Shown here piece after piece: positions 1 through 64,000 of a DNA stretch of 64,000 nucleotides. Under the pieces are notes generated by a model. It did no database searches and was not told the origin of the DNA. It saw only the letters and a list, made by a program, of their open reading frames with translations. How positions within the stretch are numbered: the stretch's first letter is position 1; each line of letters begins with the position of its first letter. The stretch lies in contig JAETRR010000008.1 in NCBI GenBank assembly GCA_021770065.1, positions 1 to 64,000 on the forward strand, written 5' to 3'. Source of the stretch: Lachnoclostridium sp. (GTDB lineage Bacteria > Bacillota > Clostridia > Lachnospirales > Lachnospiraceae). The translations under genes were made by a program, and so were the position numbers.

Positions 1-437
1 TTCAGTATATTTGCATGGACATTTATTTATTACTGTCTAATTTCAATATTAGACAAAATATAATTTTAAATTTTGTATTATACAAATCCAACGGATAACT
101 TTTAATTATCCTTTATTTCTTGATTACATTTATTTTCTTCCCTACTATCCCACAATCTTAATTAAGCCCAGCCCTCTATTTCTTATTAAACCACATTCTC
201 TTACACTTTTGTGCGAATGTTCTCCAATTGTTTGTTTTTGACCTCGAAATTTTTATTCGCGTCCAAAAACAGCTGTACAAAACCAATAAACAAATTAAAT
301 ACTGTCATCCTCGGCTTCCCAAAACCAAAAAATCCCAATATAAAAATTATTTTTTGCCCAATCCTTTCCAAACTCCATTTTTAATATAGAAATCAATCAT
401 TAAAAACAAATTCTGCAACACCCTTTTTATACACGCG
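1..437. other. AT-rich intergenic region at left edge
   Basis: This stretch has no convincing gene on either strand. It is strongly AT-rich. It holds one copy of the direct-repeat promoter element (listed separately), pointing leftward, so a minus-strand gene should begin just outside the left edge of the window. The 3' end of the HEXXH gene lies at 438; no strong intrinsic terminator was seen between it and the promoter element. Confidence 0.6.
185..248 (-). promoter_or_regulatory. Direct-repeat promoter element, copy A
   Basis: On the minus strand, box 1 (TTCGAGGTCAAAAA, 248-235) and box 2 (TTGGAGAACATTCG, 227-214) start exactly 21 bp apart. A -10-like hexamer TTTAAT lies at 190-185, 37 nt from the start of box 2, the same geometry as copies B and C. 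No -35 hexamer is visible at 213-208. The predicted transcript leaves the window to the left. The -10 is the weakest of the four copies. Confidence 0.55.
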
Positions 438-1964
438 TTATTTCCTTTTCTCCGTAATAAAAAACAAACAATTAATCACCGTATCAATCCTGTCCCTCAT
501 ATCTTCACCTGTAATGATATACGGATCATACCCCTCATCCGCTTCCTCACAGCACATCTGCATATTCATCCTGTTTTCCTTGATATCCGCATCCGCTTCC
601 ACGGCAGCAATCGACGTCATCGGAAGAAAGAAAAACCTTTTCTCCGCAATTTTTACAATAAGAACAGTCATATTGTTATAAACCATATATCGATAATATA
701 CATTTCGATTTTTCCACAAATCCAGATAACACCTGGTATTGCTATACGTTCTGTCACAGTATATAAAAATCTCATCGCATATATTTTTATGAAGATTTAT
801 GCTATTTTTCGAAAAATCATAATTCTTGTAACTCGTCACAATAACAGACTTCTTTTCTGGAGACAAAAGCAGTTCATCCATCCGCTTTACATCACCCAGT
901 ACCATGAGAATCTCTCTTTTCCCCAAGTCAAAATGCGAAATCAGTTCATTCTCCGAACAGTATTTTTTATCATAATCAAATCCCGTATCCACACCCATCT
1001 TTTCATAAATATAAAGCAGTGACTCTTCCAAAGATCCATGCAGCATAATCATAGAATATTCTTCACACACTGCCTTCTGCAGCTCGTCAATTTCCGCTTT
1101 ACGGGAGCATGTCATAACTTCTTCCTCATTAAAAACGGCTGGAAGCTGCTGAAAATACATTTCATTCAGATTCGCCTCAACTGTATTTATCTTAGACAAT
1201 CTGTTCTTATAAATGGAAATATTATCAGAGCTGCCAAAAAAGTTTATAATAAAATCCTTTATATGGCGCAGACGCTCTTCATTCCTGCTAAAGGTGAGAT
1301 TGAGTACATCCTCTCCCAGTAAGGGCATGATAAATTCCTGTATCTCTTTACAGGATGCAGCCTTCCCCCTGCAATATTTCAAATGCTTCCTAAAACGATT
1401 ATCCGGAAGATATTTTTTTGAAAAATCCTGCCTTGAAACCATTTTCTGAACAGCCTTGCCTGTCGTAAAATTAAGCGGATTTTCCTGATACAGTTCTCCG
1501 TTCATGCACTCTATTCCGAACAGGAAAACGATATTTGCCGTCTTCAGGATTTCTTCCCGGCATGTCTCCTTTTTCATAACCTCAATAACAAACAACAGCG
1601 GCTCCAGATATTTATAATAAATGTTGTTATTAAAAAGCAGATTTTCTATAAACTTATCGCATGCCTCAATCCCTTCCGATGTCAATTTCAAAACACTCTG
1701 GACAAAAACAGCAAGTCCTTCCTGCACTTTGTCCGTGTGCCTGTTTAAAAATTCTGTTATCGTCTTATACTGCAGTTCGTCCTGCCTGCAGCCGTATGGA
1801 ATTTTAATTTTTTCAAAGCAGTAAAGCATCATCCCGATACAGCTTCTTCCGGTCAATACCATATGTGTATATTCGTGAAAGGATGTGCTTTCGAATTCCT
1901 CTCTGCCGATTAAAGGATTTAATAATGTATAGTTATTGTATGTATATTCTCCGTAAGAAGCCAT
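438..1964 (-). CDS. HEXXH...E gluzincin-like protein of unknown function
   Basis: The 508-residue product carries H30-E31-Y-T-H34 close to its N-terminus and a second acidic motif, QEGLAVF, with E82 about 48 residues later. This HEXXH plus downstream EG-x-A pattern is that of gluzincin-type zinc metalloproteases, so a peptidase-like zinc site is inferred. The rest (about 100-508) is not recognised; it is mostly helical with a mixed alpha/beta C-terminus, and no signal peptide or membrane segment is seen. The start has a good ribosome binding site (GAGGGG). It follows the phosphoesterase-Nudix-methyltransferase gene by 91 bp on the same strand, so it is probably the last gene of a three-gene unit. 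A role as protease effector or maturation enzyme of that unit is speculation. Confidence 0.6.
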   Translation of the reverse strand: MASYGEYTYNNYTLLNPLIGREEFESTSFHEYTHMVLTGRSCIGMMLYCFEKIKIPYGCRQDELQYKTITEFLNRHTDKVQEGLAVFVQSVLKLTSEGIEACDKFIENLLFNNNIYYKYLEPLLFVIEVMKKETCREEILKTANIVFLFGIECMNGELYQENPLNFTTGKAVQKMVSRQDFSKKYLPDNRFRKHLKYCRGKAASCKEIQEFIMPLLGEDVLNLTFSRNEERLRHIKDFIINFFGSSDNISIYKNRLSKINTVEANLNEMYFQQLPAVFNEEEVMTCSRKAEIDELQKAVCEEYSMIMLHGSLEESLLYIYEKMGVDTGFDYDKKYCSENELISHFDLGKREILMVLGDVKRMDELLLSPEKKSVIVTSYKNYDFSKNSINLHKNICDEIFIYCDRTYSNTRCYLDLWKNRNVYYRYMVYNNMTVLIVKIAEKRFFFLPMTSIAAVEADADIKENRMNMQMCCEEADEGYDPYIITGEDMRDRIDTVINCLFFITEKRK

Positions 1965-2055
1965 TTTCTGCCTGCCCCTCTTCTTTTAAAAGATTGCCAA
2001 AAGAAAACCACAAATGCGGTAAAGTTCTCTTACTCCAAACCTCAGCCTGCAATTT

Positions 2056-4599
2056 TTATCTCCTGCGGACAAGCTTGATGCAGGCAATCTTATCCGTAAA
2101 CAGCATATGCGAATCCGTTTTCTCAACATCATATTCCGGAAATAAACCAATATATTCACTTTGAGTTTTAGGCTCCGTATATCTGCTTGCCAATGCGCCG
2201 TCCTCCACATGCTCAAATAAATAAATGGTATCTGCAATTCGCTTCATATTGCTCACAATCTCTTGTAGTTCATCTGCATTATGTATCAATACCAAAGAGC
2301 ATATCAGCAAGTCAAAATGCAGATTTTCCTGATAATCCTGGAAAAAGCAATTTACATAGTTGACTTTTCGGGCCAGACTTTCACCAAGAAACTCCCTGTT
2401 CCTCTGCAGCATTCCTCTAGAAACATCTACACAGGTAACACTTCCTGCATGCTCTGCAAAATATTTTGTAAACAGCCCGATCCCGCCGCCTACTTCAATC
2501 ACTGTTTTCTCCGTTAGATCATCATCAATAAAGGAAATTACCTTTTTATAATAATCCTCCGAGATTCTTGAAATATGAGCCGCCGGGTATCTGTTGCTTA
2601 ATACAGCCAGGCGTCCCTCCCTTTGCGCTCTTCTCTCCCATTCCTGTATTACCTGCCGCCTGAAATTTTTCTTCTTTCTATTTGGATCAATGTGCTTTTC
2701 CACAGTCTGTTTTCCGAATTTCTTTACTATTAAAGTAATTAAATTTGCTTTTGCCGTTTCGTCCCAGCGGTTTTCTTTTATTAATTTCCAGACTGATTTA
2801 TAATCGAAATCCACAGCAATGATCGTTTGTAACTCTATATGGAAATCCCTTGCCATCGAAACATTTTCCATAAGCTCCTGTGCCGTCCTGTCCGTTCTCT
2901 CGTAAAACGAAAACTGATAATATCCACTATCATAGTCTATTCCGAAAGAGTAAAGCTTAAGATTTTCCAAACTGGGAGCATACCCTATTTCTTCCTCGCA
3001 CTCTCTGATAATATCAAAAAAGGGATTTGTGTCTTTTCCTGCCCAATTCATACTCCCGCTTGCTGTATAGATATAGCGATCCGGATTTACAGCCACATTT
3101 TTTGATGATCTTGATATAAGGATTTTATCATCTGACGTAATAATGAAAATACCGACACCGCACACATTTGGAAGTTCGTTTGTAATCAGCGACTGCATGT
3201 AATTAAAATATTTACTTCTTACAGTGCCTCCGGCCTCCAGCAGTTGATCCATAACCGTCTTCACAATCAGAAAATCTTTATATGCTGCTTTAGAAAAATT
3301 AAAAATGAGCTTATGCGGCTGGTTCCCTCCCATAATTTTTACAGAATAATTATCTATCCTCACCTTTTCCTCATAGACATTTTCAAGAATATCTTCCGGT
3401 TCATTTGCTGCCTGTAAAAAACATTCATAAATATCCTGTGGTATTTTATAACTTATTTCTTCATTGAACGTTTCAATATCTCCGCAGCAATATTCGTCTT
3501 CTTTATCATTCCATGAGCAGATTATCGGCAGAAATCTTATTGTTTTTCCGGCTATGCAGAACAAATTTGACTGTGTAACAATGTTTTCCTGCTCTATCGC
3601 ACCTGTTTCTATATACCGGCTGCCCTTAACCTCCGTTTTCAGATTACCTCTTCTTTTCTTATCTCCCGGTAATGTGATCTTTTCCTCCATACAATCCCAT
3701 TGTCCGCTTGAATAATAATAACGGATTCTCTTCTGTTCAGGGCTTTGACCTGTAAAATCTATTTCATATGCATAAAAGCAATGCGGATAACGCTTTTCCT
3801 GGTAAATGGCTCCGCTGGAAGCTACCAGAGCATTTCCCATATTAATGTTCAGACCGTTTGTCTCATGGGTATGTCCGGACAGTACAATATCAGCCATCTC
3901 GCATACTTCCCTGAGCACATTCGTATTATGCCCGAAATCACAGCGCTCCTCTTCATTCCACGAAGTATGAGGATGATGCATAATCACTATATTGGGCTTT
4001 TTCTTATCTCTTGACAGATCTCTTTTTATCACCTCAACCAATCCGGATCCAACCCACATTTTATCCTTCACTACGTCACCCTGCGCATACCATGCCGTGT
4101 TCAGACAGATTACCCTGAAATCTCCCATATCCCTGTTTCCCACCAGCGGACTCTTTCTTGAACCGATTGTGTATTCCGTCAAATTCATATGGTGAAAAAA
4201 TTCTATATACTGCTCAAATCTCAGTTGAAGCCTGTCCAGCTTTTCCACACGCAGGTATTTATCCGCTGTCTTTTGATCTGCCGGAAATTTCAGCGCTTCT
4301 ACGTCCTCTCTCTCTACATCATGGTTTCCCGGGCAGAGTAAAAGCCGATCAGAGGATATTCCGCACCGTCTCATTACATTTTTCAGCCAATTTTCCGCTT
4401 TTCTATAATCCCCGGCTGCAGCTTTCCATGCAATGTCCCCGGTAATTAAGATAAAATCAATTTTCTTGTTTTGACTGACTGTATATATTATGCCAGCCAG
4501 TTCATCCATATAATTGCTTCTTATTGCTGATTCCGTCTCATCCTCGCTGCCGTTCTGGCTGATTCCAAAATGCATATCTGACAAGTGTAAAAAGAACAT
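2056..4599 (-). CDS. Metallophosphoesterase-Nudix-methyltransferase fusion protein
   Basis: An 847-residue protein with three recognisable enzyme modules. Residues 1 to about 290 form a calcineurin-like metallophosphoesterase with all main metal motifs: D8-x-H10 (HLSDMHFG), G54-D55, G91-N-H-D94, a HHPH segment and GHTH near 243. Residues about 480-620 are a Nudix domain with the core RECEEEIGY near 533; the first Glu/Gly part of the Nudix box is imperfect. Residues about 675-847 are a class I SAM-dependent methyltransferase with motif I VIEVGGGIGLF near 703 and an acidic residue after the next strand (CVDVS). The region 290-480 is not recognised. The start follows GGGAGG. It is the middle gene between a membrane-anchored protein and a gluzincin-like protein. 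The three activities suggest processing of a nucleotide or nucleotide-linked compound, but the substrate is unknown. Confidence 0.75.
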   Translation of the reverse strand: MFFLHLSDMHFGISQNGSEDETESAIRSNYMDELAGIIYTVSQNKKIDFILITGDIAWKAAAGDYRKAENWLKNVMRRCGISSDRLLLCPGNHDVEREDVEALKFPADQKTADKYLRVEKLDRLQLRFEQYIEFFHHMNLTEYTIGSRKSPLVGNRDMGDFRVICLNTAWYAQGDVVKDKMWVGSGLVEVIKRDLSRDKKKPNIVIMHHPHTSWNEEERCDFGHNTNVLREVCEMADIVLSGHTHETNGLNINMGNALVASSGAIYQEKRYPHCFYAYEIDFTGQSPEQKRIRYYYSSGQWDCMEEKITLPGDKKRRGNLKTEVKGSRYIETGAIEQENIVTQSNLFCIAGKTIRFLPIICSWNDKEDEYCCGDIETFNEEISYKIPQDIYECFLQAANEPEDILENVYEEKVRIDNYSVKIMGGNQPHKLIFNFSKAAYKDFLIVKTVMDQLLEAGGTVRSKYFNYMQSLITNELPNVCGVGIFIITSDDKILISRSSKNVAVNPDRYIYTASGSMNWAGKDTNPFFDIIRECEEEIGYAPSLENLKLYSFGIDYDSGYYQFSFYERTDRTAQELMENVSMARDFHIELQTIIAVDFDYKSVWKLIKENRWDETAKANLITLIVKKFGKQTVEKHIDPNRKKKNFRRQVIQEWERRAQREGRLAVLSNRYPAAHISRISEDYYKKVISFIDDDLTEKTVIEVGGGIGLFTKYFAEHAGSVTCVDVSRGMLQRNREFLGESLARKVNYVNCFFQDYQENLHFDLLICSLVLIHNADELQEIVSNMKRIADTIYLFEHVEDGALASRYTEPKTQSEYIGLFPEYDVEKTDSHMLFTDKIACIKLVRRR

Positions 4600-4745
4600 T
4601 TTGCCTTTCCTCCCTTACTGCATTTAAACTAAATCTTTATCCATTTTAATTATGGCCTCTTGATTCCCGGCATAGCTGCTGGCTTGATAGAGCCGTCCTC
4701 AATATAATTGTAACGGCATCAAATACAGAATTATTCGCTGTCATG

Positions 4746-5489
4746 TTAAGACTTTTCTTTTCCATCACACTCAGCCATTAATTTCTGCCTGATAGAGTCT
4801 CCGCCCTTTACCATATTATCAAGAAACCCGGATAATTGTTTTATGTGTTCCAGAAGCTGCAGTGCATTTTCATGCTCTCCCCGGCCAATTCTCAGATAAT
4901 AATCAATCAGTGACTTATACCATTTAAAATTTTTCTCATCCCTTATCCATTGGCAGAATTCCTTATAAGAGATCACTTCTCCTGTCTCGTTAATACAAAA
5001 GTGCCTGCCTATATCCATTTGTATCACATAATAGATATTCAGCCCGCTGCTGAAATCAATTACGATTCTGTTTATCAGTCCTATTAACTGTGTATCTTTC
5101 TGTCCCGACATTTGAAAGAAGGGTGCACCGCCGCGGATTTTTTCCATATAAGCCAGCAGGCACCCAGTTATATAACATGATGAAAGCAGATAACAGCCGT
5201 CCTCTGCAAACCAGCTTTCATTTTTATCCAATATCTCTGAGGCATCTTCAATCATCAAAATTTTTCTGTTTTTCCCATGCTTATCTGACTCATCCACGAT
5301 CTCTTTTATGCGATAGTAATTCTCTGCCAGCATGAACCTCATAGGATTAATGTAATTCCTGCTTAAGGAAACATTCTCTCGTTCTAACAGCTGCTTTCTT
5401 TCTTTTTGTCTAATTAACATATGGGATAATAGAGCTACAAGTAAAGATGTCACTGCGGCAATTAATGCGTTTATTGTGTCAATATTCAT
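4746..5489 (-). CDS. Membrane-anchored protein of unknown function
   Basis: A 247-residue protein. Residues 6-26 form a single hydrophobic helix (ending LLVALLSHMLI), followed directly by a basic stretch RQKERKQ, so the rest is predicted to be cytoplasmic. The soluble part is mainly helical and contains no motif I can assign; the end (GKEKS) is charged. The start has a strong ribosome binding site (GAGGAGGGC). It is the first gene of the minus-strand unit running to 438 and lies 75 nt after the predicted start of transcription from direct-repeat element B. As a small single-pass protein beside enzyme genes it could be a membrane effector or an anchor; neither can be shown from sequence. Confidence 0.6.
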   Translation of the reverse strand: MNIDTINALIAAVTSLLVALLSHMLIRQKERKQLLERENVSLSRNYINPMRFMLAENYYRIKEIVDESDKHGKNRKILMIEDASEILDKNESWFAEDGCYLLSSCYITGCLLAYMEKIRGGAPFFQMSGQKDTQLIGLINRIVIDFSSGLNIYYVIQMDIGRHFCINETGEVISYKEFCQWIRDEKNFKWYKSLIDYYLRIGRGEHENALQLLEHIKQLSGFLDNMVKGGDSIRQKLMAECDGKEKS

Positions 5490-5570
5490 GCCGCCCTCCT
5501 CTGCACTGGTAATTTCCCTAAGCTTAATTAATTTAACATTGATGCCTGATATATATGATCTGTCAGATAG

Positions 5571-5634
5571 ATTGTATCACATCCATCGTTATTTCTGGGC
5601 GGATGTTCTTCAATTGTCGGTTTTTGTCCTCGAA
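5571..5634 (-). promoter_or_regulatory. Direct-repeat promoter element, copy B
   Basis: On the minus strand, TTCGAGGACAAAAA (5634-5621) and TTGAAGAACATCCG (5613-5600) begin 21 bp apart, and the -10 TACAAT lies at 5576-5571, 37 nt from the start of box 2. The place where a -35 should be reads CCCAGA, so the promoter probably needs an activator bound to the repeats. It drives the gene at 5489 and probably the two genes after it. Confidence 0.7.
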
Positions 5635-5639
5635 TTTTA

Positions 5640-5830
5640 AGAATATTTTATAAAAATAAATGCAGTCAATTTTGACTTTTGACTATAGAATATTGAATTC
5701 TTATTCCGGCTGGCCATTTTGTGAATAACAATCTGCACACTTGAAACCTGTTTACCTTAAAAGCAAATTTATATTCTGAAAAAATCAAAAATTTCTCAGA
5801 ATTTTTTCCCGAGAGTTCTTGATTTTTTAC
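5640..5830. other. AT-rich spacer with inverted repeat
   Basis: The stretch between the leftward element B and the rightward HNH promoter has no gene. A perfect 10-bp inverted repeat (AAAAAATCAA at 5779-5788, TTGATTTTTT at 5819-5828) encloses about 30 nt with further weak pairing (TCTC/GAGA). It could act as a weak bidirectional terminator or insulator between the divergent units. Its right arm overlaps the -35 of the next promoter. Confidence 0.4.
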
Positions 5831-5847
5831 AGGAACTGTGGTATAAC
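5819..5847 (+). promoter_or_regulatory. Predicted sigma-A promoter of HNH nuclease gene
   Basis: TTGATT (5819-5824), a 17-nt spacer and TATAAC (5842-5847) fit a vegetative promoter well. Transcription would start near 5854, which leaves a leader of about 270 nt before the start codon at 6127. Confidence 0.55.
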
Positions 5848-5853
5848 TAAAAC

Positions 5854-6126
5854 AGATAGTTTCCCGAGGATTTTGTGTATTCCGCAGGGTAATCCTCCAA
5901 ATTTAGTCAAATACCAAACAGCAGGCTACGGGGCATCAAACTTGCTGCGCAGCAGCGCTGCGAGGTATTTGACCCTCGCGGCAGTGCCCGATAAAGCGGG
6001 ACAGGCTCTCGCCAAATGGACATGCCGGCACAAGGTGAGCCCGTTCCGGGCGAGAGAGTGGCCTGGGCCATGTCTGCTTGGCTCGTTGCCCACGGGAATA
6101 AATAAACATCAGAAAGGGGTTTTATT
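5854..6126 (+). ncRNA. GC-rich structured leader upstream of HNH gene
   Basis: The leader is visibly richer in G and C than everything around it and is full of exact inverted repeats. These are GAGGATT (5866-5872) with AATCCTC (5891-5897); GTCAAATACC (5906-5915) with GGTATTTGAC (5964-5973); CCCG (5987-5990) with CGGG (5997-6000); CTCTCGCC (6006-6013) with GGCGAGAG (6049-6056); and GACATG (6019-6024) with CATGTC (6069-6074). The last two cannot form together as a simple nested fold, so they are either a pseudoknot or alternative states. It does not match a riboswitch or T-box that I recognise. It may be a cis-regulatory RNA or a dispersed intergenic repeat element that happens to sit here. Confidence 0.45.
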
Positions 6127-7284
6127 ATGAATAAAGTAAATGAAAAAAATCTTCTTGCATTTATTATTGACTACTTTACCAGTATCGGATGTGATCCGGC
6201 AGAAGTTAATAACTATTTTACAGCCCGCCGTTTTAATGACGGCATAGTTCTCAACCTTCCGGCTGTATGCCTTCTTCCGGAAAATAAGCCTGCTTCTTCC
6301 AAAAGCAACCAGACACATATTCACGTCACATCAAAGGCCCGTAACTTTTTCTACGATTCCGCAGCTCTTGACAATGCTGCAGTATCAACACCCTGGAAAA
6401 GTCAGATGCTGAGCATCTCAGAGAGCAATATCAAAGCACTCACCAAAGAAAAAGCTTCTGCATCACTTCTTGTGAAGGATACCTCAATGATGACAAAAAT
6501 TGAGTGCAGGAAAAGCCAGGAAAAACAGGTTCAGCTGAGTAAAATCAGTAAGGATGGAAGACTTTTTTTAGACTTAAGAAGAGGACTGTATGAAAACGAC
6601 ATCATCATTTTTCTGAAATACCGCAATTCAGAGAAATTCTTTGTTTTAGGAATGCCGCGCGCTTTTTTTAAGGATAGCTATGTCTTCGAAACTGCAAGAA
6701 AGAACGGAGCATTAAAAAGCGAAACCTATACTTCGCTTGTCAGCCAGAAAGCTATTCCTGTAAGAGCAGCAATTGAGGCAGTTTTAGAAGAACACTCTTC
6801 AGATGAGGTAATCGAAAGTGAAGATGCTATTTCCGATGCTGTCTACCAAAGCCTGGTGGATTGTGCAAAGCCGGGCAATACAACATATTCACCTGTTGAA
6901 TATGTTGAGCCAGACTCAGAAGGAAGTGCAGGTAAAAGCCGCCGCCCAGCCGCAAATCCGTCTCTTGGCAGGGAAGCAATAGAATACAGCCGCTTCCGAT
7001 GCAGCGTTGATGAGAACCATCATTCTTTTATGAAACCCGATGGAACTCCGTATCTGGAGGTGCACCATTTAATCCCGCTCAGCCAGCAGGCAGACTTTAA
7101 GTATAAGCTTGATACAAAAGCCAACATCATACCTCTATGTCCAAACTGCCACAGAATGTTACATCATGGACGCATCGAAGATATAGAACCAATTCTCAAA
7201 AAACTCTATGAACAGCGCATAGAACTATTGCGGCAGAGCGGTCTGGATATAAGCTTTGAAAAATTGAAAAGCTTTTATTCATAA
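6127..7284 (+). CDS. HNH endonuclease domain protein
   Basis: A 385-residue protein with a C-terminal HNH nuclease domain. The segment LEVHHLIPLSQQ gives the first His pair, NIIPLCPNCHRMLHHG gives the Asn, a zinc-binding Cys pair and the final His, and an upstream RFRCS Cys may add to the zinc site. This layout is common in Mrr-like or modification-dependent restriction endonucleases, where the N-terminus recognises modified DNA. Residues 1-250 are not recognised and have no membrane segment. The start is supported by AGAAAGGGG. It is the only plus-strand gene of the island, has its own promoter and a long structured leader, and ends at a strong hairpin terminator. Nuclease activity is likely from motifs; a role in defence is inferred from family and neighbours. 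Confidence 0.75.
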   Translation: MNKVNEKNLLAFIIDYFTSIGCDPAEVNNYFTARRFNDGIVLNLPAVCLLPENKPASSKSNQTHIHVTSKARNFFYDSAALDNAAVSTPWKSQMLSISESNIKALTKEKASASLLVKDTSMMTKIECRKSQEKQVQLSKISKDGRLFLDLRRGLYENDIIIFLKYRNSEKFFVLGMPRAFFKDSYVFETARKNGALKSETYTSLVSQKAIPVRAAIEAVLEEHSSDEVIESEDAISDAVYQSLVDCAKPGNTTYSPVEYVEPDSEGSAGKSRRPAANPSLGREAIEYSRFRCSVDENHHSFMKPDGTPYLEVHHLIPLSQQADFKYKLDTKANIIPLCPNCHRMLHHGRIEDIEPILKKLYEQRIELLRQSGLDISFEKLKSFYS

Positions 7285-7310
7285 TCAAAAATATTCTTTA
7301 ATACGCCGGA

Positions 7311-7350
7311 AAGGGGCTGTCGCAATAAGACGGCCCCTTCTCATTCATTT
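7311..7350. terminator. Bidirectional hairpin terminator
   Basis: AAGGGGCTGTC (7311-7321) pairs with GACGGCCCCTT (7329-7339) over 11 positions with one G-T wobble and a 7-nt loop. It is followed by a T-rich stretch on the plus strand. It lies between the convergent HNH gene (ends 7284) and the Rpn-tail ORF (ends 7365), so it can serve both. Confidence 0.7.
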
Positions 7351-7364
7351 TGCATTCTTCCTCA

Positions 7365-7580
7365 TTATATATCTGTACACAAAATGCTTTCTGCTTCTGC
7401 TAACTCTTCCCCGGTATATCCGAATGATGATATCTGCTCTTTCGCAGCACCTGCATGAATCATTCTTACAATCGCGTTAAGCAGCTCCTTTTTTATTCCC
7501 TGTTCAATCCCTCGTTCGATTCCCTGTTCGATTCCTTGTTCAATTCCTATGGCAATAATATTTTCTGACAGATTACACAT
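7365..7580 (-). pseudogene. C-terminal remnant of an Rpn/PD-(D/E)XK transposase-like nuclease
   Basis: A 71-residue ORF with the tetrapeptide array GIEQGIEQGIERGIEQGIKK followed by a short helical tail (AAKEQISSFGYTGEELAEAE). This array and tail are typical of the extreme C-terminus of Rpn-family recombination-promoting nucleases, normally about 300 residues long; the PD-(D/E)XK catalytic part is absent. The ORF has an intact ATG and a good ribosome binding site (GGGAGG), so a short peptide may still be made. The 240 bp upstream contain no further part of the nuclease that I can see. The nearly identical codons in the array also make it a small DNA repeat (about 7495-7550). Confidence 0.6.
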
Positions 7581-7819
7581 GGTCTATATCCTCCCTTCCA
7601 GCTCAGCTGTCTAAATAAGTATAAGCATGGTATCTTGTCTCCTAAAGCCCTGCTCGTAAAATCATTTCATCTTCTGAATTTAGTATAGGATCAAATAATG
7701 TAATACTCACGCTTTTACTCCTTTTTATTTAGCTGATTCTGTAAGTTAACCGTTAATATGAAAAAGCTTCAACGACATGTATTATCTTATTCAGCCAGAC
7801 CGTCATCTGCGAGATAAAA

Positions 7820-10195
7820 CTAATTCAGATGCCTTTTGTACCATTCAATCACAGCATCCCTGTCAGACTCAAAAAACTGTGTGGAAATATAAATGTCTGC
7901 GCCATTGAACTGCAGAGCTTTCGCCCTGTAGCGCTTATGAACGGAATTACCCATATTGTCTGTTCTGTTGTTTGCAACTGCCGGATAATCTGTGCCATGG
8001 AATAGCGCCTTTGTATATTCTTTTGTTTTCAACTGTTCAAGTTCAGATGCCGGAATCTTTGATTTATCGAGCAGATCTTGAATCAGATTATAAAATAATT
8101 TTCCAACCGGCAACAGCCCTTCTGACCAGGTATTTTCATCATTAATATCAAAGGGTGCATCTGAAAGAGAAAAATTAAAATCGTCAATTTCCAGTTTCAT
8201 TTTTAATAGCAGATCTTTAATAAATGAAATAATATTATTTGATGACAGATTGGTTTCATAAAAAATACCGCTGTTATCAATTTGTTTTGCCTTGCGAAGT
8301 TTTCTTTCATCGTTGCTTATATATATTTTATCTGCATTTAAGATTGAATAATCCCCTGCCGCTAAATCATGAAATGTTTCCGAATCTAAGTCATACGCAA
8401 TATTGATGAATTTGGTGAGCAGATCAGCCCAGCTTACCACTTTAACATATTCACCGACAAACGAAAATTCCTCGGGCCTGGTATTGGAAAAGTCAAGGCC
8501 GCTGTCAGCACCAAAGCTCAATTCATTTGTTTCGGTAACGTCAGCGTGCTTTTCAATATATTTAAATTCACAAATCAAAATATCAGAAAGCGCCTTTGCT
8601 CTCTTTAAAATTGAAGCCTCATTCCATCTGTCTGCCGCTAAAACTTCCTTATTTAAAACATTTGCCTTTGAATTATCACGAATGATTTTCTTCTTGTCGT
8701 TAAACGGCTTTGTTCCCAGTTCACTGTTATGCCCTGTAATTGTTAAATTTCCAAGTGTATGCAGATACTTTTTATACACTGTGCCATAATCATCGCCGAC
8801 TTCTTTTTTCCAAACAGCAGAATTTTCTTTCTGCGGCAAGATATGCTCAATAGTAAGATTGCTGACGTCAAGATGTTCTTTGGTGGAATTCTCAATTACA
8901 GAAAGAACAAACTTGCAGATTGGTTTCTTATATAACGGCTTATTAATAAGTGCATACTCAAATTCCTTATCTGTAGGCATACGGTCATTTGCCTTTGAAT
9001 CATTAAGAAAAATTACAAATTTTTCATAGTAATTGTCATAATTCCCGTCAATCACTCTGTCATACATGGAGCTCATAAACTTTGACAGATTCTTGTTGAT
9101 TTCACAGGCGGTTATTCTCACAAGATATGTAAGTAAATAACCCAGCACCTTGCAAAGGGTCTCTTCGTCAATATTTCTGTCCTCATAATCATCAAAAATC
9201 CTAAATAAAAGAGGAATTATTGTTGTCTGCTTAATTGTATAAAAAGCTCTCAGACAGGCTGAAATTTTTTCATTGTAAATATTATTTTCGCCTATATAAG
9301 CTCCATAATATTTTGATGTTCTCTTCAATTTTTTCAGTATATCTTCATGGCCTAAATGATTCTCTTCACAGTGTTCTGTGAATAAACGATATGCATTTTT
9401 ACTATTTACAGACTTGCTTATCTGGGAGTTCAGAAAATTTATAACAAAATCGCCCAGGTTTCGGTAACCTGTATTCTTTTCAATAGCAGACCAGTAATTC
9501 TCATAAAGCTCATCCTGGTTTTCATCGTCCATGAGCAGATAATTTCTGATCAAATCTGCCAGGCTTAATTCCAGCCCGGTTGAATTGATAGACTCAAAAA
9601 TTTTCTGCGGCTCATCGCCTTGAGATTTATCAAGGACAATTTCTACCATTTCAAGTTTTTTAATCCCGTCAAGAATGTCGTTCAGTTCCAGGCCGGATTC
9701 CAGTGTATTCCCAATCAAGTTTTTAAAAGTGATATAGTTTTTATAGATATTGGAGTTTCTGTCCATCTCATCAATTTTATCCTTGATCAGAAGTAACAGC
9801 TGTTCATTATCCGATTTCACTGGCTTTAGTTTCAGCTTGTATTTTTCATCGCAATTCCTGTTAAACATTACTTCTTCTATCTCAGTTTCTATTCTGACCG
9901 ATACCCCTTTTGCAGCATCGTAAAGTGCCTTTAAAAGAATATAGACAGTAGTAAGACGCTGCTGTCCGTCTATAATCAACGCTTCGCTTAAGTTGCTGCC
10001 GCTAAGACCCACGATGTAAACAACAGTCCCTGTAAAATGCTTATGGTCCCGTTCATTTGCTTTCATTATATCCTGGTAAAGTTTTTCACATTGTATATTT
10101 GACCAGTCATAATTGCGTTGATATACCGGAACTTTAAATACTCTTTTGTTTTTTTCGATTAAATCTGAAAATACCCAGACTCTGTAAGGCTGCAT
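7820..10195 (-). CDS. GmrSD-like DUF262/DUF1524 restriction protein
   Basis: A 791-residue single-chain protein. The N-terminal DUF262 (ParB/sulfiredoxin-like, GmrS-type) domain shows VPVYQRNYDW at 22-31 and IDGQQRLTT near 75. The DUF1524 (GmrD-type, HNH-like) nuclease domain shows LTIEHILPQKEN near 450, with a following W and LGNLTITG. Proteins of this family act as modification-dependent (type IV) restriction enzymes or related anti-phage nucleases that use NTP binding in DUF262. Residues about 590-791 form an extra C-terminal part with the phrase YETNLSSNN, which I cannot assign. The gene lies 92 bp downstream of two small genes on the same strand and is probably co-transcribed with them from element C. 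Family assignment is firm; the target is unknown. Confidence 0.8.
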   Translation of the reverse strand: MQPYRVWVFSDLIEKNKRVFKVPVYQRNYDWSNIQCEKLYQDIMKANERDHKHFTGTVVYIVGLSGSNLSEALIIDGQQRLTTVYILLKALYDAAKGVSVRIETEIEEVMFNRNCDEKYKLKLKPVKSDNEQLLLLIKDKIDEMDRNSNIYKNYITFKNLIGNTLESGLELNDILDGIKKLEMVEIVLDKSQGDEPQKIFESINSTGLELSLADLIRNYLLMDDENQDELYENYWSAIEKNTGYRNLGDFVINFLNSQISKSVNSKNAYRLFTEHCEENHLGHEDILKKLKRTSKYYGAYIGENNIYNEKISACLRAFYTIKQTTIIPLLFRIFDDYEDRNIDEETLCKVLGYLLTYLVRITACEINKNLSKFMSSMYDRVIDGNYDNYYEKFVIFLNDSKANDRMPTDKEFEYALINKPLYKKPICKFVLSVIENSTKEHLDVSNLTIEHILPQKENSAVWKKEVGDDYGTVYKKYLHTLGNLTITGHNSELGTKPFNDKKKIIRDNSKANVLNKEVLAADRWNEASILKRAKALSDILICEFKYIEKHADVTETNELSFGADSGLDFSNTRPEEFSFVGEYVKVVSWADLLTKFINIAYDLDSETFHDLAAGDYSILNADKIYISNDERKLRKAKQIDNSGIFYETNLSSNNIISFIKDLLLKMKLEIDDFNFSLSDAPFDINDENTWSEGLLPVGKLFYNLIQDLLDKSKIPASELEQLKTKEYTKALFHGTDYPAVANNRTDNMGNSVHKRYRAKALQFNGADIYISTQFFESDRDAVIEWYKRHLN

Positions 10196-10287
10196 AATCT
10201 TTTCTCCTTTATCTTTTGGTAATTTATCCTCAATTATAGTTCTGGCCGTATTTCTTAAAAATGCTGCTGGTTATCCACACCAATACA

Positions 10288-10632
10288 TCATGTAAGCAGA
10301 TTAGCTATTATGCTTGCCAAAACTCCTTGCGAAAACTCAGCCAAATGCTTTTTAATGCATGTAATAAATTCTTTTTTATCCCAATTTCTTACTTTTAATA
10401 TCCTTTGTATTTCCATATACTCATTTGAACTTTTATCCATAAATGTACTTTTATCTTCTAACATATTCAATAATGAATTTATTTCCAGATTATCAAGCAC
10501 CTTCGATTGCCCACTTATTTCTGAACTGCTCAAATCAATATGTACATCACTGTCTTCATGTATGACTGCGCCATTTAGAACACTGGCATTTTCATATATT
10601 TTAGCACCACTTAAATTAATTTCTATAGCCAT
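10288..10632 (-). CDS. Small protein sharing a motif with its upstream neighbour
   Basis: A 114-residue protein of unknown function. I chose the ATG at 10632 because GGAGGTGG lies 8 nt upstream; an in-frame TTG at 10650 would leave no ribosome binding site. Its N-terminus (INLSGAKIYENASVLN) closely matches the C-terminus of the gene before it (IDMRGCKIEGNASVLN). The middle is polar with acidic residues, and the last 40 residues look helical (FITCIKKHLAEFSQG, then a hydrophobic tail). The preceding gene stops 18 bp upstream. The matching motif suggests the two proteins interact, or exchange an assembly tag, but this is inference. Confidence 0.5.
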   Translation of the reverse strand: MAIEINLSGAKIYENASVLNGAVIHEDSDVHIDLSSSEISGQSKVLDNLEINSLLNMLEDKSTFMDKSSNEYMEIQRILKVRNWDKKEFITCIKKHLAEFSQGVLASIIANLLT

Positions 10633-10650
10633 AGAGGACTCCACCTCCAA

Positions 10651-11121
10651 TTATAAAATTTTCATATCATTAAGTACACTTGCATTTCCTTCAATCTTGC
10701 ACCCACGCATATCAATGGACACATTTTGATTCCCGACTCCTCCCTCAATGATAATCTGCTCTAATACTTGGAGAATCTTCTTAAGAAAATCTTTATTGCT
10801 TATAATGAAACGTAAGTTATTACCAGAATTCATGCTAATGCTTAACACAGTATCAAGTTTTCGCAAATTATTAAAATAATTCCAAGCATAAATCCAAACG
10901 CCACCTGCAAGCATTAACAGAATCCCCATAGGTGGCATTGGGTTAATTACTCCTAATCCAGCTAATATTACCAAGATGGAAAGTTTAGGAAATTCGAGTT
11001 CGTCTAATGGTGCCGTAGATACACACGAAATATTAGAAAGCTGAATCATGGTTCCTTCCCAACACATAATATTCCCCTTTAGAAGAAGCTCAGATGTTTC
11101 GATACTTTTTTCTTTTGCCAT
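10651..11121 (-). CDS. Small membrane protein, DUF6232-like
   Basis: A 156-residue protein. Residues 1-45 form a short beta-rich soluble part (LLLKGNIMCWEGTMIQLSNI), followed by two hydrophobic segments at about 47-59 and 64-80 separated by PMPPMG. A soluble part follows, then a C-terminal motif IDMRGCKIEGNASVLN. The N-terminal strand pattern before a helical hairpin resembles DUF6232 membrane proteins; this is a tentative match by eye. It is the first gene downstream of element C, followed by the 114-residue protein and then the GmrSD-like nuclease, so it may be a membrane component of that unit. Confidence 0.5.
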   Translation of the reverse strand: MAKEKSIETSELLLKGNIMCWEGTMIQLSNISCVSTAPLDELEFPKLSILVILAGLGVINPMPPMGILLMLAGGVWIYAWNYFNNLRKLDTVLSISMNSGNNLRFIISNKDFLKKILQVLEQIIIEGGVGNQNVSIDMRGCKIEGNASVLNDMKIL

Positions 11122-11310
11122 TTAAATCATCCCTTTCGCTTACTGTAAACATCTATAAATTTGTATCATGCTTATTTTAAGGATTATACCATATCCTTTT
11201 ATGTTTTTGAGAGTATGTTCTTCAATTGTTTATTTTTGTCCTCGAATTATTTATTTCCAACATATAGTTTTTTAATATACTAAAACACAATCATAAAGAA
11301 CAGACTAAAA
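11122..11310. other. Promoter region between small membrane protein gene and palindromic element
   Basis: This intergenic stretch holds element C (listed separately) and otherwise AT-rich sequence without a gene. Confidence 0.5.
11183..11246 (-). promoter_or_regulatory. Direct-repeat promoter element, copy C
   Basis: On the minus strand, TTCGAGGACAAAAA (11246-11233) and TTGAAGAACATACT (11225-11212) begin 21 bp apart, and a perfect -10 TATAAT lies at 11188-11183, 37 nt from the start of box 2. The -35 position reads CTCAAA, so activation through the repeats is likely. It drives the gene at 11121 and probably the two genes after it. Confidence 0.75.
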
Positions 11311-11482
11311 GGGCTTGTCTCAAAATGAGCCATCAGCCATTTCCATATCCAGTGTCCATACAGTTCCCATACACACTATCTGCTCTTACCGGACTTCAAA
11401 TCCGCCAATATCAGACAGCCTGTATGCGGACAGTCAGACACCGGACATCGGAAAAGACTGACGGCTTATCTTATGACAGCCC
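11311..11482. repeat. 172-bp long imperfect palindrome, MITE-like
   Basis: The two ends read inward as GGGCTTGTCTCAAAATGAGC and GGGCTGTCATAAGATAAGCC, and the match continues for about 70 bp per arm (for example CCAGTGTC against CCGGTGTC, and CATACACACTATCTG against CATACAGGCTGTCTG). The whole element would fold into one long hairpin. It sits 6 bp beyond the stop codon of the 2758-residue gene and is followed on that strand by TTTT, so it may act as its terminator. Non-autonomous mobile element or decayed repeat are alternatives; no target duplication was clear. Confidence 0.55.
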
Positions 11483-11488
11483 TTGATT

Positions 11489-14400
11489 TCAGCATAACGA
11501 ATCAAAAATATTTATTATATCAAACGGTTCATGCGCGCCTATACTGTGAAAAGCATGATCCTTAGGCAGATTTAGCACAAACCCGGCCATTTCCTCTATA
11601 CTTTCTTTCTTAACCAGCATTTCATAGCATCGTGTTTTTTCAACAGCTTCCTGAAGTTCGCTGCTATACTGTGGGTAATTTTTCATCTGGCCTGAAACTT
11701 CAAGCAGACATAAAGCCAGTTTTACAATCTCATCTGATTCATTATCCCTCCTTCTGCGCAGGATCGTCTCGCATGCATTTCTGATTTTCTCCACCTGATT
11801 TACTGTCAGGCTTCCATTCTTTTGATCCGTTCGTTTTTCCTCTCCTTTTTCCTTTAACTCAACACCGCCCAGATACACAGAATTCAATAACGTCCGGAGA
11901 TCGCAAGCGCCATATTCAGAAAGCAGAAACCACTTTTCCAATAAAATCTCTTCACAGCAATAGTATCTTATATTCTTTTTAATTATGGAAAGTACGCTTC
12001 TCCCTGCCGCCTTCCAGTCATCTCCATTGGCAGATTGGGCGATAGCCGAAATATAAATTGCATTTTCCAGACTCATGTGTGCCTCTTTGCCCTCTTCACA
12101 CTTCAGCTGCTCAAAATACTGTTTGACAACCCCCGGTATTTCGGACTTATATTCAATTACCCCACTGTCTGTATCAGCGTATTCTTTCAAGTCCTGCATT
12201 CTTTCTGAAAGGCATAGAAGGCCATTGCCTGTCTCTCTGCACGTTTCGCTGTATTCCTTCAATAAAGCAACCAGCTTATCCCTCCGGGTTTCCGGATTCT
12301 GATCCCCGTCAATTCCACGATAAGATTGCTGCACTGCTTTTATAAGCTGCGGCGACAAATGAATAGAAGTACGAATTTCACTGCATGGCATTAAAACAGC
12401 CGTGTTTTCTCCTTTCTTTACACAATAGGCATCCAGTTTCTCATTTTCCTTATGCTTAAGTTCTGCCTGGAGCAGATAAATATTTCCCCTGGGTCTCTCG
12501 TAACAAAGATACAGGTTCCAGCCGGTTTTAATATTTTCGATTTCAGAGCACACGACTACTTTAATAATCTTATTCCGCTCATCCGGCCTAAGTGCATCAA
12601 ATGGAACCGAAAGGGACATATTGTTTTTCAAATAAGAAGCATATCCGCGGTTATCAATCTCAACAGATATCTGCTCTCTCTTCCTTAATCTTAAAAATGG
12701 TATTTCATTTATCGCTTCTGCTGATACATGTTCCGCTCTGCAGATATTTTCTACCGGCATCCAATAGAATTCGCGGCTTAATACATCCTTACATAAAAAT
12801 CCGTGTTCCCCGGCACAGTCTATCACTTCCTCCACAATAACCTTTCTTTTATCCTCCCTGCCTCCATAGTGTTTGCTCTTATAACAGCCTATCCTAAAAG
12901 AATGATCCACATAATGAACCCATATCTTCTCTCCGGGTCTCAGCCGTTTGGCAATCTCTGCTGCAGCCTCCCGGCCGGGCAGCCTTATCTCTCTGCTGAT
13001 ATCTACGGCAAAGAGGAGGGAACCGCTGCGTAAGCACACAGTAGACCTGCTCACTACACCTATAACCTGACAGCACAAAACCTCATTTTCCTCCGGCAGC
13101 GGCGGATGAGGATAATAAACATATATTTCATTATCCTCAATTTTATCCACAGCCATGGGAATCCTGTTCTGCATAATCCCGAAAAGCCTGTTCCTGCCTT
13201 CTTCATAAGAAAATGCTTTCATAAACCAGTCTGTAGCGTCTGCCTTCTTCTGATCTATCGCTGTTTTAGATATGTGCACGGATAAGTCCGGAAAGCCTGT
13301 TACTTTTATTTCCTTTTTACTATTTAATTCCAGGAAAACCAGATCTTCGGGCTGGGGCAGTGTTTTCTTATATTTCATATGATTATTCGTCTTATCCAGA
13401 ATACAGATATCTGTATTCTGAATACTTGTTTCCGGATACTTTAATTGATAAAATCCGCCTCCGGCTGTCATGCAGCCTTTTTGGCTTGAAATAATCGGCA
13501 GAAATGCTCTTTTTCTGATAAGTGAACGCAGCCCGTAATCAACATCTGTCAGACGAATCTGTATCGGTTTTCCTGGTTCCGGTACAACTGTTGATAATTT
13601 TACAACATCTCCTTCCGATAGATATGTTGTACATAACTTCCCGGCAGTTTTATTTTCATCCACAATGTACAACAGGCTGTCCGGAATTTTTACAATTCTT
13701 CCGGGAGATAATTCTACAAGAATACCTTTTTCTGTTCTGCCCGCTATCGGATAACGGTAATCCAATCCCTGCTGCTCCTCTGGAAGTCCGAATTCCTCAA
13801 TCTCATGCGGAGGATATATATATTTCTCCAGCTCGTCCTCTTTGAACCTCAGCCCCCAGTCAGCATCGAATATTATAGGAAGATCACTATTTTCCCCATA
13901 GGGAATAAGCCCGTGATATCCTTGCACCTTTGTAAACCTGTCATGGTAATGCCATTGTCCACGTTTTATATGCTTTCTGATTTCAGAAATACCTGCATCG
14001 AAAAACGTCATTCGGTTGAAAAAAATCCGTGCCTGGTTTTTACAATACCTGTAAAAAACGATTTTCTCTTTTCCGGTACCCTCCTCTGCTTCCACCTTTA
14101 AAAGGCCGTAATGGACATTCTCTGCCGCATGCAGGGAACCTTCCAGAATCTTACCGTATCTTGGGGGGCGTCTGTTCTTCAGCTCTTCTGCCAGCTCTTG
14201 ATTTCCCAGTTTAATCTGCGGCATTCCGGCTGCTGTAAACTGCTCCGGTTTCATATTGCTTCCAAATGCATTATCCAGCATTAAAAGCTCCACGATCCGC
14301 CCTTCTGTCAAAAAGCAGTCATCACTGCATGATATCGGCTTGACAAATACACTCTCTCCTTTCAGATAAAGCCTCCCTGTTACTCCTTCCTTTATCTCCT

Positions 14401-17400
14401 CGCTAAATTCCGCTCCGCAGAATACTCCGGGTTTAATCTCTATCTGCATCAGATTTTTTGATTTATGCTTCTTACCTGTTACCACATCCTGCTCCCCGTA
14501 TCTGCTAAGCCAGTCGCGGACAATATGCTGCGGACGCCACGGCAGATTTTTTATATCGCCTTGAAATCCGCCGTTTTTGTTATAAATTTTTACAAACATA
14601 TATTTTTGAAAAGCATTTTTATCCTTTTCAAAATAAACCCGCAGCGTACTCTCATTATAGGAAAAAGAACGGCGGTATACGTTTACGGAAACTTCTGAGT
14701 CATCCCCTATCATTGCACAATCTGAACATTCTGTTGAAAAGGTTACATAGTAATCATTTCCGTTCCGGCAGATCTCGCCTCCTTTTAAGCACATAATAAA
14801 GCTGTTAAAAGTCTTTAATTGTGCCATTCCAAATATCAAACGCTTTTTTGATTTTCTCCTGTCCAGCTGAACCAGGATACAGCCTCTCCCACCGTCAGGC
14901 AATGCTTCCTTAACCTTCTTTTCCACATCGCCTTTTAAGCCTGCCGCTTTGACCTTTTCAAAAGACCATGCATGCTCTTCATTACTCAGACGCGGTTTGG
15001 AAACTGTGCTCTCTTCTGCAGTTACCCTGTCTCTTTCTTTATCAAACCGGACTTTTACATATTGAAGTATATCTTTTTCAGCATCCTCTTTTATTCTATG
15101 CTCAATAGAAAAATCATAATTTTCTATTTCTGCGACCAGAAAAGCGTCCCTGCCTTTTCCCTCAATCTTGAAACAGCTGATCTTATCCCCATAAAACCAC
15201 TGGCTTATCGTACCTTTTTTGCTCCCAAGCACTTTAAGCCTGGTTTCCGGAAGCATAAAATGCCTCCCTATTCCCCATTCAAAGTGCAGATAACTGTCCG
15301 CTGTATCTCTGTAAAACAAAGGAAGCTCATATTCATTTTTATTGCGGAACTTTTTATACAGCCATTTCTGGAACTGCTCCCAGCTGTAAGGCTCTGTATG
15401 ATCCACATCAGCCTCAAAACTTCCGTCTTCTGATAATTCTATTTTTGCATATGCCCATTTAGATGAATCTGCAAGCTGAGGCCCCTCCTCTCTTAGCTTA
15501 ATTCGTTTTGTCCACTTACCGGCATCATCCTCTGATACATCATTTCCATTATATGGCAGATATTTTAACGGTTCCCTTATCTCGAAAAATCGATTTCCAT
15601 TTTCTTCAATAACAACCCCCTCTGCATGCAGGCAATTATTATTCATCCAGGATCTGCTGCTTCTCCATTCCATATACTGTTCAAAATAGAGCTTCGCTAA
15701 ACGCCGGCTCTGATTCGGTATATCTGAAAGGCCGGGAACATCTTTAAATTCTTCTTCCGCCTCTTTTAAATGATGTACATCAATTAAATCATCCCATGCA
15801 TCATACATGGTGACCTCTGCTTTTAATGCGGATTCATCCAATTCTTCCTGTGCGGCATTGTTCTTTTTAACGGCATATACTTCTCCTCTTTCAAAATCCT
15901 GTGTTAAGTGAAAGACGTCTTCTCCATTGCCTATGCGATGTACCCCGAGATCCGCACAGCTGCCCTTACTCCGAATCTTCTTTACATCATTTTCGGTGCG
16001 CTTCTTCATCTTCCACAAATATCTTACCCGATACTGCCCTGCCATCAACGGCTTGTCTTTGGGATGGTAAAATACGGGGATAATTGTTTTATTCATATTA
16101 TCATATATAACCGGCATTCCTACATATAGTGTATCTACTTTTAATACTTTTTCCATCCCGGAAGAATTTACCTGTTCCTCATAAACTTTATCATTGTAGA
16201 TATATTTAACCTTTATCAGCCGATTTCCTTCTATAACTTTGGAAATTTCCCAGATAACACCTCTGCATTTATTCTTATCATCCAGCCTTTCATTTATTGC
16301 AGGGCTCCAGCTGACGATACAGGCCGCATATGCTCTCAAAGAATATCTGTACTCTCCGAACATAATACTATCCGCTTCTATCTTTACCGGCATCTGTTCC
16401 CTGGTCAGACCCTGCAGCAGTTTACTATTTTTCCCATTTCCCGCTTTACCTTTCGACATCAGCCGTACCTCAAGAGAATATTCCCTGCCCTCCTCATTTT
16501 TATAAAGTCCATAAAGGTATTCGATGCGCCGTTTGATGTCTGCATCGCTCCCAGGCACTTCAAGCCTTTTCTTTTCAATTGCCTTTAACCTTACTTTACC
16601 ACAACGCTGCGCGCAGGCACCCCAGCCCTCCTCATCAACAACCATATCTTTTTCCGGATTTTTTGTTCCGGCTTCCACCATAACTCCTTTTTTGTTTATC
16701 TTTCGCTTATCCGTCTCCTCTAATCTGACATATTCTGAATCGTAAAACAGACCCATATAATCTAAATTTTCTGTTCCAAATCCTTCTATTTTCAGCTGTG
16801 GGATTTTTCCATGCGTATTCATATCAATTCTGACATGCAGATATAGCCCCCGGGGCCATTCTTTCGTTTCATCTTTATATTTATATATCCGCTGTTGAAG
16901 GCTTTTTAAAGATCCTTCTTCCATAAATTCCGGCAGGATACGATAATGATTTCCTGTACCTGCTGAAAAAAGATATCCTTCCTTCCCCATATTCTGAAAT
17001 ACAACTTTCACAGCTTTACGGCTGCTAAATCCTTTTTCTATAAGAAATTCCAAAAATCCCTTTTCCGGCAGATGATATCTTCCTTTTTCCTTTTTAACAA
17101 ATACTTCCTCTTCCCACTGTGTCTGATTCTCTGACTTTTCCCTGGCTTCTAATACATCCGGCTCCCATTCATACCATTTATCATCCTCTGTATCTTCATC
17201 GCAGATGCTTATACTGCCTTTTTTTATTTTAATGCTGTCTGCTTTAATAATAAGCTTTTCCTTTTTATATCCGCTCCTCTGATACCACTTTTCTATCATT
17301 TGAATAAGTCTGTCGCGGACTTCGGTTCCTTCATCAATAATCCGATCCGATATATTGCCAAGATACCAGTAAATTATTTGTCTGCGGATGTCTCTTGACT

Positions 17401-19765
17401 TTTCCTGCTGACTTATTTTATATGGATCCGTCAGGACTGTATTCCCGGCCTCTGCCTCTTTTTCCTGAGACAGAAGGATATGAAAAAATATGCATTTAAT
17501 TATGTCATGAGTCACTGACAGATTGTCCGGGAGCTCGCTTTTTATAATAACTTCTGCAACGGCATATTGATAAAAAGGAGCTTGTCTGCTTAAATCTGTA
17601 ATCGTTTCGACCACAATCTGTATCATATCCGCTGCATCCTTCTCCGGCAGACCTTCTCCCCTGCAATTCAACTGGCTGACTGCATCCTTCTCCGGCAGAC
17701 CTTCTCCCCTGTAATTCAGCCGGCTGACCGCATCCACTTTGAGAAGTTTTTCCAGAACCTCCGTCGCCAGAAAGCGCGAAGAGCGCGAAAAGCTCTTCGG
17801 AGTATCCATTTTAATTAAAGCGATAATCCAATCGTTAAGTATTTCTCTTTCTATTTCATCTATGGAATCGTTATCTTGTAATATTGCATTAATCCGATGC
17901 ATATTAGCTGCAAAAGCTATACTATATTGTTTATCCTTAATCGAATAGCTGCCTAAAGCAAATTCTTTCTCACCCTTCCATTCGCTTGCTTCGTATTGAA
18001 GCAGCAGCATGATCTGTGTGTTTTTCGGAAGCTTTTTTCCCTCATCATGGTGCAGCCAATCGTCACGATAAATATCTGCTTCTTTAATGAGATCCGGAAA
18101 ATGCTCATATGCCAGATCGATCGGCTTTGTAACATATCCCTCTGGTGAAGATTTATATAGTTCCGAATTTCGAATATAATTCCAAAAATCATTCAATGCA
18201 ATTTTACATAGCTTTCTTGCAAAAGAGCTGTCTCCCCCCTTCATCCAATAATCCCCTTTTTTCACTTCCGGGAACTCGGCAGACGCCTCTTCATACGCTA
18301 AAGAGACGCACACCATAACAGACGGGCCGCAATGCAGATATTTCCTTTGTAAAGAGAGGCCTGCATCCTCGCCGTTCAATATATGCTTTGAATATTTTTC
18401 TACGTTCAGAAACAATTGTTCCGGTACCGTATTGTCAAGATAGCCTTTTCCCACATAACCTATCAGTCTTTTTGCATACGCAAGCAGCGAAATCAGAGCA
18501 TCCGAAAAATAGATTTCCCGGGCGTTTTTATTTCCCCGGAAACAGCCTTCCGCAATGGACTGGGTGACTCCGGAACCAGAATATGCATCTGCAAGATTCA
18601 AAAGCAATTCATATAAAAACTCCGGAAGCTTCTTCTTATTGTTCGAAAAAATTAAAAACAGAAGCGGCGCTGACATTGCGGCTTTCAAAGCCACCGCCTG
18701 GCTCCCCATCCATTTATATTCTGCGAAAGGAGCGCTCCTTGTCTTTGTGTACACCTGATTGCCGCGAAACATCCATGGACATCTTGCATTCTGTGACTTC
18801 TTTATATCTTCCACATCATATGCTGCCCTCTGTTTTTCCCAATACGCGGCAATATAGCCGATAACAGGCAGCAGCCGCTGTTCATTCATTGCCGATTGGA
18901 TTGCTAAATAGACAGCGATATTTTCCCATAAAATTCTCAGCTGCTTCACATACTGGTTTTCCGCTCTGTTCTGCGGCAGCCCCAATGACAGCCAAAACTC
19001 GGTATTCTCCTCACATTCTCCTGCAAATCTGTCAAATAACAGAATTTTAGGATCAAAAGCAGTCTTCAGGATTTCTTCTGCCGACTTCCCATGGAAATAA
19101 AATTTCAGCAGGATTTCTATGGTATCCGGAAATTCATAAAATGTTTTACTGTTCTTCTGATATGCCTTTGCCGCTTCAAATAAATTTGCCGATCCCGAAA
19201 GAAGGCAGACTTCCTGGGCCAGCACCATCGCGTAACGGCCAAAACAGCCTTTTAAAGCCATAATAAGGAACTCGGCACATAACTCCTCCTGGGCTATGCT
19301 ATGTATCATTTCTTTATCATAATTCATTAATGCCGACAGGCACATAATACTATTTATAGATTCCGGCAGTATAATATAGTCTTCTCCCGATAAAGAAACC
19401 GAAACCGGATTCGTGCTGCCCAGTCTGCGTATCTGCATACGTACACTATTCGGCTCATCAATATTCCTTGCTGCCTCATTTGCCACACTTTCAGAAAAAT
19501 TAGCTGCAATCCGGCGAATGATTCCCTTTGCTTCTTTATGAAGTACGTGCTCCTTATTTACAGCTATTTTTGCCAGATAAGGGAGGATATAAATCTGCAT
19601 ATTAAACTCCAGATGATTCTCTGCCTCCTCCAATGAAGACTTTAATAAAGGAATATCTGAAGACGGATTTCTCAACACTCCTGTCAAAAAGAGGAAAGAA
19701 GCCGTATCCTCTGTTGAAATCTGATTCACATACGCTGCATACCAGTCCCTGTACATATTATTCAT
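11489..19765 (-). CDS. Giant protein of unknown family, partner of PD-(D/E)XK nuclease
   Basis: A 2758-residue uninterrupted protein that I do not recognise. No Walker A motif, protease, nuclease or kinase signature, signal peptide or membrane segment was found. Three zones can be seen: residues 1 to about 900 are helical and look like a repeat solenoid; about 900-2480 are rich in short beta strands and charged turns, possibly several OB or SH3-like barrels; about 2480-2758 are helical again. Residues 676-709 are an in-frame tandem duplication (listed separately). Its start overlaps the end of the nuclease gene by 8 bp, so translation is probably coupled and the two work together. Scaffold, sensor or nucleic-acid-binding machine are possible roles. 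It ends next to a long palindrome. That it is a real protein is well supported by the long open frame; function is open. Confidence 0.7.
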   Translation of the reverse strand: MNNMYRDWYAAYVNQISTEDTASFLFLTGVLRNPSSDIPLLKSSLEEAENHLEFNMQIYILPYLAKIAVNKEHVLHKEAKGIIRRIAANFSESVANEAARNIDEPNSVRMQIRRLGSTNPVSVSLSGEDYIILPESINSIMCLSALMNYDKEMIHSIAQEELCAEFLIMALKGCFGRYAMVLAQEVCLLSGSANLFEAAKAYQKNSKTFYEFPDTIEILLKFYFHGKSAEEILKTAFDPKILLFDRFAGECEENTEFWLSLGLPQNRAENQYVKQLRILWENIAVYLAIQSAMNEQRLLPVIGYIAAYWEKQRAAYDVEDIKKSQNARCPWMFRGNQVYTKTRSAPFAEYKWMGSQAVALKAAMSAPLLFLIFSNNKKKLPEFLYELLLNLADAYSGSGVTQSIAEGCFRGNKNAREIYFSDALISLLAYAKRLIGYVGKGYLDNTVPEQLFLNVEKYSKHILNGEDAGLSLQRKYLHCGPSVMVCVSLAYEEASAEFPEVKKGDYWMKGGDSSFARKLCKIALNDFWNYIRNSELYKSSPEGYVTKPIDLAYEHFPDLIKEADIYRDDWLHHDEGKKLPKNTQIMLLLQYEASEWKGEKEFALGSYSIKDKQYSIAFAANMHRINAILQDNDSIDEIEREILNDWIIALIKMDTPKSFSRSSRFLATEVLEKLLKVDAVSRLNYRGEGLPEKDAVSQLNCRGEGLPEKDAADMIQIVVETITDLSRQAPFYQYAVAEVIIKSELPDNLSVTHDIIKCIFFHILLSQEKEAEAGNTVLTDPYKISQQEKSRDIRRQIIYWYLGNISDRIIDEGTEVRDRLIQMIEKWYQRSGYKKEKLIIKADSIKIKKGSISICDEDTEDDKWYEWEPDVLEAREKSENQTQWEEEVFVKKEKGRYHLPEKGFLEFLIEKGFSSRKAVKVVFQNMGKEGYLFSAGTGNHYRILPEFMEEGSLKSLQQRIYKYKDETKEWPRGLYLHVRIDMNTHGKIPQLKIEGFGTENLDYMGLFYDSEYVRLEETDKRKINKKGVMVEAGTKNPEKDMVVDEEGWGACAQRCGKVRLKAIEKKRLEVPGSDADIKRRIEYLYGLYKNEEGREYSLEVRLMSKGKAGNGKNSKLLQGLTREQMPVKIEADSIMFGEYRYSLRAYAACIVSWSPAINERLDDKNKCRGVIWEISKVIEGNRLIKVKYIYNDKVYEEQVNSSGMEKVLKVDTLYVGMPVIYDNMNKTIIPVFYHPKDKPLMAGQYRVRYLWKMKKRTENDVKKIRSKGSCADLGVHRIGNGEDVFHLTQDFERGEVYAVKKNNAAQEELDESALKAEVTMYDAWDDLIDVHHLKEAEEEFKDVPGLSDIPNQSRRLAKLYFEQYMEWRSSRSWMNNNCLHAEGVVIEENGNRFFEIREPLKYLPYNGNDVSEDDAGKWTKRIKLREEGPQLADSSKWAYAKIELSEDGSFEADVDHTEPYSWEQFQKWLYKKFRNKNEYELPLFYRDTADSYLHFEWGIGRHFMLPETRLKVLGSKKGTISQWFYGDKISCFKIEGKGRDAFLVAEIENYDFSIEHRIKEDAEKDILQYVKVRFDKERDRVTAEESTVSKPRLSNEEHAWSFEKVKAAGLKGDVEKKVKEALPDGGRGCILVQLDRRKSKKRLIFGMAQLKTFNSFIMCLKGGEICRNGNDYYVTFSTECSDCAMIGDDSEVSVNVYRRSFSYNESTLRVYFEKDKNAFQKYMFVKIYNKNGGFQGDIKNLPWRPQHIVRDWLSRYGEQDVVTGKKHKSKNLMQIEIKPGVFCGAEFSEEIKEGVTGRLYLKGESVFVKPISCSDDCFLTEGRIVELLMLDNAFGSNMKPEQFTAAGMPQIKLGNQELAEELKNRRPPRYGKILEGSLHAAENVHYGLLKVEAEEGTGKEKIVFYRYCKNQARIFFNRMTFFDAGISEIRKHIKRGQWHYHDRFTKVQGYHGLIPYGENSDLPIIFDADWGLRFKEDELEKYIYPPHEIEEFGLPEEQQGLDYRYPIAGRTEKGILVELSPGRIVKIPDSLLYIVDENKTAGKLCTTYLSEGDVVKLSTVVPEPGKPIQIRLTDVDYGLRSLIRKRAFLPIISSQKGCMTAGGGFYQLKYPETSIQNTDICILDKTNNHMKYKKTLPQPEDLVFLELNSKKEIKVTGFPDLSVHISKTAIDQKKADATDWFMKAFSYEEGRNRLFGIMQNRIPMAVDKIEDNEIYVYYPHPPLPEENEVLCCQVIGVVSRSTVCLRSGSLLFAVDISREIRLPGREAAAEIAKRLRPGEKIWVHYVDHSFRIGCYKSKHYGGREDKRKVIVEEVIDCAGEHGFLCKDVLSREFYWMPVENICRAEHVSAEAINEIPFLRLRKREQISVEIDNRGYASYLKNNMSLSVPFDALRPDERNKIIKVVVCSEIENIKTGWNLYLCYERPRGNIYLLQAELKHKENEKLDAYCVKKGENTAVLMPCSEIRTSIHLSPQLIKAVQQSYRGIDGDQNPETRRDKLVALLKEYSETCRETGNGLLCLSERMQDLKEYADTDSGVIEYKSEIPGVVKQYFEQLKCEEGKEAHMSLENAIYISAIAQSANGDDWKAAGRSVLSIIKKNIRYYCCEEILLEKWFLLSEYGACDLRTLLNSVYLGGVELKEKGEEKRTDQKNGSLTVNQVEKIRNACETILRRRRDNESDEIVKLALCLLEVSGQMKNYPQYSSELQEAVEKTRCYEMLVKKESIEEMAGFVLNLPKDHAFHSIGAHEPFDIINIFDSLC
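17634..17729. repeat. 48-bp in-frame tandem duplication in giant gene
   Basis: Two 48-bp units (17634-17681 and 17682-17729) differ at only a few positions. They encode two 16-residue copies, the core of each being RGEGLPEKDA, at about residues 676-709 of the giant protein. Length is a multiple of three, so the frame is kept. The divergence is small, so the duplication is fairly recent and may be length-variable between strains. Confidence 0.8.
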
Positions 19766-21023
19766 CCTCCCACAAGTATTTTTGTCTTATAAATCTTTCT
19801 CTGTCATAACGTTCAAGTAACCTTCTGTCTGCCTCTACATCTTCCACCCCTTTACAAACCGGAATCCGCTGGCAGAGTAAATGCTTTGCCAATGGCTTCC
19901 CGCAACAGTTTAGTACCTGCTCAAAGTAATACCTGTCAGATAGTAAAATGCGCCAATGCTCAAGTTGATCTCTGCCGATTTTATCAACGCTCTCAACATT
20001 TTGCCTCATAGAAACCCTGTCCGTCTGAATCAGAATAAGCGATTCAACCTCTTTCTGCTTATTAAATTCCTGCCCCCAGTCTATCTTCTCTAAAATTGCT
20101 TTTATACGTTCTGCAATTTCCGTAAACTCCTCACCTTTTGCGCATACATTGATCAACATGGGGTTATCACCCACAGCTCTTCTCCATTTGTGTATAAGCC
20201 GCTCAATATTGTTTACACTATCCGGCTTCATGTAGATCAGCATCCCTTCTTTATTCCCTTCATCCAGGGTTTCAATCGTTCCTTCCAGAAAGCTTTGAAC
20301 TGTATGCTCCCTCCATATATGCACCCGGCTTGAATATTGCCTTAAAAGTTCTTCCAGCGATGCCGCTATTCCTTTTTGTTTTTCACTCACTAAAAAATAG
20401 ATATAATTAAACGGGGTTGCTTCCAGAAGCGAAGGAAAATATACGATATGTCCATTATGGATTACATTTCCGTCCGGTAAATGTACATCTTTGGATTGCC
20501 CCTCCATATTTTCCATAAGCTCCGTTAATGTGTCACCGGATGTAATCAAGTGGCGGTAAGCCCTGGCTACATTTCGATTATTGTCGAGCATAGCGCATAT
20601 ATCATCATAACCCTTTACATAAAATCCCTTAATACTGCCCTTATGCCCGCTCACATATTTATCAATTTTGTCTCTAATACCTGTATCTTTTACCGGCGTC
20701 AGTACAATGTTAGTATAAAAAAGGCAGTTATCCGGAAATTCACCTTTTTCCTGAAACCCTTTTAACTCTTTGTCAATCTGCTCGACAAGCCAGGCATAAT
20801 CCTGTTTGCCCGTAGCAATATTCTTATACTTTACCTGCCCGATTATTTTCCCTGTAAGCTCCACTCCCGCGCTGTCTTTTACCGGTCCTTCAACCACAAA
20901 ATCTCTCTGCCCGTCAGGCCCTGCTCCAAACGGCGTACTTTTAAGTCCAAACATTCCATGAATTAAGCTTCTTACCATCTCTTCAAACTGAACTGGTTCC
21001 ATCTTGCTAAAATCATACTTCAT
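19758..21023 (-). CDS. PD-(D/E)XK (Mrr-like) nuclease, partner of giant protein
   Basis: A 421-residue protein whose first 170 residues carry a restriction-endonuclease-like fold. FEEMV at 13-17 gives the helix Glu, GPDGQRDF gives D37 or D41, and GQVKYK gives Q63-x-K65, the usual Mrr-type E...D...QxK pattern. The rest (170-421) is an unrecognised alpha/beta part without membrane segments, perhaps a sensing or partner-binding region. The start follows GAGGAGAAGG. Its 3' end overlaps the giant gene by 8 bp. N-terminal nucleases of this type are common effectors in anti-phage systems, which supports a defence role together with the island context; specificity is unknown. Confidence 0.75.
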   Translation of the reverse strand: MKYDFSKMEPVQFEEMVRSLIHGMFGLKSTPFGAGPDGQRDFVVEGPVKDSAGVELTGKIIGQVKYKNIATGKQDYAWLVEQIDKELKGFQEKGEFPDNCLFYTNIVLTPVKDTGIRDKIDKYVSGHKGSIKGFYVKGYDDICAMLDNNRNVARAYRHLITSGDTLTELMENMEGQSKDVHLPDGNVIHNGHIVYFPSLLEATPFNYIYFLVSEKQKGIAASLEELLRQYSSRVHIWREHTVQSFLEGTIETLDEGNKEGMLIYMKPDSVNNIERLIHKWRRAVGDNPMLINVCAKGEEFTEIAERIKAILEKIDWGQEFNKQKEVESLILIQTDRVSMRQNVESVDKIGRDQLEHWRILLSDRYYFEQVLNCCGKPLAKHLLCQRIPVCKGVEDVEADRRLLERYDRERFIRQKYLWEDE

Positions 21024-21080
21024 GTTGCCTTCTCCTCATATAAGTATTCTATATATCATTATTAACTTTGAATACTATGT

Positions 21081-21128
21081 AAAAAAAAGAGCCTTCTAAA
21101 ATCCAATAATGTCTTTTAAAAGGCTCTT
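21081..21128 (-). terminator. Intrinsic terminator downstream of dinJ-like gene
   Basis: On the minus strand AAGAGCCTTTTAAAA pairs with TTTTAGAAGGCTCTT (21128-21114 with 21101-21087) and is followed by a run of eight T. It separates the antitoxin gene from the nuclease-giant pair, which therefore needs its own promoter in the remaining 57 bp or is reached by read-through. Confidence 0.85.
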
Positions 21129-21216
21129 AAAAAATAATATTTTGTTTTATCCAGAAAAAATCTATTTCTTAACACGACTGACTGATGCCTGCTTTTATTA
21201 GCTGCCTTTATCAAAT

Positions 21217-21561
21217 TTATAAATTTTCAAGGTTCCTAAATATCTCTGCCTGCTTTTTGTTTTTAGAAGAAGATTTGCCTGTACTGCCCATAGGCTGTTC
21301 CTCCATCATCTGTTCGACATCGGAATAAGTCTTGCCTAGATCCGGATCGGCCTTCATTCTCTTTACTTCTTGAATTGCTTCAACGGTTTCAGCATTCGGT
21401 ACATCGCCGCTGATTTCAAAGGGTATTCTATACTCCCGAACTGCCTTACGCGCAAAAATATTGAAAGCCGTTGTCATTGTCATTCCCATATCAGAACAGA
21501 ACGCCTCAAACTGCCGCTTCAAATCCGCGTCCATACGAATATTGATATTTGTGTTTGCCAT
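21217..21561 (-). CDS. RelB/DinJ family antitoxin, no adjacent toxin
   Basis: A 114-residue protein whose first 50 residues match the ribbon-helix-helix part of RelB/DinJ antitoxins (NINIRMDADLKRQFEAFC, then GMTMTTAFNIFARKAV and RIPFEI). Such proteins bind operator DNA and neutralise YafQ/RelE-type mRNA interferases. It is longer than typical DinJ (about 85-90 residues), with a charged tail ending in KNKKQAEIFRNLENL. The start has AAGGAG. A terminator follows and no RelE/YafQ-like ORF is next to it, so it is an orphan: a solitary regulator, an anti-addiction remnant, or one whose toxin was lost. Confidence 0.75.
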   Translation of the reverse strand: MANTNINIRMDADLKRQFEAFCSDMGMTMTTAFNIFARKAVREYRIPFEISGDVPNAETVEAIQEVKRMKADPDLGKTYSDVEQMMEEQPMGSTGKSSSKNKKQAEIFRNLENL

Positions 21562-21783
21562 AGTTCACAACTCCTTTTATTCTTATTATATCCATTGTAT
21601 GGCTATTTATTTACAACGTCAGCATTCTATCTATCCTCTTATTTTGACCTTATCCACGAAAACTTACAAATTGCACTTACACGAAGCCAATCCAGTCTGT
21701 TAAAAATTCAGGACGTGAAAAAACCTGATATTTTTTCCATCGTGCTGTCTTTTCTTTTGCATTGGAGCACTACCCTTCAAAAT

Positions 21784-21957
21784 TTAAGCAGAACATTGCT
21801 CAATATAAAAAATTCCTAGAGGCTTTCTGAAAAAGATACTATCCCCATATACATAACGGCCATCCGGCCACAACTTGGTACAATTAGAAAGAATCACATT
21901 CAGAGCAGCTTTATCTTTTGTATAGAATTGTTCTCTTTTTCTGCTCTGAATCTGATA
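21784..21957 (-). pseudogene. Short gene remnant without start codon
   Basis: An open frame of about 58 codons begins right after the -10 of element D and ends at 21784. Its composition is protein-like (ALNVILSNCTKLWPDGRYVY) but no ATG, GTG or TTG with a ribosome binding site opens it. It contains the 10-bp inverted repeat. Either a decayed gene or chance; low confidence. Confidence 0.2.
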
Positions 21958-21969
21958 CTTTCCTTAAGA

Positions 21970-22032
21970 ATTATAGCATATTTTTTTCTATTTTGTGGAT
22001 TTGTACTCGAATTGTGGGTTTTTGTCCTCGAA
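21970..22032 (-). promoter_or_regulatory. Direct-repeat promoter element, copy D
   Basis: On the minus strand TTCGAGGACAAAAA (22032-22019) and TTCGAGTACAAATC (22011-21998) begin 21 bp apart. Here the two boxes are nearly identical, which proves the direct-repeat nature of the element. A perfect -10 TATAAT lies at 21975-21970, 36 nt from the start of box 2, one less than in the other copies. No -35 is present. The first intact gene downstream is the DinJ-like antitoxin, about 400 nt away. Confidence 0.7.
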
Positions 22033-22081
22033 TTATTAGTTCTCTGATATCTGACTATAAATTTAATGCCTGCTGCCCATT

Positions 22082-22235
22082 TTAACAAGTATTGTAGGAC
22101 AGCCTCAAGGAAGCTTCTGCATCCAGAGGCAGATACAGCCTCCCGGGCTTTTCTTCTGCCTCCCGTAATAAACGGTAAACATACACCGGCGGATCCTTCA
22201 CGCTGAATCTGCATATCCCTGGAAGCTTAGTTTAA
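22082..22235 (-). pseudogene. Possible gene remnant next to capsule locus
   Basis: A short frame, richer in GC than its surroundings, reads like the end of a protein (RLLREAEEKPGRLYLPLDAE) but lacks a start codon and is closed by stops on both sides. I cannot assign a family. Confidence 0.2.
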
Positions 22236-22370
22236 TTAACAGAATCGGGTGATGTCAAACAAAAATGAATTTTTAGATGCTTTTTAGATTGTCAAAAGTA
22301 TATTGAAAAGATTTCTGCATATGTTACTAGCTTTCTTTGAAGCATTCAGGATAATAATTGATGCGAAATT

Positions 22371-23513
22371 TTAATCCTTTCGCCATACCACTCTGTTTAT
22401 AATTCCTGTATAGCTCTGTATTATTTTTACTGCTTTTACACTTACATTTTCATCTGTATAACACGAAACTGCTGTTCCGTTATCTCCATTTTTAACCATT
22501 TTAACTGCTGTCTCCACTGCCTGCAGTACCTGGCTGGAAGAAATTCCTGCAAGAATAAAATTACCCTTATCCAAAGCTTCCGGCCGCTCCGTACTTGTCC
22601 GGATACACACTGCCGGAAACGGATATCCATGAGCGTTAAAAAAGCTAGTCTCTTCCGGCAGTGTTCCACTGTCACTGACTACCGCAAATGCATTCAACTG
22701 AAGGTTATTGTAATCATGAAATCCCAATGGCTCATGCATTCTCACTCTCTCATTCAATATAAAGTTTCTTTTCTCTATATAATGTCTGCTTCTTGGATGG
22801 CATGAGTAAAGAACCGGAATATCATATTCTTCTGCCAAAGCATTTACTGCCGTAAACAAGCTTATAAAATTCTTCTCCGTATCAATATTTTCTTCCCTGT
22901 GAGCTGATAATAAGATATACTTTTCTTTTTCCAGCCCCAATCTGCTCAAAATGTCACTGGACATGATTTTATCCCAATTTGCCTGCAATACCTCTGCCAT
23001 AGGAGAACCTGTCACATACGTTCTCTCTTTTGCTGTTCCTTCTGCATTAAGATATCGCCTTGCATGCTCACTATAACACATATTTACATCTGCTATATGA
23101 TCTACAATCCTGCGGTTCGTCTCTTCCGGCAGACATTCATCAAAACACCTGTTTCCTGCCTCCATATGAAAAACAGGTATATGCAGGCGTTTTGCACTAA
23201 TTGCACTTAGGCAGCTATTGGTGTCACCCAGTACTAAAAGAGCTTCCGGTTTTATCTCCGACATCAGTTTATAGCTTTTAGCAATAATATTTCCAATGGT
23301 TTCCCCAAGATCAGCTCCAACTGCATCCAAATAATAATCCGGTGCCCGAAGTCCCAAATTTTCAAAAAATATCTGATTCAGATTATAATCATAGTTCTGG
23401 CCTGTATGAACCAGAATTTGTTCAAAATAAATATCACATTTTTTAATCACTTCAGAAAGACGGATAATCTCTGGTCTTGTCCCTATAACTGTCATCAATT
23501 TCAATTTACTCAT
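22371..23513 (-). CDS. capG: UDP-2-acetamido-2,6-dideoxy-L-talose 2-epimerase (CapG/WbjD/FnlC)
   Basis: A 380-residue member of the non-hydrolysing UDP-GlcNAc 2-epimerase family (GT-B fold). It has the N-terminal TVIGTRPEIIRLSEV motif, LVLGDTNS, HMEAGNRCFD and EETNRRIVDHIAD. The HMEAGNRC variant and the position right after CapE and CapF homologues mark it as the last enzyme of UDP-L-FucNAc synthesis, converting the L-talo to the L-fuco configuration at C2. Cytoplasmic. It is the final gene of the capsule locus. Confidence 0.85.
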   Translation of the reverse strand: MSKLKLMTVIGTRPEIIRLSEVIKKCDIYFEQILVHTGQNYDYNLNQIFFENLGLRAPDYYLDAVGADLGETIGNIIAKSYKLMSEIKPEALLVLGDTNSCLSAISAKRLHIPVFHMEAGNRCFDECLPEETNRRIVDHIADVNMCYSEHARRYLNAEGTAKERTYVTGSPMAEVLQANWDKIMSSDILSRLGLEKEKYILLSAHREENIDTEKNFISLFTAVNALAEEYDIPVLYSCHPRSRHYIEKRNFILNERVRMHEPLGFHDYNNLQLNAFAVVSDSGTLPEETSFFNAHGYPFPAVCIRTSTERPEALDKGNFILAGISSSQVLQAVETAVKMVKNGDNGTAVSCYTDENVSVKAVKIIQSYTGIINRVVWRKD

Positions 23514-23522
23514 TCTTTTCTG

Positions 23523-24713
23523 CTACTCCTCTACCTTTAATCTGTAGGTATCCAATCTTTCCGGATCAAAGCACTCACTGCTCCACATAAATGTCACCAA
23601 ATCGCATTCACCTTCGTTAATAATGTTATGTGTATAACCTGTTGGAATATCCACTAATTCCAGTGCTTCACCGCTGACATGGTATTCTATAACCGGATAC
23701 TGCTCTTTTGTGACCGGATCGATCCCCACCTTCCTTAAGCGTATCAAGGCCTTTCCGCTTACTACCAGGAACTTTTCATTCTTTGTATGATGCCAGTGCT
23801 CTCCTTTTACAGTTCCGGGTTTTGATATATTAACAGAGAACTGGCCTTTGTCAATGGTGCGCAAAATTTCCGTAAAGGATCCCCTTTCATCCACATGCAT
23901 ATTCAAGGGTGTGCAAAATTTATCCTCTGGCAGATAACTGATATAGGTTGCATACAATTTCTTTGAAAGGCTTCCTTCCGTCATATCGGCCACAATTCCT
24001 TTTTCTCTGCACTCTTGAAAAGAATAAATCATATCCACAAGCTCTCCTAATGCAGCATGATATTCCACCGGTACATAACAGTAACCCTTTTCATCCATCG
24101 CAGCATTTCCATAGAGCGCCCGAATTAACTCCTCCACTACATCGTCAATATATACCAACGTCATTTCTACATTTCTGTCATGCACATGAACCGGTTCCCC
24201 ACAGGCAATATTGTGGCAGAACGTTGCTATTGCACTATTATAATTCGGTCTGCACCATTTCCCGAATACATTAGGAAAGCGATAAATATAGACAGGAGCC
24301 CCCGTCTCTTTTCCATAAGAAAGCAACAGATCTTCCCCTGCTTTTTTGCTTTTCCCATATTCGCTGCCTGCATATCTCCCCTCAAGACCGGCTTGTATAG
24401 AAGACGAAAGCATAACCGGACAAGTATTATGATACTTTTTTAATGTATCAAGCAGCACTGAAGTAAATCCAAAATTCCCTTCCATATATTCTGACTGATC
24501 GTGAGGTCTGTTCACTCCTGCAAGGTGAAAAACAAAGTCAGCCGATTTACAGTATATCTCCAGCAGTTTTTTATCTGAATCCTGATCATACTCGAAAATC
24601 CGAAAATCAATATCTGTCTGAACTTGCTTATTCTTTATATTACGAATATTCTGAAGCGTTAATACTAAATTCTTCCCAATAAATCCCTTTGCTCCAGTGA
24701 CAAGTATATTCAC
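23523..24713 (-). CDS. capF: Capsule reductase CapF/WbjC/FnlB (SDR plus cupin)
   Basis: A bifunctional protein of about 396 residues. The N-terminal SDR domain begins with NILVTGAKGFIGKN and has YGKSKKAGEDL for catalysis; the C-terminal cupin domain has GEHWHHTKNEKFLVV, the metal-binding His/Glu set known from CapF. It epimerises and reduces the 4-keto intermediate to UDP-2-acetamido-2,6-dideoxy-L-talose on the way to UDP-L-FucNAc. I prefer the GTG start at 24713 because GGGAGG lies 7 nt before it and it overlaps the preceding stop as GTGA; an ATG five codons earlier has no site. Confidence 0.85.
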   Translation of the reverse strand: MNILVTGAKGFIGKNLVLTLQNIRNIKNKQVQTDIDFRIFEYDQDSDKKLLEIYCKSADFVFHLAGVNRPHDQSEYMEGNFGFTSVLLDTLKKYHNTCPVMLSSSIQAGLEGRYAGSEYGKSKKAGEDLLLSYGKETGAPVYIYRFPNVFGKWCRPNYNSAIATFCHNIACGEPVHVHDRNVEMTLVYIDDVVEELIRALYGNAAMDEKGYCYVPVEYHAALGELVDMIYSFQECREKGIVADMTEGSLSKKLYATYISYLPEDKFCTPLNMHVDERGSFTEILRTIDKGQFSVNISKPGTVKGEHWHHTKNEKFLVVSGKALIRLRKVGIDPVTKEQYPVIEYHVSGEALELVDIPTGYTHNIINEGECDLVTFMWSSECFDPERLDTYRLKVEE

Positions 24714-25753
24714 GATCTTTCCTCCCATTCCGCCAATTCATTGCGGATATAATCTAATGACAGCAGCTTTTGTTTTACCTGCTCCACCGTTAACAGCTCT
24801 GTATTGTTAGAATTAAACTCTGTCAGCAAATTGCGTCCGGTATCGCCATTCTTAAAATATTTATCATAGTTTAAGTCTCTCTTGTCCGCCGGAACACGGT
24901 AGAAATCCCCCAGGTCAACTGCATGTGCACATTCTTCGTTTGTCAACAGCGTCTCATACATTTTTTCTCCGTGGCGGATACCGATTACTTTCATCTCACA
25001 TTCGGAATGAAACAGTTCTTTTACTGCCTGCGCAAGAATTCCTATTGTACATGCCGGTGCTTTTTGAACCATTATGTCTCCCGATTCTGCATTCTGGAAT
25101 GCAAAAACCACTAATTCTACAGCTTCCTCTAAGCTCATAATAAATCTGGTCATTGATGGTTCTGTTATAGTCAGTGGCTTCCCATCCTTCAGCTGATTGA
25201 TAAACAACGGAATTACGGAACCGCGGGAACACATTACATTTCCATAGCGTGTACAGCAAATAGCCGTTTTCTCCGGTGCTACGGTACGTGCTTTTGCCAC
25301 AATTACCTTTTCCATCATGGCCTTGCTGGTTCCCATAGCATTCACCGGATAGGCCGCTTTATCTGTTGATAAGCAGATTACTTTTTTTACTCCCATTTCG
25401 ATAGCTGCAGACAAAACATTTTCAGTACCCAGTACATTTGTCTTCACCGCCTCTACCGGGAAAAATTCGCACGACGGAACCTGTTTTAATGCTGCCGCAT
25501 GAAAAATATAATCCACTTCATGCATAGCATTACGCACACTTTGAATGTCGCGCACATCACCGATATAAAACTTCAGCTTATCACTATATTCCGGATATTC
25601 TTTCTGATAAAAATGCCGCATGTCATCCTGTTTCAATTCGTCACGGGAAAATATGCGGATCTCTTGAATATCAGTCTTTAAGAAACGATTTAGAACGGCA
25701 TTTCCAAAGGAGCCTGTCCCTCCTGTAATTAAAAGCGTCTTCCCTCGAAACAT
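24710..25753 (-). CDS. capE: UDP-GlcNAc 4,6-dehydratase/5-epimerase CapE/WbjB/FnlA
   Basis: An SDR enzyme of about 347 residues with the Rossmann motif TGGTGSFG at its N-terminus and the catalytic stretch CLSTDKAAYPVNAMGTSKAM. This has the Met-for-Tyr replacement in the YxxxK position that is typical of CapE/FlaA1-type dehydratases. It makes the 4-keto-6-deoxy intermediate that CapF and CapG turn into UDP-L-FucNAc. The ATG at 25753 (MFRGKTLLITGG) is preferred over 25783 because AGAGG precedes it and it fits homologues. Overlaps capF by 4 nt. Confidence 0.85.
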   Translation of the reverse strand: MFRGKTLLITGGTGSFGNAVLNRFLKTDIQEIRIFSRDELKQDDMRHFYQKEYPEYSDKLKFYIGDVRDIQSVRNAMHEVDYIFHAAALKQVPSCEFFPVEAVKTNVLGTENVLSAAIEMGVKKVICLSTDKAAYPVNAMGTSKAMMEKVIVAKARTVAPEKTAICCTRYGNVMCSRGSVIPLFINQLKDGKPLTITEPSMTRFIMSLEEAVELVVFAFQNAESGDIMVQKAPACTIGILAQAVKELFHSECEMKVIGIRHGEKMYETLLTNEECAHAVDLGDFYRVPADKRDLNYDKYFKNGDTGRNLLTEFNSNNTELLTVEQVKQKLLSLDYIRNELAEWEERS

Positions 25754-25823
25754 ACAAAACCTCTCTTCCCAGATTGTGTGCAAAATATACGCCTCTCATA
25801 TATACGAGGTTATTCCAGAGTTC

Positions 25824-26561
25824 TTATAATTTTTCAGAAAACTCGACTTCCTTAAAATAAAGTCTGTTTCCTGCATGATCTTCTACATAAAGATTAGGAT
25901 ATGGATCAGTCAATGCACGCACTAAATTGTACACATCCCTTAAATCCATGTTACTCAGCAATTCCCAGGTTACTTTGCTGTCTTCCGGTTTTCTTCTTTC
26001 ATAATAGCTCCCTTCCTCTAATTTTTGCGGTACAGGAGTCAGATTATAAAAATTATCAAAAAAATACTTTAATAGTTTTACAGAGCTGTCCTTGAGATGT
26101 TCAAAAATTACTTTCATAGTATTCCCTGTCATATCCCATTCTTCTTTTGCCCAAATGTCTCCAACATCCACACCATTTTCTGAAATAGTCATTAGAGAAA
26201 TTTTTGTCGTCTCCATGCCTTTAATGATTTGATGCTGGATGGGACTTCCTCCTCTGAACATAGGTAAATCAGATGGATGAATTCCTACACATAAAAAACG
26301 TTTTAATATGTCTTCTGTAATAATCCAGCTCCACCCCAGCAAAACAATGCAGTCTACATACCCGTCTTTATATGAAAGAACCTTTTTTTGATACTCTTCC
26401 CTGCTTTCAATAAGGTCTGCAACTTCTATTCTGCAAATCTCACAAACTTCTTTTATTGCTGTAAGTGCCCATGAACGATACCCCAGAAATGTAACTCTGA
26501 TTTTTTTACTGCTCTTTCTTTTTATATCGAACTCTTTCAATATATAAACATCCTTTCTCAT
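25824..26561 (-). CDS. Formyltransferase-fold sugar N-formyltransferase (predicted)
   Basis: A 245-residue protein of the methionyl-tRNA formyltransferase fold. It keeps the core GIHPSDLPMFRGGSPIQ and the GVDVGDIW segment, so the catalytic His and Asp of the family are present, while the usual Asn before HxSxLP is Gly. Such proteins in polysaccharide loci formylate UDP-linked 4-amino or 3-amino sugars with 10-formyl-THF. It overlaps the previous formyltransferase-like gene by 56 bp, so the exact start is unsure; a TTG start 8 codons downstream of 26561 is possible. Together with its neighbour it may act as a heterodimer. Confidence 0.65.
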   Translation of the reverse strand: MRKDVYILKEFDIKRKSSKKIRVTFLGYRSWALTAIKEVCEICRIEVADLIESREEYQKKVLSYKDGYVDCIVLLGWSWIITEDILKRFLCVGIHPSDLPMFRGGSPIQHQIIKGMETTKISLMTISENGVDVGDIWAKEEWDMTGNTMKVIFEHLKDSSVKLLKYFFDNFYNLTPVPQKLEEGSYYERRKPEDSKVTWELLSNMDLRDVYNLVRALTDPYPNLYVEDHAGNRLYFKEVEFSEKL

Positions 26562-27195
26562 CCTCTATATATCCATTGGGATATGGCGCTTCTAAACATC
26601 TAAAAAAATTATATAACTCTTCCGTGTTCATATTTGCCACATCCTCTTTACTCAGACAGCTGTCTTCCGGCTTCCTTTTTGGACGGATAATATCCTCTTC
26701 CGGCCAGCTCTTCCAAACATTATTCGGATACTCATCTAAGTATTGATTGAACAGAACCTTACTTGTAGCTGTCAGCTGCTCACAAATATCTGACATATTG
26801 CCTGAAAGATCTAACACCACCTCATTTGCATATAACCGGTTGTGCGTGTGTGCCCTTTTCGACTTCTCATCATAAGTAAAGCTGAAAATTCTATGCTTCG
26901 TATATTTTATCCCGTCTAAAATCTGCAATTGAATTGGTGTGCCATAAGAATATCTATCCAGTTCTGCACAATGAACTCCTATAGCAGTAATTCTGGAAAC
27001 AATTTCTTCACCAAGCTCCTCACTTAATCCGCAAGTCAGCAACAAATCAAAGTCTTCCAAAGGAAGGTCGAGTACCTGTTCCCTCTTCTTACAAAGAACA
27101 GCTTTTTCTACCCTCGTATGACGTTCAACTGTTTCAAATACATCAATCCCCCACTGGCGGTATGCCCAAAAAATTACTTTCATTATTTTTATCAT
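26506..27195 (-). CDS. Degenerate formyltransferase-like protein
   Basis: A 229-residue relative of the next gene. It keeps GVHCAELDRYSYGTPIQ, so the fold and one His are visible, but the segment that should hold the catalytic Asp (GVDVGDI in the neighbour) reads AHTHNRLYANEVV. The C-terminal parts of both proteins match (KPEDS, then EAPYPNGYIED against TDPYPNLYVED). It is probably a non-catalytic paralogue. The second ATG (27183) may be the real start, since AAAGGA abuts the first one. Confidence 0.55.
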   Translation of the reverse strand: MIKIMKVIFWAYRQWGIDVFETVERHTRVEKAVLCKKREQVLDLPLEDFDLLLTCGLSEELGEEIVSRITAIGVHCAELDRYSYGTPIQLQILDGIKYTKHRIFSFTYDEKSKRAHTHNRLYANEVVLDLSGNMSDICEQLTATSKVLFNQYLDEYPNNVWKSWPEEDIIRPKRKPEDSCLSKEDVANMNTEELYNFFRCLEAPYPNGYIEDEKGCLYIERVRYKKKEQ

Positions 27196-27245
27196 TCCTT
27201 TCGCTTAACTCAAATCATCTGTATAATAAATATAATTTTTACTCT

Positions 27246-27371
27246 CTATTTTCTTAGTAAAACCTGGACGTTTCTGTAAAGCCGGAAATCAAATTCTCTT
27301 ACATAATCATAAATAACATCTCCTTCTAAATAAATCAATTTGAATCTCTTACGGCGGTAAAGCCTTTTCAT
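27246..27371 (-). CDS. Possible 41-residue basic protein
   Basis: A short frame (MKRLYRRKRFKLIYLEGDVI...) that fills most of the gap between the aminotransferase-like gene and the formyltransferase-like pair. AGGAG lies 14 nt upstream, within the end of the preceding gene, which is too far for a good site. No family is recognised; it may be chance or a fragment. Confidence 0.25.
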   Translation of the reverse strand: MKRLYRRKRFKLIYLEGDVIYDYVREFDFRLYRNVQVLLRK

Positions 27372-27380
27372 GGCTTTTTA

Positions 27381-28436
27381 TTACTCTCCTATCCACCATC
27401 CGCAAGGCAGAGCCACAAAATGCTTATAAAATTCCTGTACACCTGGCAATGTTTCCTCTTTTCCAAACACAGAATAAACATTATTGTTTAGATGCACTCC
27501 CGATGCATACCATCCCTTTTCCCTATAGTCCTGGATACATTTTCTCTTATCCGGCGCCAATATTCCAAACACCCAATAATTAGGATTGATTTCCCTTCGC
27601 TGCAATATCTTGATATCCTCTTTCTCTTCTAATTCCTTTTTCCATACCGCAGCCTGCTGACGCTGAGCTTTTAAAATTCTCTTTATGGAGCCCATCTGTT
27701 GTAAACCAATATAAGCGTTTACATCGCTCATGGTCGCGCTATATCCGGTTAGTGTAATATCACACTCTGCATTAATCTCTCCCAGATCATCCCGGAAATT
27801 TTTTCTGTCAATTCCACAATCACGAATTAATTCTGCTTTTCTGTACAGTTTCGGATCTTTTATAATAATAGCTCCGCCGTCCACCGTATTAGGAATCCTT
27901 ACTGCATTGAAAGAAAAAATGGTAATATCCGTTCCACAATTTCCAATCTTTCTGCCCTTATATTCACTTCCAAAACACTCTATTCCATCATCAATAACCG
28001 GAATACCATATTCCTTTCCAATTGCATTAATTTCATCTATATATCCCGGATAACCACAAAAATGATTGTGTATAATTGCTTTTGTATTTACATGAATCTT
28101 TTTTCTGACACTGTCAGGATTTAATGTCCCTGTATATGGATCAATATCAGCCCAGCGGACCTTGATACCCTGTGACGCAAAAGGCTGTGTTGATGCCAGG
28201 CATGCCATAGGGGATGCAATCACTTCATCAGACGGATGTATTTCCAGCAATGAAATTGCAACTGAAATTGCCATATGAAAAGAATTTGCTGCCAAGACAT
28301 ATGCATCCTCCCCAAAAAACCTTTCAAGGCTCCTTTCAAAAGCTTTTGCGTATTTTCCATATGCCAATTGACCAGAATGTAAAATGTCATCCAGTTCGGG
28401 TAATGGCGGCATGTGCGGTTTATATAATGGAATCAT
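27381..28436 (-). CDS. DegT/DnrJ-family aminotransferase homologue with Lys-to-Arg change
   Basis: A 351-residue member of the DegT/DnrJ/EryC1/StrS PLP family (fold type I). The segment FSFNAVRIPNTVDGGAI aligns without gaps to FSFQAIKHMTTVDGGAL of the neighbour at 31040, and puts Arg where the PLP-binding Lys belongs. IDDGIECFGSEYKG keeps the PLP-contacting Asp. With an AGG codon in place of AAG a single base separates it from a normal enzyme. It may be inactive, do PLP-independent chemistry, or carry a recent mutation. It overlaps wecB as ATGA and precedes the formyltransferase pair, where an amino-sugar-forming enzyme is expected. Confidence 0.75.
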   Translation of the reverse strand: MIPLYKPHMPPLPELDDILHSGQLAYGKYAKAFERSLERFFGEDAYVLAANSFHMAISVAISLLEIHPSDEVIASPMACLASTQPFASQGIKVRWADIDPYTGTLNPDSVRKKIHVNTKAIIHNHFCGYPGYIDEINAIGKEYGIPVIDDGIECFGSEYKGRKIGNCGTDITIFSFNAVRIPNTVDGGAIIIKDPKLYRKAELIRDCGIDRKNFRDDLGEINAECDITLTGYSATMSDVNAYIGLQQMGSIKRILKAQRQQAAVWKKELEEKEDIKILQRREINPNYWVFGILAPDKRKCIQDYREKGWYASGVHLNNNVYSVFGKEETLPGVQEFYKHFVALPCGWWIGE

Positions 28437-29536
28437 AGTGAAACTCCTTTCAATAAAATATCTGCTATTCTTTCACATGCATGACCGTCTCCATATGGAT
28501 TTGACGCTTTACTCATTTTTTCATATTCTTCCTTGCTTTCTATCAGTGTTTTAAAAGCTGTATATATTTTTGCTTCATCCGTACCAACCAGCTGCAATGT
28601 TCCTGCCGCTACTCCTTCCGGCCGTTCTGTTGTATCACGCATCACCAAAACGGGCTTTCCTAAAGACGGCGCCTCTTCTTGAATTCCTCCGCTGTCTGTT
28701 AATACAAGATAACTTCTCTCTAAAAAATTATGAAAATCCAATACATCCAGAGGCTCAATTATTTTAATTTTCTCATCCCCTCCCAAAATTGAATTCGCTG
28801 TTTCTCTCACCAGCGGATTCATATGAATCGGATAAATTGCCTTTATATCTGATGTTTCGTCTACAATCCTCCGGATTGCACGAAACATATTTTCCATGGG
28901 TTTACCCAGATTTTCCCTCCTATGAGCCGTAATCAAAATAAGACGGCTGTCACCGGCCCATTCCAGGTACTCATGAAAATAGTTTTTCTTTACTGTTGTT
29001 CTAAGCGCATCTATTGCCGTATTTCCCGTCACAAAAATATTTTCTTCCTTTTTTCCTTCCTTGAGCAGATTCTGTCTGGCTGTCTCCGTTGGTGCAAAAT
29101 GATATCTTGCAACAATTGAAACTGCCTGCCGGTTAAATTCTTCCGGAAACGGTGACCGCAGGTTGTATGTGCGCAGTCCGGCTTCCACGTGTCCCACTGC
29201 AATATCCATATAAAAACATGCCAGCGCCGTAACAAATGTTGTGGATGTATCTCCATGTACCAATACAACATCCGGCTTTTCTCTTTCCAGAACAGTTTTT
29301 ATTTTTTCCAGTATATTCTGAGTAACATCAAACAGCGTCTGGCCTGCCTTCATAATATCTAAATCATAATCCGGAACAACCTGAAATATTTCCAATACCT
29401 GACGCAGCATTTCTCTGTGCTGCCCTGTCACACAAACCACTGTTTCCACATTTTTTCTTTTCTTTAATTCATTTACTAATGGACACATTTTAATGGCTTC
29501 CGGCCTTGTTCCAAAGATCAACATAATCTTTTTCAT
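28433..29536 (-). CDS. wecB: UDP-N-acetylglucosamine 2-epimerase, non-hydrolysing
   Basis: A 367-residue GT-B-fold epimerase with FGTRPEAIKMCPLV at the N-terminus, VHGDTSTTF, HVEAGLRTYN, PFPEEFNRQ and a C-terminal SGGIQEEAPSLGKPVL. This is the full WecB/MnaA signature; it converts UDP-GlcNAc to UDP-ManNAc. With the WecC-type dehydrogenase in the same locus it gives UDP-ManNAcA for the polysaccharide. Ribosome binding site GGGAAAGAAG upstream. Confidence 0.9.
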   Translation of the reverse strand: MKKIMLIFGTRPEAIKMCPLVNELKKRKNVETVVCVTGQHREMLRQVLEIFQVVPDYDLDIMKAGQTLFDVTQNILEKIKTVLEREKPDVVLVHGDTSTTFVTALACFYMDIAVGHVEAGLRTYNLRSPFPEEFNRQAVSIVARYHFAPTETARQNLLKEGKKEENIFVTGNTAIDALRTTVKKNYFHEYLEWAGDSRLILITAHRRENLGKPMENMFRAIRRIVDETSDIKAIYPIHMNPLVRETANSILGGDEKIKIIEPLDVLDFHNFLERSYLVLTDSGGIQEEAPSLGKPVLVMRDTTERPEGVAAGTLQLVGTDEAKIYTAFKTLIESKEEYEKMSKASNPYGDGHACERIADILLKGVSL

Positions 29537-29543
29537 TTGAATT

Positions 29544-31010
29544 CTATCTTCTTTCCCGTCTTTTCTTTAAATAACCAGACCCCATTCCCCAAATATAAAA
29601 ATAATTTTTATTTTTACATACCAGAGACATTAATATATAGCTTCCTCCCCCTGTAAATAATTGAAGCAGAAAAATAAGACCTGTATCCAGCTTTACTTTT
29701 CCTATGCCAATCACTGCACATCCCATAATAAAAGACATAAAAAAAGAAGCCTCTATGTCTTCTAACTGTTCCCTGTACTGATAACTGAAAATTTTCTTAT
29801 TTGCCGGAATGTTTACTACCGTTGAAACAATTTCAGCCCCCAGACTTCCAATTATAATTGCCAATACACTATGAAAAGCAAATACAGTAATTAATAATAT
29901 TATAATCCCAAACACTTTCTTAATTACTTCCAGCTTTAAATACAAATCACTCTTCCCTAACGCCTTCATTGCCTGCAAGCTGGCCGTCTGAATCGGCTGC
30001 AATAAATAAACCAGACACATAATTCTTAAATAAGGAACGCAGGGCATCCATTTAGAAGTAAGAACAATTTCTACAAATGTGTCCGCTACCGCTGCAAATC
30101 CAATTAAAATCGGCGATAATATATAGGAGCCAACACTGATTGCTCTTCTGGTTATTTGTTTTACTCTTTCTAAATCGTCCTGGCTTTCTGCTATTGCCGG
30201 AAATAGAACCTTTGATATAGAAGTATTTACATTTGTAGAAATCAAGCTCGGAAACTGTCTCCCTTTATTACTGTAAGCTAAATCCTCAGAAGAAAATTTC
30301 TTACCGATAATTAAATCCTGTATATCACCATATATTGTAATCATCAAAGAAGTTGCAAGTATCTTCCATCCATATGCCAGCAGTCCCTTCAGCCGCCCGA
30401 CTGAAAACATTCTTCCCGGTCTCCAGCGAACGGTCTTCCACAATATCACAGTATCTATCAAAGAATTTGTTAAATATTGTGCAACTAATGCCCAGACTCC
30501 GCATCCTTGATATGCTGACAAAATTCCTACAACAGCCGAAAAAACTGTTCCCCCTAAAGTAGCAAAAAAGAACTTCTTAAATTCCATTTTTTTTGATACA
30601 TACGCCTGTTGTACAGAATTAATTCCGGCTATAGGGATACGCAGCGCCATAATCTGCAAAACCGGCTTCAGCACTTTCATTCCATAAAATCCTGAAATGG
30701 GCTTTGCTAAAACAAATATAATGGTATAAATTATTATAGAAAACACAATATTAAAATAGAAAACGGATGAAAAATCCAATTGATCCGCATCTTTTTTCTG
30801 AATCAGTGCATTTCCAAGTCCTCCTACCACAAAAGTATCTGCTATCCCAATAAAAATAGTGACAATTGAAATGACCCCATACTCTTCCGGCAAAACCATC
30901 CGAGCCAAAATAATCGTCACAATGAGACTGACAAACTGGGCTGCCATTCGCTCCGCATAAGTCCATGCTAATCCGCCTATAACCTTTTTTCTGATATTTT
31001 TATTGTCCAT
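29544..31010 (-). CDS. wzx: Polysaccharide flippase, Wzx-like (MOP superfamily)
   Basis: About 488 residues with roughly 12-14 hydrophobic helices and the typical N-terminal segment GGLAWTYAERMAAQFVSLI followed by LARMVLPEEYGVISI, which marks the MOP/polysaccharide-transport family. It should flip undecaprenyl-linked repeat units across the membrane for Wzy polymerisation. I chose the ATG at 31010; an in-frame GTG five codons earlier is possible. Lies between the aminotransferase gene and wecB. Confidence 0.85.
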   Translation of the reverse strand: MDNKNIRKKVIGGLAWTYAERMAAQFVSLIVTIILARMVLPEEYGVISIVTIFIGIADTFVVGGLGNALIQKKDADQLDFSSVFYFNIVFSIIIYTIIFVLAKPISGFYGMKVLKPVLQIMALRIPIAGINSVQQAYVSKKMEFKKFFFATLGGTVFSAVVGILSAYQGCGVWALVAQYLTNSLIDTVILWKTVRWRPGRMFSVGRLKGLLAYGWKILATSLMITIYGDIQDLIIGKKFSSEDLAYSNKGRQFPSLISTNVNTSISKVLFPAIAESQDDLERVKQITRRAISVGSYILSPILIGFAAVADTFVEIVLTSKWMPCVPYLRIMCLVYLLQPIQTASLQAMKALGKSDLYLKLEVIKKVFGIIILLITVFAFHSVLAIIIGSLGAEIVSTVVNIPANKKIFSYQYREQLEDIEASFFMSFIMGCAVIGIGKVKLDTGLIFLLQLFTGGGSYILMSLVCKNKNYFYIWGMGSGYLKKRRERR

Positions 31011-31039
31011 ATATTCCAAATCCACTTAGCAGTATGATT

Positions 31040-32137
31040 TTACCACCCTCCTTTTATAACATCTGCAATTCTCTCCCGCTCTTCTTCATCTACCCACCAT
31101 CCGCAGGGTATATGAACAAATTCCTCATAAAATCTGTCCAGACCAGGCAATTCGCAGCGTGATGATTCAAATACGCTGTGCGTATCGCTTCTATGATGTA
31201 AAGGGGATGCTGCAATTCCTTTATCCTCCAATGCTTTCATAAACTCTTCCCTCTGCTCAACTTTTAATGTATACAGCCAATAAGAAGGCTCTGTATATTT
31301 GTAATATGGGATTAAAGTAATCCCCGGTATCCCCTTTAGTTTTTCATCATAGTATTTACCATTTTCTATATGTTTTCCAATGATCGTTTCCATGTGCTTC
31401 AACTGAACCTTCCCCATCGCCGCAGTTACATTATTCATTCCATATTTGTAACCAGGACGTTTAATATCATTCTTTAACCTGCTGACAGACTTGTCCAGCC
31501 CAAACCATCTGAGTTTTCTTGCTTCTTTACACTCATTTACATTTTTTAGGCACAACGCTCCCCCGTCTACCGTTGTCATATGCTTTATCGCTTGAAAAGA
31601 AAAACATGTATAAGGTGAGTAAGAGCCTGTCATTTTTCCTCTATACTTACTTCCTAAAGCATGTGCTGCATCTTCTATAATCGGAATATGATACTCCTCT
31701 GAAATCTTATGAAACGCATCTAAATCGCATACCATCCCCGCATAGTGAACCAGCATAATTGCCTTCGTCTTTTCCGTTATTTTACTCCGGACATCCTCTG
31801 GGGACAGAAGTCCTGTATTCGTATCTACATCCCCCCAGACAACCTTTGCCCCAGTTAATGCAATTGTTGTATTTGTCGGCTCAGCAGTCATTGCTGTACT
31901 GATTACTTCATCTCCTCTGCCTGTACCAATAAGCTCCAGAGCAATATGCAGTGCTGCCGTCCCCGAATTTAAACACAACGTTAAAGGATTTTGTATAAAG
32001 TTTCCCAACTGCTCCTCAAATTGATAAACTTCCTCCCCCTCTGCAATATACCCACTGTATAATATTCTTTCTAATTCTTTCATCAGCTCCTCTTTAGGAG
32101 CAATATATGGTTTTACCAATGGTGTCAAGACTTTCAT
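31040..32137 (-). CDS. DegT/DnrJ/EryC1/StrS sugar aminotransferase
   Basis: About 365 residues; a complete PLP-dependent sugar aminotransferase with NSGTAALHIAL, IIEDAAHALGSKYRG and the PLP Lys in FSFQAIKHMTTVDGGAL. It would transfer an amino group to a keto-sugar nucleotide. The ATG at 32137 (MKVLTPLVKPY) is preferred since it matches the family N-terminus and avoids overlap with wecC; the longest frame begins 21 codons earlier. Which amino sugar it makes is not clear. Confidence 0.8.
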   Translation of the reverse strand: MKVLTPLVKPYIAPKEELMKELERILYSGYIAEGEEVYQFEEQLGNFIQNPLTLCLNSGTAALHIALELIGTGRGDEVISTAMTAEPTNTTIALTGAKVVWGDVDTNTGLLSPEDVRSKITEKTKAIMLVHYAGMVCDLDAFHKISEEYHIPIIEDAAHALGSKYRGKMTGSYSPYTCFSFQAIKHMTTVDGGALCLKNVNECKEARKLRWFGLDKSVSRLKNDIKRPGYKYGMNNVTAAMGKVQLKHMETIIGKHIENGKYYDEKLKGIPGITLIPYYKYTEPSYWLYTLKVEQREEFMKALEDKGIAASPLHHRSDTHSVFESSRCELPGLDRFYEEFVHIPCGWWVDEEERERIADVIKGGW

Positions 32138-32163
32138 ATCATCCATCTCTTCTTTCTTAAATG

Positions 32164-33387
32164 TCAAAGGTGGTATACCCCGTGTAAGCTGCAGATACAC
32201 CTAGTATCTAAAACAACTTTATCTGCCAGTTTATTCTCGTTATCCTTAATTTCATCATGCCCAACCATAATAACAACCAGTTTCACATCTGCCAGAAAAC
32301 TGTCTAAATCATGGTATTGATTATTAACCATATCAACAGTAATATATGGATCATAAACCTTTACCAAGCCTCCGGCCAGGTGCCGCTCCATACAATCGAG
32401 CATCTGTAATGTCGGACTTTCCCGCATATCATCTACATTCTCTTTATAGGTCAATCCATATAAGCCAACCTCGGAAACTCTCTTTATCCCATTCTCTTTC
32501 ATAATATCCGCAATTCGCTCTAATACGAATTCCGGCATACTGTCATTGATCTTCCGCGCTGCCAGAATTATATTTGCCAATCCCGGATAATCGCCTACCA
32601 GAAACCAGGGATCTACAGAAATACAATGTCCTCCGACTCCCGGTCCCGGCATCAAAATATTAACCCTTGGATGTTTATTTGCAATTTTTATTATTTCATA
32701 TACGTCCATATTATCGCTTCTGCAAATCTTAGCTAATTCATTCGCAAATGCAATATTGATATCCCGAAAAGTATTTTCTACAACTTTTGTCATCTCTGCC
32801 GAACGGATATCTGTAATCAGAATTTCTCCTCTGCAAAAAGATGCATATACCTTTTTTACTTTCTCTCCTATCTCGGGTTCATCACATCCTATTGTCCTAT
32901 TATTATGGATCAATTCATAAACCATATTTCCGGGGATAATTCTCTCCGGAGCATGTACAATGTGAATATCTTCTCCAATATTAAATCCTTTCTCAACTAA
33001 TATCGGCCGTACATATTTTCCAATCGTCCCTGGTGAAACCGTAGATTCAATCACTAATATACTGCCTTTATGACATACATTCATAATTTCTTTAACGGCG
33101 CTCACAACAAATTCTGCATCAATCTTCTTACTCTTTTTATCATAAGGTGTAGGCACAGATACAATATACATATCTGTTTCTGCATACGTATCAGAAAATT
33201 GTATTCCCCCTTCTATTGCTTCTTGAAACAATTGCTCTAACCCATCTTCTTTAAAGGTTATTTTCCCATGCTGTAATGTCTGAATTAATTCTTTGTTATA
33301 GTCTGTTCCAATAACCTCCACTCCATGAGATGCTAACATCAGTGCAGTGGGAAGTCCGATATAACCCAAACCTATTACATTAACCAT
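32164..33387 (-). CDS. wecC: UDP-N-acetyl-D-mannosamine dehydrogenase
   Basis: A 407-residue nucleotide-sugar 6-dehydrogenase: N-terminal NAD domain NVIGLGYIGLPTALMLA, central helical part with EMTKVVENTFRDINIAFANE, catalytic Cys in GPGVGGHCISVDPWFLV and a C-terminal UDP-binding part (YGLTYKENVDDMRESPT). The GGHCIxVDPWF form is typical of WecC, which oxidises UDP-ManNAc to UDP-ManNAcA. Overlaps the glycosyltransferase gene before it by 8 bp. Confidence 0.85.
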   Translation of the reverse strand: MVNVIGLGYIGLPTALMLASHGVEVIGTDYNKELIQTLQHGKITFKEDGLEQLFQEAIEGGIQFSDTYAETDMYIVSVPTPYDKKSKKIDAEFVVSAVKEIMNVCHKGSILVIESTVSPGTIGKYVRPILVEKGFNIGEDIHIVHAPERIIPGNMVYELIHNNRTIGCDEPEIGEKVKKVYASFCRGEILITDIRSAEMTKVVENTFRDINIAFANELAKICRSDNMDVYEIIKIANKHPRVNILMPGPGVGGHCISVDPWFLVGDYPGLANIILAARKINDSMPEFVLERIADIMKENGIKRVSEVGLYGLTYKENVDDMRESPTLQMLDCMERHLAGGLVKVYDPYITVDMVNNQYHDLDSFLADVKLVVIMVGHDEIKDNENKLADKVVLDTRCICSLHGVYHL

Positions 33388-34312
33388 CTATTTCTTCCTC
33401 CTGATACAATATCATATTATCCGGCAGTTCCATATTTCCACATAAGCCGTTTACTGCTCCTCGGATTGCATATTTTTCTGATTGTATACCGCGCTTCTTT
33501 ATCACTGAAACCACACCGCTTAGAATATTCCTGCCGACCAAATTTAAAAAAATCACCCAGGCACGCCATTTACTATAAAATTTGTGGCCCAAATATACTT
33601 TATTTCTAGCTATCAAATAGTAACTGTATGGAAGTCGTCTGTTCTGACCCGGCGGATTAATATGCTGATGCCAGACTACCGCATCAAAAATAATCATCAT
33701 TTTAAACCCCAGTTTTTTCGCACGGGTTCCGATATCAACTTCATCTGAATACATAAATAGTTTTTCATCCTGTAGTCCGACCCTTTCATAAAACTCTCGT
33801 TTGCCAAGATTCATCCCGCCTGACACAGAATCAACATATTTATTTTTCTTTTCTATCTCTGAATATTTTTTTCCTACTCCTGAAGGGTGCATATAAAAGC
33901 AGTAAGAAACAGTGGACCCTGCGTCTTCCACAATATCACTGTCTTTTGAAAGCATGACAGGCGTTACCATTCCTATCGCTTCTTCTTGAAATAGTGCTTC
34001 ATGTAATTTTCTTACGGATTCGCTTGTAAGCCTCATATCATTGCCTATGAGCATAATAGAATCGATCTTTTCATCAGACAAAGCAAGTTTAATTCCGTCA
34101 TTATATGCAGCCGTTAACCCTCCGTTCACTTTTCTTTCTATAAAAACTGCTTCCGGAAATGCATTTCTCACTTTACATAAAAAGCTTTCTTTGGAACCAT
34201 TGTCTACAATGATCAATTTGTATACTGCATCTTTATAATAAGAATAATTTTCTTTCCACTCTTCAAACTTATAATCATCATTATAACAAATAACAATAGC
34301 TGCAATTTTCAT
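33380..34312 (-). CDS. Family 2 glycosyltransferase
   Basis: A 310-residue GT-A glycosyltransferase with AAIVICYNDD, LIIVDNGS, VNGGLTAAYNDGI and MLIGNDMRL, so nucleotide-sugar binding and a metal-binding site (GND in place of DxD) can be seen. RhaB-like members of this family add a sugar to the lipid-linked repeat unit on the cytoplasmic side. The downstream EVDIGTRAKKLGF fits the family. The donor sugar is unknown. Overlaps its upstream neighbour by 4 nt. Confidence 0.8.
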   Translation of the reverse strand: MKIAAIVICYNDDYKFEEWKENYSYYKDAVYKLIIVDNGSKESFLCKVRNAFPEAVFIERKVNGGLTAAYNDGIKLALSDEKIDSIMLIGNDMRLTSESVRKLHEALFQEEAIGMVTPVMLSKDSDIVEDAGSTVSYCFYMHPSGVGKKYSEIEKKNKYVDSVSGGMNLGKREFYERVGLQDEKLFMYSDEVDIGTRAKKLGFKMMIIFDAVVWHQHINPPGQNRRLPYSYYLIARNKVYLGHKFYSKWRAWVIFLNLVGRNILSGVVSVIKKRGIQSEKYAIRGAVNGLCGNMELPDNMILYQEEEIDG

Positions 34313-36048
34313 CCTGCACTGACACTACCCTTCTTTTTTATCTTTATATCCACCCACCATGCCATACATAAAACCACTGCCAGTAATTCTATACTCCAAT
34401 AATAGCGGTAATGTGACCACCCAAGACTAACTAAATAAGAAAAAACAAAGGCGGCAAGCGGCATGTATATAACAATGCTCCTCCTATCCCTTTTCCACAT
34501 GCTCATAAAGCATGCAACACAGATAATAAACCACCCTCCCTGCCTCCATACAAAACTCTTTATTGGTTCTTTTAAAGATGTCTTCCCATAACGGTCAATT
34601 AAATTTGTCAAAACATTTACATTTCTTTTAGGAACTAAACAGCTCCACTCTTCATTAATCATCAGTGTTTTCCATTGCCACGATTCAAAGCCTTCTTTTC
34701 CCAAACGAATATCCCACAGCATATCCATTCTGCACATAATGGCCCGCAGCATAATGCCCGGATTTTTTAAAAAAGTATCTATATATCCTTTTAAAAAATC
34801 TCCCATTTCAATTTCACCTATGTGATACACATATTCATCATAATATGCCCAATATGGTGTATACTGATCTGCGAACTCTGGATTATCACCAACTCCAATA
34901 TTTACAATTTCTTCTACTTCTTTTGATACTTTTCCTCCCGAATAATAAACTCCCAGCAAATCCTGGTACAATGCAACATATTTTAATCCAGACGGGGTTT
35001 CCTCATAATCACAGTTCCGTACTGCAATACTGAAAGCCATAACAAATCCAATCGCCGCAATTGTGCTGATAAATATTTTCCTGTTTTTAAATAAAAAAGC
35101 GGCTGCTATAGCTGATATAATGCTTACGATCATCCCCGATTGCCGGATTTCATAAACAAAAAAAAGCCATACTGCGTATTCCGCATATAATGACCACTGG
35201 CTTTCTTTCATATACATTCTTATCAAGCAAAAGGTCAGCCCTATAATTCCTAAAGAATAATATACATCTTTTGTAAGGGTTGCCAGCATCATCATATTTC
35301 CCGGAAAGATAAGCAGTAAAACATAAGCAATCACCAATATATCCGCCCTTAAATTACTCCTTTTTTCCAACCAGACAAAAATCCGGGAAAACAATAGTGC
35401 AAATAGGGTAATTTGTACGATTCCTAAAAACATAATAGAATTGCATATACGTAACAATACAGCAAATATCCCAACATACATAAGCCCGGTATATTCTGAA
35501 AGCCTGCTTAACCCATAAGCCTCTGCAAGAACCTCATATGCATCCCAGCTGACAATTGCCGGATTAAATGCCAAAAGCATAATTACTCCCACAAGTTCTG
35601 TCAAAAAGAGATAAACTAATCCCATTTTTATATAGTGCTTTTTATCAACATCCCTTTTCTCTTCAAAAAAATCTTTTTTTAAAGCATCTTTTTCTAACCG
35701 AATAAGTGCTGCTGCCACCGGAAAAATGCAGCATGTAAACAATAAAAAAAGAATCACATCAATTAATGATGTATTCTTTGTCAGAGGATAACAAAATAGA
35801 TAATTTCCGATTAATGCAAATGATAAAATAATACTCAATATTACAACATGCATTCTGTCCTTTCGTTCTAACAGGAAATCCTTTTTACGCTTATTTATTA
35901 TTCCTATTGCATATACTCCAAAAACAATAAACAGATTTGAAATCAGCATATCACTTCTATATATATAAATCAAAACAACGAATGCAGCAGCTGCATTGAA
36001 AATTTCAAATACAGGAATCCCTTTGAAAGTTAATTTAATTCTTTCCAT
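34309..36048 (-). CDS. Polytopic membrane protein, DUF6020/GT-C-like
   Basis: A 579-residue protein with about 12 hydrophobic helices. The periplasmic-side motif NPAIVSWDAYEVLAEAYG after the fifth helix resembles the acidic loop motif of GT-C type transferases and of DUF6020 membrane proteins common in Lachnospiraceae. It may transfer a sugar or other group to the polymer outside the membrane. It overlaps the FemAB-like gene by 19 bp. Function not known. Confidence 0.6.
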   Translation of the reverse strand: MERIKLTFKGIPVFEIFNAAAAFVVLIYIYRSDMLISNLFIVFGVYAIGIINKRKKDFLLERKDRMHVVILSIILSFALIGNYLFCYPLTKNTSLIDVILFLLFTCCIFPVAAALIRLEKDALKKDFFEEKRDVDKKHYIKMGLVYLFLTELVGVIMLLAFNPAIVSWDAYEVLAEAYGLSRLSEYTGLMYVGIFAVLLRICNSIMFLGIVQITLFALLFSRIFVWLEKRSNLRADILVIAYVLLLIFPGNMMMLATLTKDVYYSLGIIGLTFCLIRMYMKESQWSLYAEYAVWLFFVYEIRQSGMIVSIISAIAAAFLFKNRKIFISTIAAIGFVMAFSIAVRNCDYEETPSGLKYVALYQDLLGVYYSGGKVSKEVEEIVNIGVGDNPEFADQYTPYWAYYDEYVYHIGEIEMGDFLKGYIDTFLKNPGIMLRAIMCRMDMLWDIRLGKEGFESWQWKTLMINEEWSCLVPKRNVNVLTNLIDRYGKTSLKEPIKSFVWRQGGWFIICVACFMSMWKRDRRSIVIYMPLAAFVFSYLVSLGWSHYRYYWSIELLAVVLCMAWWVDIKIKKKGSVSAG

Positions 36049-37031
36049 TTATATATCTCCTGATCAATTGTATCCACCAGTTCTTTATGATTTTTTATAT
36101 AATATAATAAATGGAACAGTTTATATTGCCAGACGCTTATGATTGTCTTAAACATATATCCTTGTTGTAATTTTCCACCAAATCTTTCTTTAAATCTTTG
36201 GATGCCATGATATTTACTATTCTCATCTTCATTTATTCTGCATCCTACAAAACTATATTTTTTTACTTCCAGTTCTTTTAAATATTTTATAACTTCCCAA
36301 TGCATATAATTCGCCGCACCGCTTACGGGATGATCCGCACTTGCCCCATACATATAATAACACATCTTCTGATTCAAAAAATAGCAAGCCCCAGCCTGCG
36401 GCTCTTTGTCTTTATAGGCAATCACCATAAGTACATTTTCTCTCATGCCATCAAAAATAGTTTTAAAAAAATGTGAGCCATAAGAATTTTTCCCACTTCT
36501 TGCCCATGTTTCTTTGTCCAATGTTAAGTAATCCTCTAACAGTTCACACCTTCCAAATTTTACATAAACTTCACTTTTTTCCGCCTTCCTAATAGAATTT
36601 CTATGTTTGGAATGTACCTCTTTCCATAAATTCTCCAAGTCATTTCCCAGATCAATCACATGACTTCCAAAAGGTATTCTTTTACTGTCTGCAGGATATA
36701 CATCAAAAAAAGCTGCTGCACTGGTACTAATCCACGCCACTTTGTCTGCCTTTTTTAAAACATCTCGAGCATTTTTCAAAAATCTCTCTTTCTTCTCTAT
36801 TGTTGTATTTTCTGTTAAAGCAAAATATTCACTTATATACATAGCATATTTAATTTGTATTTTTTCATAAATAACAACAGGTATAATAAATGTATCATCA
36901 AAAAGATAGTGCATCTTATTGCCGCTTTTTTTTATATAATTATAATAATTTTCTGAAAAAAATACATTTGCCTCTCGAATTTTACTTTTCACATTTTCCG
37001 GCAGTTCTGTGTATTCTTTAACTAATTCCAT
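36030..37031 (-). CDS. FemAB/GNAT-like acyltransferase
   Basis: A 333-residue protein of the FemAB-related GNAT group: SKHRNSIRKAEKSEVYVKFG, then YKDKEPQAGACYFL and YMYGASADHPVSGAANYMHWEVIKY are the characteristic acceptor and acyl-donor regions. In capsule loci such proteins are thought to attach an amino acid or acyl group to a sugar. Cytoplasmic. Substrate unknown. Confidence 0.65.
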   Translation of the reverse strand: MELVKEYTELPENVKSKIREANVFFSENYYNYIKKSGNKMHYLFDDTFIIPVVIYEKIQIKYAMYISEYFALTENTTIEKKERFLKNARDVLKKADKVAWISTSAAAFFDVYPADSKRIPFGSHVIDLGNDLENLWKEVHSKHRNSIRKAEKSEVYVKFGRCELLEDYLTLDKETWARSGKNSYGSHFFKTIFDGMRENVLMVIAYKDKEPQAGACYFLNQKMCYYMYGASADHPVSGAANYMHWEVIKYLKELEVKKYSFVGCRINEDENSKYHGIQRFKERFGGKLQQGYMFKTIISVWQYKLFHLLYYIKNHKELVDTIDQEIYKWKELN

Positions 37032-37045
37032 TTTTATCCCCTTTT

Positions 37046-38116
37046 TCAGTGACTTATTTTTCTATACACTTCATTTATGTTACACAGATTAAACCTTGTA
37101 TCACTTTTTATCATTTGAATCAGCCTTTTCATATTTTCAATATATATATCCGTAACCAGCTTGGGATGTCCAATTAATGCGGCCGTAACGTCCCGGGCTT
37201 CGCATCTGTTCTTCTTATAATATCTGCATAATTGCTTATATAAAAAATCTGCACTATATGCATCCAAAGATAATGCATGATAACCAGACAGATACTTCCA
37301 ATAAGAAATCTTTTGATTTTTCCTGCCTTTACTTGAATCCTCATTTATATAAGCGCCTTTTTTCCTGCCCAAATGTAATTTTATTTTTTCAGGACTTATC
37401 GTTCTTGTTATCAGAAAGCTTATAGGATTTTTATTTTCAGTTGCAATCGGGATCTCATACAAACTATTCCCTAATTTTTCTGAGTTTTCCCACCATTCAT
37501 GTTCTGATGATAAATACCAATTCGTCTGCTCCGTTTTATGCGTATAATCATAAAAATTAGTATTACTTTTGGAAACAAGATGAGGTGCGATTGAAGAATC
37601 CACACGAATGCCACAGTCATAGAGTGCTTTTACTAACTCTTTATGTGGCTGTATTGCAAAGCCTCCTGCCCGGTATGCTATACATTGATACTGTTTATCA
37701 ACCTCACATAATATATTATTCAAATAATGAATACTATTGTTAATAATAGCAAAAGCACTTTCATCTCCATTCCTATCGAATCCAAAAAAATGCAGCCGGT
37801 AACTTTCCTGATCAAATATCCATTCCTTTTCTTTATACGATGACCTCAGCCAATTAGGATGAATATGTAACTGTACATCCTGGCCTTCTCTATACATCTT
37901 CTGTATCTGTTCACGAAAAGCGTTCACATAACTTTCCCGCCCTAGTTTTTCATTTTGAGTAACAGAACATATATCCACAAAAAAAGTAGCAGAAACTTTT
38001 TCTGATTTTAACAGTTTTAAGATCTGCTCTGTCGGCGCAAATAGAATTTCCTCCTCTGTTCCAAAATTTTTTCCTAAAAATAATTCATAATCGAATGTCA
38101 GACATATATTTAACAT
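37046..38116 (-). CDS. Polysaccharide deacetylase-like protein
   Basis: A 356-residue NodB-homology protein. TFDYELF at the N-terminus (motif 1), VQLHIHPNW (metal His pair, motif 2) and YRAGGFAIQP (motif 3) are present, so metal binding is likely. No signal peptide is seen, so it may act in the cytoplasm on a lipid-linked or nucleotide-linked sugar. It lies between the polymerase and FemAB-like genes with short gaps. Confidence 0.7.
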   Translation of the reverse strand: MLNICLTFDYELFLGKNFGTEEEILFAPTEQILKLLKSEKVSATFFVDICSVTQNEKLGRESYVNAFREQIQKMYREGQDVQLHIHPNWLRSSYKEKEWIFDQESYRLHFFGFDRNGDESAFAIINNSIHYLNNILCEVDKQYQCIAYRAGGFAIQPHKELVKALYDCGIRVDSSIAPHLVSKSNTNFYDYTHKTEQTNWYLSSEHEWWENSEKLGNSLYEIPIATENKNPISFLITRTISPEKIKLHLGRKKGAYINEDSSKGRKNQKISYWKYLSGYHALSLDAYSADFLYKQLCRYYKKNRCEARDVTAALIGHPKLVTDIYIENMKRLIQMIKSDTRFNLCNINEVYRKISH

Positions 38117-38122
38117 TTTTAC

Positions 38123-39307
38123 TTACATCCTTACAACTACATTCATTTTTTTACATATATTCATCTGCCTAAATGCAATCATTACCATAAACCAAAAAGC
38201 TGATGTTCTCCAATGAACAGAAGAAAAAAACAATTTAACAAATGCCAGAACAAATACCATAATATATAATTCAGTTTCATATATAGTATTTGCCCTTGAA
38301 AACATCATTTTGACAAAAACAAATAGTATGAGCCCCATACAAACTAATCCAATCAGCCCTGTTTCGTAAAAAATCTGCAGAAAAATGTTATGCACATAAG
38401 TTCCCATTATCATTTCATAGGCCCCCACACCATGTCCAAACAAAGCAGTTTTCATATCCAGACCTTCCCAGACTGCACTGTATAGATCTGTACGTCCATG
38501 CAGAAGAGACTGGTCGCTTGTTGTAATTAACCAATAGTTTTTCCAGATAACACTAATAAAAATATTTAAAGACACCATTATATTATACATTGCTATAATG
38601 ATGGGTCTGATAAAAACTACTGCGGCAATACCTGCAATGATACCTATGAAACCAAGTATTTTTTTACGAAATAAAATTATCGCGCTTAATATTGCAAAAA
38701 CATATATCTGTATAAGATTTCCTCTTGAGCAGAATCTTATCAAAACCAAACTTTCAGCAATCCAGATACACATCCATAGAGCTGCACGGCATTGCTTTTT
38801 TTTCTTCCATGCATTAAAAAAAACATAAAAAGTAGAAATAAATCCGGGTATTAATGCATATCCAAAATTAAAAGCACTGCTTTTCGCATCGGCAAAGCCT
38901 TGTAAAGAGGTAATCATTAAAAATACTATGGTTGCGATGGAACCATAGTAAAATACTTTTTTAATATCTGCTTTTATCATTGCACATACGATTCCACAGC
39001 TTCCAAAGCTAAAAAATTGAATTACGTAATCCTTTGCAGGATTTCCCTCAATTATAATTACAGAGCCAAGCAGTATCGTACAGCAAATTATATAAAAAAT
39101 AAGGAAGACTGAATTTAAATACAATTTATTTGTAATAATAACCAATATTGAACAACAAAGCATCAGATACCCTAATACATTATTAATGGGCAATATAGTT
39201 ATTAACAACTTATTCATAATACTTTCAAATAATACAAGCATTATCAGCAGAAAGCCTAACATTTCAGATAAATTTATATTTTTATTTCTTTTGGACATAT
39301 CCGTCAT
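38123..39307 (-). CDS. wzy: O-antigen ligase/polymerase family protein, Wzy-like
   Basis: A 394-residue membrane protein with about 11 hydrophobic helices. It has the long outside loop with LLHGRTDLYSAVWEGL and the GHGVGAYE segment known from WaaL/Wzy-type proteins (Wzy_C). It should polymerise the flipped repeat units. An ATG three codons later (MSKRNKN) is an alternative start. Strongly AT-rich gene. Confidence 0.8.
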   Translation of the reverse strand: MTDMSKRNKNINLSEMLGFLLIMLVLFESIMNKLLITILPINNVLGYLMLCCSILVIITNKLYLNSVFLIFYIICCTILLGSVIIIEGNPAKDYVIQFFSFGSCGIVCAMIKADIKKVFYYGSIATIVFLMITSLQGFADAKSSAFNFGYALIPGFISTFYVFFNAWKKKKQCRAALWMCIWIAESLVLIRFCSRGNLIQIYVFAILSAIILFRKKILGFIGIIAGIAAVVFIRPIIIAMYNIMVSLNIFISVIWKNYWLITTSDQSLLHGRTDLYSAVWEGLDMKTALFGHGVGAYEMIMGTYVHNIFLQIFYETGLIGLVCMGLILFVFVKMMFSRANTIYETELYIMVFVLAFVKLFFSSVHWRTSAFWFMVMIAFRQMNICKKMNVVVRM

Positions 39308-39321
39308 TATTTCTTTACCCT

Positions 39322-40482
39322 TTAGTTCTCTATTAATTTTGCAGCAATATGCTTAGCATCAAATGCTTCTATACATTGACGAGCTGGAATGCCATTCTTC
39401 ACATATGCTTTCAGTACTTTTTTTATTGCTTCCTTACTATTCCGTACAAACGTATATCTATTATATTGTTCAAAGAATTCCCGTATCTGCGCCCCGTATT
39501 CACCATCCTCTATCACTAATATCTCTTTGTTTGTACCTGCATAGTTATAGATCTTACCCGGTATTTGTGTCCCACTACTATTTAAAAGGCAAACCAGAAT
39601 GTCCAGATTCTCTAAATAATTTTCTAGTTCTTTCTGCGGTACTCTCTGCACAACTCTTACATTATCTGTATCTTTTAATTGCAAATCTGAATCTCCTACA
39701 ATAAGAAAATCGCATTCTTCACACTCGCATGCTGCATTATAGAACGGCCTTATATCTCTTGCAATCAAATTGTAGCTTCCTAAATACCCTATGGTTATTT
39801 TTCTATTTTTACAATCCGGATAGCTTTTTTTCTCACACGGAGTCGGAATAAAGTACATTTTTTCCACATACTTTTTAAATTGCTTTTTTTGGTTCTGGCA
39901 TGTTAATGGTGATACATAATATACTCTGTCTGCACTTTTTAACAATTGCGCTTCAATAAAATGTCTTATCCATTTGGGAATCAGTGTTTTACTTGTTATA
40001 TCTTCTGTTAAGGGATCTCCCCATTGCTGCACATAAAATAAATCCTTCTTTTTCTTTTTACAAGCACCTGCTAAAATATGCGCCGATTTCGGATCTGAAA
40101 AAGATAAAATCATATCATATTTTTCATTCAAAATTTCTCTGATTATACTGTCCTTATATTTAATATAACAAATACTGGAACCAAATAAGTCAATTTTTTT
40201 ATATACAGAATAAATTCCAGTTAATATTTTCTTTTTTACGGAATCGGCTTCTTTTAAAGTATTCTTAATCTGTAAACTTCCTCTTCCATATCTCCTGACT
40301 ATAATTGTATCAGCAATTTCTGTTTTCTCATCATAATACATACTATTTACATCAGGATGTGGTGCATAACATACAACTTTACACCCGATTTCTGGCAGTA
40401 TGCTTATAATATTTCTACACCTAATCATAGAAGATGTATTGTTTTCAATTGGCTGTGTAAATATAACAAGAATCTTTTTCAT
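39322..40482 (-). CDS. Glycosyltransferase, GT4-like
   Basis: A 386-residue GT-B protein: N-terminal LVIFTQPIENNTSSMIR (acceptor side) and a C-terminal half with ITIGYLGSYN and a late segment GKIYNYAGTNKEILVIED, where the nucleotide-sugar-binding Glu is expected. Overlaps the next gene upstream by 4 nt (ATGA). Donor and acceptor unknown. Confidence 0.7.
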   Translation of the reverse strand: MKKILVIFTQPIENNTSSMIRCRNIISILPEIGCKVVCYAPHPDVNSMYYDEKTEIADTIIVRRYGRGSLQIKNTLKEADSVKKKILTGIYSVYKKIDLFGSSICYIKYKDSIIREILNEKYDMILSFSDPKSAHILAGACKKKKKDLFYVQQWGDPLTEDITSKTLIPKWIRHFIEAQLLKSADRVYYVSPLTCQNQKKQFKKYVEKMYFIPTPCEKKSYPDCKNRKITIGYLGSYNLIARDIRPFYNAACECEECDFLIVGDSDLQLKDTDNVRVVQRVPQKELENYLENLDILVCLLNSSGTQIPGKIYNYAGTNKEILVIEDGEYGAQIREFFEQYNRYTFVRNSKEAIKKVLKAYVKNGIPARQCIEAFDAKHIAAKLIEN

Positions 40483-41675
40483 AAAATAATCTCTAAAAAA
40501 CCCTTCATTCTTTTTTCAAATGTCTCATAATAAAAAACTGTATTATATGCACATTTCTGCTTCATCCGCTCATATGTTTTCTGTCGTATCTTCTTTTCTA
40601 TAATTTCTGCACTTTTCTTTAAATCATCCTGATCTATAAAGACAGCCATTTCCCCATCCTGTAAATAACTGTCTATATCACTTGTCCTGGTTGTTATAAC
40701 AGGTGTACCATAACTTATGCTTTCAGAAATTTTTGTAGGAAAACCAGCCATTGTTGATTTCTTCTTATCTCTGACTAAAAGTGTAAAATCAGAATTTTTT
40801 ATTTTTTCAACAACAATATCATTGCTGCAATGCCCACAAAAATTTATGCTGTCTTCCAAATAAGAAATGATCTCCTTCTGTTCCGGAAATGCAGTTAAAT
40901 AATTTTCTTTATCTGTTCCATAATAAAATAAAATGAATTTGACTCCTCTTTCTTTTAATAATCTTAAAATTTCCATCATTTTATCTACCCGATCCTTCAA
41001 AGCAGAACGGTCATTTACCTCTGCCTTTCGAAAAGCATTTCCGGCATATACAAATGTTAAAGTCATATTCTCTTTATTTTCTATTTCTTCTGGAATATAA
41101 GTGGACAATGGAGGAATTACGACTGTTTTTTTTCCTGCAGCTTTATAATATTCTTGAAGATATGAACTAATACATATCACACCGTCTACACGTTTATTTG
41201 CAATTGCTTTTTGATAATAAGTGTCTGCTGTTTTAGCTATATCAAATAAAAAATTTCCGGTTTTTGATTCTAACCAGTCAACACAATCGGAAATTACTTT
41301 AATATGATTCTTTTTTCCCCATTTTGTTATCTCAATAATAAAATGTGATATTCTTGGACTTCCGTAACAAATAATTGCAGCAGTCTCATTCTTTCGCATC
41401 TCTGCCCACATGATAAATTCTTTTAATATACTTTTATAGCTGCACCACTGTTTGATTCCTTTCGGATATGAAAAATTATAGTATTCAAAACCATCATATT
41501 CTTTTTTAGCAGCCTCCAGCCTAATATTTGAATCCAGTTCCCGGCTCATTCCTACAAAAACCACTTGATAACCCAAATGATTTAAAAGTTTCCCATTCCC
41601 ATAAACTCTTTTACCCGATGCATTTCCAAATGGAAAATCAAAATTACCTATATAAATGATTATATCTTTACCCAT
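40479..41675 (-). CDS. Glycosyltransferase, GT4-like
   Basis: A 398-residue GT-B protein with GNFDFPFGNASGKRVYG at the N-terminus (Gly-rich first loop), FVYAGNAFRKAE opening the second domain, and FPTKISESISYGTPVITTR as the donor-binding motif (ExxxxGxP). Overlaps capA by 8 bp. It is one of the leading AT-rich genes of the central cassette. Confidence 0.75.
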   Translation of the reverse strand: MGKDIIIYIGNFDFPFGNASGKRVYGNGKLLNHLGYQVVFVGMSRELDSNIRLEAAKKEYDGFEYYNFSYPKGIKQWCSYKSILKEFIMWAEMRKNETAAIICYGSPRISHFIIEITKWGKKNHIKVISDCVDWLESKTGNFLFDIAKTADTYYQKAIANKRVDGVICISSYLQEYYKAAGKKTVVIPPLSTYIPEEIENKENMTLTFVYAGNAFRKAEVNDRSALKDRVDKMMEILRLLKERGVKFILFYYGTDKENYLTAFPEQKEIISYLEDSINFCGHCSNDIVVEKIKNSDFTLLVRDKKKSTMAGFPTKISESISYGTPVITTRTSDIDSYLQDGEMAVFIDQDDLKKSAEIIEKKIRQKTYERMKQKCAYNTVFYYETFEKRMKGFLEIIL

Positions 41676-42756
41676 TAATAAATTTTTCCGCTTCCTTCTT
41701 ATATTTTGTGTACCGCAAACGCCCTGTTATATATGCACCAATCGAATAATAGTTCATGCGGCTCATCAGCCATTTCATGTCATGCTTCCCAAACTTTGAT
41801 TGAATTACTTTTTTATACTGCTCCATACGCATTTTCTCGTAACCTGCAATATCAGAAATCTCCTCAATCTGTTTTGATATCAATTCAATTTCCCTGCCGA
41901 TATTTAAACTTTCAATCCCATTACTGCCGATATAAAACCCTTTATAGGAATAACCGGCAATTCTTCCGTCTTTTATTTCCACTTCCAGTACAAGGGCCTT
42001 CCGGTTCTGCTCATTCATTTCTACACGGAATTTCTTATTTAATGATGTTACGGCATCAAAAACTGCATTTCCGAGGCTATATGATATAACTGAGCCGTTA
42101 TCTTTCTGCTGTATTCCCTGGACTATATGCGGATGGTGGCCGTGAATGACTGTCTGGTTTATCTGCGCAATTTTTTCTGCTAATTTTATATGCTCATATG
42201 CAGGATAATTTGTGTGTTCAAGACCCCAATGGATTGATACAACGGAAACAGCGCCTGCTTTTTTATCATTTTCAACCTGAGACATCACATTTTCCAACGT
42301 AAGCGTATTGATTCCTTCTTTTCTTCCGGCGCTTGTATAACCTGCTCCGTTTGCACTGTAACAGCAGAATCCGGACAGACAGATTTTCTCATCCATTTCC
42401 AAAAGAAGTGTTTTCCCGTTGACCCCATACCAGCCTATGCCGGCTGTCTCCAATGCATCTATCGTATCTTCCAGGCCTTTTCTTCCAAAATCAAGAATAT
42501 GATTGTTCGCCAGAGTAACCGCATCTACGCCCAGCTCCTTCAGCACTGTAATATTTTCTTTTTCCGATCTTAAATGCATGGATTTACACACAAAAGAGGC
42601 TGTTTTGTCTGTTAAAGGGGATTCCAGATTTGCGGCAACAAAATCGTACTGTGCCAGGAGTTTCTTCAGATAAGCAATCTGACTGCTTACATCCGGATTC
42701 GTTTTTTTATCATACTGTCCTACAAGGGCAATATCTCCCAAAAAGGCAATTTTCAT
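41668..42756 (-). CDS. capA: CapA-family metallophosphatase-like protein
   Basis: A 362-residue PGA_cap/CapA protein: AFLGDIALVG and NLESPLTD at the N-terminus, LANNHILDFG, SIHWGLEHTN and IHGHHPHIVQG, which are the metallophosphoesterase-type metal residues. No signal peptide is seen. In capsule loci these proteins are linked to export or anchoring of polymer, but their reaction is poorly known. Starts 3 bp after the ATP-grasp gene. Confidence 0.75.
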   Translation of the reverse strand: MKIAFLGDIALVGQYDKKTNPDVSSQIAYLKKLLAQYDFVAANLESPLTDKTASFVCKSMHLRSEKENITVLKELGVDAVTLANNHILDFGRKGLEDTIDALETAGIGWYGVNGKTLLLEMDEKICLSGFCCYSANGAGYTSAGRKEGINTLTLENVMSQVENDKKAGAVSVVSIHWGLEHTNYPAYEHIKLAEKIAQINQTVIHGHHPHIVQGIQQKDNGSVISYSLGNAVFDAVTSLNKKFRVEMNEQNRKALVLEVEIKDGRIAGYSYKGFYIGSNGIESLNIGREIELISKQIEEISDIAGYEKMRMEQYKKVIQSKFGKHDMKWLMSRMNYYSIGAYITGRLRYTKYKKEAEKFING

Positions 42757-42759
42757 AGT

Positions 42760-43686
42760 CTATAAATTCTCCATAACAGGCAGAGCAAATGCATCTCCCA
42801 GTTCATAATCAAACTGATCGGGGTCGAACAGCATATATCCGCTTCCGTCAAAGAATGTCATCTCGCCGAATATTATTTTCCCGTCATTATCATATAAATC
42901 AACTCTTACTTCCGGAAATCCTTCTGACAGCTTTTCGGCCGTCTTCTTCAGCTGCTCATAATTCCCGGGTTTTTCAATGTTCCTCTTCAGCGGCTGCTCG
43001 TCCAGACGGGCAGCCGCTAATTTTTTAAAATCCGGATCAAAGATTCCCAGACCGGCCCCGTTTCCAAGCTCCCTGTCCGCAATTACATAGATGCAGGCTG
43101 TCTTCCCGTTGAAGCAGAAAAACTTGTAGTCTATCAGTCCTCCTTTGTCTGCATCTGCATCGATATACTGTTCAAACAAAATCCTGTGTTTTTTCCCACT
43201 ATAATACGGCCACTCGCGCCCGGCATTCTTTCTGCGGGCATCCACGGCCGTCCACTCAGCTGCTTTTTTCTTCAATTCCGCTATATCTGCTTTTGTTTTG
43301 TCCTTGACGATGACTACCGATATTCCGCCGCCTCCAAGTGTATCTTTCATCACAAAGCTGTCCGGAAGGGCGTCCCAGTCCACATCTTCCACAGAATCAT
43401 ATATTCCATAGGAGCGGATCAGAATATTCTCCAGCCCCTTTTCCCTGACATAATCCCGTACTTCATATTTATCCGCACACTGTATCATCCTGTTATCCTT
43501 GTAATAGAGCTTGTACCATTGCAGCTTCTCCGTAAAACGCTTTGGATTTTTCAAATCCAGTCTGTTTCCTGTTTTGATGCGGTACTGCAGCTTCACCATT
43601 GTCTTATCCGGTATAAAACTCAGCAGATCGAGTATCTTTAATCTTACAGCCCGGCTCTTAATAATCTTCTTGTAATCTATTCTCAT
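42760..43686 (-). CDS. TupA-like ATP-grasp protein
   Basis: A 308-residue protein of the TupA-like ATP-grasp family found in capsule clusters: LDLKNPKRFTEKLQWYKLYY near the N-terminus, FVMKDTLGGGG as the ATP-binding loop, FEQYIDAD, and FGEMTFFDGSGY near the end carrying metal-binding acidic residues. It may link an amino acid or similar group to a sugar. Start supported by GGAGGTCACGGT. Confidence 0.75.
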   Translation of the reverse strand: MRIDYKKIIKSRAVRLKILDLLSFIPDKTMVKLQYRIKTGNRLDLKNPKRFTEKLQWYKLYYKDNRMIQCADKYEVRDYVREKGLENILIRSYGIYDSVEDVDWDALPDSFVMKDTLGGGGISVVIVKDKTKADIAELKKKAAEWTAVDARRKNAGREWPYYSGKKHRILFEQYIDADADKGGLIDYKFFCFNGKTACIYVIADRELGNGAGLGIFDPDFKKLAAARLDEQPLKRNIEKPGNYEQLKKTAEKLSEGFPEVRVDLYDNDGKIIFGEMTFFDGSGYMLFDPDQFDYELGDAFALPVMENL

Positions 43687-43749
43687 ACCGTGACCTCCAT
43701 AAAATGCCCATCTGCCAGGCTTATTTTCTCCCCATCATATACTTTTTTC

Positions 43750-44835
43750 TTAAAGCTTCTTAACAGCCTTTAAATATTCTCTTATTACAATATTTCTATC
43801 AAATTCTTTTTCTGCTTTTTTCCGTCCGGCCAGCCCCATTTCTTTCTTTTCAGCTCTTGATAATGCAATAAATTGTTCCACTTTATTTATTAAATCCTCC
43901 GTATCCTTCTCTTTAACCAGAAAGCCATTTACTCCATCTTCAACTGCTTCCCTGCATCCCGGACGGTCTGTTGTTATAACCGGACGGGCTGTTGCCAAAG
44001 CCTCCAGAAGAACATTGCTCAGCCCTTCCGGATAATATGTCGGATGCACCACACAATGCGCCTGCCGGTAAATATCTCTCATATCGCGTACCATTCCGTG
44101 ATATTTTACAATTCCTTTTTCTGAATACTCCTCTAATGTTTTTTCGTAATCCTGCTCGCAGAAACCATAAATGTGGAATTCTGCATCCGGATATTTTCCG
44201 CAGACCGCTTCAGCCATTTCCAGGTATTGATCTATCCCTTTTTCTCTCATAATGCGTGCTGCAAATACAAATTTTATTACATCCGAATCCGGGTAATCAG
44301 CCGCCTGATAACAGTCCAGATTCACACCCGAACCCGGTATCAGCACATGCTTTCCCATGGCAATCTTATGCTTTTCAAAATACTTCCGGTTTTCGAGATT
44401 CTGTAAAAATACCGTTCTGACATTTCTTAAAGACACTTTATAAAAAGCCGCTATGAACTTCTGCAGTAAAACATTTTTTTCCACCGCACTGCCTAATCCC
44501 GTAATGTTCACTATATAAGGTATTTTCTTTGTCCCGGCTATCAAGCCGCCGTACAGGTTGGGCTTTATCGTATAGGAAAGTATCATATCCGGCTTTATTT
44601 CCGATATGATTCTTTTGTATGTATAAAGAAGCTTCAGTTCATTTACAGGATTCATGCTGCGGCGTTCAAACTCTGTCTGTATAAAACTGCATCCCATATC
44701 AATAAAATCCTGAACAAACTGCCCTTGGGGAAGCGAGATAAATACCCTGTATTCTTTTAATAATACTTCTATTAATTCCCTGCGGAATTTATATAAGCCT
44801 ATGTCGCTGTTTGCCAGTATCAATATTTTCTTCAT
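43750..44835 (-). CDS. Family 4 glycosyltransferase, PglA-like
   Basis: A 361-residue GT4 enzyme: ILANSDIGLYKFRRELIEVL, then TIKPNLYGGLIAG, KFVFAARIMREKGIDQYLEMA and the donor-binding PEGLSNVLLEALATARPVITT with the EX7E motif. It resembles PglA, which adds GalNAc to undecaprenyl-linked diNAcBac. Its place directly after the PglC-like gene suits the second sugar step. Confidence 0.8.
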   Translation of the reverse strand: MKKILILANSDIGLYKFRRELIEVLLKEYRVFISLPQGQFVQDFIDMGCSFIQTEFERRSMNPVNELKLLYTYKRIISEIKPDMILSYTIKPNLYGGLIAGTKKIPYIVNITGLGSAVEKNVLLQKFIAAFYKVSLRNVRTVFLQNLENRKYFEKHKIAMGKHVLIPGSGVNLDCYQAADYPDSDVIKFVFAARIMREKGIDQYLEMAEAVCGKYPDAEFHIYGFCEQDYEKTLEEYSEKGIVKYHGMVRDMRDIYRQAHCVVHPTYYPEGLSNVLLEALATARPVITTDRPGCREAVEDGVNGFLVKEKDTEDLINKVEQFIALSRAEKKEMGLAGRKKAEKEFDRNIVIREYLKAVKKL

Positions 44836-44886
44836 ATTTAATCAAGTTTCTTTCCAATTTTAATGTGCTGATCGGTATTTTTATTT

Positions 44887-45525
44887 CTATTTACCATTGT
44901 TTCCCCGGAAAACTTCCATCGTAGCCACATTTTCACCCTGTATTCCTTCCCGTTTCAGTACCTTACCTATCGTCTGGAAAACAATCTTCCAGTCTCCCAA
45001 AAAGGTAATTCCATTCACATACTCCACATCCAGCTCAAATTTTTCCTCCCAGGATACTGCATTGCGTCCATGCACCTGCGCTAATCCCGATAATCCGGGG
45101 CGTACCTCATGCCGCCTGTGCTGCTTTGCATTGTATAAAGGAAGATACTGGATCAGCAAAGGCCTTGGACCAATCACGGCCATGTCTCCCCGCAGGATAT
45201 TCCACAGCTCCGGAAGCTCGTCCAGCGACGTTGCCCGAAGCCACTTCCCAAATTTTGTTAAACGCATTTCGTCCGGCAGCAGCTCTCCCTCTTCATCCCT
45301 CTCGTCCGTCATGGTGCGGAATTTGCAGAGTGAAAATATCTTTTCATTCAAGCCCGGCCTCTGCTGCCTAAAAAGCACCGGACTCCCCAGTTTGATCCGG
45401 ACACAGGCTGCCACCATCAGAATCACCGGACTTAAAATGAGAATTGCTGCCGCCGCACATAAAAAGTCCTGGGGCCGCTTTACATATCTTTCATAAAATC
45501 CCTGTTTATGTCTCTCTCCTGCCAT
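44887..45525 (-). CDS. pglC: Initiating phosphoglycosyl transferase, PglC-like
   Basis: A 212-residue bacterial sugar transferase with one N-terminal reentrant membrane helix (FLCAAAAILILSPVILMVAA), KFRTM, the catalytic DE pair in ATSLDELPELWNILRGDM, VIGPRP and RPGLSGLAQVHGR. The short single-domain form fits PglC, which moves diNAcBac-1-phosphate from UDP to undecaprenyl phosphate and so starts the repeat unit. Overlaps the acetyltransferase gene by 20 bp. Confidence 0.85.
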   Translation of the reverse strand: MAGERHKQGFYERYVKRPQDFLCAAAAILILSPVILMVAACVRIKLGSPVLFRQQRPGLNEKIFSLCKFRTMTDERDEEGELLPDEMRLTKFGKWLRATSLDELPELWNILRGDMAVIGPRPLLIQYLPLYNAKQHRRHEVRPGLSGLAQVHGRNAVSWEEKFELDVEYVNGITFLGDWKIVFQTIGKVLKREGIQGENVATMEVFRGNNGK

Positions 45526-46138
45526 GGATTACTTTTTCCGCCGGAACTCCGACATAAGTTCCTTTCCTTTCAATGTCTGCAATTACCGCTGCCCCCGCTC
45601 CTACCACACATTCCTCACAGATGCTTACATTATTTACAATGCAGCTTCCTACCCCTATCCAGGATCTGTCTCCTACTGAAACGGCGCCCGATATATGGCA
45701 TCCTGGCGCCACATGGACATAATCACCGATTCTGCAGTCGTGATCTACTGTGCTTCCCGTATTTACAATAACTCCTTTTCCGAGGACGCTGGCGCTGTTG
45801 ATTACGGCATTGGCCATGACAACCGTTCCTGCTCCAAGCGTCACCATTTCCCCCAGTACTGCATTTGGGTGGACAAGCGTGGCAACCGCCGCGTCTCTTT
45901 CTATCTTTCTCTGAATTTCACTGCGAATCTTACAATTTCCGATTGCTACAATAAATTCATGGGTATCTATCCATTTTCCATATTCCTGTACACTTCCCAG
46001 AAGCCGGTACCCGGATACTCTTTTTTCCAAATCATCATCTAAAAAAGAAATCTCTGTGTAAGCTCCCAGCTTTCCTGCAATATCGGCCACAACCTTCCCA
46101 TGGCCGCTGGCTCCAATAATCATTAATCTCTTACTCAA
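45506..46138 (-). CDS. pglD: UDP-amino-sugar acetyltransferase, PglD-like
   Basis: A 210-residue protein with an N-terminal nucleotide-sugar-binding part (MIIGASGHGKVVADI) and a C-terminal left-handed beta helix of hexapeptide repeats (for example GTVVMANAVINSAS, VNTGSTVDHDC). The His in DHDCRIGDYVHVAPG is the usual catalytic base. It should acetylate UDP-4-amino-sugar to UDP-diNAcBac. Overlaps the aminotransferase gene by 8 bp. Confidence 0.85.
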   Translation of the reverse strand: MSKRLMIIGASGHGKVVADIAGKLGAYTEISFLDDDLEKRVSGYRLLGSVQEYGKWIDTHEFIVAIGNCKIRSEIQRKIERDAAVATLVHPNAVLGEMVTLGAGTVVMANAVINSASVLGKGVIVNTGSTVDHDCRIGDYVHVAPGCHISGAVSVGDRSWIGVGSCIVNNVSICEECVVGAGAAVIADIERKGTYVGVPAEKVIHGRRET

Positions 46139-47426
46139 AGCACCCTCTCACAATTTCAATAATTACATCCTGCTGCTTCTGCGTCATCTTATTATCCGAA
46201 GGCAGGCACAGCCCCCTGCGGAAAATATCAGCTCCCACATCCGGCACTTCCGTTCTCTCAATATAAGCATTTGTCTTCGCCCGTCCGTTCCCTCCTGCGG
46301 TGACAAAGCCATGGCTCCTGTACACCGGCTGCATATGCATAGGCTTCCAGATGGGCCTTCCCTCCGCATTCAAGTTACCCAGTGCCTCCAGGATCTCATC
46401 CGGGCAGGACTTGCCGCTTTCACTCTTATAGAAAAACCGGTTCTCGGATCTCACGCTCTCGCACATGGCGTCCCTGTCTATTAGCAGGCAGCTCAGCCAG
46501 AAATTCGGCCGGCTGGCAGATGCATCAAAGGGATTCATCTCCACAGGAAGATCTTTAAACCCCTCCCGGTATCTCTCATAAATCCTCTTCTTCTGTCCAA
46601 TATGCTCCGAGAGGTATCCAAACTGCCCTCTGACAACCCCTGCAATCACATTGCTCATGCGGTAGTTATATCCCAGCTCCTCATGCTGGTACCAGGGAGC
46701 CGCCTCCCGGCTCTGGGTGCTCCATTTCCGCGCCTTATCCGCGTCCTCCTGGGAATGACACAGCAGCATTCCCCCGGAAGAACCGGTAATAATCTTATTT
46801 CCGTTAAAACTGATAATGCTGTAATCCCCGAACACCCCTGTCTGCCTGCCGCGGTATGTGGCACCGAGGGATTCCGCCGCATCCTCAATCAGAAGCGCCT
46901 TGTGGGCATCGCAGACTGCCCGGATCTCCTCTATCTTCCCGGGTGTCCCGTAAAGATGCGCCATAATCACAAGCTTCACATCGGGATATAGCACAAAAGC
47001 CTGTTCCAGGGCTTCCGGCGACATGTTCCATGTATCATACTCCGTATCAATGAAAACCGGCTCTCCGCCTTCATAGACAACCGGATTCACCGTCGCGTCA
47101 AAAGTCATATCCGAACAGAATACCCGGCGTCCGTAGAGACTGCCGCCCCTGCCGAGCCCGTCCGGCGTGGATACGCCGGAGCTGCTGCCGTATAAGCGCT
47201 CTGCTGCCAGCTTCACCGCCAGATGAAGGGCCGCCGTGCCGCTGCTTAACGCCACACCGTGTTCAATACCGATATATCCGCTGAGCAGCCTCTCCAGCTC
47301 ATTGATGTTTTCGCCAACTGTGCTCATCCAGTTGGTTTCATAGGCTTCGAGCATATATTTTTTCTCGTCCCCGTGCATGGTCGGCGATGAAAGCCAGACC
47401 TTTTCCGGAAATCTCTCAATTACCAT
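46131..47426 (-). CDS. pglE: UDP-4-keto-sugar aminotransferase, PglE-like
   Basis: A 431-residue DegT-family PLP enzyme with MHGDEKKYMLEAYETNWMS and NELERLLSGYIG at the N-terminus, ALSSGTAALHLAVKLA, IEDAAESLGATYRG and the PLP Lys in ISFNGNKIITGSSGGM. These are close to PglE/LegC-type enzymes that aminate the 4-keto sugar made by PglF. It directly precedes pglD. First gene after loaP, 62 bp behind a terminator-like hairpin. Confidence 0.85.
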   Translation of the reverse strand: MVIERFPEKVWLSSPTMHGDEKKYMLEAYETNWMSTVGENINELERLLSGYIGIEHGVALSSGTAALHLAVKLAAERLYGSSSGVSTPDGLGRGGSLYGRRVFCSDMTFDATVNPVVYEGGEPVFIDTEYDTWNMSPEALEQAFVLYPDVKLVIMAHLYGTPGKIEEIRAVCDAHKALLIEDAAESLGATYRGRQTGVFGDYSIISFNGNKIITGSSGGMLLCHSQEDADKARKWSTQSREAAPWYQHEELGYNYRMSNVIAGVVRGQFGYLSEHIGQKKRIYERYREGFKDLPVEMNPFDASASRPNFWLSCLLIDRDAMCESVRSENRFFYKSESGKSCPDEILEALGNLNAEGRPIWKPMHMQPVYRSHGFVTAGGNGRAKTNAYIERTEVPDVGADIFRRGLCLPSDNKMTQKQQDVIIEIVRGCFE

Positions 47427-47439
47427 AGCAATTCCATCC

Positions 47440-47482
47440 CTCTATTTTTACCCTGTATAAAAGAGCCTGCTGCAAAAACAAC
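47440..47482 (-). terminator. Hairpin between loaP and the biosynthetic genes
   Basis: On the minus strand GAGGGTCTGTTG pairs with CAGCAGGCTC around a T-rich loop, then TTTTAT follows. The stem has gaps and wobble pairs. It is a plausible weak terminator that a LoaP-type processive antiterminator would let polymerase pass, or part of the RNA signal LoaP needs. Confidence 0.45.
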
Positions 47483-47488
47483 AGACCC

Positions 47489-47995
47489 TCATTTCTTCTC
47501 CACAATCTCCAGCCCCACCTGCGCATTCAGAACTCTCCCGAACATGGGAATCTCCAGATAAGCCTTCCGCTTATGCCTGTCAATCCTCCGGATCGTCCCT
47601 TCCATACCCTTAAGCGGCCCTTTAAGCACAATAACCTGTGTTCCCACAATATACCCTTCTGAGAACTTTACAATCCGTTCCCTTCCGGCCAGCACTTCCA
47701 CAATCTCAATATCCTCTTTCGTCATAGGAGTCCACTTCTCTCCTACCCCGAGGATCTTTGTCAGCTCCGGAATATGCTTCAGAGACTGATACAGCTCCTC
47801 CACTTGATCACTGATGACAAAAATATAGCCTGGAAACAGAATGGCCTGCTCCTGCCGCCATTGTCCCAGGTACTTTCGTCTGTGCTCATATCTTGGGGAA
47901 AAGCACTCCTTCAGATATTTCTGCACCCCGTATTTTTTTATCATTGCCAGGATCTGCTCCTCTTTTCCTGTTGCAACCTGTATTACATACCACAT
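47489..47995 (-). CDS. loaP: LoaP-type NusG paralogue (transcription antiterminator)
   Basis: A 168-residue protein with a NusG N-terminal domain (WYVIQVATGKEEQILAMI, then LFPGYIFV and the IPELTKILG segment) and a C-terminal KOW domain (VIVLKGPLKGMEGTIRRID). The length and sequence fit LoaP, a specialised NusG paralogue that promotes read-through of terminators in long polysaccharide or antibiotic operons of Firmicutes. It sits ahead of about 25 kb of co-directional biosynthetic genes, which fits. Start supported by AAGGAAAGAG. No sign of being the housekeeping NusG. Confidence 0.85.
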   Translation of the reverse strand: MWYVIQVATGKEEQILAMIKKYGVQKYLKECFSPRYEHRRKYLGQWRQEQAILFPGYIFVISDQVEELYQSLKHIPELTKILGVGEKWTPMTKEDIEIVEVLAGRERIVKFSEGYIVGTQVIVLKGPLKGMEGTIRRIDRHKRKAYLEIPMFGRVLNAQVGLEIVEKK

Positions 47996-48427
47996 AGCGT
48001 ACTCTTTCCTTATATATGAAGTTCATCAGCTCAGTACCTTTGATATCCGTACCGGCAGTTGTTCATAGTAAAAATGAGTATGCTTCGCCACTTCGCACTT
48101 TCGTCCGAATTAAATCTTGTACACAGCTATATCCACCCTCTTTCAAAACGCGGCGAAGCGACGATTTTGAAATCCGGCTTTTAAATATTCTATAGTTAAC
48201 TCATATATAAAAAATAATTAGGTTCCTAATTCCGAACCTTCCTTATTTTCATATGCATCAGCCATCTTCTTCCTGTCCGAACGAACCTGCCTTGCGCCGG
48301 TGTATCCGTTCTCACCAAAAGCCTGGCTCTTTTAACAGATATTGTCACAGGAGAGAAAACCCCTGTGACATGCTGCTGTCCACAGGCCGGATATCCACCG
48401 GTGAACAGCAGCGAATCTTCTTACAAT
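47996..48427 (-). promoter_or_regulatory. Leader region between chain-length gene and loaP
   Basis: This 432-bp gap contains no gene but several exact stems. In minus-strand order they are CTGCTGT/ACAGCAG (48411-48405 with 48379-48373) enclosing CCGG/CCGG; TGTCACAGG/CCTGTGACA (48370-48362 with 48351-48343); the terminator at 48205-48239; and TTTCAAAA/TTTTGAAA around 48145-48175 enclosing GCGAAGC. A promoter for loaP must lie after the terminator; TTGAAA, 17 nt, TGTACA is a weak candidate. The hairpins are candidates for the RNA signal recognised by LoaP. Confidence 0.5.
48205..48239 (-). terminator. Intrinsic terminator after chain-length gene
   Basis: On the minus strand AGGTTC (48239-48234) and GAACCT (48225-48220) enclose an 8-nt loop, followed by AATTA and six T. 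The stem is short, so it may be a regulated terminator. Confidence 0.65.
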
Positions 48428-49924
48428 TTAAACCACAACCGTCCCCAGAACCGGAATCTCTCTTCCGGCAGCCAGCTCCCGTTCCTTCTTAACCAGCTTG
48501 GAATAGGACACGCCCTTTCTCTCCAGAAATACCACCGCATCATATCCATCCAGCTCTTCCAATGCCGCAGCGTCAAATACAATCTGTCTGTAATCCGAGA
48601 ATGTAACCTCCCTCATATGCTCCTTCAGGCAGTTACAGAACTCTGTAACATCTTCCTTGGCTATTGTACCAGTAAGCATGATTTTTTTCAAGCCCTCTTT
48701 TTGCGCTGCGGCTCCCTTAAGGCTTGCCGCCGCAATCCGCATCTGCTCATCCCTGGAGATATTGGCATAGGCACCTTCCTCCAGATGATAAAGCCAGGTA
48801 TCGATAAAACCGAATATCTTTTTCTTCCCTGCCGGAGCTTTTACCTCTCCTAAAAGCTGCATTCCAAACTCTTCCCGGAATGCTTCCGTGCTCTGAAGTT
48901 TCCCGCTCATCAGATAAATAAGAATCAGAAGAAATGCTGCCAGAAACGCTCCCAGCACCAGACCTACAATGGCAAACTTCACGCCTGCAGATACCGGATT
49001 TGCCAGAACGATCTCCTCCTCGACGGTGATCATCTCCCCCTCTTCATCAAGCACAGTCTGAAGGCCTTTTTTCAAAGTCTGCAGATTAGTAAGAAGCGTT
49101 GTATAAGAAGCCAGTGTATCTGTCTGGTATTTCTGAAGATTATCGCTGGCCTTTTCTGACTGTACAGAAGCCAGGAGCTCCACACTGTGCCCGGCTATCT
49201 CTTTCTGAAGCTGGCTGCTGTAAGCCTTAACTGCTTTCTCAATCTGACCTAAATATTCCTTGCACACATCCTCACTGGATCCTGCTGCCTGCACCTGAAA
49301 AATCACCTGCTCGGGCATGGCCACCTGTACCTCAAGAATGCCGCCTCCCTGCTCTGCCTGGAAATTTGTAGTGCTTGTAGACCGGTACTTATCCTTTCCG
49401 TCACAGTCGAAAGATAGGAGATACTGCAGCTCCGCCCTGGAAATGCCCGCATCAATGCCGTAAAGCTGCTCTGCAAGCCTTCCGTCCCTCACGTAAGACT
49501 CGTATGCAGAAACCAGGTTCTCTAAAGCATTTGCTCCCTGTTCATCCTCCACATTCAGATAAAAACTCACGGTTGCCGTCTGAAGGTGATGGGCATCCAG
49601 CTGCATGATTACGGAATCTTTCAGAAAAGCATCCTGCTTTTCCAGTTCCTGTTCACTGTTGGCAATAATCTGCTCATAATATGCAACATTTGGATTTTTT
49701 ACGGGTCCCTCTTCTTTCGGCTCTTCTTCCCCATTCTCCTTCTCAAGAAGGGCCTCCTGCTGCCTGAGCTGATTGCCCTTTACCGTGGACATATACTTAT
49801 ATCCCCCCGCGGCCACAGCAACAATGAGCATGGATATCACAATCCATCTCCACTTTTTCAGACAGTAAAACATCAGTTCCACCAGACTGATCTCTTTTTC
49901 ATAAGTTTCCTGGTACTCATTCAT
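48428..49924 (-). CDS. Wzz-like polysaccharide co-polymerase with degenerate kinase-like tail
   Basis: A 498-residue chain-length protein: N-terminal Wzz domain with one membrane helix (WIVISMLIVAVAAGGYKYM, about 27-46), a long outside coiled part, and a second helix near 320-340 (FAIVGLVLGAFLAAFLLILIYL). The C-terminal 150 residues look like a bacterial tyrosine kinase fold, but the position of Walker A reads KIMLTGTIAKEDVTEF with no GKS/T, and the strand IVFDAAALEE replaces the usual DxPP. It should control chain length with the Wzy protein. No separate BY-kinase is seen nearby. Start follows AAAAGGGG. Confidence 0.8.
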   Translation of the reverse strand: MNEYQETYEKEISLVELMFYCLKKWRWIVISMLIVAVAAGGYKYMSTVKGNQLRQQEALLEKENGEEEPKEEGPVKNPNVAYYEQIIANSEQELEKQDAFLKDSVIMQLDAHHLQTATVSFYLNVEDEQGANALENLVSAYESYVRDGRLAEQLYGIDAGISRAELQYLLSFDCDGKDKYRSTSTTNFQAEQGGGILEVQVAMPEQVIFQVQAAGSSEDVCKEYLGQIEKAVKAYSSQLQKEIAGHSVELLASVQSEKASDNLQKYQTDTLASYTTLLTNLQTLKKGLQTVLDEEGEMITVEEEIVLANPVSAGVKFAIVGLVLGAFLAAFLLILIYLMSGKLQSTEAFREEFGMQLLGEVKAPAGKKKIFGFIDTWLYHLEEGAYANISRDEQMRIAAASLKGAAAQKEGLKKIMLTGTIAKEDVTEFCNCLKEHMREVTFSDYRQIVFDAAALEELDGYDAVVFLERKGVSYSKLVKKERELAAGREIPVLGTVVV

Positions 49925-50036
49925 TGGATATCTTTTCCCCTTTTCTTTATTTTTATCGATTTATATTGTAAAATTATTACTGCTCACATTAATCAGCTCT
50001 TCCGCTGTTGTGAAACCAATGCAGGATTGCAGCAGA

Positions 50037-51905
50037 TTAATTGCTTTTTATCACATAAGTAGGCACAATTTCCTGAACCTTCCTTCGAATGCCCTCCGAA
50101 TCTTCATTTGCAATTCTCTGTAATTCCTCCAGCTGCCTTAAAAACCGCTTTTCATCCATCTCGATAGGCTTTCCGATATGGATGAGCCTATTTTCCGTCT
50201 CTTGAAGCCCTTCCTCACTCATCAGGAGCTCTTCATACAGCTTCTCGCCCGGGCGCAGGCCTGTAAATTCAATATCTATGTCTTCATATGGCTTAAATCC
50301 GGACAAGCGAATCAGATTCTTGGCAAGATCCACGATTTTTACCGGCTCGCCCATATCCAGCACAAAGATCTCGCCGCCCTTCGCCAGTGCTCCGGCCTGA
50401 AGCACAAGGGAAACCGCCTCCGGAATCGTCATAAAATACCGGATAATATCGGGATGGGTTACCGTTACCGGCCCTCCCTGTTCAATCTGCTTCTTGAAAA
50501 GCGGAATCACGCTCCCGTTGCTCCCCAGTACATTGCCGAAACGCACTGCCACAAAATCTGTCTTTGAACAATTATTCATCGTCTGAATAATCATTTCGCA
50601 GATCCGCTTGGAAGCTCCCATTATATTCGTAGGGTTCACGGCCTTATCTGTAGAAATAAGCACAAACCTCTTTGTTCCGTATTTATCTGCGGCTTTTGCT
50701 GTCTTATAAGTTCCGAACACATTATTTTTGATAGCTTCGTTCGGGCTGTCCTCCATCAGAGGCACATGCTTATGGGCTGCCGCATGGTACACAATATCCG
50801 GCCGGTAGGTCTTGAAAATACTGTCCATCCGATGGGTATTCCGCACAGATGCAATCAGAACCGCCAGATCCAGATCCGGATAATTATGCTTTAACTCCTG
50901 CTGGATATCATAAGCATTATTCTCATAGATATCTACAATGATCAGACGCCGGGGAGTGTGCGCCGCTATCTGTCTGCACAGTTCGCTTCCGATAGAACCG
51001 CCTCCGCCTGTGACCAGAACCACCTTGCCGGAAACATACTCCATAATCTTGTCCAACTGTATTTTAATCGGTTCTCTTCCCAGCAGATCTTCAATCTCCA
51101 CCTTGCGCAGCTTGGACACGCTCACTTCACCTTTAATCATCTGATAAAGGCCCGGCAGCACCTTCAGATCACAGCCTGTCTCCTTGCAGATATTCAGAAC
51201 CTCTTTTACTTCCGGCTGAGGGACGGAAGGCATAGCCACAATAATCTCATCTATTTTCAGTTCATAAGCCAGACGGCAGATATCCTCCCGGCCGCCCATT
51301 ATCTTAATTCCGCGGATATATTTTCCGTGCTTGGCCGCATTGTCGTCAATCACACAGCAGACACACTGATCCAGATAGCGGCTGTTCTGCAGTTCCTTGA
51401 TAATCATGGCCCCGGCCTCGCCGCCGCCGATGATCATTGTCCGCTTTCTGGCATCCTGCCGTTCCCCCATTCTCCGCTCCTGGAGCATACGGAGAATCCG
51501 GTACATAAAACGTACCGTTCCGATTCCCACAATCAGAAGTACGTATTTCATCAGATAATAGCTCACAGGCATACGCATTCCCAGGAAAGCCATAAGTACA
51601 ATCTGTATAAAAATGCTTGCTGAGCAGGCTCCTATCACATTTAAAAGCTCCGTTGTGCTGGCAAACCGCCACACGCTCCGGTACAGCTTGAACAGAACAA
51701 ACAGCAATATAGTAATGATCAGATTCGCAGCCAGATACTTGATCTCAAAATCTACGTACCGCATCTCCATATTGCTGAAGCGGAAATCATATCGAATATA
51801 CAAAGCCAGAAACCCGGATATTGTGATTAGTAAGATATCTACAAGCACCAGCAGCGCAATCCGGTTCCTCGGCGCGTTCTTCTCTACAAAATCTTCCAGA
51901 TTCAT
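50037..51905 (-). CDS. pglF: UDP-GlcNAc 4,6-dehydratase, PglF/EpsC-like
   Basis: About 622 residues: four N-terminal membrane helices, a CoA-binding-like Rossmann domain (IIGGGEAGAMIIKEL), then the SDR domain with VTGGGGSIGSELCRQ and the catalytic stretch STDKAVNPTNIMGASKR. It makes UDP-4-keto-6-deoxy-GlcNAc, the first step to UDP-diNAcBac. The ATG at 51905 has GAGGGG upstream; 22 extra codons in the longest frame have no site. It heads the locus behind a good promoter and is divergent from the Spo0A-C gene. Confidence 0.85.
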   Translation of the reverse strand: MNLEDFVEKNAPRNRIALLVLVDILLITISGFLALYIRYDFRFSNMEMRYVDFEIKYLAANLIITILLFVLFKLYRSVWRFASTTELLNVIGACSASIFIQIVLMAFLGMRMPVSYYLMKYVLLIVGIGTVRFMYRILRMLQERRMGERQDARKRTMIIGGGEAGAMIIKELQNSRYLDQCVCCVIDDNAAKHGKYIRGIKIMGGREDICRLAYELKIDEIIVAMPSVPQPEVKEVLNICKETGCDLKVLPGLYQMIKGEVSVSKLRKVEIEDLLGREPIKIQLDKIMEYVSGKVVLVTGGGGSIGSELCRQIAAHTPRRLIIVDIYENNAYDIQQELKHNYPDLDLAVLIASVRNTHRMDSIFKTYRPDIVYHAAAHKHVPLMEDSPNEAIKNNVFGTYKTAKAADKYGTKRFVLISTDKAVNPTNIMGASKRICEMIIQTMNNCSKTDFVAVRFGNVLGSNGSVIPLFKKQIEQGGPVTVTHPDIIRYFMTIPEAVSLVLQAGALAKGGEIFVLDMGEPVKIVDLAKNLIRLSGFKPYEDIDIEFTGLRPGEKLYEELLMSEEGLQETENRLIHIGKPIEMDEKRFLRQLEELQRIANEDSEGIRRKVQEIVPTYVIKSN

Positions 51906-51942
51906 ATACACCCCTCTTTTGCATTTATGCATATTCGAGCCT

Positions 51943-51971
51943 ATTATACACCAGTATTGTCCTCGTGGCAA
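51943..51971 (-). promoter_or_regulatory. Sigma-A promoter of capsule locus
   Basis: On the minus strand TTGCCA (51971-51966), 17 nt, TATAAT (51948-51943). Transcription would start about 30 nt before the start codon at 51905. The spacer contains CGAGGACAA, part of the island boxes, but as a single copy and at another position. Confidence 0.75.
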
Positions 51972-52106
51972 ACTTTATTTATGCCTGTTTCAAAAAAGAT
52001 CCCTAAAAATTTTTATTTCCTTTCAAAAAATGTTACGAAATTCACCTCCTTGATCGTATTCATTTATACAATTCAAAAACGAAAAATGTATAAGGAGGGT
52101 TTCAGC

Positions 52107-52439
52107 ATGAACAAAAAAATTCAAGCTATTTTGCACTCGGCAGGAATATTCCGCCATTACTATGGATATAGTTATTTCCAGGATGCTGTCCTCCTGGCAG
52201 TAGAATGTCCGGACAGGCTGCAAAGTATCCGGAAAGAAATCTATCTTCCGATTGCCCAGAAGCATCATACCACCGTCGCCAATGTTGAAAGAAATCTCCG
52301 CACAGTCCGTGATGCTCTTATAAAAAACGGCGGATTGGAAACTCTGGAAGCCATGATGGGATGTCCGCTGCCCTGCGGCAAGAAACCTTATCCAAAGGAT
52401 CTCATCTGCATCTTTGTAGGATATTTAAGTGAACAGTAA
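52107..52439 (+). CDS. Stand-alone Spo0A C-terminal DNA-binding domain protein
   Basis: A 110-residue protein that consists almost only of a Spo0A_C helix-turn-helix domain: HYYGYSYFQDAVLLAV, then KEIYLPIAQKHHTTVANVERNLRTVRDA matches the Spo0A recognition region (YPSIAKKY...VERAIRHA). It has no receiver domain, so it is not controlled by phosphorylation of its own. The ATG at 52107 follows AAGGAGGG; the longer frame upstream has no site. It is divergent from the capsule promoter with 201 bp between, so a regulator of the capsule locus is a natural guess. No 0A-box was found in the gap. Confidence 0.8.
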   Translation: MNKKIQAILHSAGIFRHYYGYSYFQDAVLLAVECPDRLQSIRKEIYLPIAQKHHTTVANVERNLRTVRDALIKNGGLETLEAMMGCPLPCGKKPYPKDLICIFVGYLSEQ

Positions 52440-52530
52440 TGCAGACTGCCCAGAAAAACAGTCAACAGGAAGTGAAAAATAAAACAGAATACTTTTCCGG
52501 CATCCGCAAACTGTACAGCCATGGATACAC

Positions 52531-52553
52531 AAAAAGGCTTCTGCCTTATTTTT
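52531..52553. terminator. Bidirectional terminator
   Basis: AAGGC (52534-52538), TTCT loop, GCCTT (52543-52547), flanked by A-run and T-run on both strands. Serves the Spo0A-C gene and the converging SGNH gene. Confidence 0.7.
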
Positions 52554-52589
52554 CTCCCTCCTGGCACTCTGATGCCTAAAAAGCAGAAA

Positions 52590-53660
52590 TCAATCCGGCA
52601 TAAATAAAGACTCATAATCATAGGCCGTATAAAATTCAGATATCCTCTCATAGTATTCCCGGTAATTCTCCTTTGTAAGCAGATGCTCTTTCTGCTTCAT
52701 CCACCTGAGAATCTGAGAATTGATCTCCTCGCCGTAATGAATCTCATCCTTATAATTATCCAGATCACAAATCATATCAAAAAGATCCGAAAAAGCAAAC
52801 AGATAAATATTGTCATACTCCACCAGCAGCCGTGCAGCCTCCTCCTCAATAGCAAGCTGTTTCTTAAGCTCTCCTGTCTGATTCAGATTATCCCAGTAAT
52901 AAATGCTGTATGGCGTAAAAAACAGATAAAAATCTATCTCCGGGTGCTCCTCTGCCAGATTCGTCACATTCAGTGTGAGATTTTCCCGAAGCTTCTCAAA
53001 ATCCGCATCCGTCACCTCCTGCACCTCATCTGTCCTGTCCGCCCTGTGATACACTGCATCCACTGCATCCTTCCCAAAGGAAAAAGCATGCATCCAGTTG
53101 CCGTAAACATCAAAATCCGTACTTTCCTGCCCGGAACACGTGAATCCGAAAACATCCTTTACATTATGTAACAGCACATCTTTATTCAGAACATAGTAAA
53201 CATCATTGTACAATACATCATCATACAAATAGTCCGGATAGGACTCCCTGTCATACCCGGTCTCATCCGCATCCTCCAGAAGCCACAGCTTGTCAAGCCC
53301 CCGCACAACAAGCCTTATATCCGGATTGGCTTCCACCGCCTTCTCAAGATTATCATTAATCTCTTTATACATAGCTCCCGGAAAAGATACTTTCACGGAA
53401 TGTACGCCGAACAGTTCGTCCAGTTCAGAAGTCTTAAAGTTCAGCGTCATGGAGGTTCCCGTAATCACAGCGTCATAATCAAAGTGCTTCACAATCCCGT
53501 CATTCTGATATCTTTCGTTATTCAAAGGATAAGAAAGGCATTTGAGGGGCTTATGATAATGAAAAAACGGATCCACCAGCGCCGTCAGCGCCGCTGTTCC
53601 GGCCAGGCAGACGCCCAGAAGAACCAGTAAAGTTATTCCCCATTTTTTATCCGCATCCAA
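52590..53660 (-). CDS. SGNH-type acyltransferase partner of MBOAT protein
   Basis: A 356-residue protein with an N-terminal membrane helix (WGITLLVLLGVCLAGTAALTAL) and an outside domain. AVITGTSMTLNF gives the nucleophile Ser (GTSM), and DEIHYGEEIN near the end gives the Asp-x-x-His pair of SGNH/AlgJ/DltD-like enzymes. With the MBOAT gene 96 bp upstream it forms a pair like AlgI-AlgJ or PatA/B, in which the MBOAT moves an acyl group through the membrane and the SGNH protein puts it on a polymer. The capsule made nearby is a possible target. Confidence 0.7.
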   Translation of the reverse strand: MDADKKWGITLLVLLGVCLAGTAALTALVDPFFHYHKPLKCLSYPLNNERYQNDGIVKHFDYDAVITGTSMTLNFKTSELDELFGVHSVKVSFPGAMYKEINDNLEKAVEANPDIRLVVRGLDKLWLLEDADETGYDRESYPDYLYDDVLYNDVYYVLNKDVLLHNVKDVFGFTCSGQESTDFDVYGNWMHAFSFGKDAVDAVYHRADRTDEVQEVTDADFEKLRENLTLNVTNLAEEHPEIDFYLFFTPYSIYYWDNLNQTGELKKQLAIEEEAARLLVEYDNIYLFAFSDLFDMICDLDNYKDEIHYGEEINSQILRWMKQKEHLLTKENYREYYERISEFYTAYDYESLFMPD

Positions 53661-53689
53661 AGCATTTCCTCCTAATTATAGTCGCTGCG

Positions 53690-53753
53690 CGACGGCACTA
53701 AAGGGTAAAGCCGCTTCGTGACGGCACTAAAGGGTAAAGCCGCTTCGTCACAC
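53690..53753. repeat. 29-bp tandem repeat in MBOAT-SGNH gap
   Basis: Two copies of a 29-bp unit (GACGGCACTAAAGGGTAAAG then CCGCTTCGT) stand head to tail in the 95-bp gap between the two genes. Each has short inverted parts. Function unknown; a longer array may exist in other strains. Confidence 0.7.
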
Positions 53754-53755
53754 AC

Positions 53756-55210
53756 TTAAAAGTTAAAATATAAAAACGTGCTGACCCCCGAAAAAGAGCA
53801 GATGCACCAGACAAGCAGTACCACAGCCGCCAGCAGCCTTCCCGGGGTCGGTTCAAACGCCTTCATCTTCTCATAAGCATTCTTCATCCCGAAAAGCATA
53901 AACAATGCCGTACCGGTAAACACAAGCAGAAAGAACTCCGGGCAGATACCTGTAAAAGGAATCAGGCTGTCCAGAAGCTGACATTCCGGCAGATAAAACC
54001 CGGCCGTCAGACCGGCGTCCACCGGGCCGAAATCAAAATCCGCTATCTTTCCAAGAAACATTGCCGCATCCCCGATACTGTCCGCCCTAAACAGCACCCA
54101 GGTCACATTCAGAAATAAAAAAGTCCCAAGCTGCCGGACGGCACGGGGAATTCTTTCCAGTATTCCCTTTAAAAGCCTGGTAAGCACGGAGCATACTCCG
54201 TGACAGGCTCCCCACAGCACAAAAGTCCAGTCTGCCCCGTGCCACAGTCCGCTCACCAGAAAAACAAGCATCACATTCCGGCAGGTCACTGCCGTTCCTC
54301 TCCTGCTGCCTCCGAGAGGAATATAAATATATTTCGTAAAAAACCGTGTCAGGGTTATATGCCACCGATCCCAGAACTCTGTAATCGTCGCCGCCCGGTA
54401 AGGGGAATTAAAATTCAGAGGCAGCTTAAGATTCATCATCCTCCCAAGCCCCACAGCCATGTCACAGTATCCGCTGAAGTCAAAATAAATCTGAATTGTA
54501 TAAAACAGCATCGCCAGAAACGCATTGGTACTGTCCAGCTCCCCTATATTGGCAAAGCCCCAGTTCACCCCGTTTCCAAAGGTATCCGCAATCAGGACCT
54601 TTTTCCCAAGCCCCAGCGCAAAAAGATAGATTCCCCTCACAAAATTGTCCCACTGAAAATGCTTCTTCTCCTCATCCATAAACTGGGGGATCAGCTCATC
54701 ATGGGTCACAATAGGACCGGCAATCAGCTGCGGAAAATAAGTCACAAAGCAGGCATAATCAAGAAAACGGTACTCCGGCACCTCCCCCTTATAAGCATCG
54801 ATCACAAAGGAAATCTGCTGAAAAGTAAAAAAACTGATTCCGAGAGGCAGCAGGATAGACTTCAAGGCAAAATTCCGTCCGCAAACCTCATTGAGATTCT
54901 CCAGAAAGAAATTGAAATACTTAAAATAAAACAAGATTCCCAGATTCAGCGCAAGCGCCCCTGCAAGAAGCCATTTTCTTCTGTTTTTCCCGGAACTTCT
55001 GCCCAGCAGCACATAAAAAAAATAATTGCACAGAATACTGAAAACAATAATAAGCAGATACTCTGCATGAAAATACCCGTAAAACCACAGAGACATCCCC
55101 AGCAGAAACGCCTGTGCAGACGTCCGCTTTCCAAAATGACTGCATCCAAAGTACCCTGCAATACATAGAGGCAGAAAAACCAGCACAAATATGTATGAAT
55201 TAAAAAGCAT
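53756..55210 (-). CDS. MBOAT family O-acyltransferase, AlgI/DltB-like
   Basis: A 484-residue membrane protein with about 11 hydrophobic helices: FNSYIFVLVFLPLCIAGYF at the N-terminus, PQLIAGPIVTHDELIPQF, FWDRWHITLTRFFTKYIYIP and the catalytic His in LVSGLWHGADWTFVLWG. This is the full AlgI signature. It passes acyl groups, usually acetyl, across the membrane for polymer O-acylation together with the SGNH protein downstream. Confidence 0.85.
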   Translation of the reverse strand: MLFNSYIFVLVFLPLCIAGYFGCSHFGKRTSAQAFLLGMSLWFYGYFHAEYLLIIVFSILCNYFFYVLLGRSSGKNRRKWLLAGALALNLGILFYFKYFNFFLENLNEVCGRNFALKSILLPLGISFFTFQQISFVIDAYKGEVPEYRFLDYACFVTYFPQLIAGPIVTHDELIPQFMDEEKKHFQWDNFVRGIYLFALGLGKKVLIADTFGNGVNWGFANIGELDSTNAFLAMLFYTIQIYFDFSGYCDMAVGLGRMMNLKLPLNFNSPYRAATITEFWDRWHITLTRFFTKYIYIPLGGSRRGTAVTCRNVMLVFLVSGLWHGADWTFVLWGACHGVCSVLTRLLKGILERIPRAVRQLGTFLFLNVTWVLFRADSIGDAAMFLGKIADFDFGPVDAGLTAGFYLPECQLLDSLIPFTGICPEFFLLVFTGTALFMLFGMKNAYEKMKAFEPTPGRLLAAVVLLVWCICSFSGVSTFLYFNF

Positions 55211-55293
55211 TCCGTTCTCCCAAATCCGTTTCTCTTATGTCCAAACAATAACACTATCTTACCATTCTTCCCTCCAAAAGGGAACTCCCTTTC

Positions 55294-55322
55294 TTGCATT
55301 TCCCCTCTGCCTGTGCTAAATT
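55294..55322 (+). promoter_or_regulatory. Promoter placing +1 at the start codon
   Basis: TTGCAT (55294-55299), 17 nt, TAAATT (55317-55322), then 7 nt to the ATG at 55330. No purine-rich ribosome binding site precedes the ATG. The mRNA may be leaderless. Confidence 0.5.
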
Positions 55323-55329
55323 ATATACC

Positions 55330-56244
55330 ATGAGACCCTACAACAGCCTGAACGAATCCTTACAAAAACGCTTCGGCGAAAAACTATACAAACTTACCCT
55401 GAACATCGGCTGCACCTGCCCCAACCGCGACGGCACCTTAGGCACAGGAGGCTGTATCTTCTGCAGCGCCGGCGGTTCCGGCGAATTTGCAGGCAGTCCG
55501 GCGCTGTCTGTCACTGAACAGATCGAAGCGGGCATAGAATCCCTGTCCGGCAAACGCCCGGCACGGCGCTACATCGCCTATTTCCAGGCCTACACCAATA
55601 CCTATGCACCTGTGGACTACCTGGAAAAAGTCTACCGGGAAGCCTTAGGCCACCCGAAGATCGCCGCCCTTGCCATAGCCACCCGGCCCGACTGCCTTCC
55701 CCCGGAAGTCCTGGAACTTCTTTCCGGCCTGAACGACGAGAAACCTGTCTGGATAGAGCTCGGCCTCCAGACCATCCACGAGGAAACGGCCGCCTTCATC
55801 CGAAGAGGTTATCCGCTCTCCGTCTTCTGCCAGGCAGTTGACGCCCTGCATGCCCGGAATCTGGAGATCATCGTCCACGTCATCCTCGGCCTTCCCGGGG
55901 AGACAAAGGAAATGATGCTGGAAACTATCCGCTATCTGAATACCTTACCGGTAAGCGGCATAAAACTCCAGCTCCTGCATATATTAAAACATACCGACCT
56001 GGCCGGCTTCTACGAAGAGACAAGCTTCCATGTCCTCACCTTAGAGGAATATACGGATCTCGTCATATCCTGCCTGGAAGTCTGCCGGCCGGACATCATC
56101 ATCCACCGTCTGACCGGCGACGGCCCCAAAGACCTGCTCCTGGCCCCTGCCTGGAGCTCCGGAAAACGCCAGGTTCTGAACACCATCCACAAAGAGCTGA
56201 AACAAAGAAACACCTGGCAAGGCAGATTATTCAACCCAAACTGA
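55330..56244 (+). CDS. TIGR01212 family radical SAM protein (YtqA/YhcC-like)
   Basis: About 304 residues. GCTCPNRDGTLGTGGCIFCS holds the cluster cysteines in the spacing typical of this family (CxCxxR...CxFC). Conserved later parts are YFQAYTNTY, IATRPDCL, ELGLQTIHEETAAFIRRG and LPGETKEMML. The ATG at 55330 matches the family start (RPYNSLNESLQKRFGEK). Reaction not known for the family; some members have been linked to tRNA or cofactor change. Ribosome binding site not seen. Confidence 0.85.
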   Translation: MRPYNSLNESLQKRFGEKLYKLTLNIGCTCPNRDGTLGTGGCIFCSAGGSGEFAGSPALSVTEQIEAGIESLSGKRPARRYIAYFQAYTNTYAPVDYLEKVYREALGHPKIAALAIATRPDCLPPEVLELLSGLNDEKPVWIELGLQTIHEETAAFIRRGYPLSVFCQAVDALHARNLEIIVHVILGLPGETKEMMLETIRYLNTLPVSGIKLQLLHILKHTDLAGFYEETSFHVLTLEEYTDLVISCLEVCRPDIIIHRLTGDGPKDLLLAPAWSSGKRQVLNTIHKELKQRNTWQGRLFNPN

Positions 56245-56260
56245 AAAAGGAGTCCCCAAA

Positions 56261-56773
56261 ATGTCCGAAACCCAGACCCTGTACAAACTAATCATCCTCT
56301 ATATGCTGAACCGCGTCTCCTTCCCCCTGAGCAATGCCCAGCTCTCCGAGTTCATTCTGGACAGGGAATACACCGACTATTTTACCCTCCAGCAGGCTCT
56401 GTTTGAGCTGACCGACTCCTCTCTGATCCGACAGGAGAAACGGCACAACACCACCCTATGCCACATCACCGAGGAAGGCCGCACCACCCTCACTTATTTT
56501 GAAAATAAAATATCCTCCGCTATCCGGGAGGATATTGACACCTTTCTCTCTGAACACAAATATAAGCTGCGCAATGAACATTCCACGCCGGCAGACTATT
56601 ACCAGACGCCTGCCGGCGAATATGCCGCCCGCTGCCGGGTATTGGAGAGGGATTCCACGCTTGTGGATCTGACCCTCACCGTCCCCACAGAAGAACAGGC
56701 CAAAGCCATCTGCGGCCACTGGCGTGACAAGAGCAAAGAAATCTACGCTACGCTGATACAGTCTCTTTTGTAA
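56261..56773 (+). CDS. DUF4364 family winged-helix protein
   Basis: A 170-residue protein of a family common in Clostridia. The N-terminal part (KLIILYMLNRVSFPLSNAQLSEFILDREYTDYFTLQQAL, a PadR-like winged helix) is followed by an alpha/beta region with LTLTVPTEEQAKAICGHW. Probably a DNA-binding regulator. It lies 16 bp after the radical SAM gene and its end overlaps the converging MATE gene by 26 bp. Confidence 0.8.
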   Translation: MSETQTLYKLIILYMLNRVSFPLSNAQLSEFILDREYTDYFTLQQALFELTDSSLIRQEKRHNTTLCHITEEGRTTLTYFENKISSAIREDIDTFLSEHKYKLRNEHSTPADYYQTPAGEYAARCRVLERDSTLVDLTLTVPTEEQAKAICGHWRDKSKEIYATLIQSLL

Positions 56774-58127
56774 GAGGCTGTATTTTGATCCGGTAAATTC
56801 TGCGAAACAGTATCGTACTCATAATCACTGCCACAATCTCCGCAATGGGAAACGCCCACCACACTGCATTCAGGCCGCTGATCTCCGCTAGCACAAACGC
56901 TGACGGAAGAATCACCAGAAGCTGACGGGCAACGGATACCATCAGACTGTAGACGCCGTTTCCCAAAGCCTGGAATATGGATCCTGCCACAATGTTATAC
57001 CCGGCAAAAGAAAAGCTTAAGGAAATAATCCTAAGAGCCGGGACGCCGATGGCAAGCATGTCCGGGGAGGCCTCAAAGATACCAAGCAGCTGTGCTGTAA
57101 ACACATGAAAACCTGCCAGCCCCACAAGCATAATCGTCACTGCTGCCCCGATACTGAGCCATGCAGTCTGCATAATCCGCTTCTTCTCCCGTGCCCCATA
57201 ATTGTAGGCAATAATCGGCACCATCCCGTTGTTCAGTCCAAACACAGGCATAAAAATAAAACTCTGAAGCTTAAAATAAACTCCGAATACCGAAACGGCC
57301 GTGGAGGTAAACATCATCAGAATCTTATTGATGCCGAATACCATCACCGATCCAATGGACTGCATAATAATAGAAGGAATTCCCACCTGATAGATCCGTT
57401 TGATGGTAGACATCTCAGGCCGGAAACCTTTCATATTGATATTAATCTCCTTATTTTTACGAAGATTGAAAAATACGCCAAGCAGCATTCCGCAGATCTG
57501 CCCCACAACTGTGGCGACCGCTGCTCCCAGAACCTCCAGACGCGGAAAGCCAAACAGCCCGAAAATCAAAATAGGATCCAGAATAATATTGATCACCGCC
57601 CCAAGCCCCTGGGTATACATATTATAAATCGTCAAGCCTGTAGACTGTAAAAGCCGCTCACTGATCACTGCCAGAAACAGTCCGAAGGAAAAGACTGTAA
57701 CCACAAACACATACTGGGTTCCGTAAAACAAAAGCTCCGGATCATCCGTCTGCACCAGATAGAACTGCCGGGAGCCCAGAAGGCCCAGAACTGCAAATAC
57801 CAGATAGCTTGCAATCCCCAGAAACAGTCCGTTCCGCGCCGCAAGATTCGCCTGCTCATACTGCTTTTCCCCCAAAGATCTGGAAAGCAGCGCATTGATA
57901 CCCACACCCGTCCCCACAGACACTGCAATCATCAGATTCTGCACCGGGAAAGCCATGGACACGGCTGTGAGGGCATCCTCGTTAAGCCTCGCCACAAAGG
58001 CGCTGTCCACCACATTGTACAGAGCCTGTACCAGCATGGAAACAATCATGGGCATGGACATGGTAAATAATAATTTCGGGATGGGCATATTGCCCATTTT
58101 ATTCTCTTTTTGTATTTCTTCTGCCAT
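56748..58127 (-). CDS. MATE family efflux transporter
   Basis: A 459-residue protein with 12 membrane helices in two halves, each with the MATE pattern (PMIVSMLVQALYNVVDSAFV and VGIPSIIMQSIGSVMVFGIN). It exports drugs or metabolites using ion gradients. Start follows AGGAGA. Its 3' end overlaps the DUF4364 gene, so transcription is convergent with no separate terminator. Confidence 0.9.
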   Translation of the reverse strand: MAEEIQKENKMGNMPIPKLLFTMSMPMIVSMLVQALYNVVDSAFVARLNEDALTAVSMAFPVQNLMIAVSVGTGVGINALLSRSLGEKQYEQANLAARNGLFLGIASYLVFAVLGLLGSRQFYLVQTDDPELLFYGTQYVFVVTVFSFGLFLAVISERLLQSTGLTIYNMYTQGLGAVINIILDPILIFGLFGFPRLEVLGAAVATVVGQICGMLLGVFFNLRKNKEININMKGFRPEMSTIKRIYQVGIPSIIMQSIGSVMVFGINKILMMFTSTAVSVFGVYFKLQSFIFMPVFGLNNGMVPIIAYNYGAREKKRIMQTAWLSIGAAVTIMLVGLAGFHVFTAQLLGIFEASPDMLAIGVPALRIISLSFSFAGYNIVAGSIFQALGNGVYSLMVSVARQLLVILPSAFVLAEISGLNAVWWAFPIAEIVAVIMSTILFRRIYRIKIQPLTKETVSA

Positions 58128-58157
58128 TATTTTCTCCTATTCCAGTTCCGTAATATA

Positions 58158-59276
58158 TTAATGTTTTCTCCGTATCTCGTTTAATCCTTCCGCCAGTTCC
58201 TTCACATCTTGAATTACATCCGCAAATGCTCCGGCCTGGTACAGGCTCACCAGAATCATACCGATGGGCACAGCAATGATCATTCCGAATATACTGCTGA
58301 CCTTATAACCGATAAACATGAAAAACAGCGTAGACAGCGGATCCAGGCCGATGCTGTCGCCCACAATCTTCGGCTGTATCAGCTGCCGTACCAGCTGGCT
58401 TATGAGATAAATAATAATGAGCCCCACCGCAAACTGATAATCCGCACTTAAGATCTTCAGAACCGCCCAGGGAATAAGAGCTGTCCCCGTTCCGAAAAAA
58501 GGCAGGAAATCAAGAATTGCAATCAATATTGCCAGTAAAACCGCATAGTGAATCCGCAGGATAAGAAATCCCACAAGCAGAATCAGCGCCACTACACCCA
58601 TGATCTTAAACTGGGCCTTAAAGTAGCCTCCTATGGCTTTTCGGAACTTTTCCGTAATAAAATGCCATTTTGTGCTGATCCACTCCGGAATATGTGCCTT
58701 GACAGCCTGCACAATCCGATCCCGTTCCGCGATAAAAAAGTACGCGGACAGAATTGCGAAAATCACATGAATCAGCGCATTGGGGATATTTTTTGCCACC
58801 GTACCGGCTGCCTCAACCGTAGGTTTGCCGACAGCCCCGATCAAATCGCCCAGAGAGCTTGTCAGAGAATCCGTAAGACTTGCCGCACCCTCTCTCAGCT
58901 GCGGCGGAAACCGCGTGGAAAAGCCCTGGAGGTTCTCCCGAATCTCCTCCAAATCCTGTAAAAAAGAACCGTAAATATCGGGAAGTACGGCAATAAATCC
59001 ATAAAGCTCCCGGATAATGGCAGTCACTGCAAAATATCCTCCCGTTACTACCAGAGCAATGGCTGTAATAATTATCAGCATGGAACTGTGGCGGCGCACC
59101 ATCTTAAGCCGCCGCTCCATAAAACGCACCAGAGGGTTTGCCAGCATGGCAATGAGCCAGCCTACCACAAAAGGCATAAAGAATACAAGCAGTTTCGGGG
59201 TCAGAACAAAAAAAAGCACAATCCCGGCCGCATATAACAGGATATTTATAAGGCAGCGCAGATATTTTCCGGGCAA
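58158..59276 (-). CDS. AI-2E family transporter (UPF0118/PerM-like)
   Basis: A 372-residue membrane protein with about 7-8 helices; LLAILIAILDFLPFFGTGTALIPW and QLVRQLIQPKIVGDSIGLDPL are family hallmarks. Members transport various substrates, including ions; autoinducer export is not shown for most. Directly follows engB. Confidence 0.85.
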   Translation of the reverse strand: MPGKYLRCLINILLYAAGIVLFFVLTPKLLVFFMPFVVGWLIAMLANPLVRFMERRLKMVRRHSSMLIIITAIALVVTGGYFAVTAIIRELYGFIAVLPDIYGSFLQDLEEIRENLQGFSTRFPPQLREGAASLTDSLTSSLGDLIGAVGKPTVEAAGTVAKNIPNALIHVIFAILSAYFFIAERDRIVQAVKAHIPEWISTKWHFITEKFRKAIGGYFKAQFKIMGVVALILLVGFLILRIHYAVLLAILIAILDFLPFFGTGTALIPWAVLKILSADYQFAVGLIIIYLISQLVRQLIQPKIVGDSIGLDPLSTLFFMFIGYKVSSIFGMIIAVPIGMILVSLYQAGAFADVIQDVKELAEGLNEIRRKH

Positions 59277-59885
59277 TTACTCCACCTCCGGTTCCTTTTT
59301 ATCCTCTAAAATTGCCTCCATCTGTTCCCAGATCTCCTCCCTCCCCTGCTTCGTAAGGGCAGAGAACGGAAGCACCGCTGTTCCCGGCTTTACATTCAGC
59401 CCGGTACGCACCATTTTCAAATGCTTCTGTATCTGGCTGCGGTTGATTTTATCCAGTTTTGTAGCTATGATAATCGGATCGTAGCCGTTGTAAACAATCC
59501 ACTCATACATACGCCTGTCATTGGCCGACGGCTCATGGCGGATATCAATCAGAAGGAACAAGGCGCGAAGCCTTTTGGAACCGTGGAGGTAGCGCTCAAT
59601 CAGCTTCCCCCACTGTTCCTTTACCTCCGGGCTCACCTTTGCATAGCCGTAGCCCGGCAGATCCACCAGATACATGGCATCGTTGATGTTATAAAAGTTA
59701 ATGGTCTGGGTCTTTCCCGGCTGCGCAGATGTCCGCGCCAGGGATTTCCGGTTCATCAGTGCATTGATGAGAGAGGATTTCCCCACATTGGACTTTCCGG
59801 CAAAAGCAATCTCCGGCAGGGTATTCTCCGGAAGCTTGCTGGTAATGCCGCACACGGTTTCCAGGTTTACATTTTTAATGATCAT
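59277..59885 (-). CDS. engB: Ribosome biogenesis GTP-binding protein EngB (YsxC)
   Basis: A 202-residue GTPase with P-loop GKSNVGKSSLINALM, G3 DLPGYGYAKVS and G4 TKLDKI. It assists assembly of the large ribosomal subunit. Overlaps the lon 3' end by 11 bp, the usual lon-engB order. Confidence 0.95.
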   Translation of the reverse strand: MIIKNVNLETVCGITSKLPENTLPEIAFAGKSNVGKSSLINALMNRKSLARTSAQPGKTQTINFYNINDAMYLVDLPGYGYAKVSPEVKEQWGKLIERYLHGSKRLRALFLLIDIRHEPSANDRRMYEWIVYNGYDPIIIATKLDKINRSQIQKHLKMVRTGLNVKPGTAVLPFSALTKQGREEIWEQMEAILEDKKEPEVE

Positions 59886-62193
59886 GGAAGGCTGCCTCCA
59901 ATACTTCTTTCATCTGCTCCACATAGACAATACGGATGCCTTTACGGATCTCTGCGGAAATCTCCTCCACGTCCCGCTTATTCCTGGCGGGCACCAGTAC
60001 GGTTTTGATCCCGGCGCTCTTGGCAGCCAGAATCTTTTCCTTTAAGCCGCCGATGGGAAGTACGCGTCCCCGGAGGGTGATTTCCCCCGTCATGGCCACA
60101 CTGGCATACACGGGAATCTCCGTAATGGCCGAGAGCATGGCCGTAGCCATAGTAATCCCGGCAGAAGGGCCGTCCTTGGGTACGGCTCCCTCCGGAATAT
60201 GTATATGAATATCATGCTCCTGATAAAATTCCTTGTCAATCCCATAATTACCGCTGACGGAGCGGATATAGCTTAAGCCTGTCCGGGCGGATTCCTTCAT
60301 CACATCTCCCATCATGCCGGTGAGGGAAATCTCACCCTTTCCGGGCATAATGTTTACCTCAATCTGGAGGGTGTCGCCCCCCACACTGGTCCAGGCAAGC
60401 CCCCGGACAATTCCCACCTCATCCGTTTCATTTGCCATGTCAAATACAAACTTAGGCTTTCCCAGATACCGGCTCAGATTGCTCTCTGTCAGACGGACGG
60501 ATTTCTTATTCTGCTCCAGAATCTCCCTGGCCGCCTTCCGGCAGACCTCTCCGAGCTTCCGCTCCAGCTGGCGCACGCCGGCCTCTCTGGTGTAACTGTG
60601 AATCAAGGTTTCCAAAGCCTTTAAGCTTAAGGAAAGCTGTCCCTCCTTAAGGCCGTTCTTTTCCATCTGTTTCCCAATCAGGTGCTCCCTTGCGATATGT
60701 ACTTTCTCGTTCTCCGTATAGCTGCTCACTTCGATAAGTTCCATCCGGTCCAGAAGCGGCCGGGGAATGGTCTGGGTGTCATTGGCCGTGGCAATAAAGA
60801 GTACTTCAGACAAATCCAGCGGAAGCTCCACATAGTGATCCTGGAAGCGGCTGTTCTGCTCCGAGTCCAGCACCTCCAGAAGAGCCGACGAGGTGTCGCG
60901 CTTGTAATCGCTGCTTACCTTGTCAATCTCATCCAGAAGCATCAGCGGATTCTTCACGCCTGCCTGGCGCATACCGGCTGCGATCCGCCCCGGCATGGCT
61001 CCCACATAAGTTCTCCGGTGTCCCCGGATCTCCGCCTCGTCCCGGACGCCGCCCAGGCAGATGCGCACATACTTCTTATTCAATGCTTTCGCCACAGACC
61101 GGGCGATGGAGGTCTTTCCCGTTCCCGGAGGGCCCACAAGGCAGAGAATAGGACTGCTGCCCTTCTTTGTCAGTGTCCGCACTGCCAGAAACTCCAATAC
61201 GCGTTCCTTTACCTTTTCCAGTCCGTAGTGATCCGCGTTTAAGATCTCCTCGGCGCGCTTCAGATCCGTGCTGTCCCGGGATGTCTTTTCCCATGGCAGA
61301 TCCAGGAGCGTTTCTATATATCCCCGGATCACGGCGCTCTCAGAAGAATTACTGCCAATGTTTTTAAACCGGGTAATCTCCTTCCCGATCTTTTCCTTCA
61401 CTTCTTTGGATGCTCTGAGCTTGTCAAGGGCCTCCTGAAAATGATCCGCATCCGTTCCGGAGGTATCTTCTCCCAGCTCCTCCCGGATCACCTTCAGCTG
61501 CTCCCGAAGCAGGTACTCCCTCTGGTTCTTGTCTACACGGGCTTTGATCTTCTCCTGGAGCTCTCTCTTAAATCGCATAATTCCGATTTCTTTATTCATC
61601 AGAGTTCCGAGAAGCTCAAATCTCTCCGACACGGAAGCCGCCTCCAGAAGCTTCTGCTTTTCTTCATAATGGAAGGGGAGATGTATCATAAGCTGTCCCA
61701 TCAGCCTGGACAATTCCTCGATCTCTCCCATCTGCCGCTCCAGTTCCTTTCCTGTCTTGCCGCTCTCCTGGCAGTAAGTATGGAAGGTTTCCTTTAAGCT
61801 GCGTATCATGGCCTCACAGATATCCGGAGCGAGGCTTTCGGGCTCCTCCTCAAAACGTATTACTTCCGCCTCCGGGTAGTCTCCGTCCAGTTCAAGATGA
61901 GACAGTTCTCCCCGTTCCAGACCCTCGGCCAGCACGCGCAGAATATTATGGGGCAGCTTAATGACCTGCTTCACGGAAGCAATGGTTCCAATCCGGTACA
62001 GATCTTCAAGGCCGGGGTTTTCTGTCTGAACATTTTTCTGGGTCACCAGAAATAACCTTTGTTCCCGGAGCATGGCCTGCTCAATGGCATGGACGGAACG
62101 CTCTCTGCTCACGTCAAAGTGAATCACCATATCCGGAAGAACGGTCATTCCTCTTAGGGCGACCACCGGTAAATTCTGAATCAATTCGCTCAC
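59875..62193 (-). CDS. lon: Lon protease (endopeptidase La)
   Basis: A 772-residue ATP-dependent protease. N-terminal substrate domain ([21 protein letters not shown]), AAA+ domain with Walker [12 protein letters not shown] and Walker B LMLLDEID, and C-terminal Ser-Lys protease domain with Ser in [15 protein letters not shown] and a later Lys in [15 protein letters not shown] chose the GTG at 62193 because GGAGATTACAGA lies right before it; the longest frame adds 61 codons that come from the hairpin repeats upstream. Confidence 0.95.
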
Positions 62194-62206
62194 TCTGTAA
62201 TCTCCA

Positions 62207-62420
62207 TTCCAGTTCCGCAATACCCCATACAGTACCCTTCCCCTAGAAGCATTTCCAGCCGCAAAAACATGCGTCTGTAAATCCTTCTGGCACTGTATAG
62301 GGTATTGCTGTTTTCCAGTTCCGCAATACCCTCTACAGCACCCTTCTCCTAGAAGCATTTCCAGCCGCAAAAACATGCGTCTGTAAATCCTTCCGGCACT
62401 GGATAAGGTATTGCTGTTTT
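62207..62420. repeat. Two tandem 106-bp hairpin elements upstream of lon
   Basis: Copy 1 starts at 62207 and copy 2 at 62313; both open with TTCCAGTTCCGCAATACC. Each has near-perfect terminal inverted repeats (GCAATACCCCATACAGTACC against GCAATACCCTATACAGTGCC in copy 1) and further inner pairing (AGAAGCATTTCCAGCCGCA against AGAAGGATTTACAGACGCA), so each folds into a long hairpin. They look like a small palindromic repeat family (REP/MITE-like) and separate lon from clpX. Confidence 0.75.
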
Positions 62421-62456
62421 ATAATAAAGAGATTCCAGGCTACGCCCGGAATCTCA
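62421..62456 (-). terminator. Terminator overlapping the clpX stop codon
   Basis: On the minus strand GAGATTCC (62455-62448), an 11-nt loop with the TAG stop of clpX, GGAATCTC (62436-62429), then TTTATTAT. Confidence 0.7.
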
Positions 62457-63699
62457 TCTCATTGCTTGTCGTTACAGGACTTCCTGTGCCCTCTACCACT
62501 TCCCTGGTAATCACGCAGCTCTTAATACTCTCATCCGATGGAATCTCATACATAGTATCCATCATAATATGCTCCATGATTGCCCGGAGGCCTCTGGCTC
62601 CTGTCTTTCTCGTTACCGTCTGTTCAGCGATAGCCTCAATGGCATCCCGCTCAAAGGATAATTTCACTCCATCCAGTTCAAGCATCTTCTTATACTGCTT
62701 TACGATAGAATTCTTCGGTTCCACAAGAATGCGGACCATATCCTCCTTTGTCAGAGCATCCAGTGCCACCGTTACCGGCACGCGGCCCACAAACTCCGGT
62801 ATCATACCGAACTTCACCAGATCCTCCGGAAGCACCTGCCGCAGAAGCTTCCCTACATTCTCCTCTTCATTGGGCTTGGTCACTTCTGCATTGAAGCCGA
62901 TGGACCGGCGGTCCATTCTCCGCTCAATCACTTTGTCCAGGCCCTCAAAAGCTCCGCCGCAGATAAAGAGAATGTTGGTAGTGTCAATCTGAATCAGCTC
63001 CTGATGGGGATGCTTTCTTCCCCCCTGGGGCGGTACCGAAGCGATGGTTCCCTCCAGAATCTTAAGCAGCGCCTGCTGCACGCCCTCACCGGATACATCT
63101 CTGGTAATGGATGGATTCTCCGACTTTCTGGTAATCTTGTCAATCTCGTCAATGTAAATGATTCCGTGCTGTGCACGCTCTACGTCATAATCTGCTGCCT
63201 GGATGATCTTAAGAAGAATGTTCTCCACATCCTCGCCCACATAGCCGGCCTCCGTAAGGGAGGTGGCATCCGCAATGGCAAAGGGCACATTCAACAGCCT
63301 TGCCAGTGTCTGGGCTAAAAGGGTCTTACCCGAACCGGTAGGGCCAAGCATCAGAATATTGCTCTTCTGAAGCTCCACATCCAGATCCTTCTCCCTTACC
63401 GCCAGAATTCTTTTATAATGGTTGTAAACCGCTACAGAAAGAACCTTCTTGGCCTCTTCCTGGCCGATGACATACTCATCCAGAAACTCTTTAATCTCTT
63501 TGGGCTTTAAGAGGTTGATCTCCTCATCCCCAAGCTCCCGCTCATCCAGTTCCAGCTCATCCTCAATCAGCTCTGCACACAGTTCAATGCACTCATCGCA
63601 GATATAGGTTCCGCTGGGACCGGAAATCATTTTCCGTACCTGCTCCCCGGATTTACCGCAAAAGGAACATCTCACGTTGTTATCATTGTTTCTAGGCAT
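62440..63699 (-). CDS. clpX: ATP-dependent Clp protease ATP-binding subunit ClpX
   Basis: A 419-residue AAA+ unfoldase. N-terminal zinc-binding domain ([14 protein letters not shown] and CDECIELC), Walker [13 protein letters not shown], Walker [11 protein letters not shown], pore loop (GYVGEDVE region) and IGFNAEV part for ClpP docking are all seen. It unfolds substrates and feeds ClpP. Lies 16 bp after clpP. Confidence 0.95.
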
Positions 63700-63715
63700 A
63701 ATTATTCTCGTCCCT

Positions 63716-64000
63716 TTACTTCCGATTTGTGATCACGCTGTCTATCAGTCCGTACTTCATAGCCTCTTCCGCACTCATATAATTATCGCGCTCGGTATCC
63801 ACCTCGATCACTTCCACGGGCTGCCCTGTATTGGCTGCCAGAATCTCATTCAGCTTCTTTTTGGTGCGCAGAATGTGCTCCGCCACAATCTTAATCTCTG
63901 TGGCCTGGCCTCTGGCTCCGCCGGAAGGCTGATGAATCATAATCTCTGCATTGGGAAGAGCCATACGCTTGCCCTTCGTCCCGCCTGCCAGGAGAAATGC
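63716..64000 (-). CDS. clpP: ATP-dependent Clp protease proteolytic subunit ClpP (partial)
   Basis: The C-terminal 94 codons of ClpP; the start lies beyond the right edge. Visible are [36 protein letters not shown] with the catalytic His, and DRDxxMSAxEAxxYGLID in the form [18 protein letters not shown] with the catalytic Asp. The catalytic Ser is just outside the window. Confidence 0.95.

Follow-up and report, generated by a model that had tools for sequence, protein, structure and literature searches.

Inspection of a 64,000-nt stretch of a Lachnoclostridium sp. contig (hereafter, the window) showed a gene coding for an Mrr-type nuclease protein to lie directly upstream of, and in the same direction as, a gene coding for a giant protein of no recognised family; both are located on the minus strand. 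Loci with a gene for this giant were found four times, corresponding to three distinct lineages. As judged from the predicted proteins, the giant is the constant component while the enzyme encoded next to it is exchanged, being an REase in the window, a TIR protein in another Lachnospiraceae contig (named L005) and, by adjacency alone, a CHAT protein in Streptomyces. The observations behind this are the gene order, the conservation of the giant, the swap of the enzyme on a shared adaptor in two of the loci, the coupling of the genes and their patchy occurrence. On balance, they suggest a modular two-gene immune (conflict) system made of an exchangeable effector and a giant with no recognisable NTPase.

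The two open reading frames lie where a first-pass annotation of the window had placed them; their features are summarized in Table 1. That annotation also described an 8-bp overlap between the two frames, which is present if the first ATG of the giant ORF is used and absent if the giant starts at position 19756. The GGGAGG sequence abuts the first ATG, and the next in-frame ATG, that at 19756, is 9 nt away from it; the spacing between GGGAGG and the start of the giant is also 9 nt in L005. In addition, the conserved N-terminus of the giant, MYRxWY, begins at this second ATG. Since the spacing and the conserved N-terminus both point there, translation of the giant probably starts at Met4, 1 nt past the stop codon of the nuclease gene, and the 8-bp overlap in the window is thus likely to derive from ORF calling. 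In L005, the overlap between the TIR gene and the giant gene is a genuine one of 8 bp. The window giant can be aligned with a protein of 2771 aa encoded in another genome, that of L005, which indicates that the predicted gene is a real one. The gene pair and the window have equal G+C contents (0.415 and 0.413, respectively); base composition thus gives no sign of a foreign origin for the pair.

Table 1. Features of the effector and giant genes in the window
Feature	Position	Strand	Evidence or remark
Effector gene, 421 aa: Mrr-type nuclease plus adaptor	19758..21023	-	ORF; similarity to the L005 TIR protein
Predicted Mrr-type nuclease module, residues 1-181 (D37, D41, Q63, K65)	20481..21023	-	tblastn to 14 plasmid records; six-copy alignment
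Adaptor module, residues 182-421, common to the L005 TIR protein	19761..20480	-	BLASTP and alignment
Shine-Dalgarno-like GGGAGG, within the 3' end of the effector gene	19766..19771	-	9 nt before the ATG at 19756; identical spacing in L005
Giant gene, ORF of 2758 aa	11489..19765	-	Probable coding start at 19756 (2755 aa)
Giant core, residues 1459-2383, with conservation extending to Streptomyces	12617..15391	-	blastp E 3e-26; three-row alignment
WHYHD motif, residues 1938-1942, identical in three giants	13940..13954	-	Alignment

The statement of the first-pass annotation that the giant has no recognisable ATPase, protease or membrane part was borne out. The giant matched nothing in Pfam, PADLOC, NCBIfam or PHROGs, nor in the PDB when searched by sequence or with a two-row profile. 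Pattern scans detected no Walker A motif in three giants (those of the window, L005 and Streptomyces) and no HExxH motif in the window giant, for which the maximum 19-residue hydropathy was 1.57. No Pfam match, to NACHT, AAA or any other family, was obtained for giants P0001, P0006 and P0010, and the effector protein of the window (P0002) likewise gave no NACHT/AAA-type Pfam match. Predicted models of residues 1640-2348 of the giant and of P0002 were poor, with mean pLDDT values of 31.4 and 41.8, respectively. With no match in the libraries searched, the giant and the adaptor appear to be two undescribed protein families, the interaction and function of which are directly testable in laboratory strains. 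Internal repeats in the giant are not claimed: an hhalign self-comparison gave probabilities of at most 6.7%, and an HMM search recovered its own seven seeds plus one match with an E-value of 0.88, while 90 shuffled controls yielded 12 matches with E-values of up to 1. The letters DEAD, found twice in a motif scan of the Streptomyces giant, and LLAAC, found once, were taken as chance occurrences.

The four nuclease residues named in the first-pass annotation were all present in the effector protein. In an alignment of six copies of the module, that of the window and five encoded by plasmids, D37, Q63 and K65 were invariant and position 41 was occupied by D or E. The Pfam Mrr_cat model matched the module with an E-value of 0.11 and 13 bits, under the cutoff of 21. 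A tblastn search with P0002 retrieved 14 plasmid records, mostly through the first ~180 residues, and four of these records were annotated as AAA or NACHT. The five plasmid proteins inspected were 713-1333 aa long and carried the nuclease module at the N-terminus. Four of them matched Pfam NACHT (E 1.8e-6 to 1.6e-3, with only one above the Pfam cutoff), and the fifth matched NPHP3_N only (E 1.2e-4, below the cutoff). Neither window gene had a close match in PADLOC; the nuclease module did match the N-terminal part of the PADLOC Aga models (E 1.2e-6 and 5.8e-5), which represent short-Argonaute-associated REase/TIR proteins, the match ending near residue 170. Its occurrence in NACHT/AAA-like plasmid proteins and its relation to the Aga models suggest that the nuclease module is an immune effector of general use, joined here to the adaptor. 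The adaptor was recognised by its similarity to the L005 TIR protein (BLASTP E 5e-25, 29% identity over P0002 residues 145-421), while a search of the PDB with an adaptor profile gave chance-level matches only (E 0.12 and 0.27).

L005, which belongs to an uncultured member of the Lachnospiraceae, was found in a scan of genome contigs guided by two short motifs derived from two sequences; 41 stretches matched, one of which was this relative. Its giant shares 33% identity with that of the window over residues 1347-2754 and 28% (E 5e-122) over a second aligned block, with values of 5 to 50% per 60 columns along the length of the pair. The gene preceding the L005 giant codes for a TIR domain (Pfam TIR_2, E 7.6e-11, above the cutoff) followed by the same C-terminal module of ~240 aa as that present in the window nuclease protein. 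L005 also contains a third gene (positions 13945-15537), coding for a protein of 530 aa (P0011), that overlaps the end of the giant gene by 4 bp. No counterpart of it was seen directly downstream of the window giant. P0011 had no match in family or sequence searches, Pfam and PHROGs included; it may resemble MYG1-like exonucleases, a resemblance that no search supports.

A search of 72,556 plasmid records with the giant gave two matches, both of them Streptomyces linear plasmids coding for a homologue of 3142 aa. The giants of the two plasmids are 100% identical in their first part and 99.9% in the last, and the two were thus counted as one lineage. A profile of the window and L005 giants aligned with the Streptomyces giant over profile positions 868-2437 with a probability of 99.65%; the L005 and Streptomyces giants matched each other over the core (E 2e-31) and at the N-terminus (E 4e-5). 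The gene located before the Streptomyces giant, separated from it by a 141-bp gap, codes for a CHAT protein (P0007; E 9.8e-15, above the Pfam cutoff). A second CHAT-like protein (P0008; E 5.4e-5, just under the cutoff) is encoded in divergent orientation upstream of the CHAT-giant pair (L002, positions 278-2428); such a combination of two CHAT proteins would be compatible with a protease cascade. The adaptor was not detectable in either CHAT protein, so the link between CHAT and the giant in Streptomyces is one of adjacency.

The expectation, raised in the first-pass annotation, that homologues of the giant always come with the nuclease did not hold, as the nuclease was found in one of the four loci; yet in all four (three lineages) the gene immediately preceding that of the giant codes for an immune-type enzyme. 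The broader proposal of an effector coupled to a giant of no known family, which gains support because the relatives swap the effector for TIR (L005) or CHAT (Streptomyces), can be considered partly supported. The exchange also bears on whether the pair might act in a restriction-like manner, equivalent to a type IV restriction enzyme divided between two genes, in which the giant would recognise DNA that is foreign or modified and the nuclease would cut it. An Mrr-type nuclease with its D/QxK residues intact, a GmrSD gene nearby and the fact that such a role does not require an NTPase all agree with this. Nevertheless, the adaptor of L005 bears a TIR domain and Streptomyces has a CHAT protein in place of the nuclease, neither of which cuts DNA; the existence of these versions disfavours a pure restriction role, which we regard as unlikely. 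A programmed-death, stress or plasmid-addiction unit responding to a non-phage trigger, with the giant serving as an antidote-like scaffold that restrains the effector, would agree with the additional role of TIR, CHAT and REase enzymes in cell-death circuits and with the location of the Streptomyces copies on two plasmids. However, a restraint of ~2750 aa far exceeds in size the known antitoxins, and the effector gene comes before that of the giant; this explanation is improbable too.

The occurrence of the giant is patchy and rare. It was found in its own genome only among 397 genomes sampled from the family, 398 from the phylum, 391 from the class, 263 from the order and 16 from the genus, these samples overlapping one another and lying outside the Streptomyces genomes. 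Similarly, among 99 genomes around L005 it was present in that of L005 only. The giant had no match in 50,697 phage records, and no viral contig was found for it in four scans, nor for the nuclease or the adaptor in two. With so few lineages, and with Streptomyces CHAT proteins that show no detectable similarity to the adaptor, the giant and the effector could be coincidental neighbours that function separately. This is very improbable, given that the two adaptor-bearing loci (window and L005), the giants of which share only about one-third identity, both have the adaptor gene next to that of the giant, with the same gene order and tight coupling. Further, apart from that in the window's own genome, the adaptor was detected in the 397 family genomes through a single marginal match (G156, E 8.8e-4, where ~0.35 such matches are expected by chance), and in plasmids the L005 adaptor was not found apart from a giant.

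For the modular immune system favoured here, we infer docking, sensing, activation and an anti-phage outcome. The first gene would provide an N-terminal enzyme that is open to exchange and that, in both the window and L005, is fused to the conserved adaptor of ~240 aa, and the second a giant of about 2750-3140 aa that would serve as sensor or scaffold and has no recognisable NTPase. The adaptor would dock the effector on the giant, where it would be held inactive. An encounter of the giant with an invader-derived trigger would cause it to rearrange and to release or cluster the effector, which would then cut DNA (window) or have TIR or CHAT protease activity (relatives). Phage multiplication would be halted as a result, probably at the expense of the cell.

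An NTPase switch underlies many of the bacterial immune receptors whose effectors are exchangeable. The bNACHT/Avs proteins (NACHT/STAND receptors) resemble the system described here in that a large conserved partner is combined with effectors that can be exchanged, and the same Mrr-type module is N-terminal in NACHT/AAA-like plasmid proteins; in contrast, the window giant and effector protein have no NACHT/AAA match or Walker A motif, and effector and candidate sensor are separate proteins. Short-Argonaute-associated REase/TIR proteins (PADLOC Aga) share the nuclease module, which matches the N-terminal part of their models, but the window giant had no Argonaute-type (MID-PIWI) match in Pfam or PADLOC. 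The principle of a large conserved protein served by alternative effectors also applies to Lamassu and to other systems that have a single core and more than one effector. The Lamassu core is an SMC-like ATPase, whereas the giant has neither a Walker A motif nor a PADLOC match. We tentatively propose, as a possibility that falls short of the favoured reading, that the giant may represent a novel class among the immune receptors of bacteria, namely a sensor-scaffold free of an NTPase switch, common to Lachnospiraceae and Streptomyces, that would accept effectors of the nuclease, TIR and CHAT types, two or more of these via a dedicated adaptor domain. If so, the task that NLR-like STAND proteins perform by means of NTP hydrolysis would be performed by the giant in its absence, and a conserved protein with no recognisable NTPase that takes the same effectors would imply another way of coupling sensing to effector release.

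Sensors with interchangeable effectors are already known, an example being the VMAP/iSTAND MoxR-vWA ternary conflict systems (PMC7159879). These also join a constant component to variable effectors, TIR and caspase-like domains included, and differ in their MoxR and vWA components. No Pfam match to MoxR, vWA or VMAP/iSTAND was found among the 14 window proteins and six L005 proteins scanned. The giant-effector pair itself was not found in the literature searched, in which subscription papers were sparse and bioRxiv was not included.

The pair had been described in the first-pass annotation as part of a defence island, which would be a modest one. In the Pfam scan of the window neighbourhood (14 proteins), a GmrSD-type protein (7820-10195) and an HNH nuclease (6127-7284) were found on one side of the pair; located on the other are a RelB gene at 21217-21561 and, at 23523-24728, a gene of polysaccharide type. 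Few defence genes were recognised at the other giant loci. A flank in the genus-mate G1262 is 90% identical to the window up to position 22369, where it diverges; the G1262 contig ends 1.4 kb beyond. An ORF of 847 aa at window positions 2056-4599 has a calcineurin-like phosphoesterase match at its start and a methyltransferase match at its end; a stretch with 78% identity is present on another contig of G1262. Just downstream of the giant gene, positions 11182-11248 are 78% identical over 67 bases to positions 5570-5636 (E 8.5e-7). Finally, positions 5905-6102 correspond to a dispersed repeat, for which many places on other contigs of the same genome, as well as several genus-mates, gave matches of about 30-200 bases at an identity of roughly 70-97%; the 103-aa ORF at 5819-6130 overlaps this repeat and may not be a gene.
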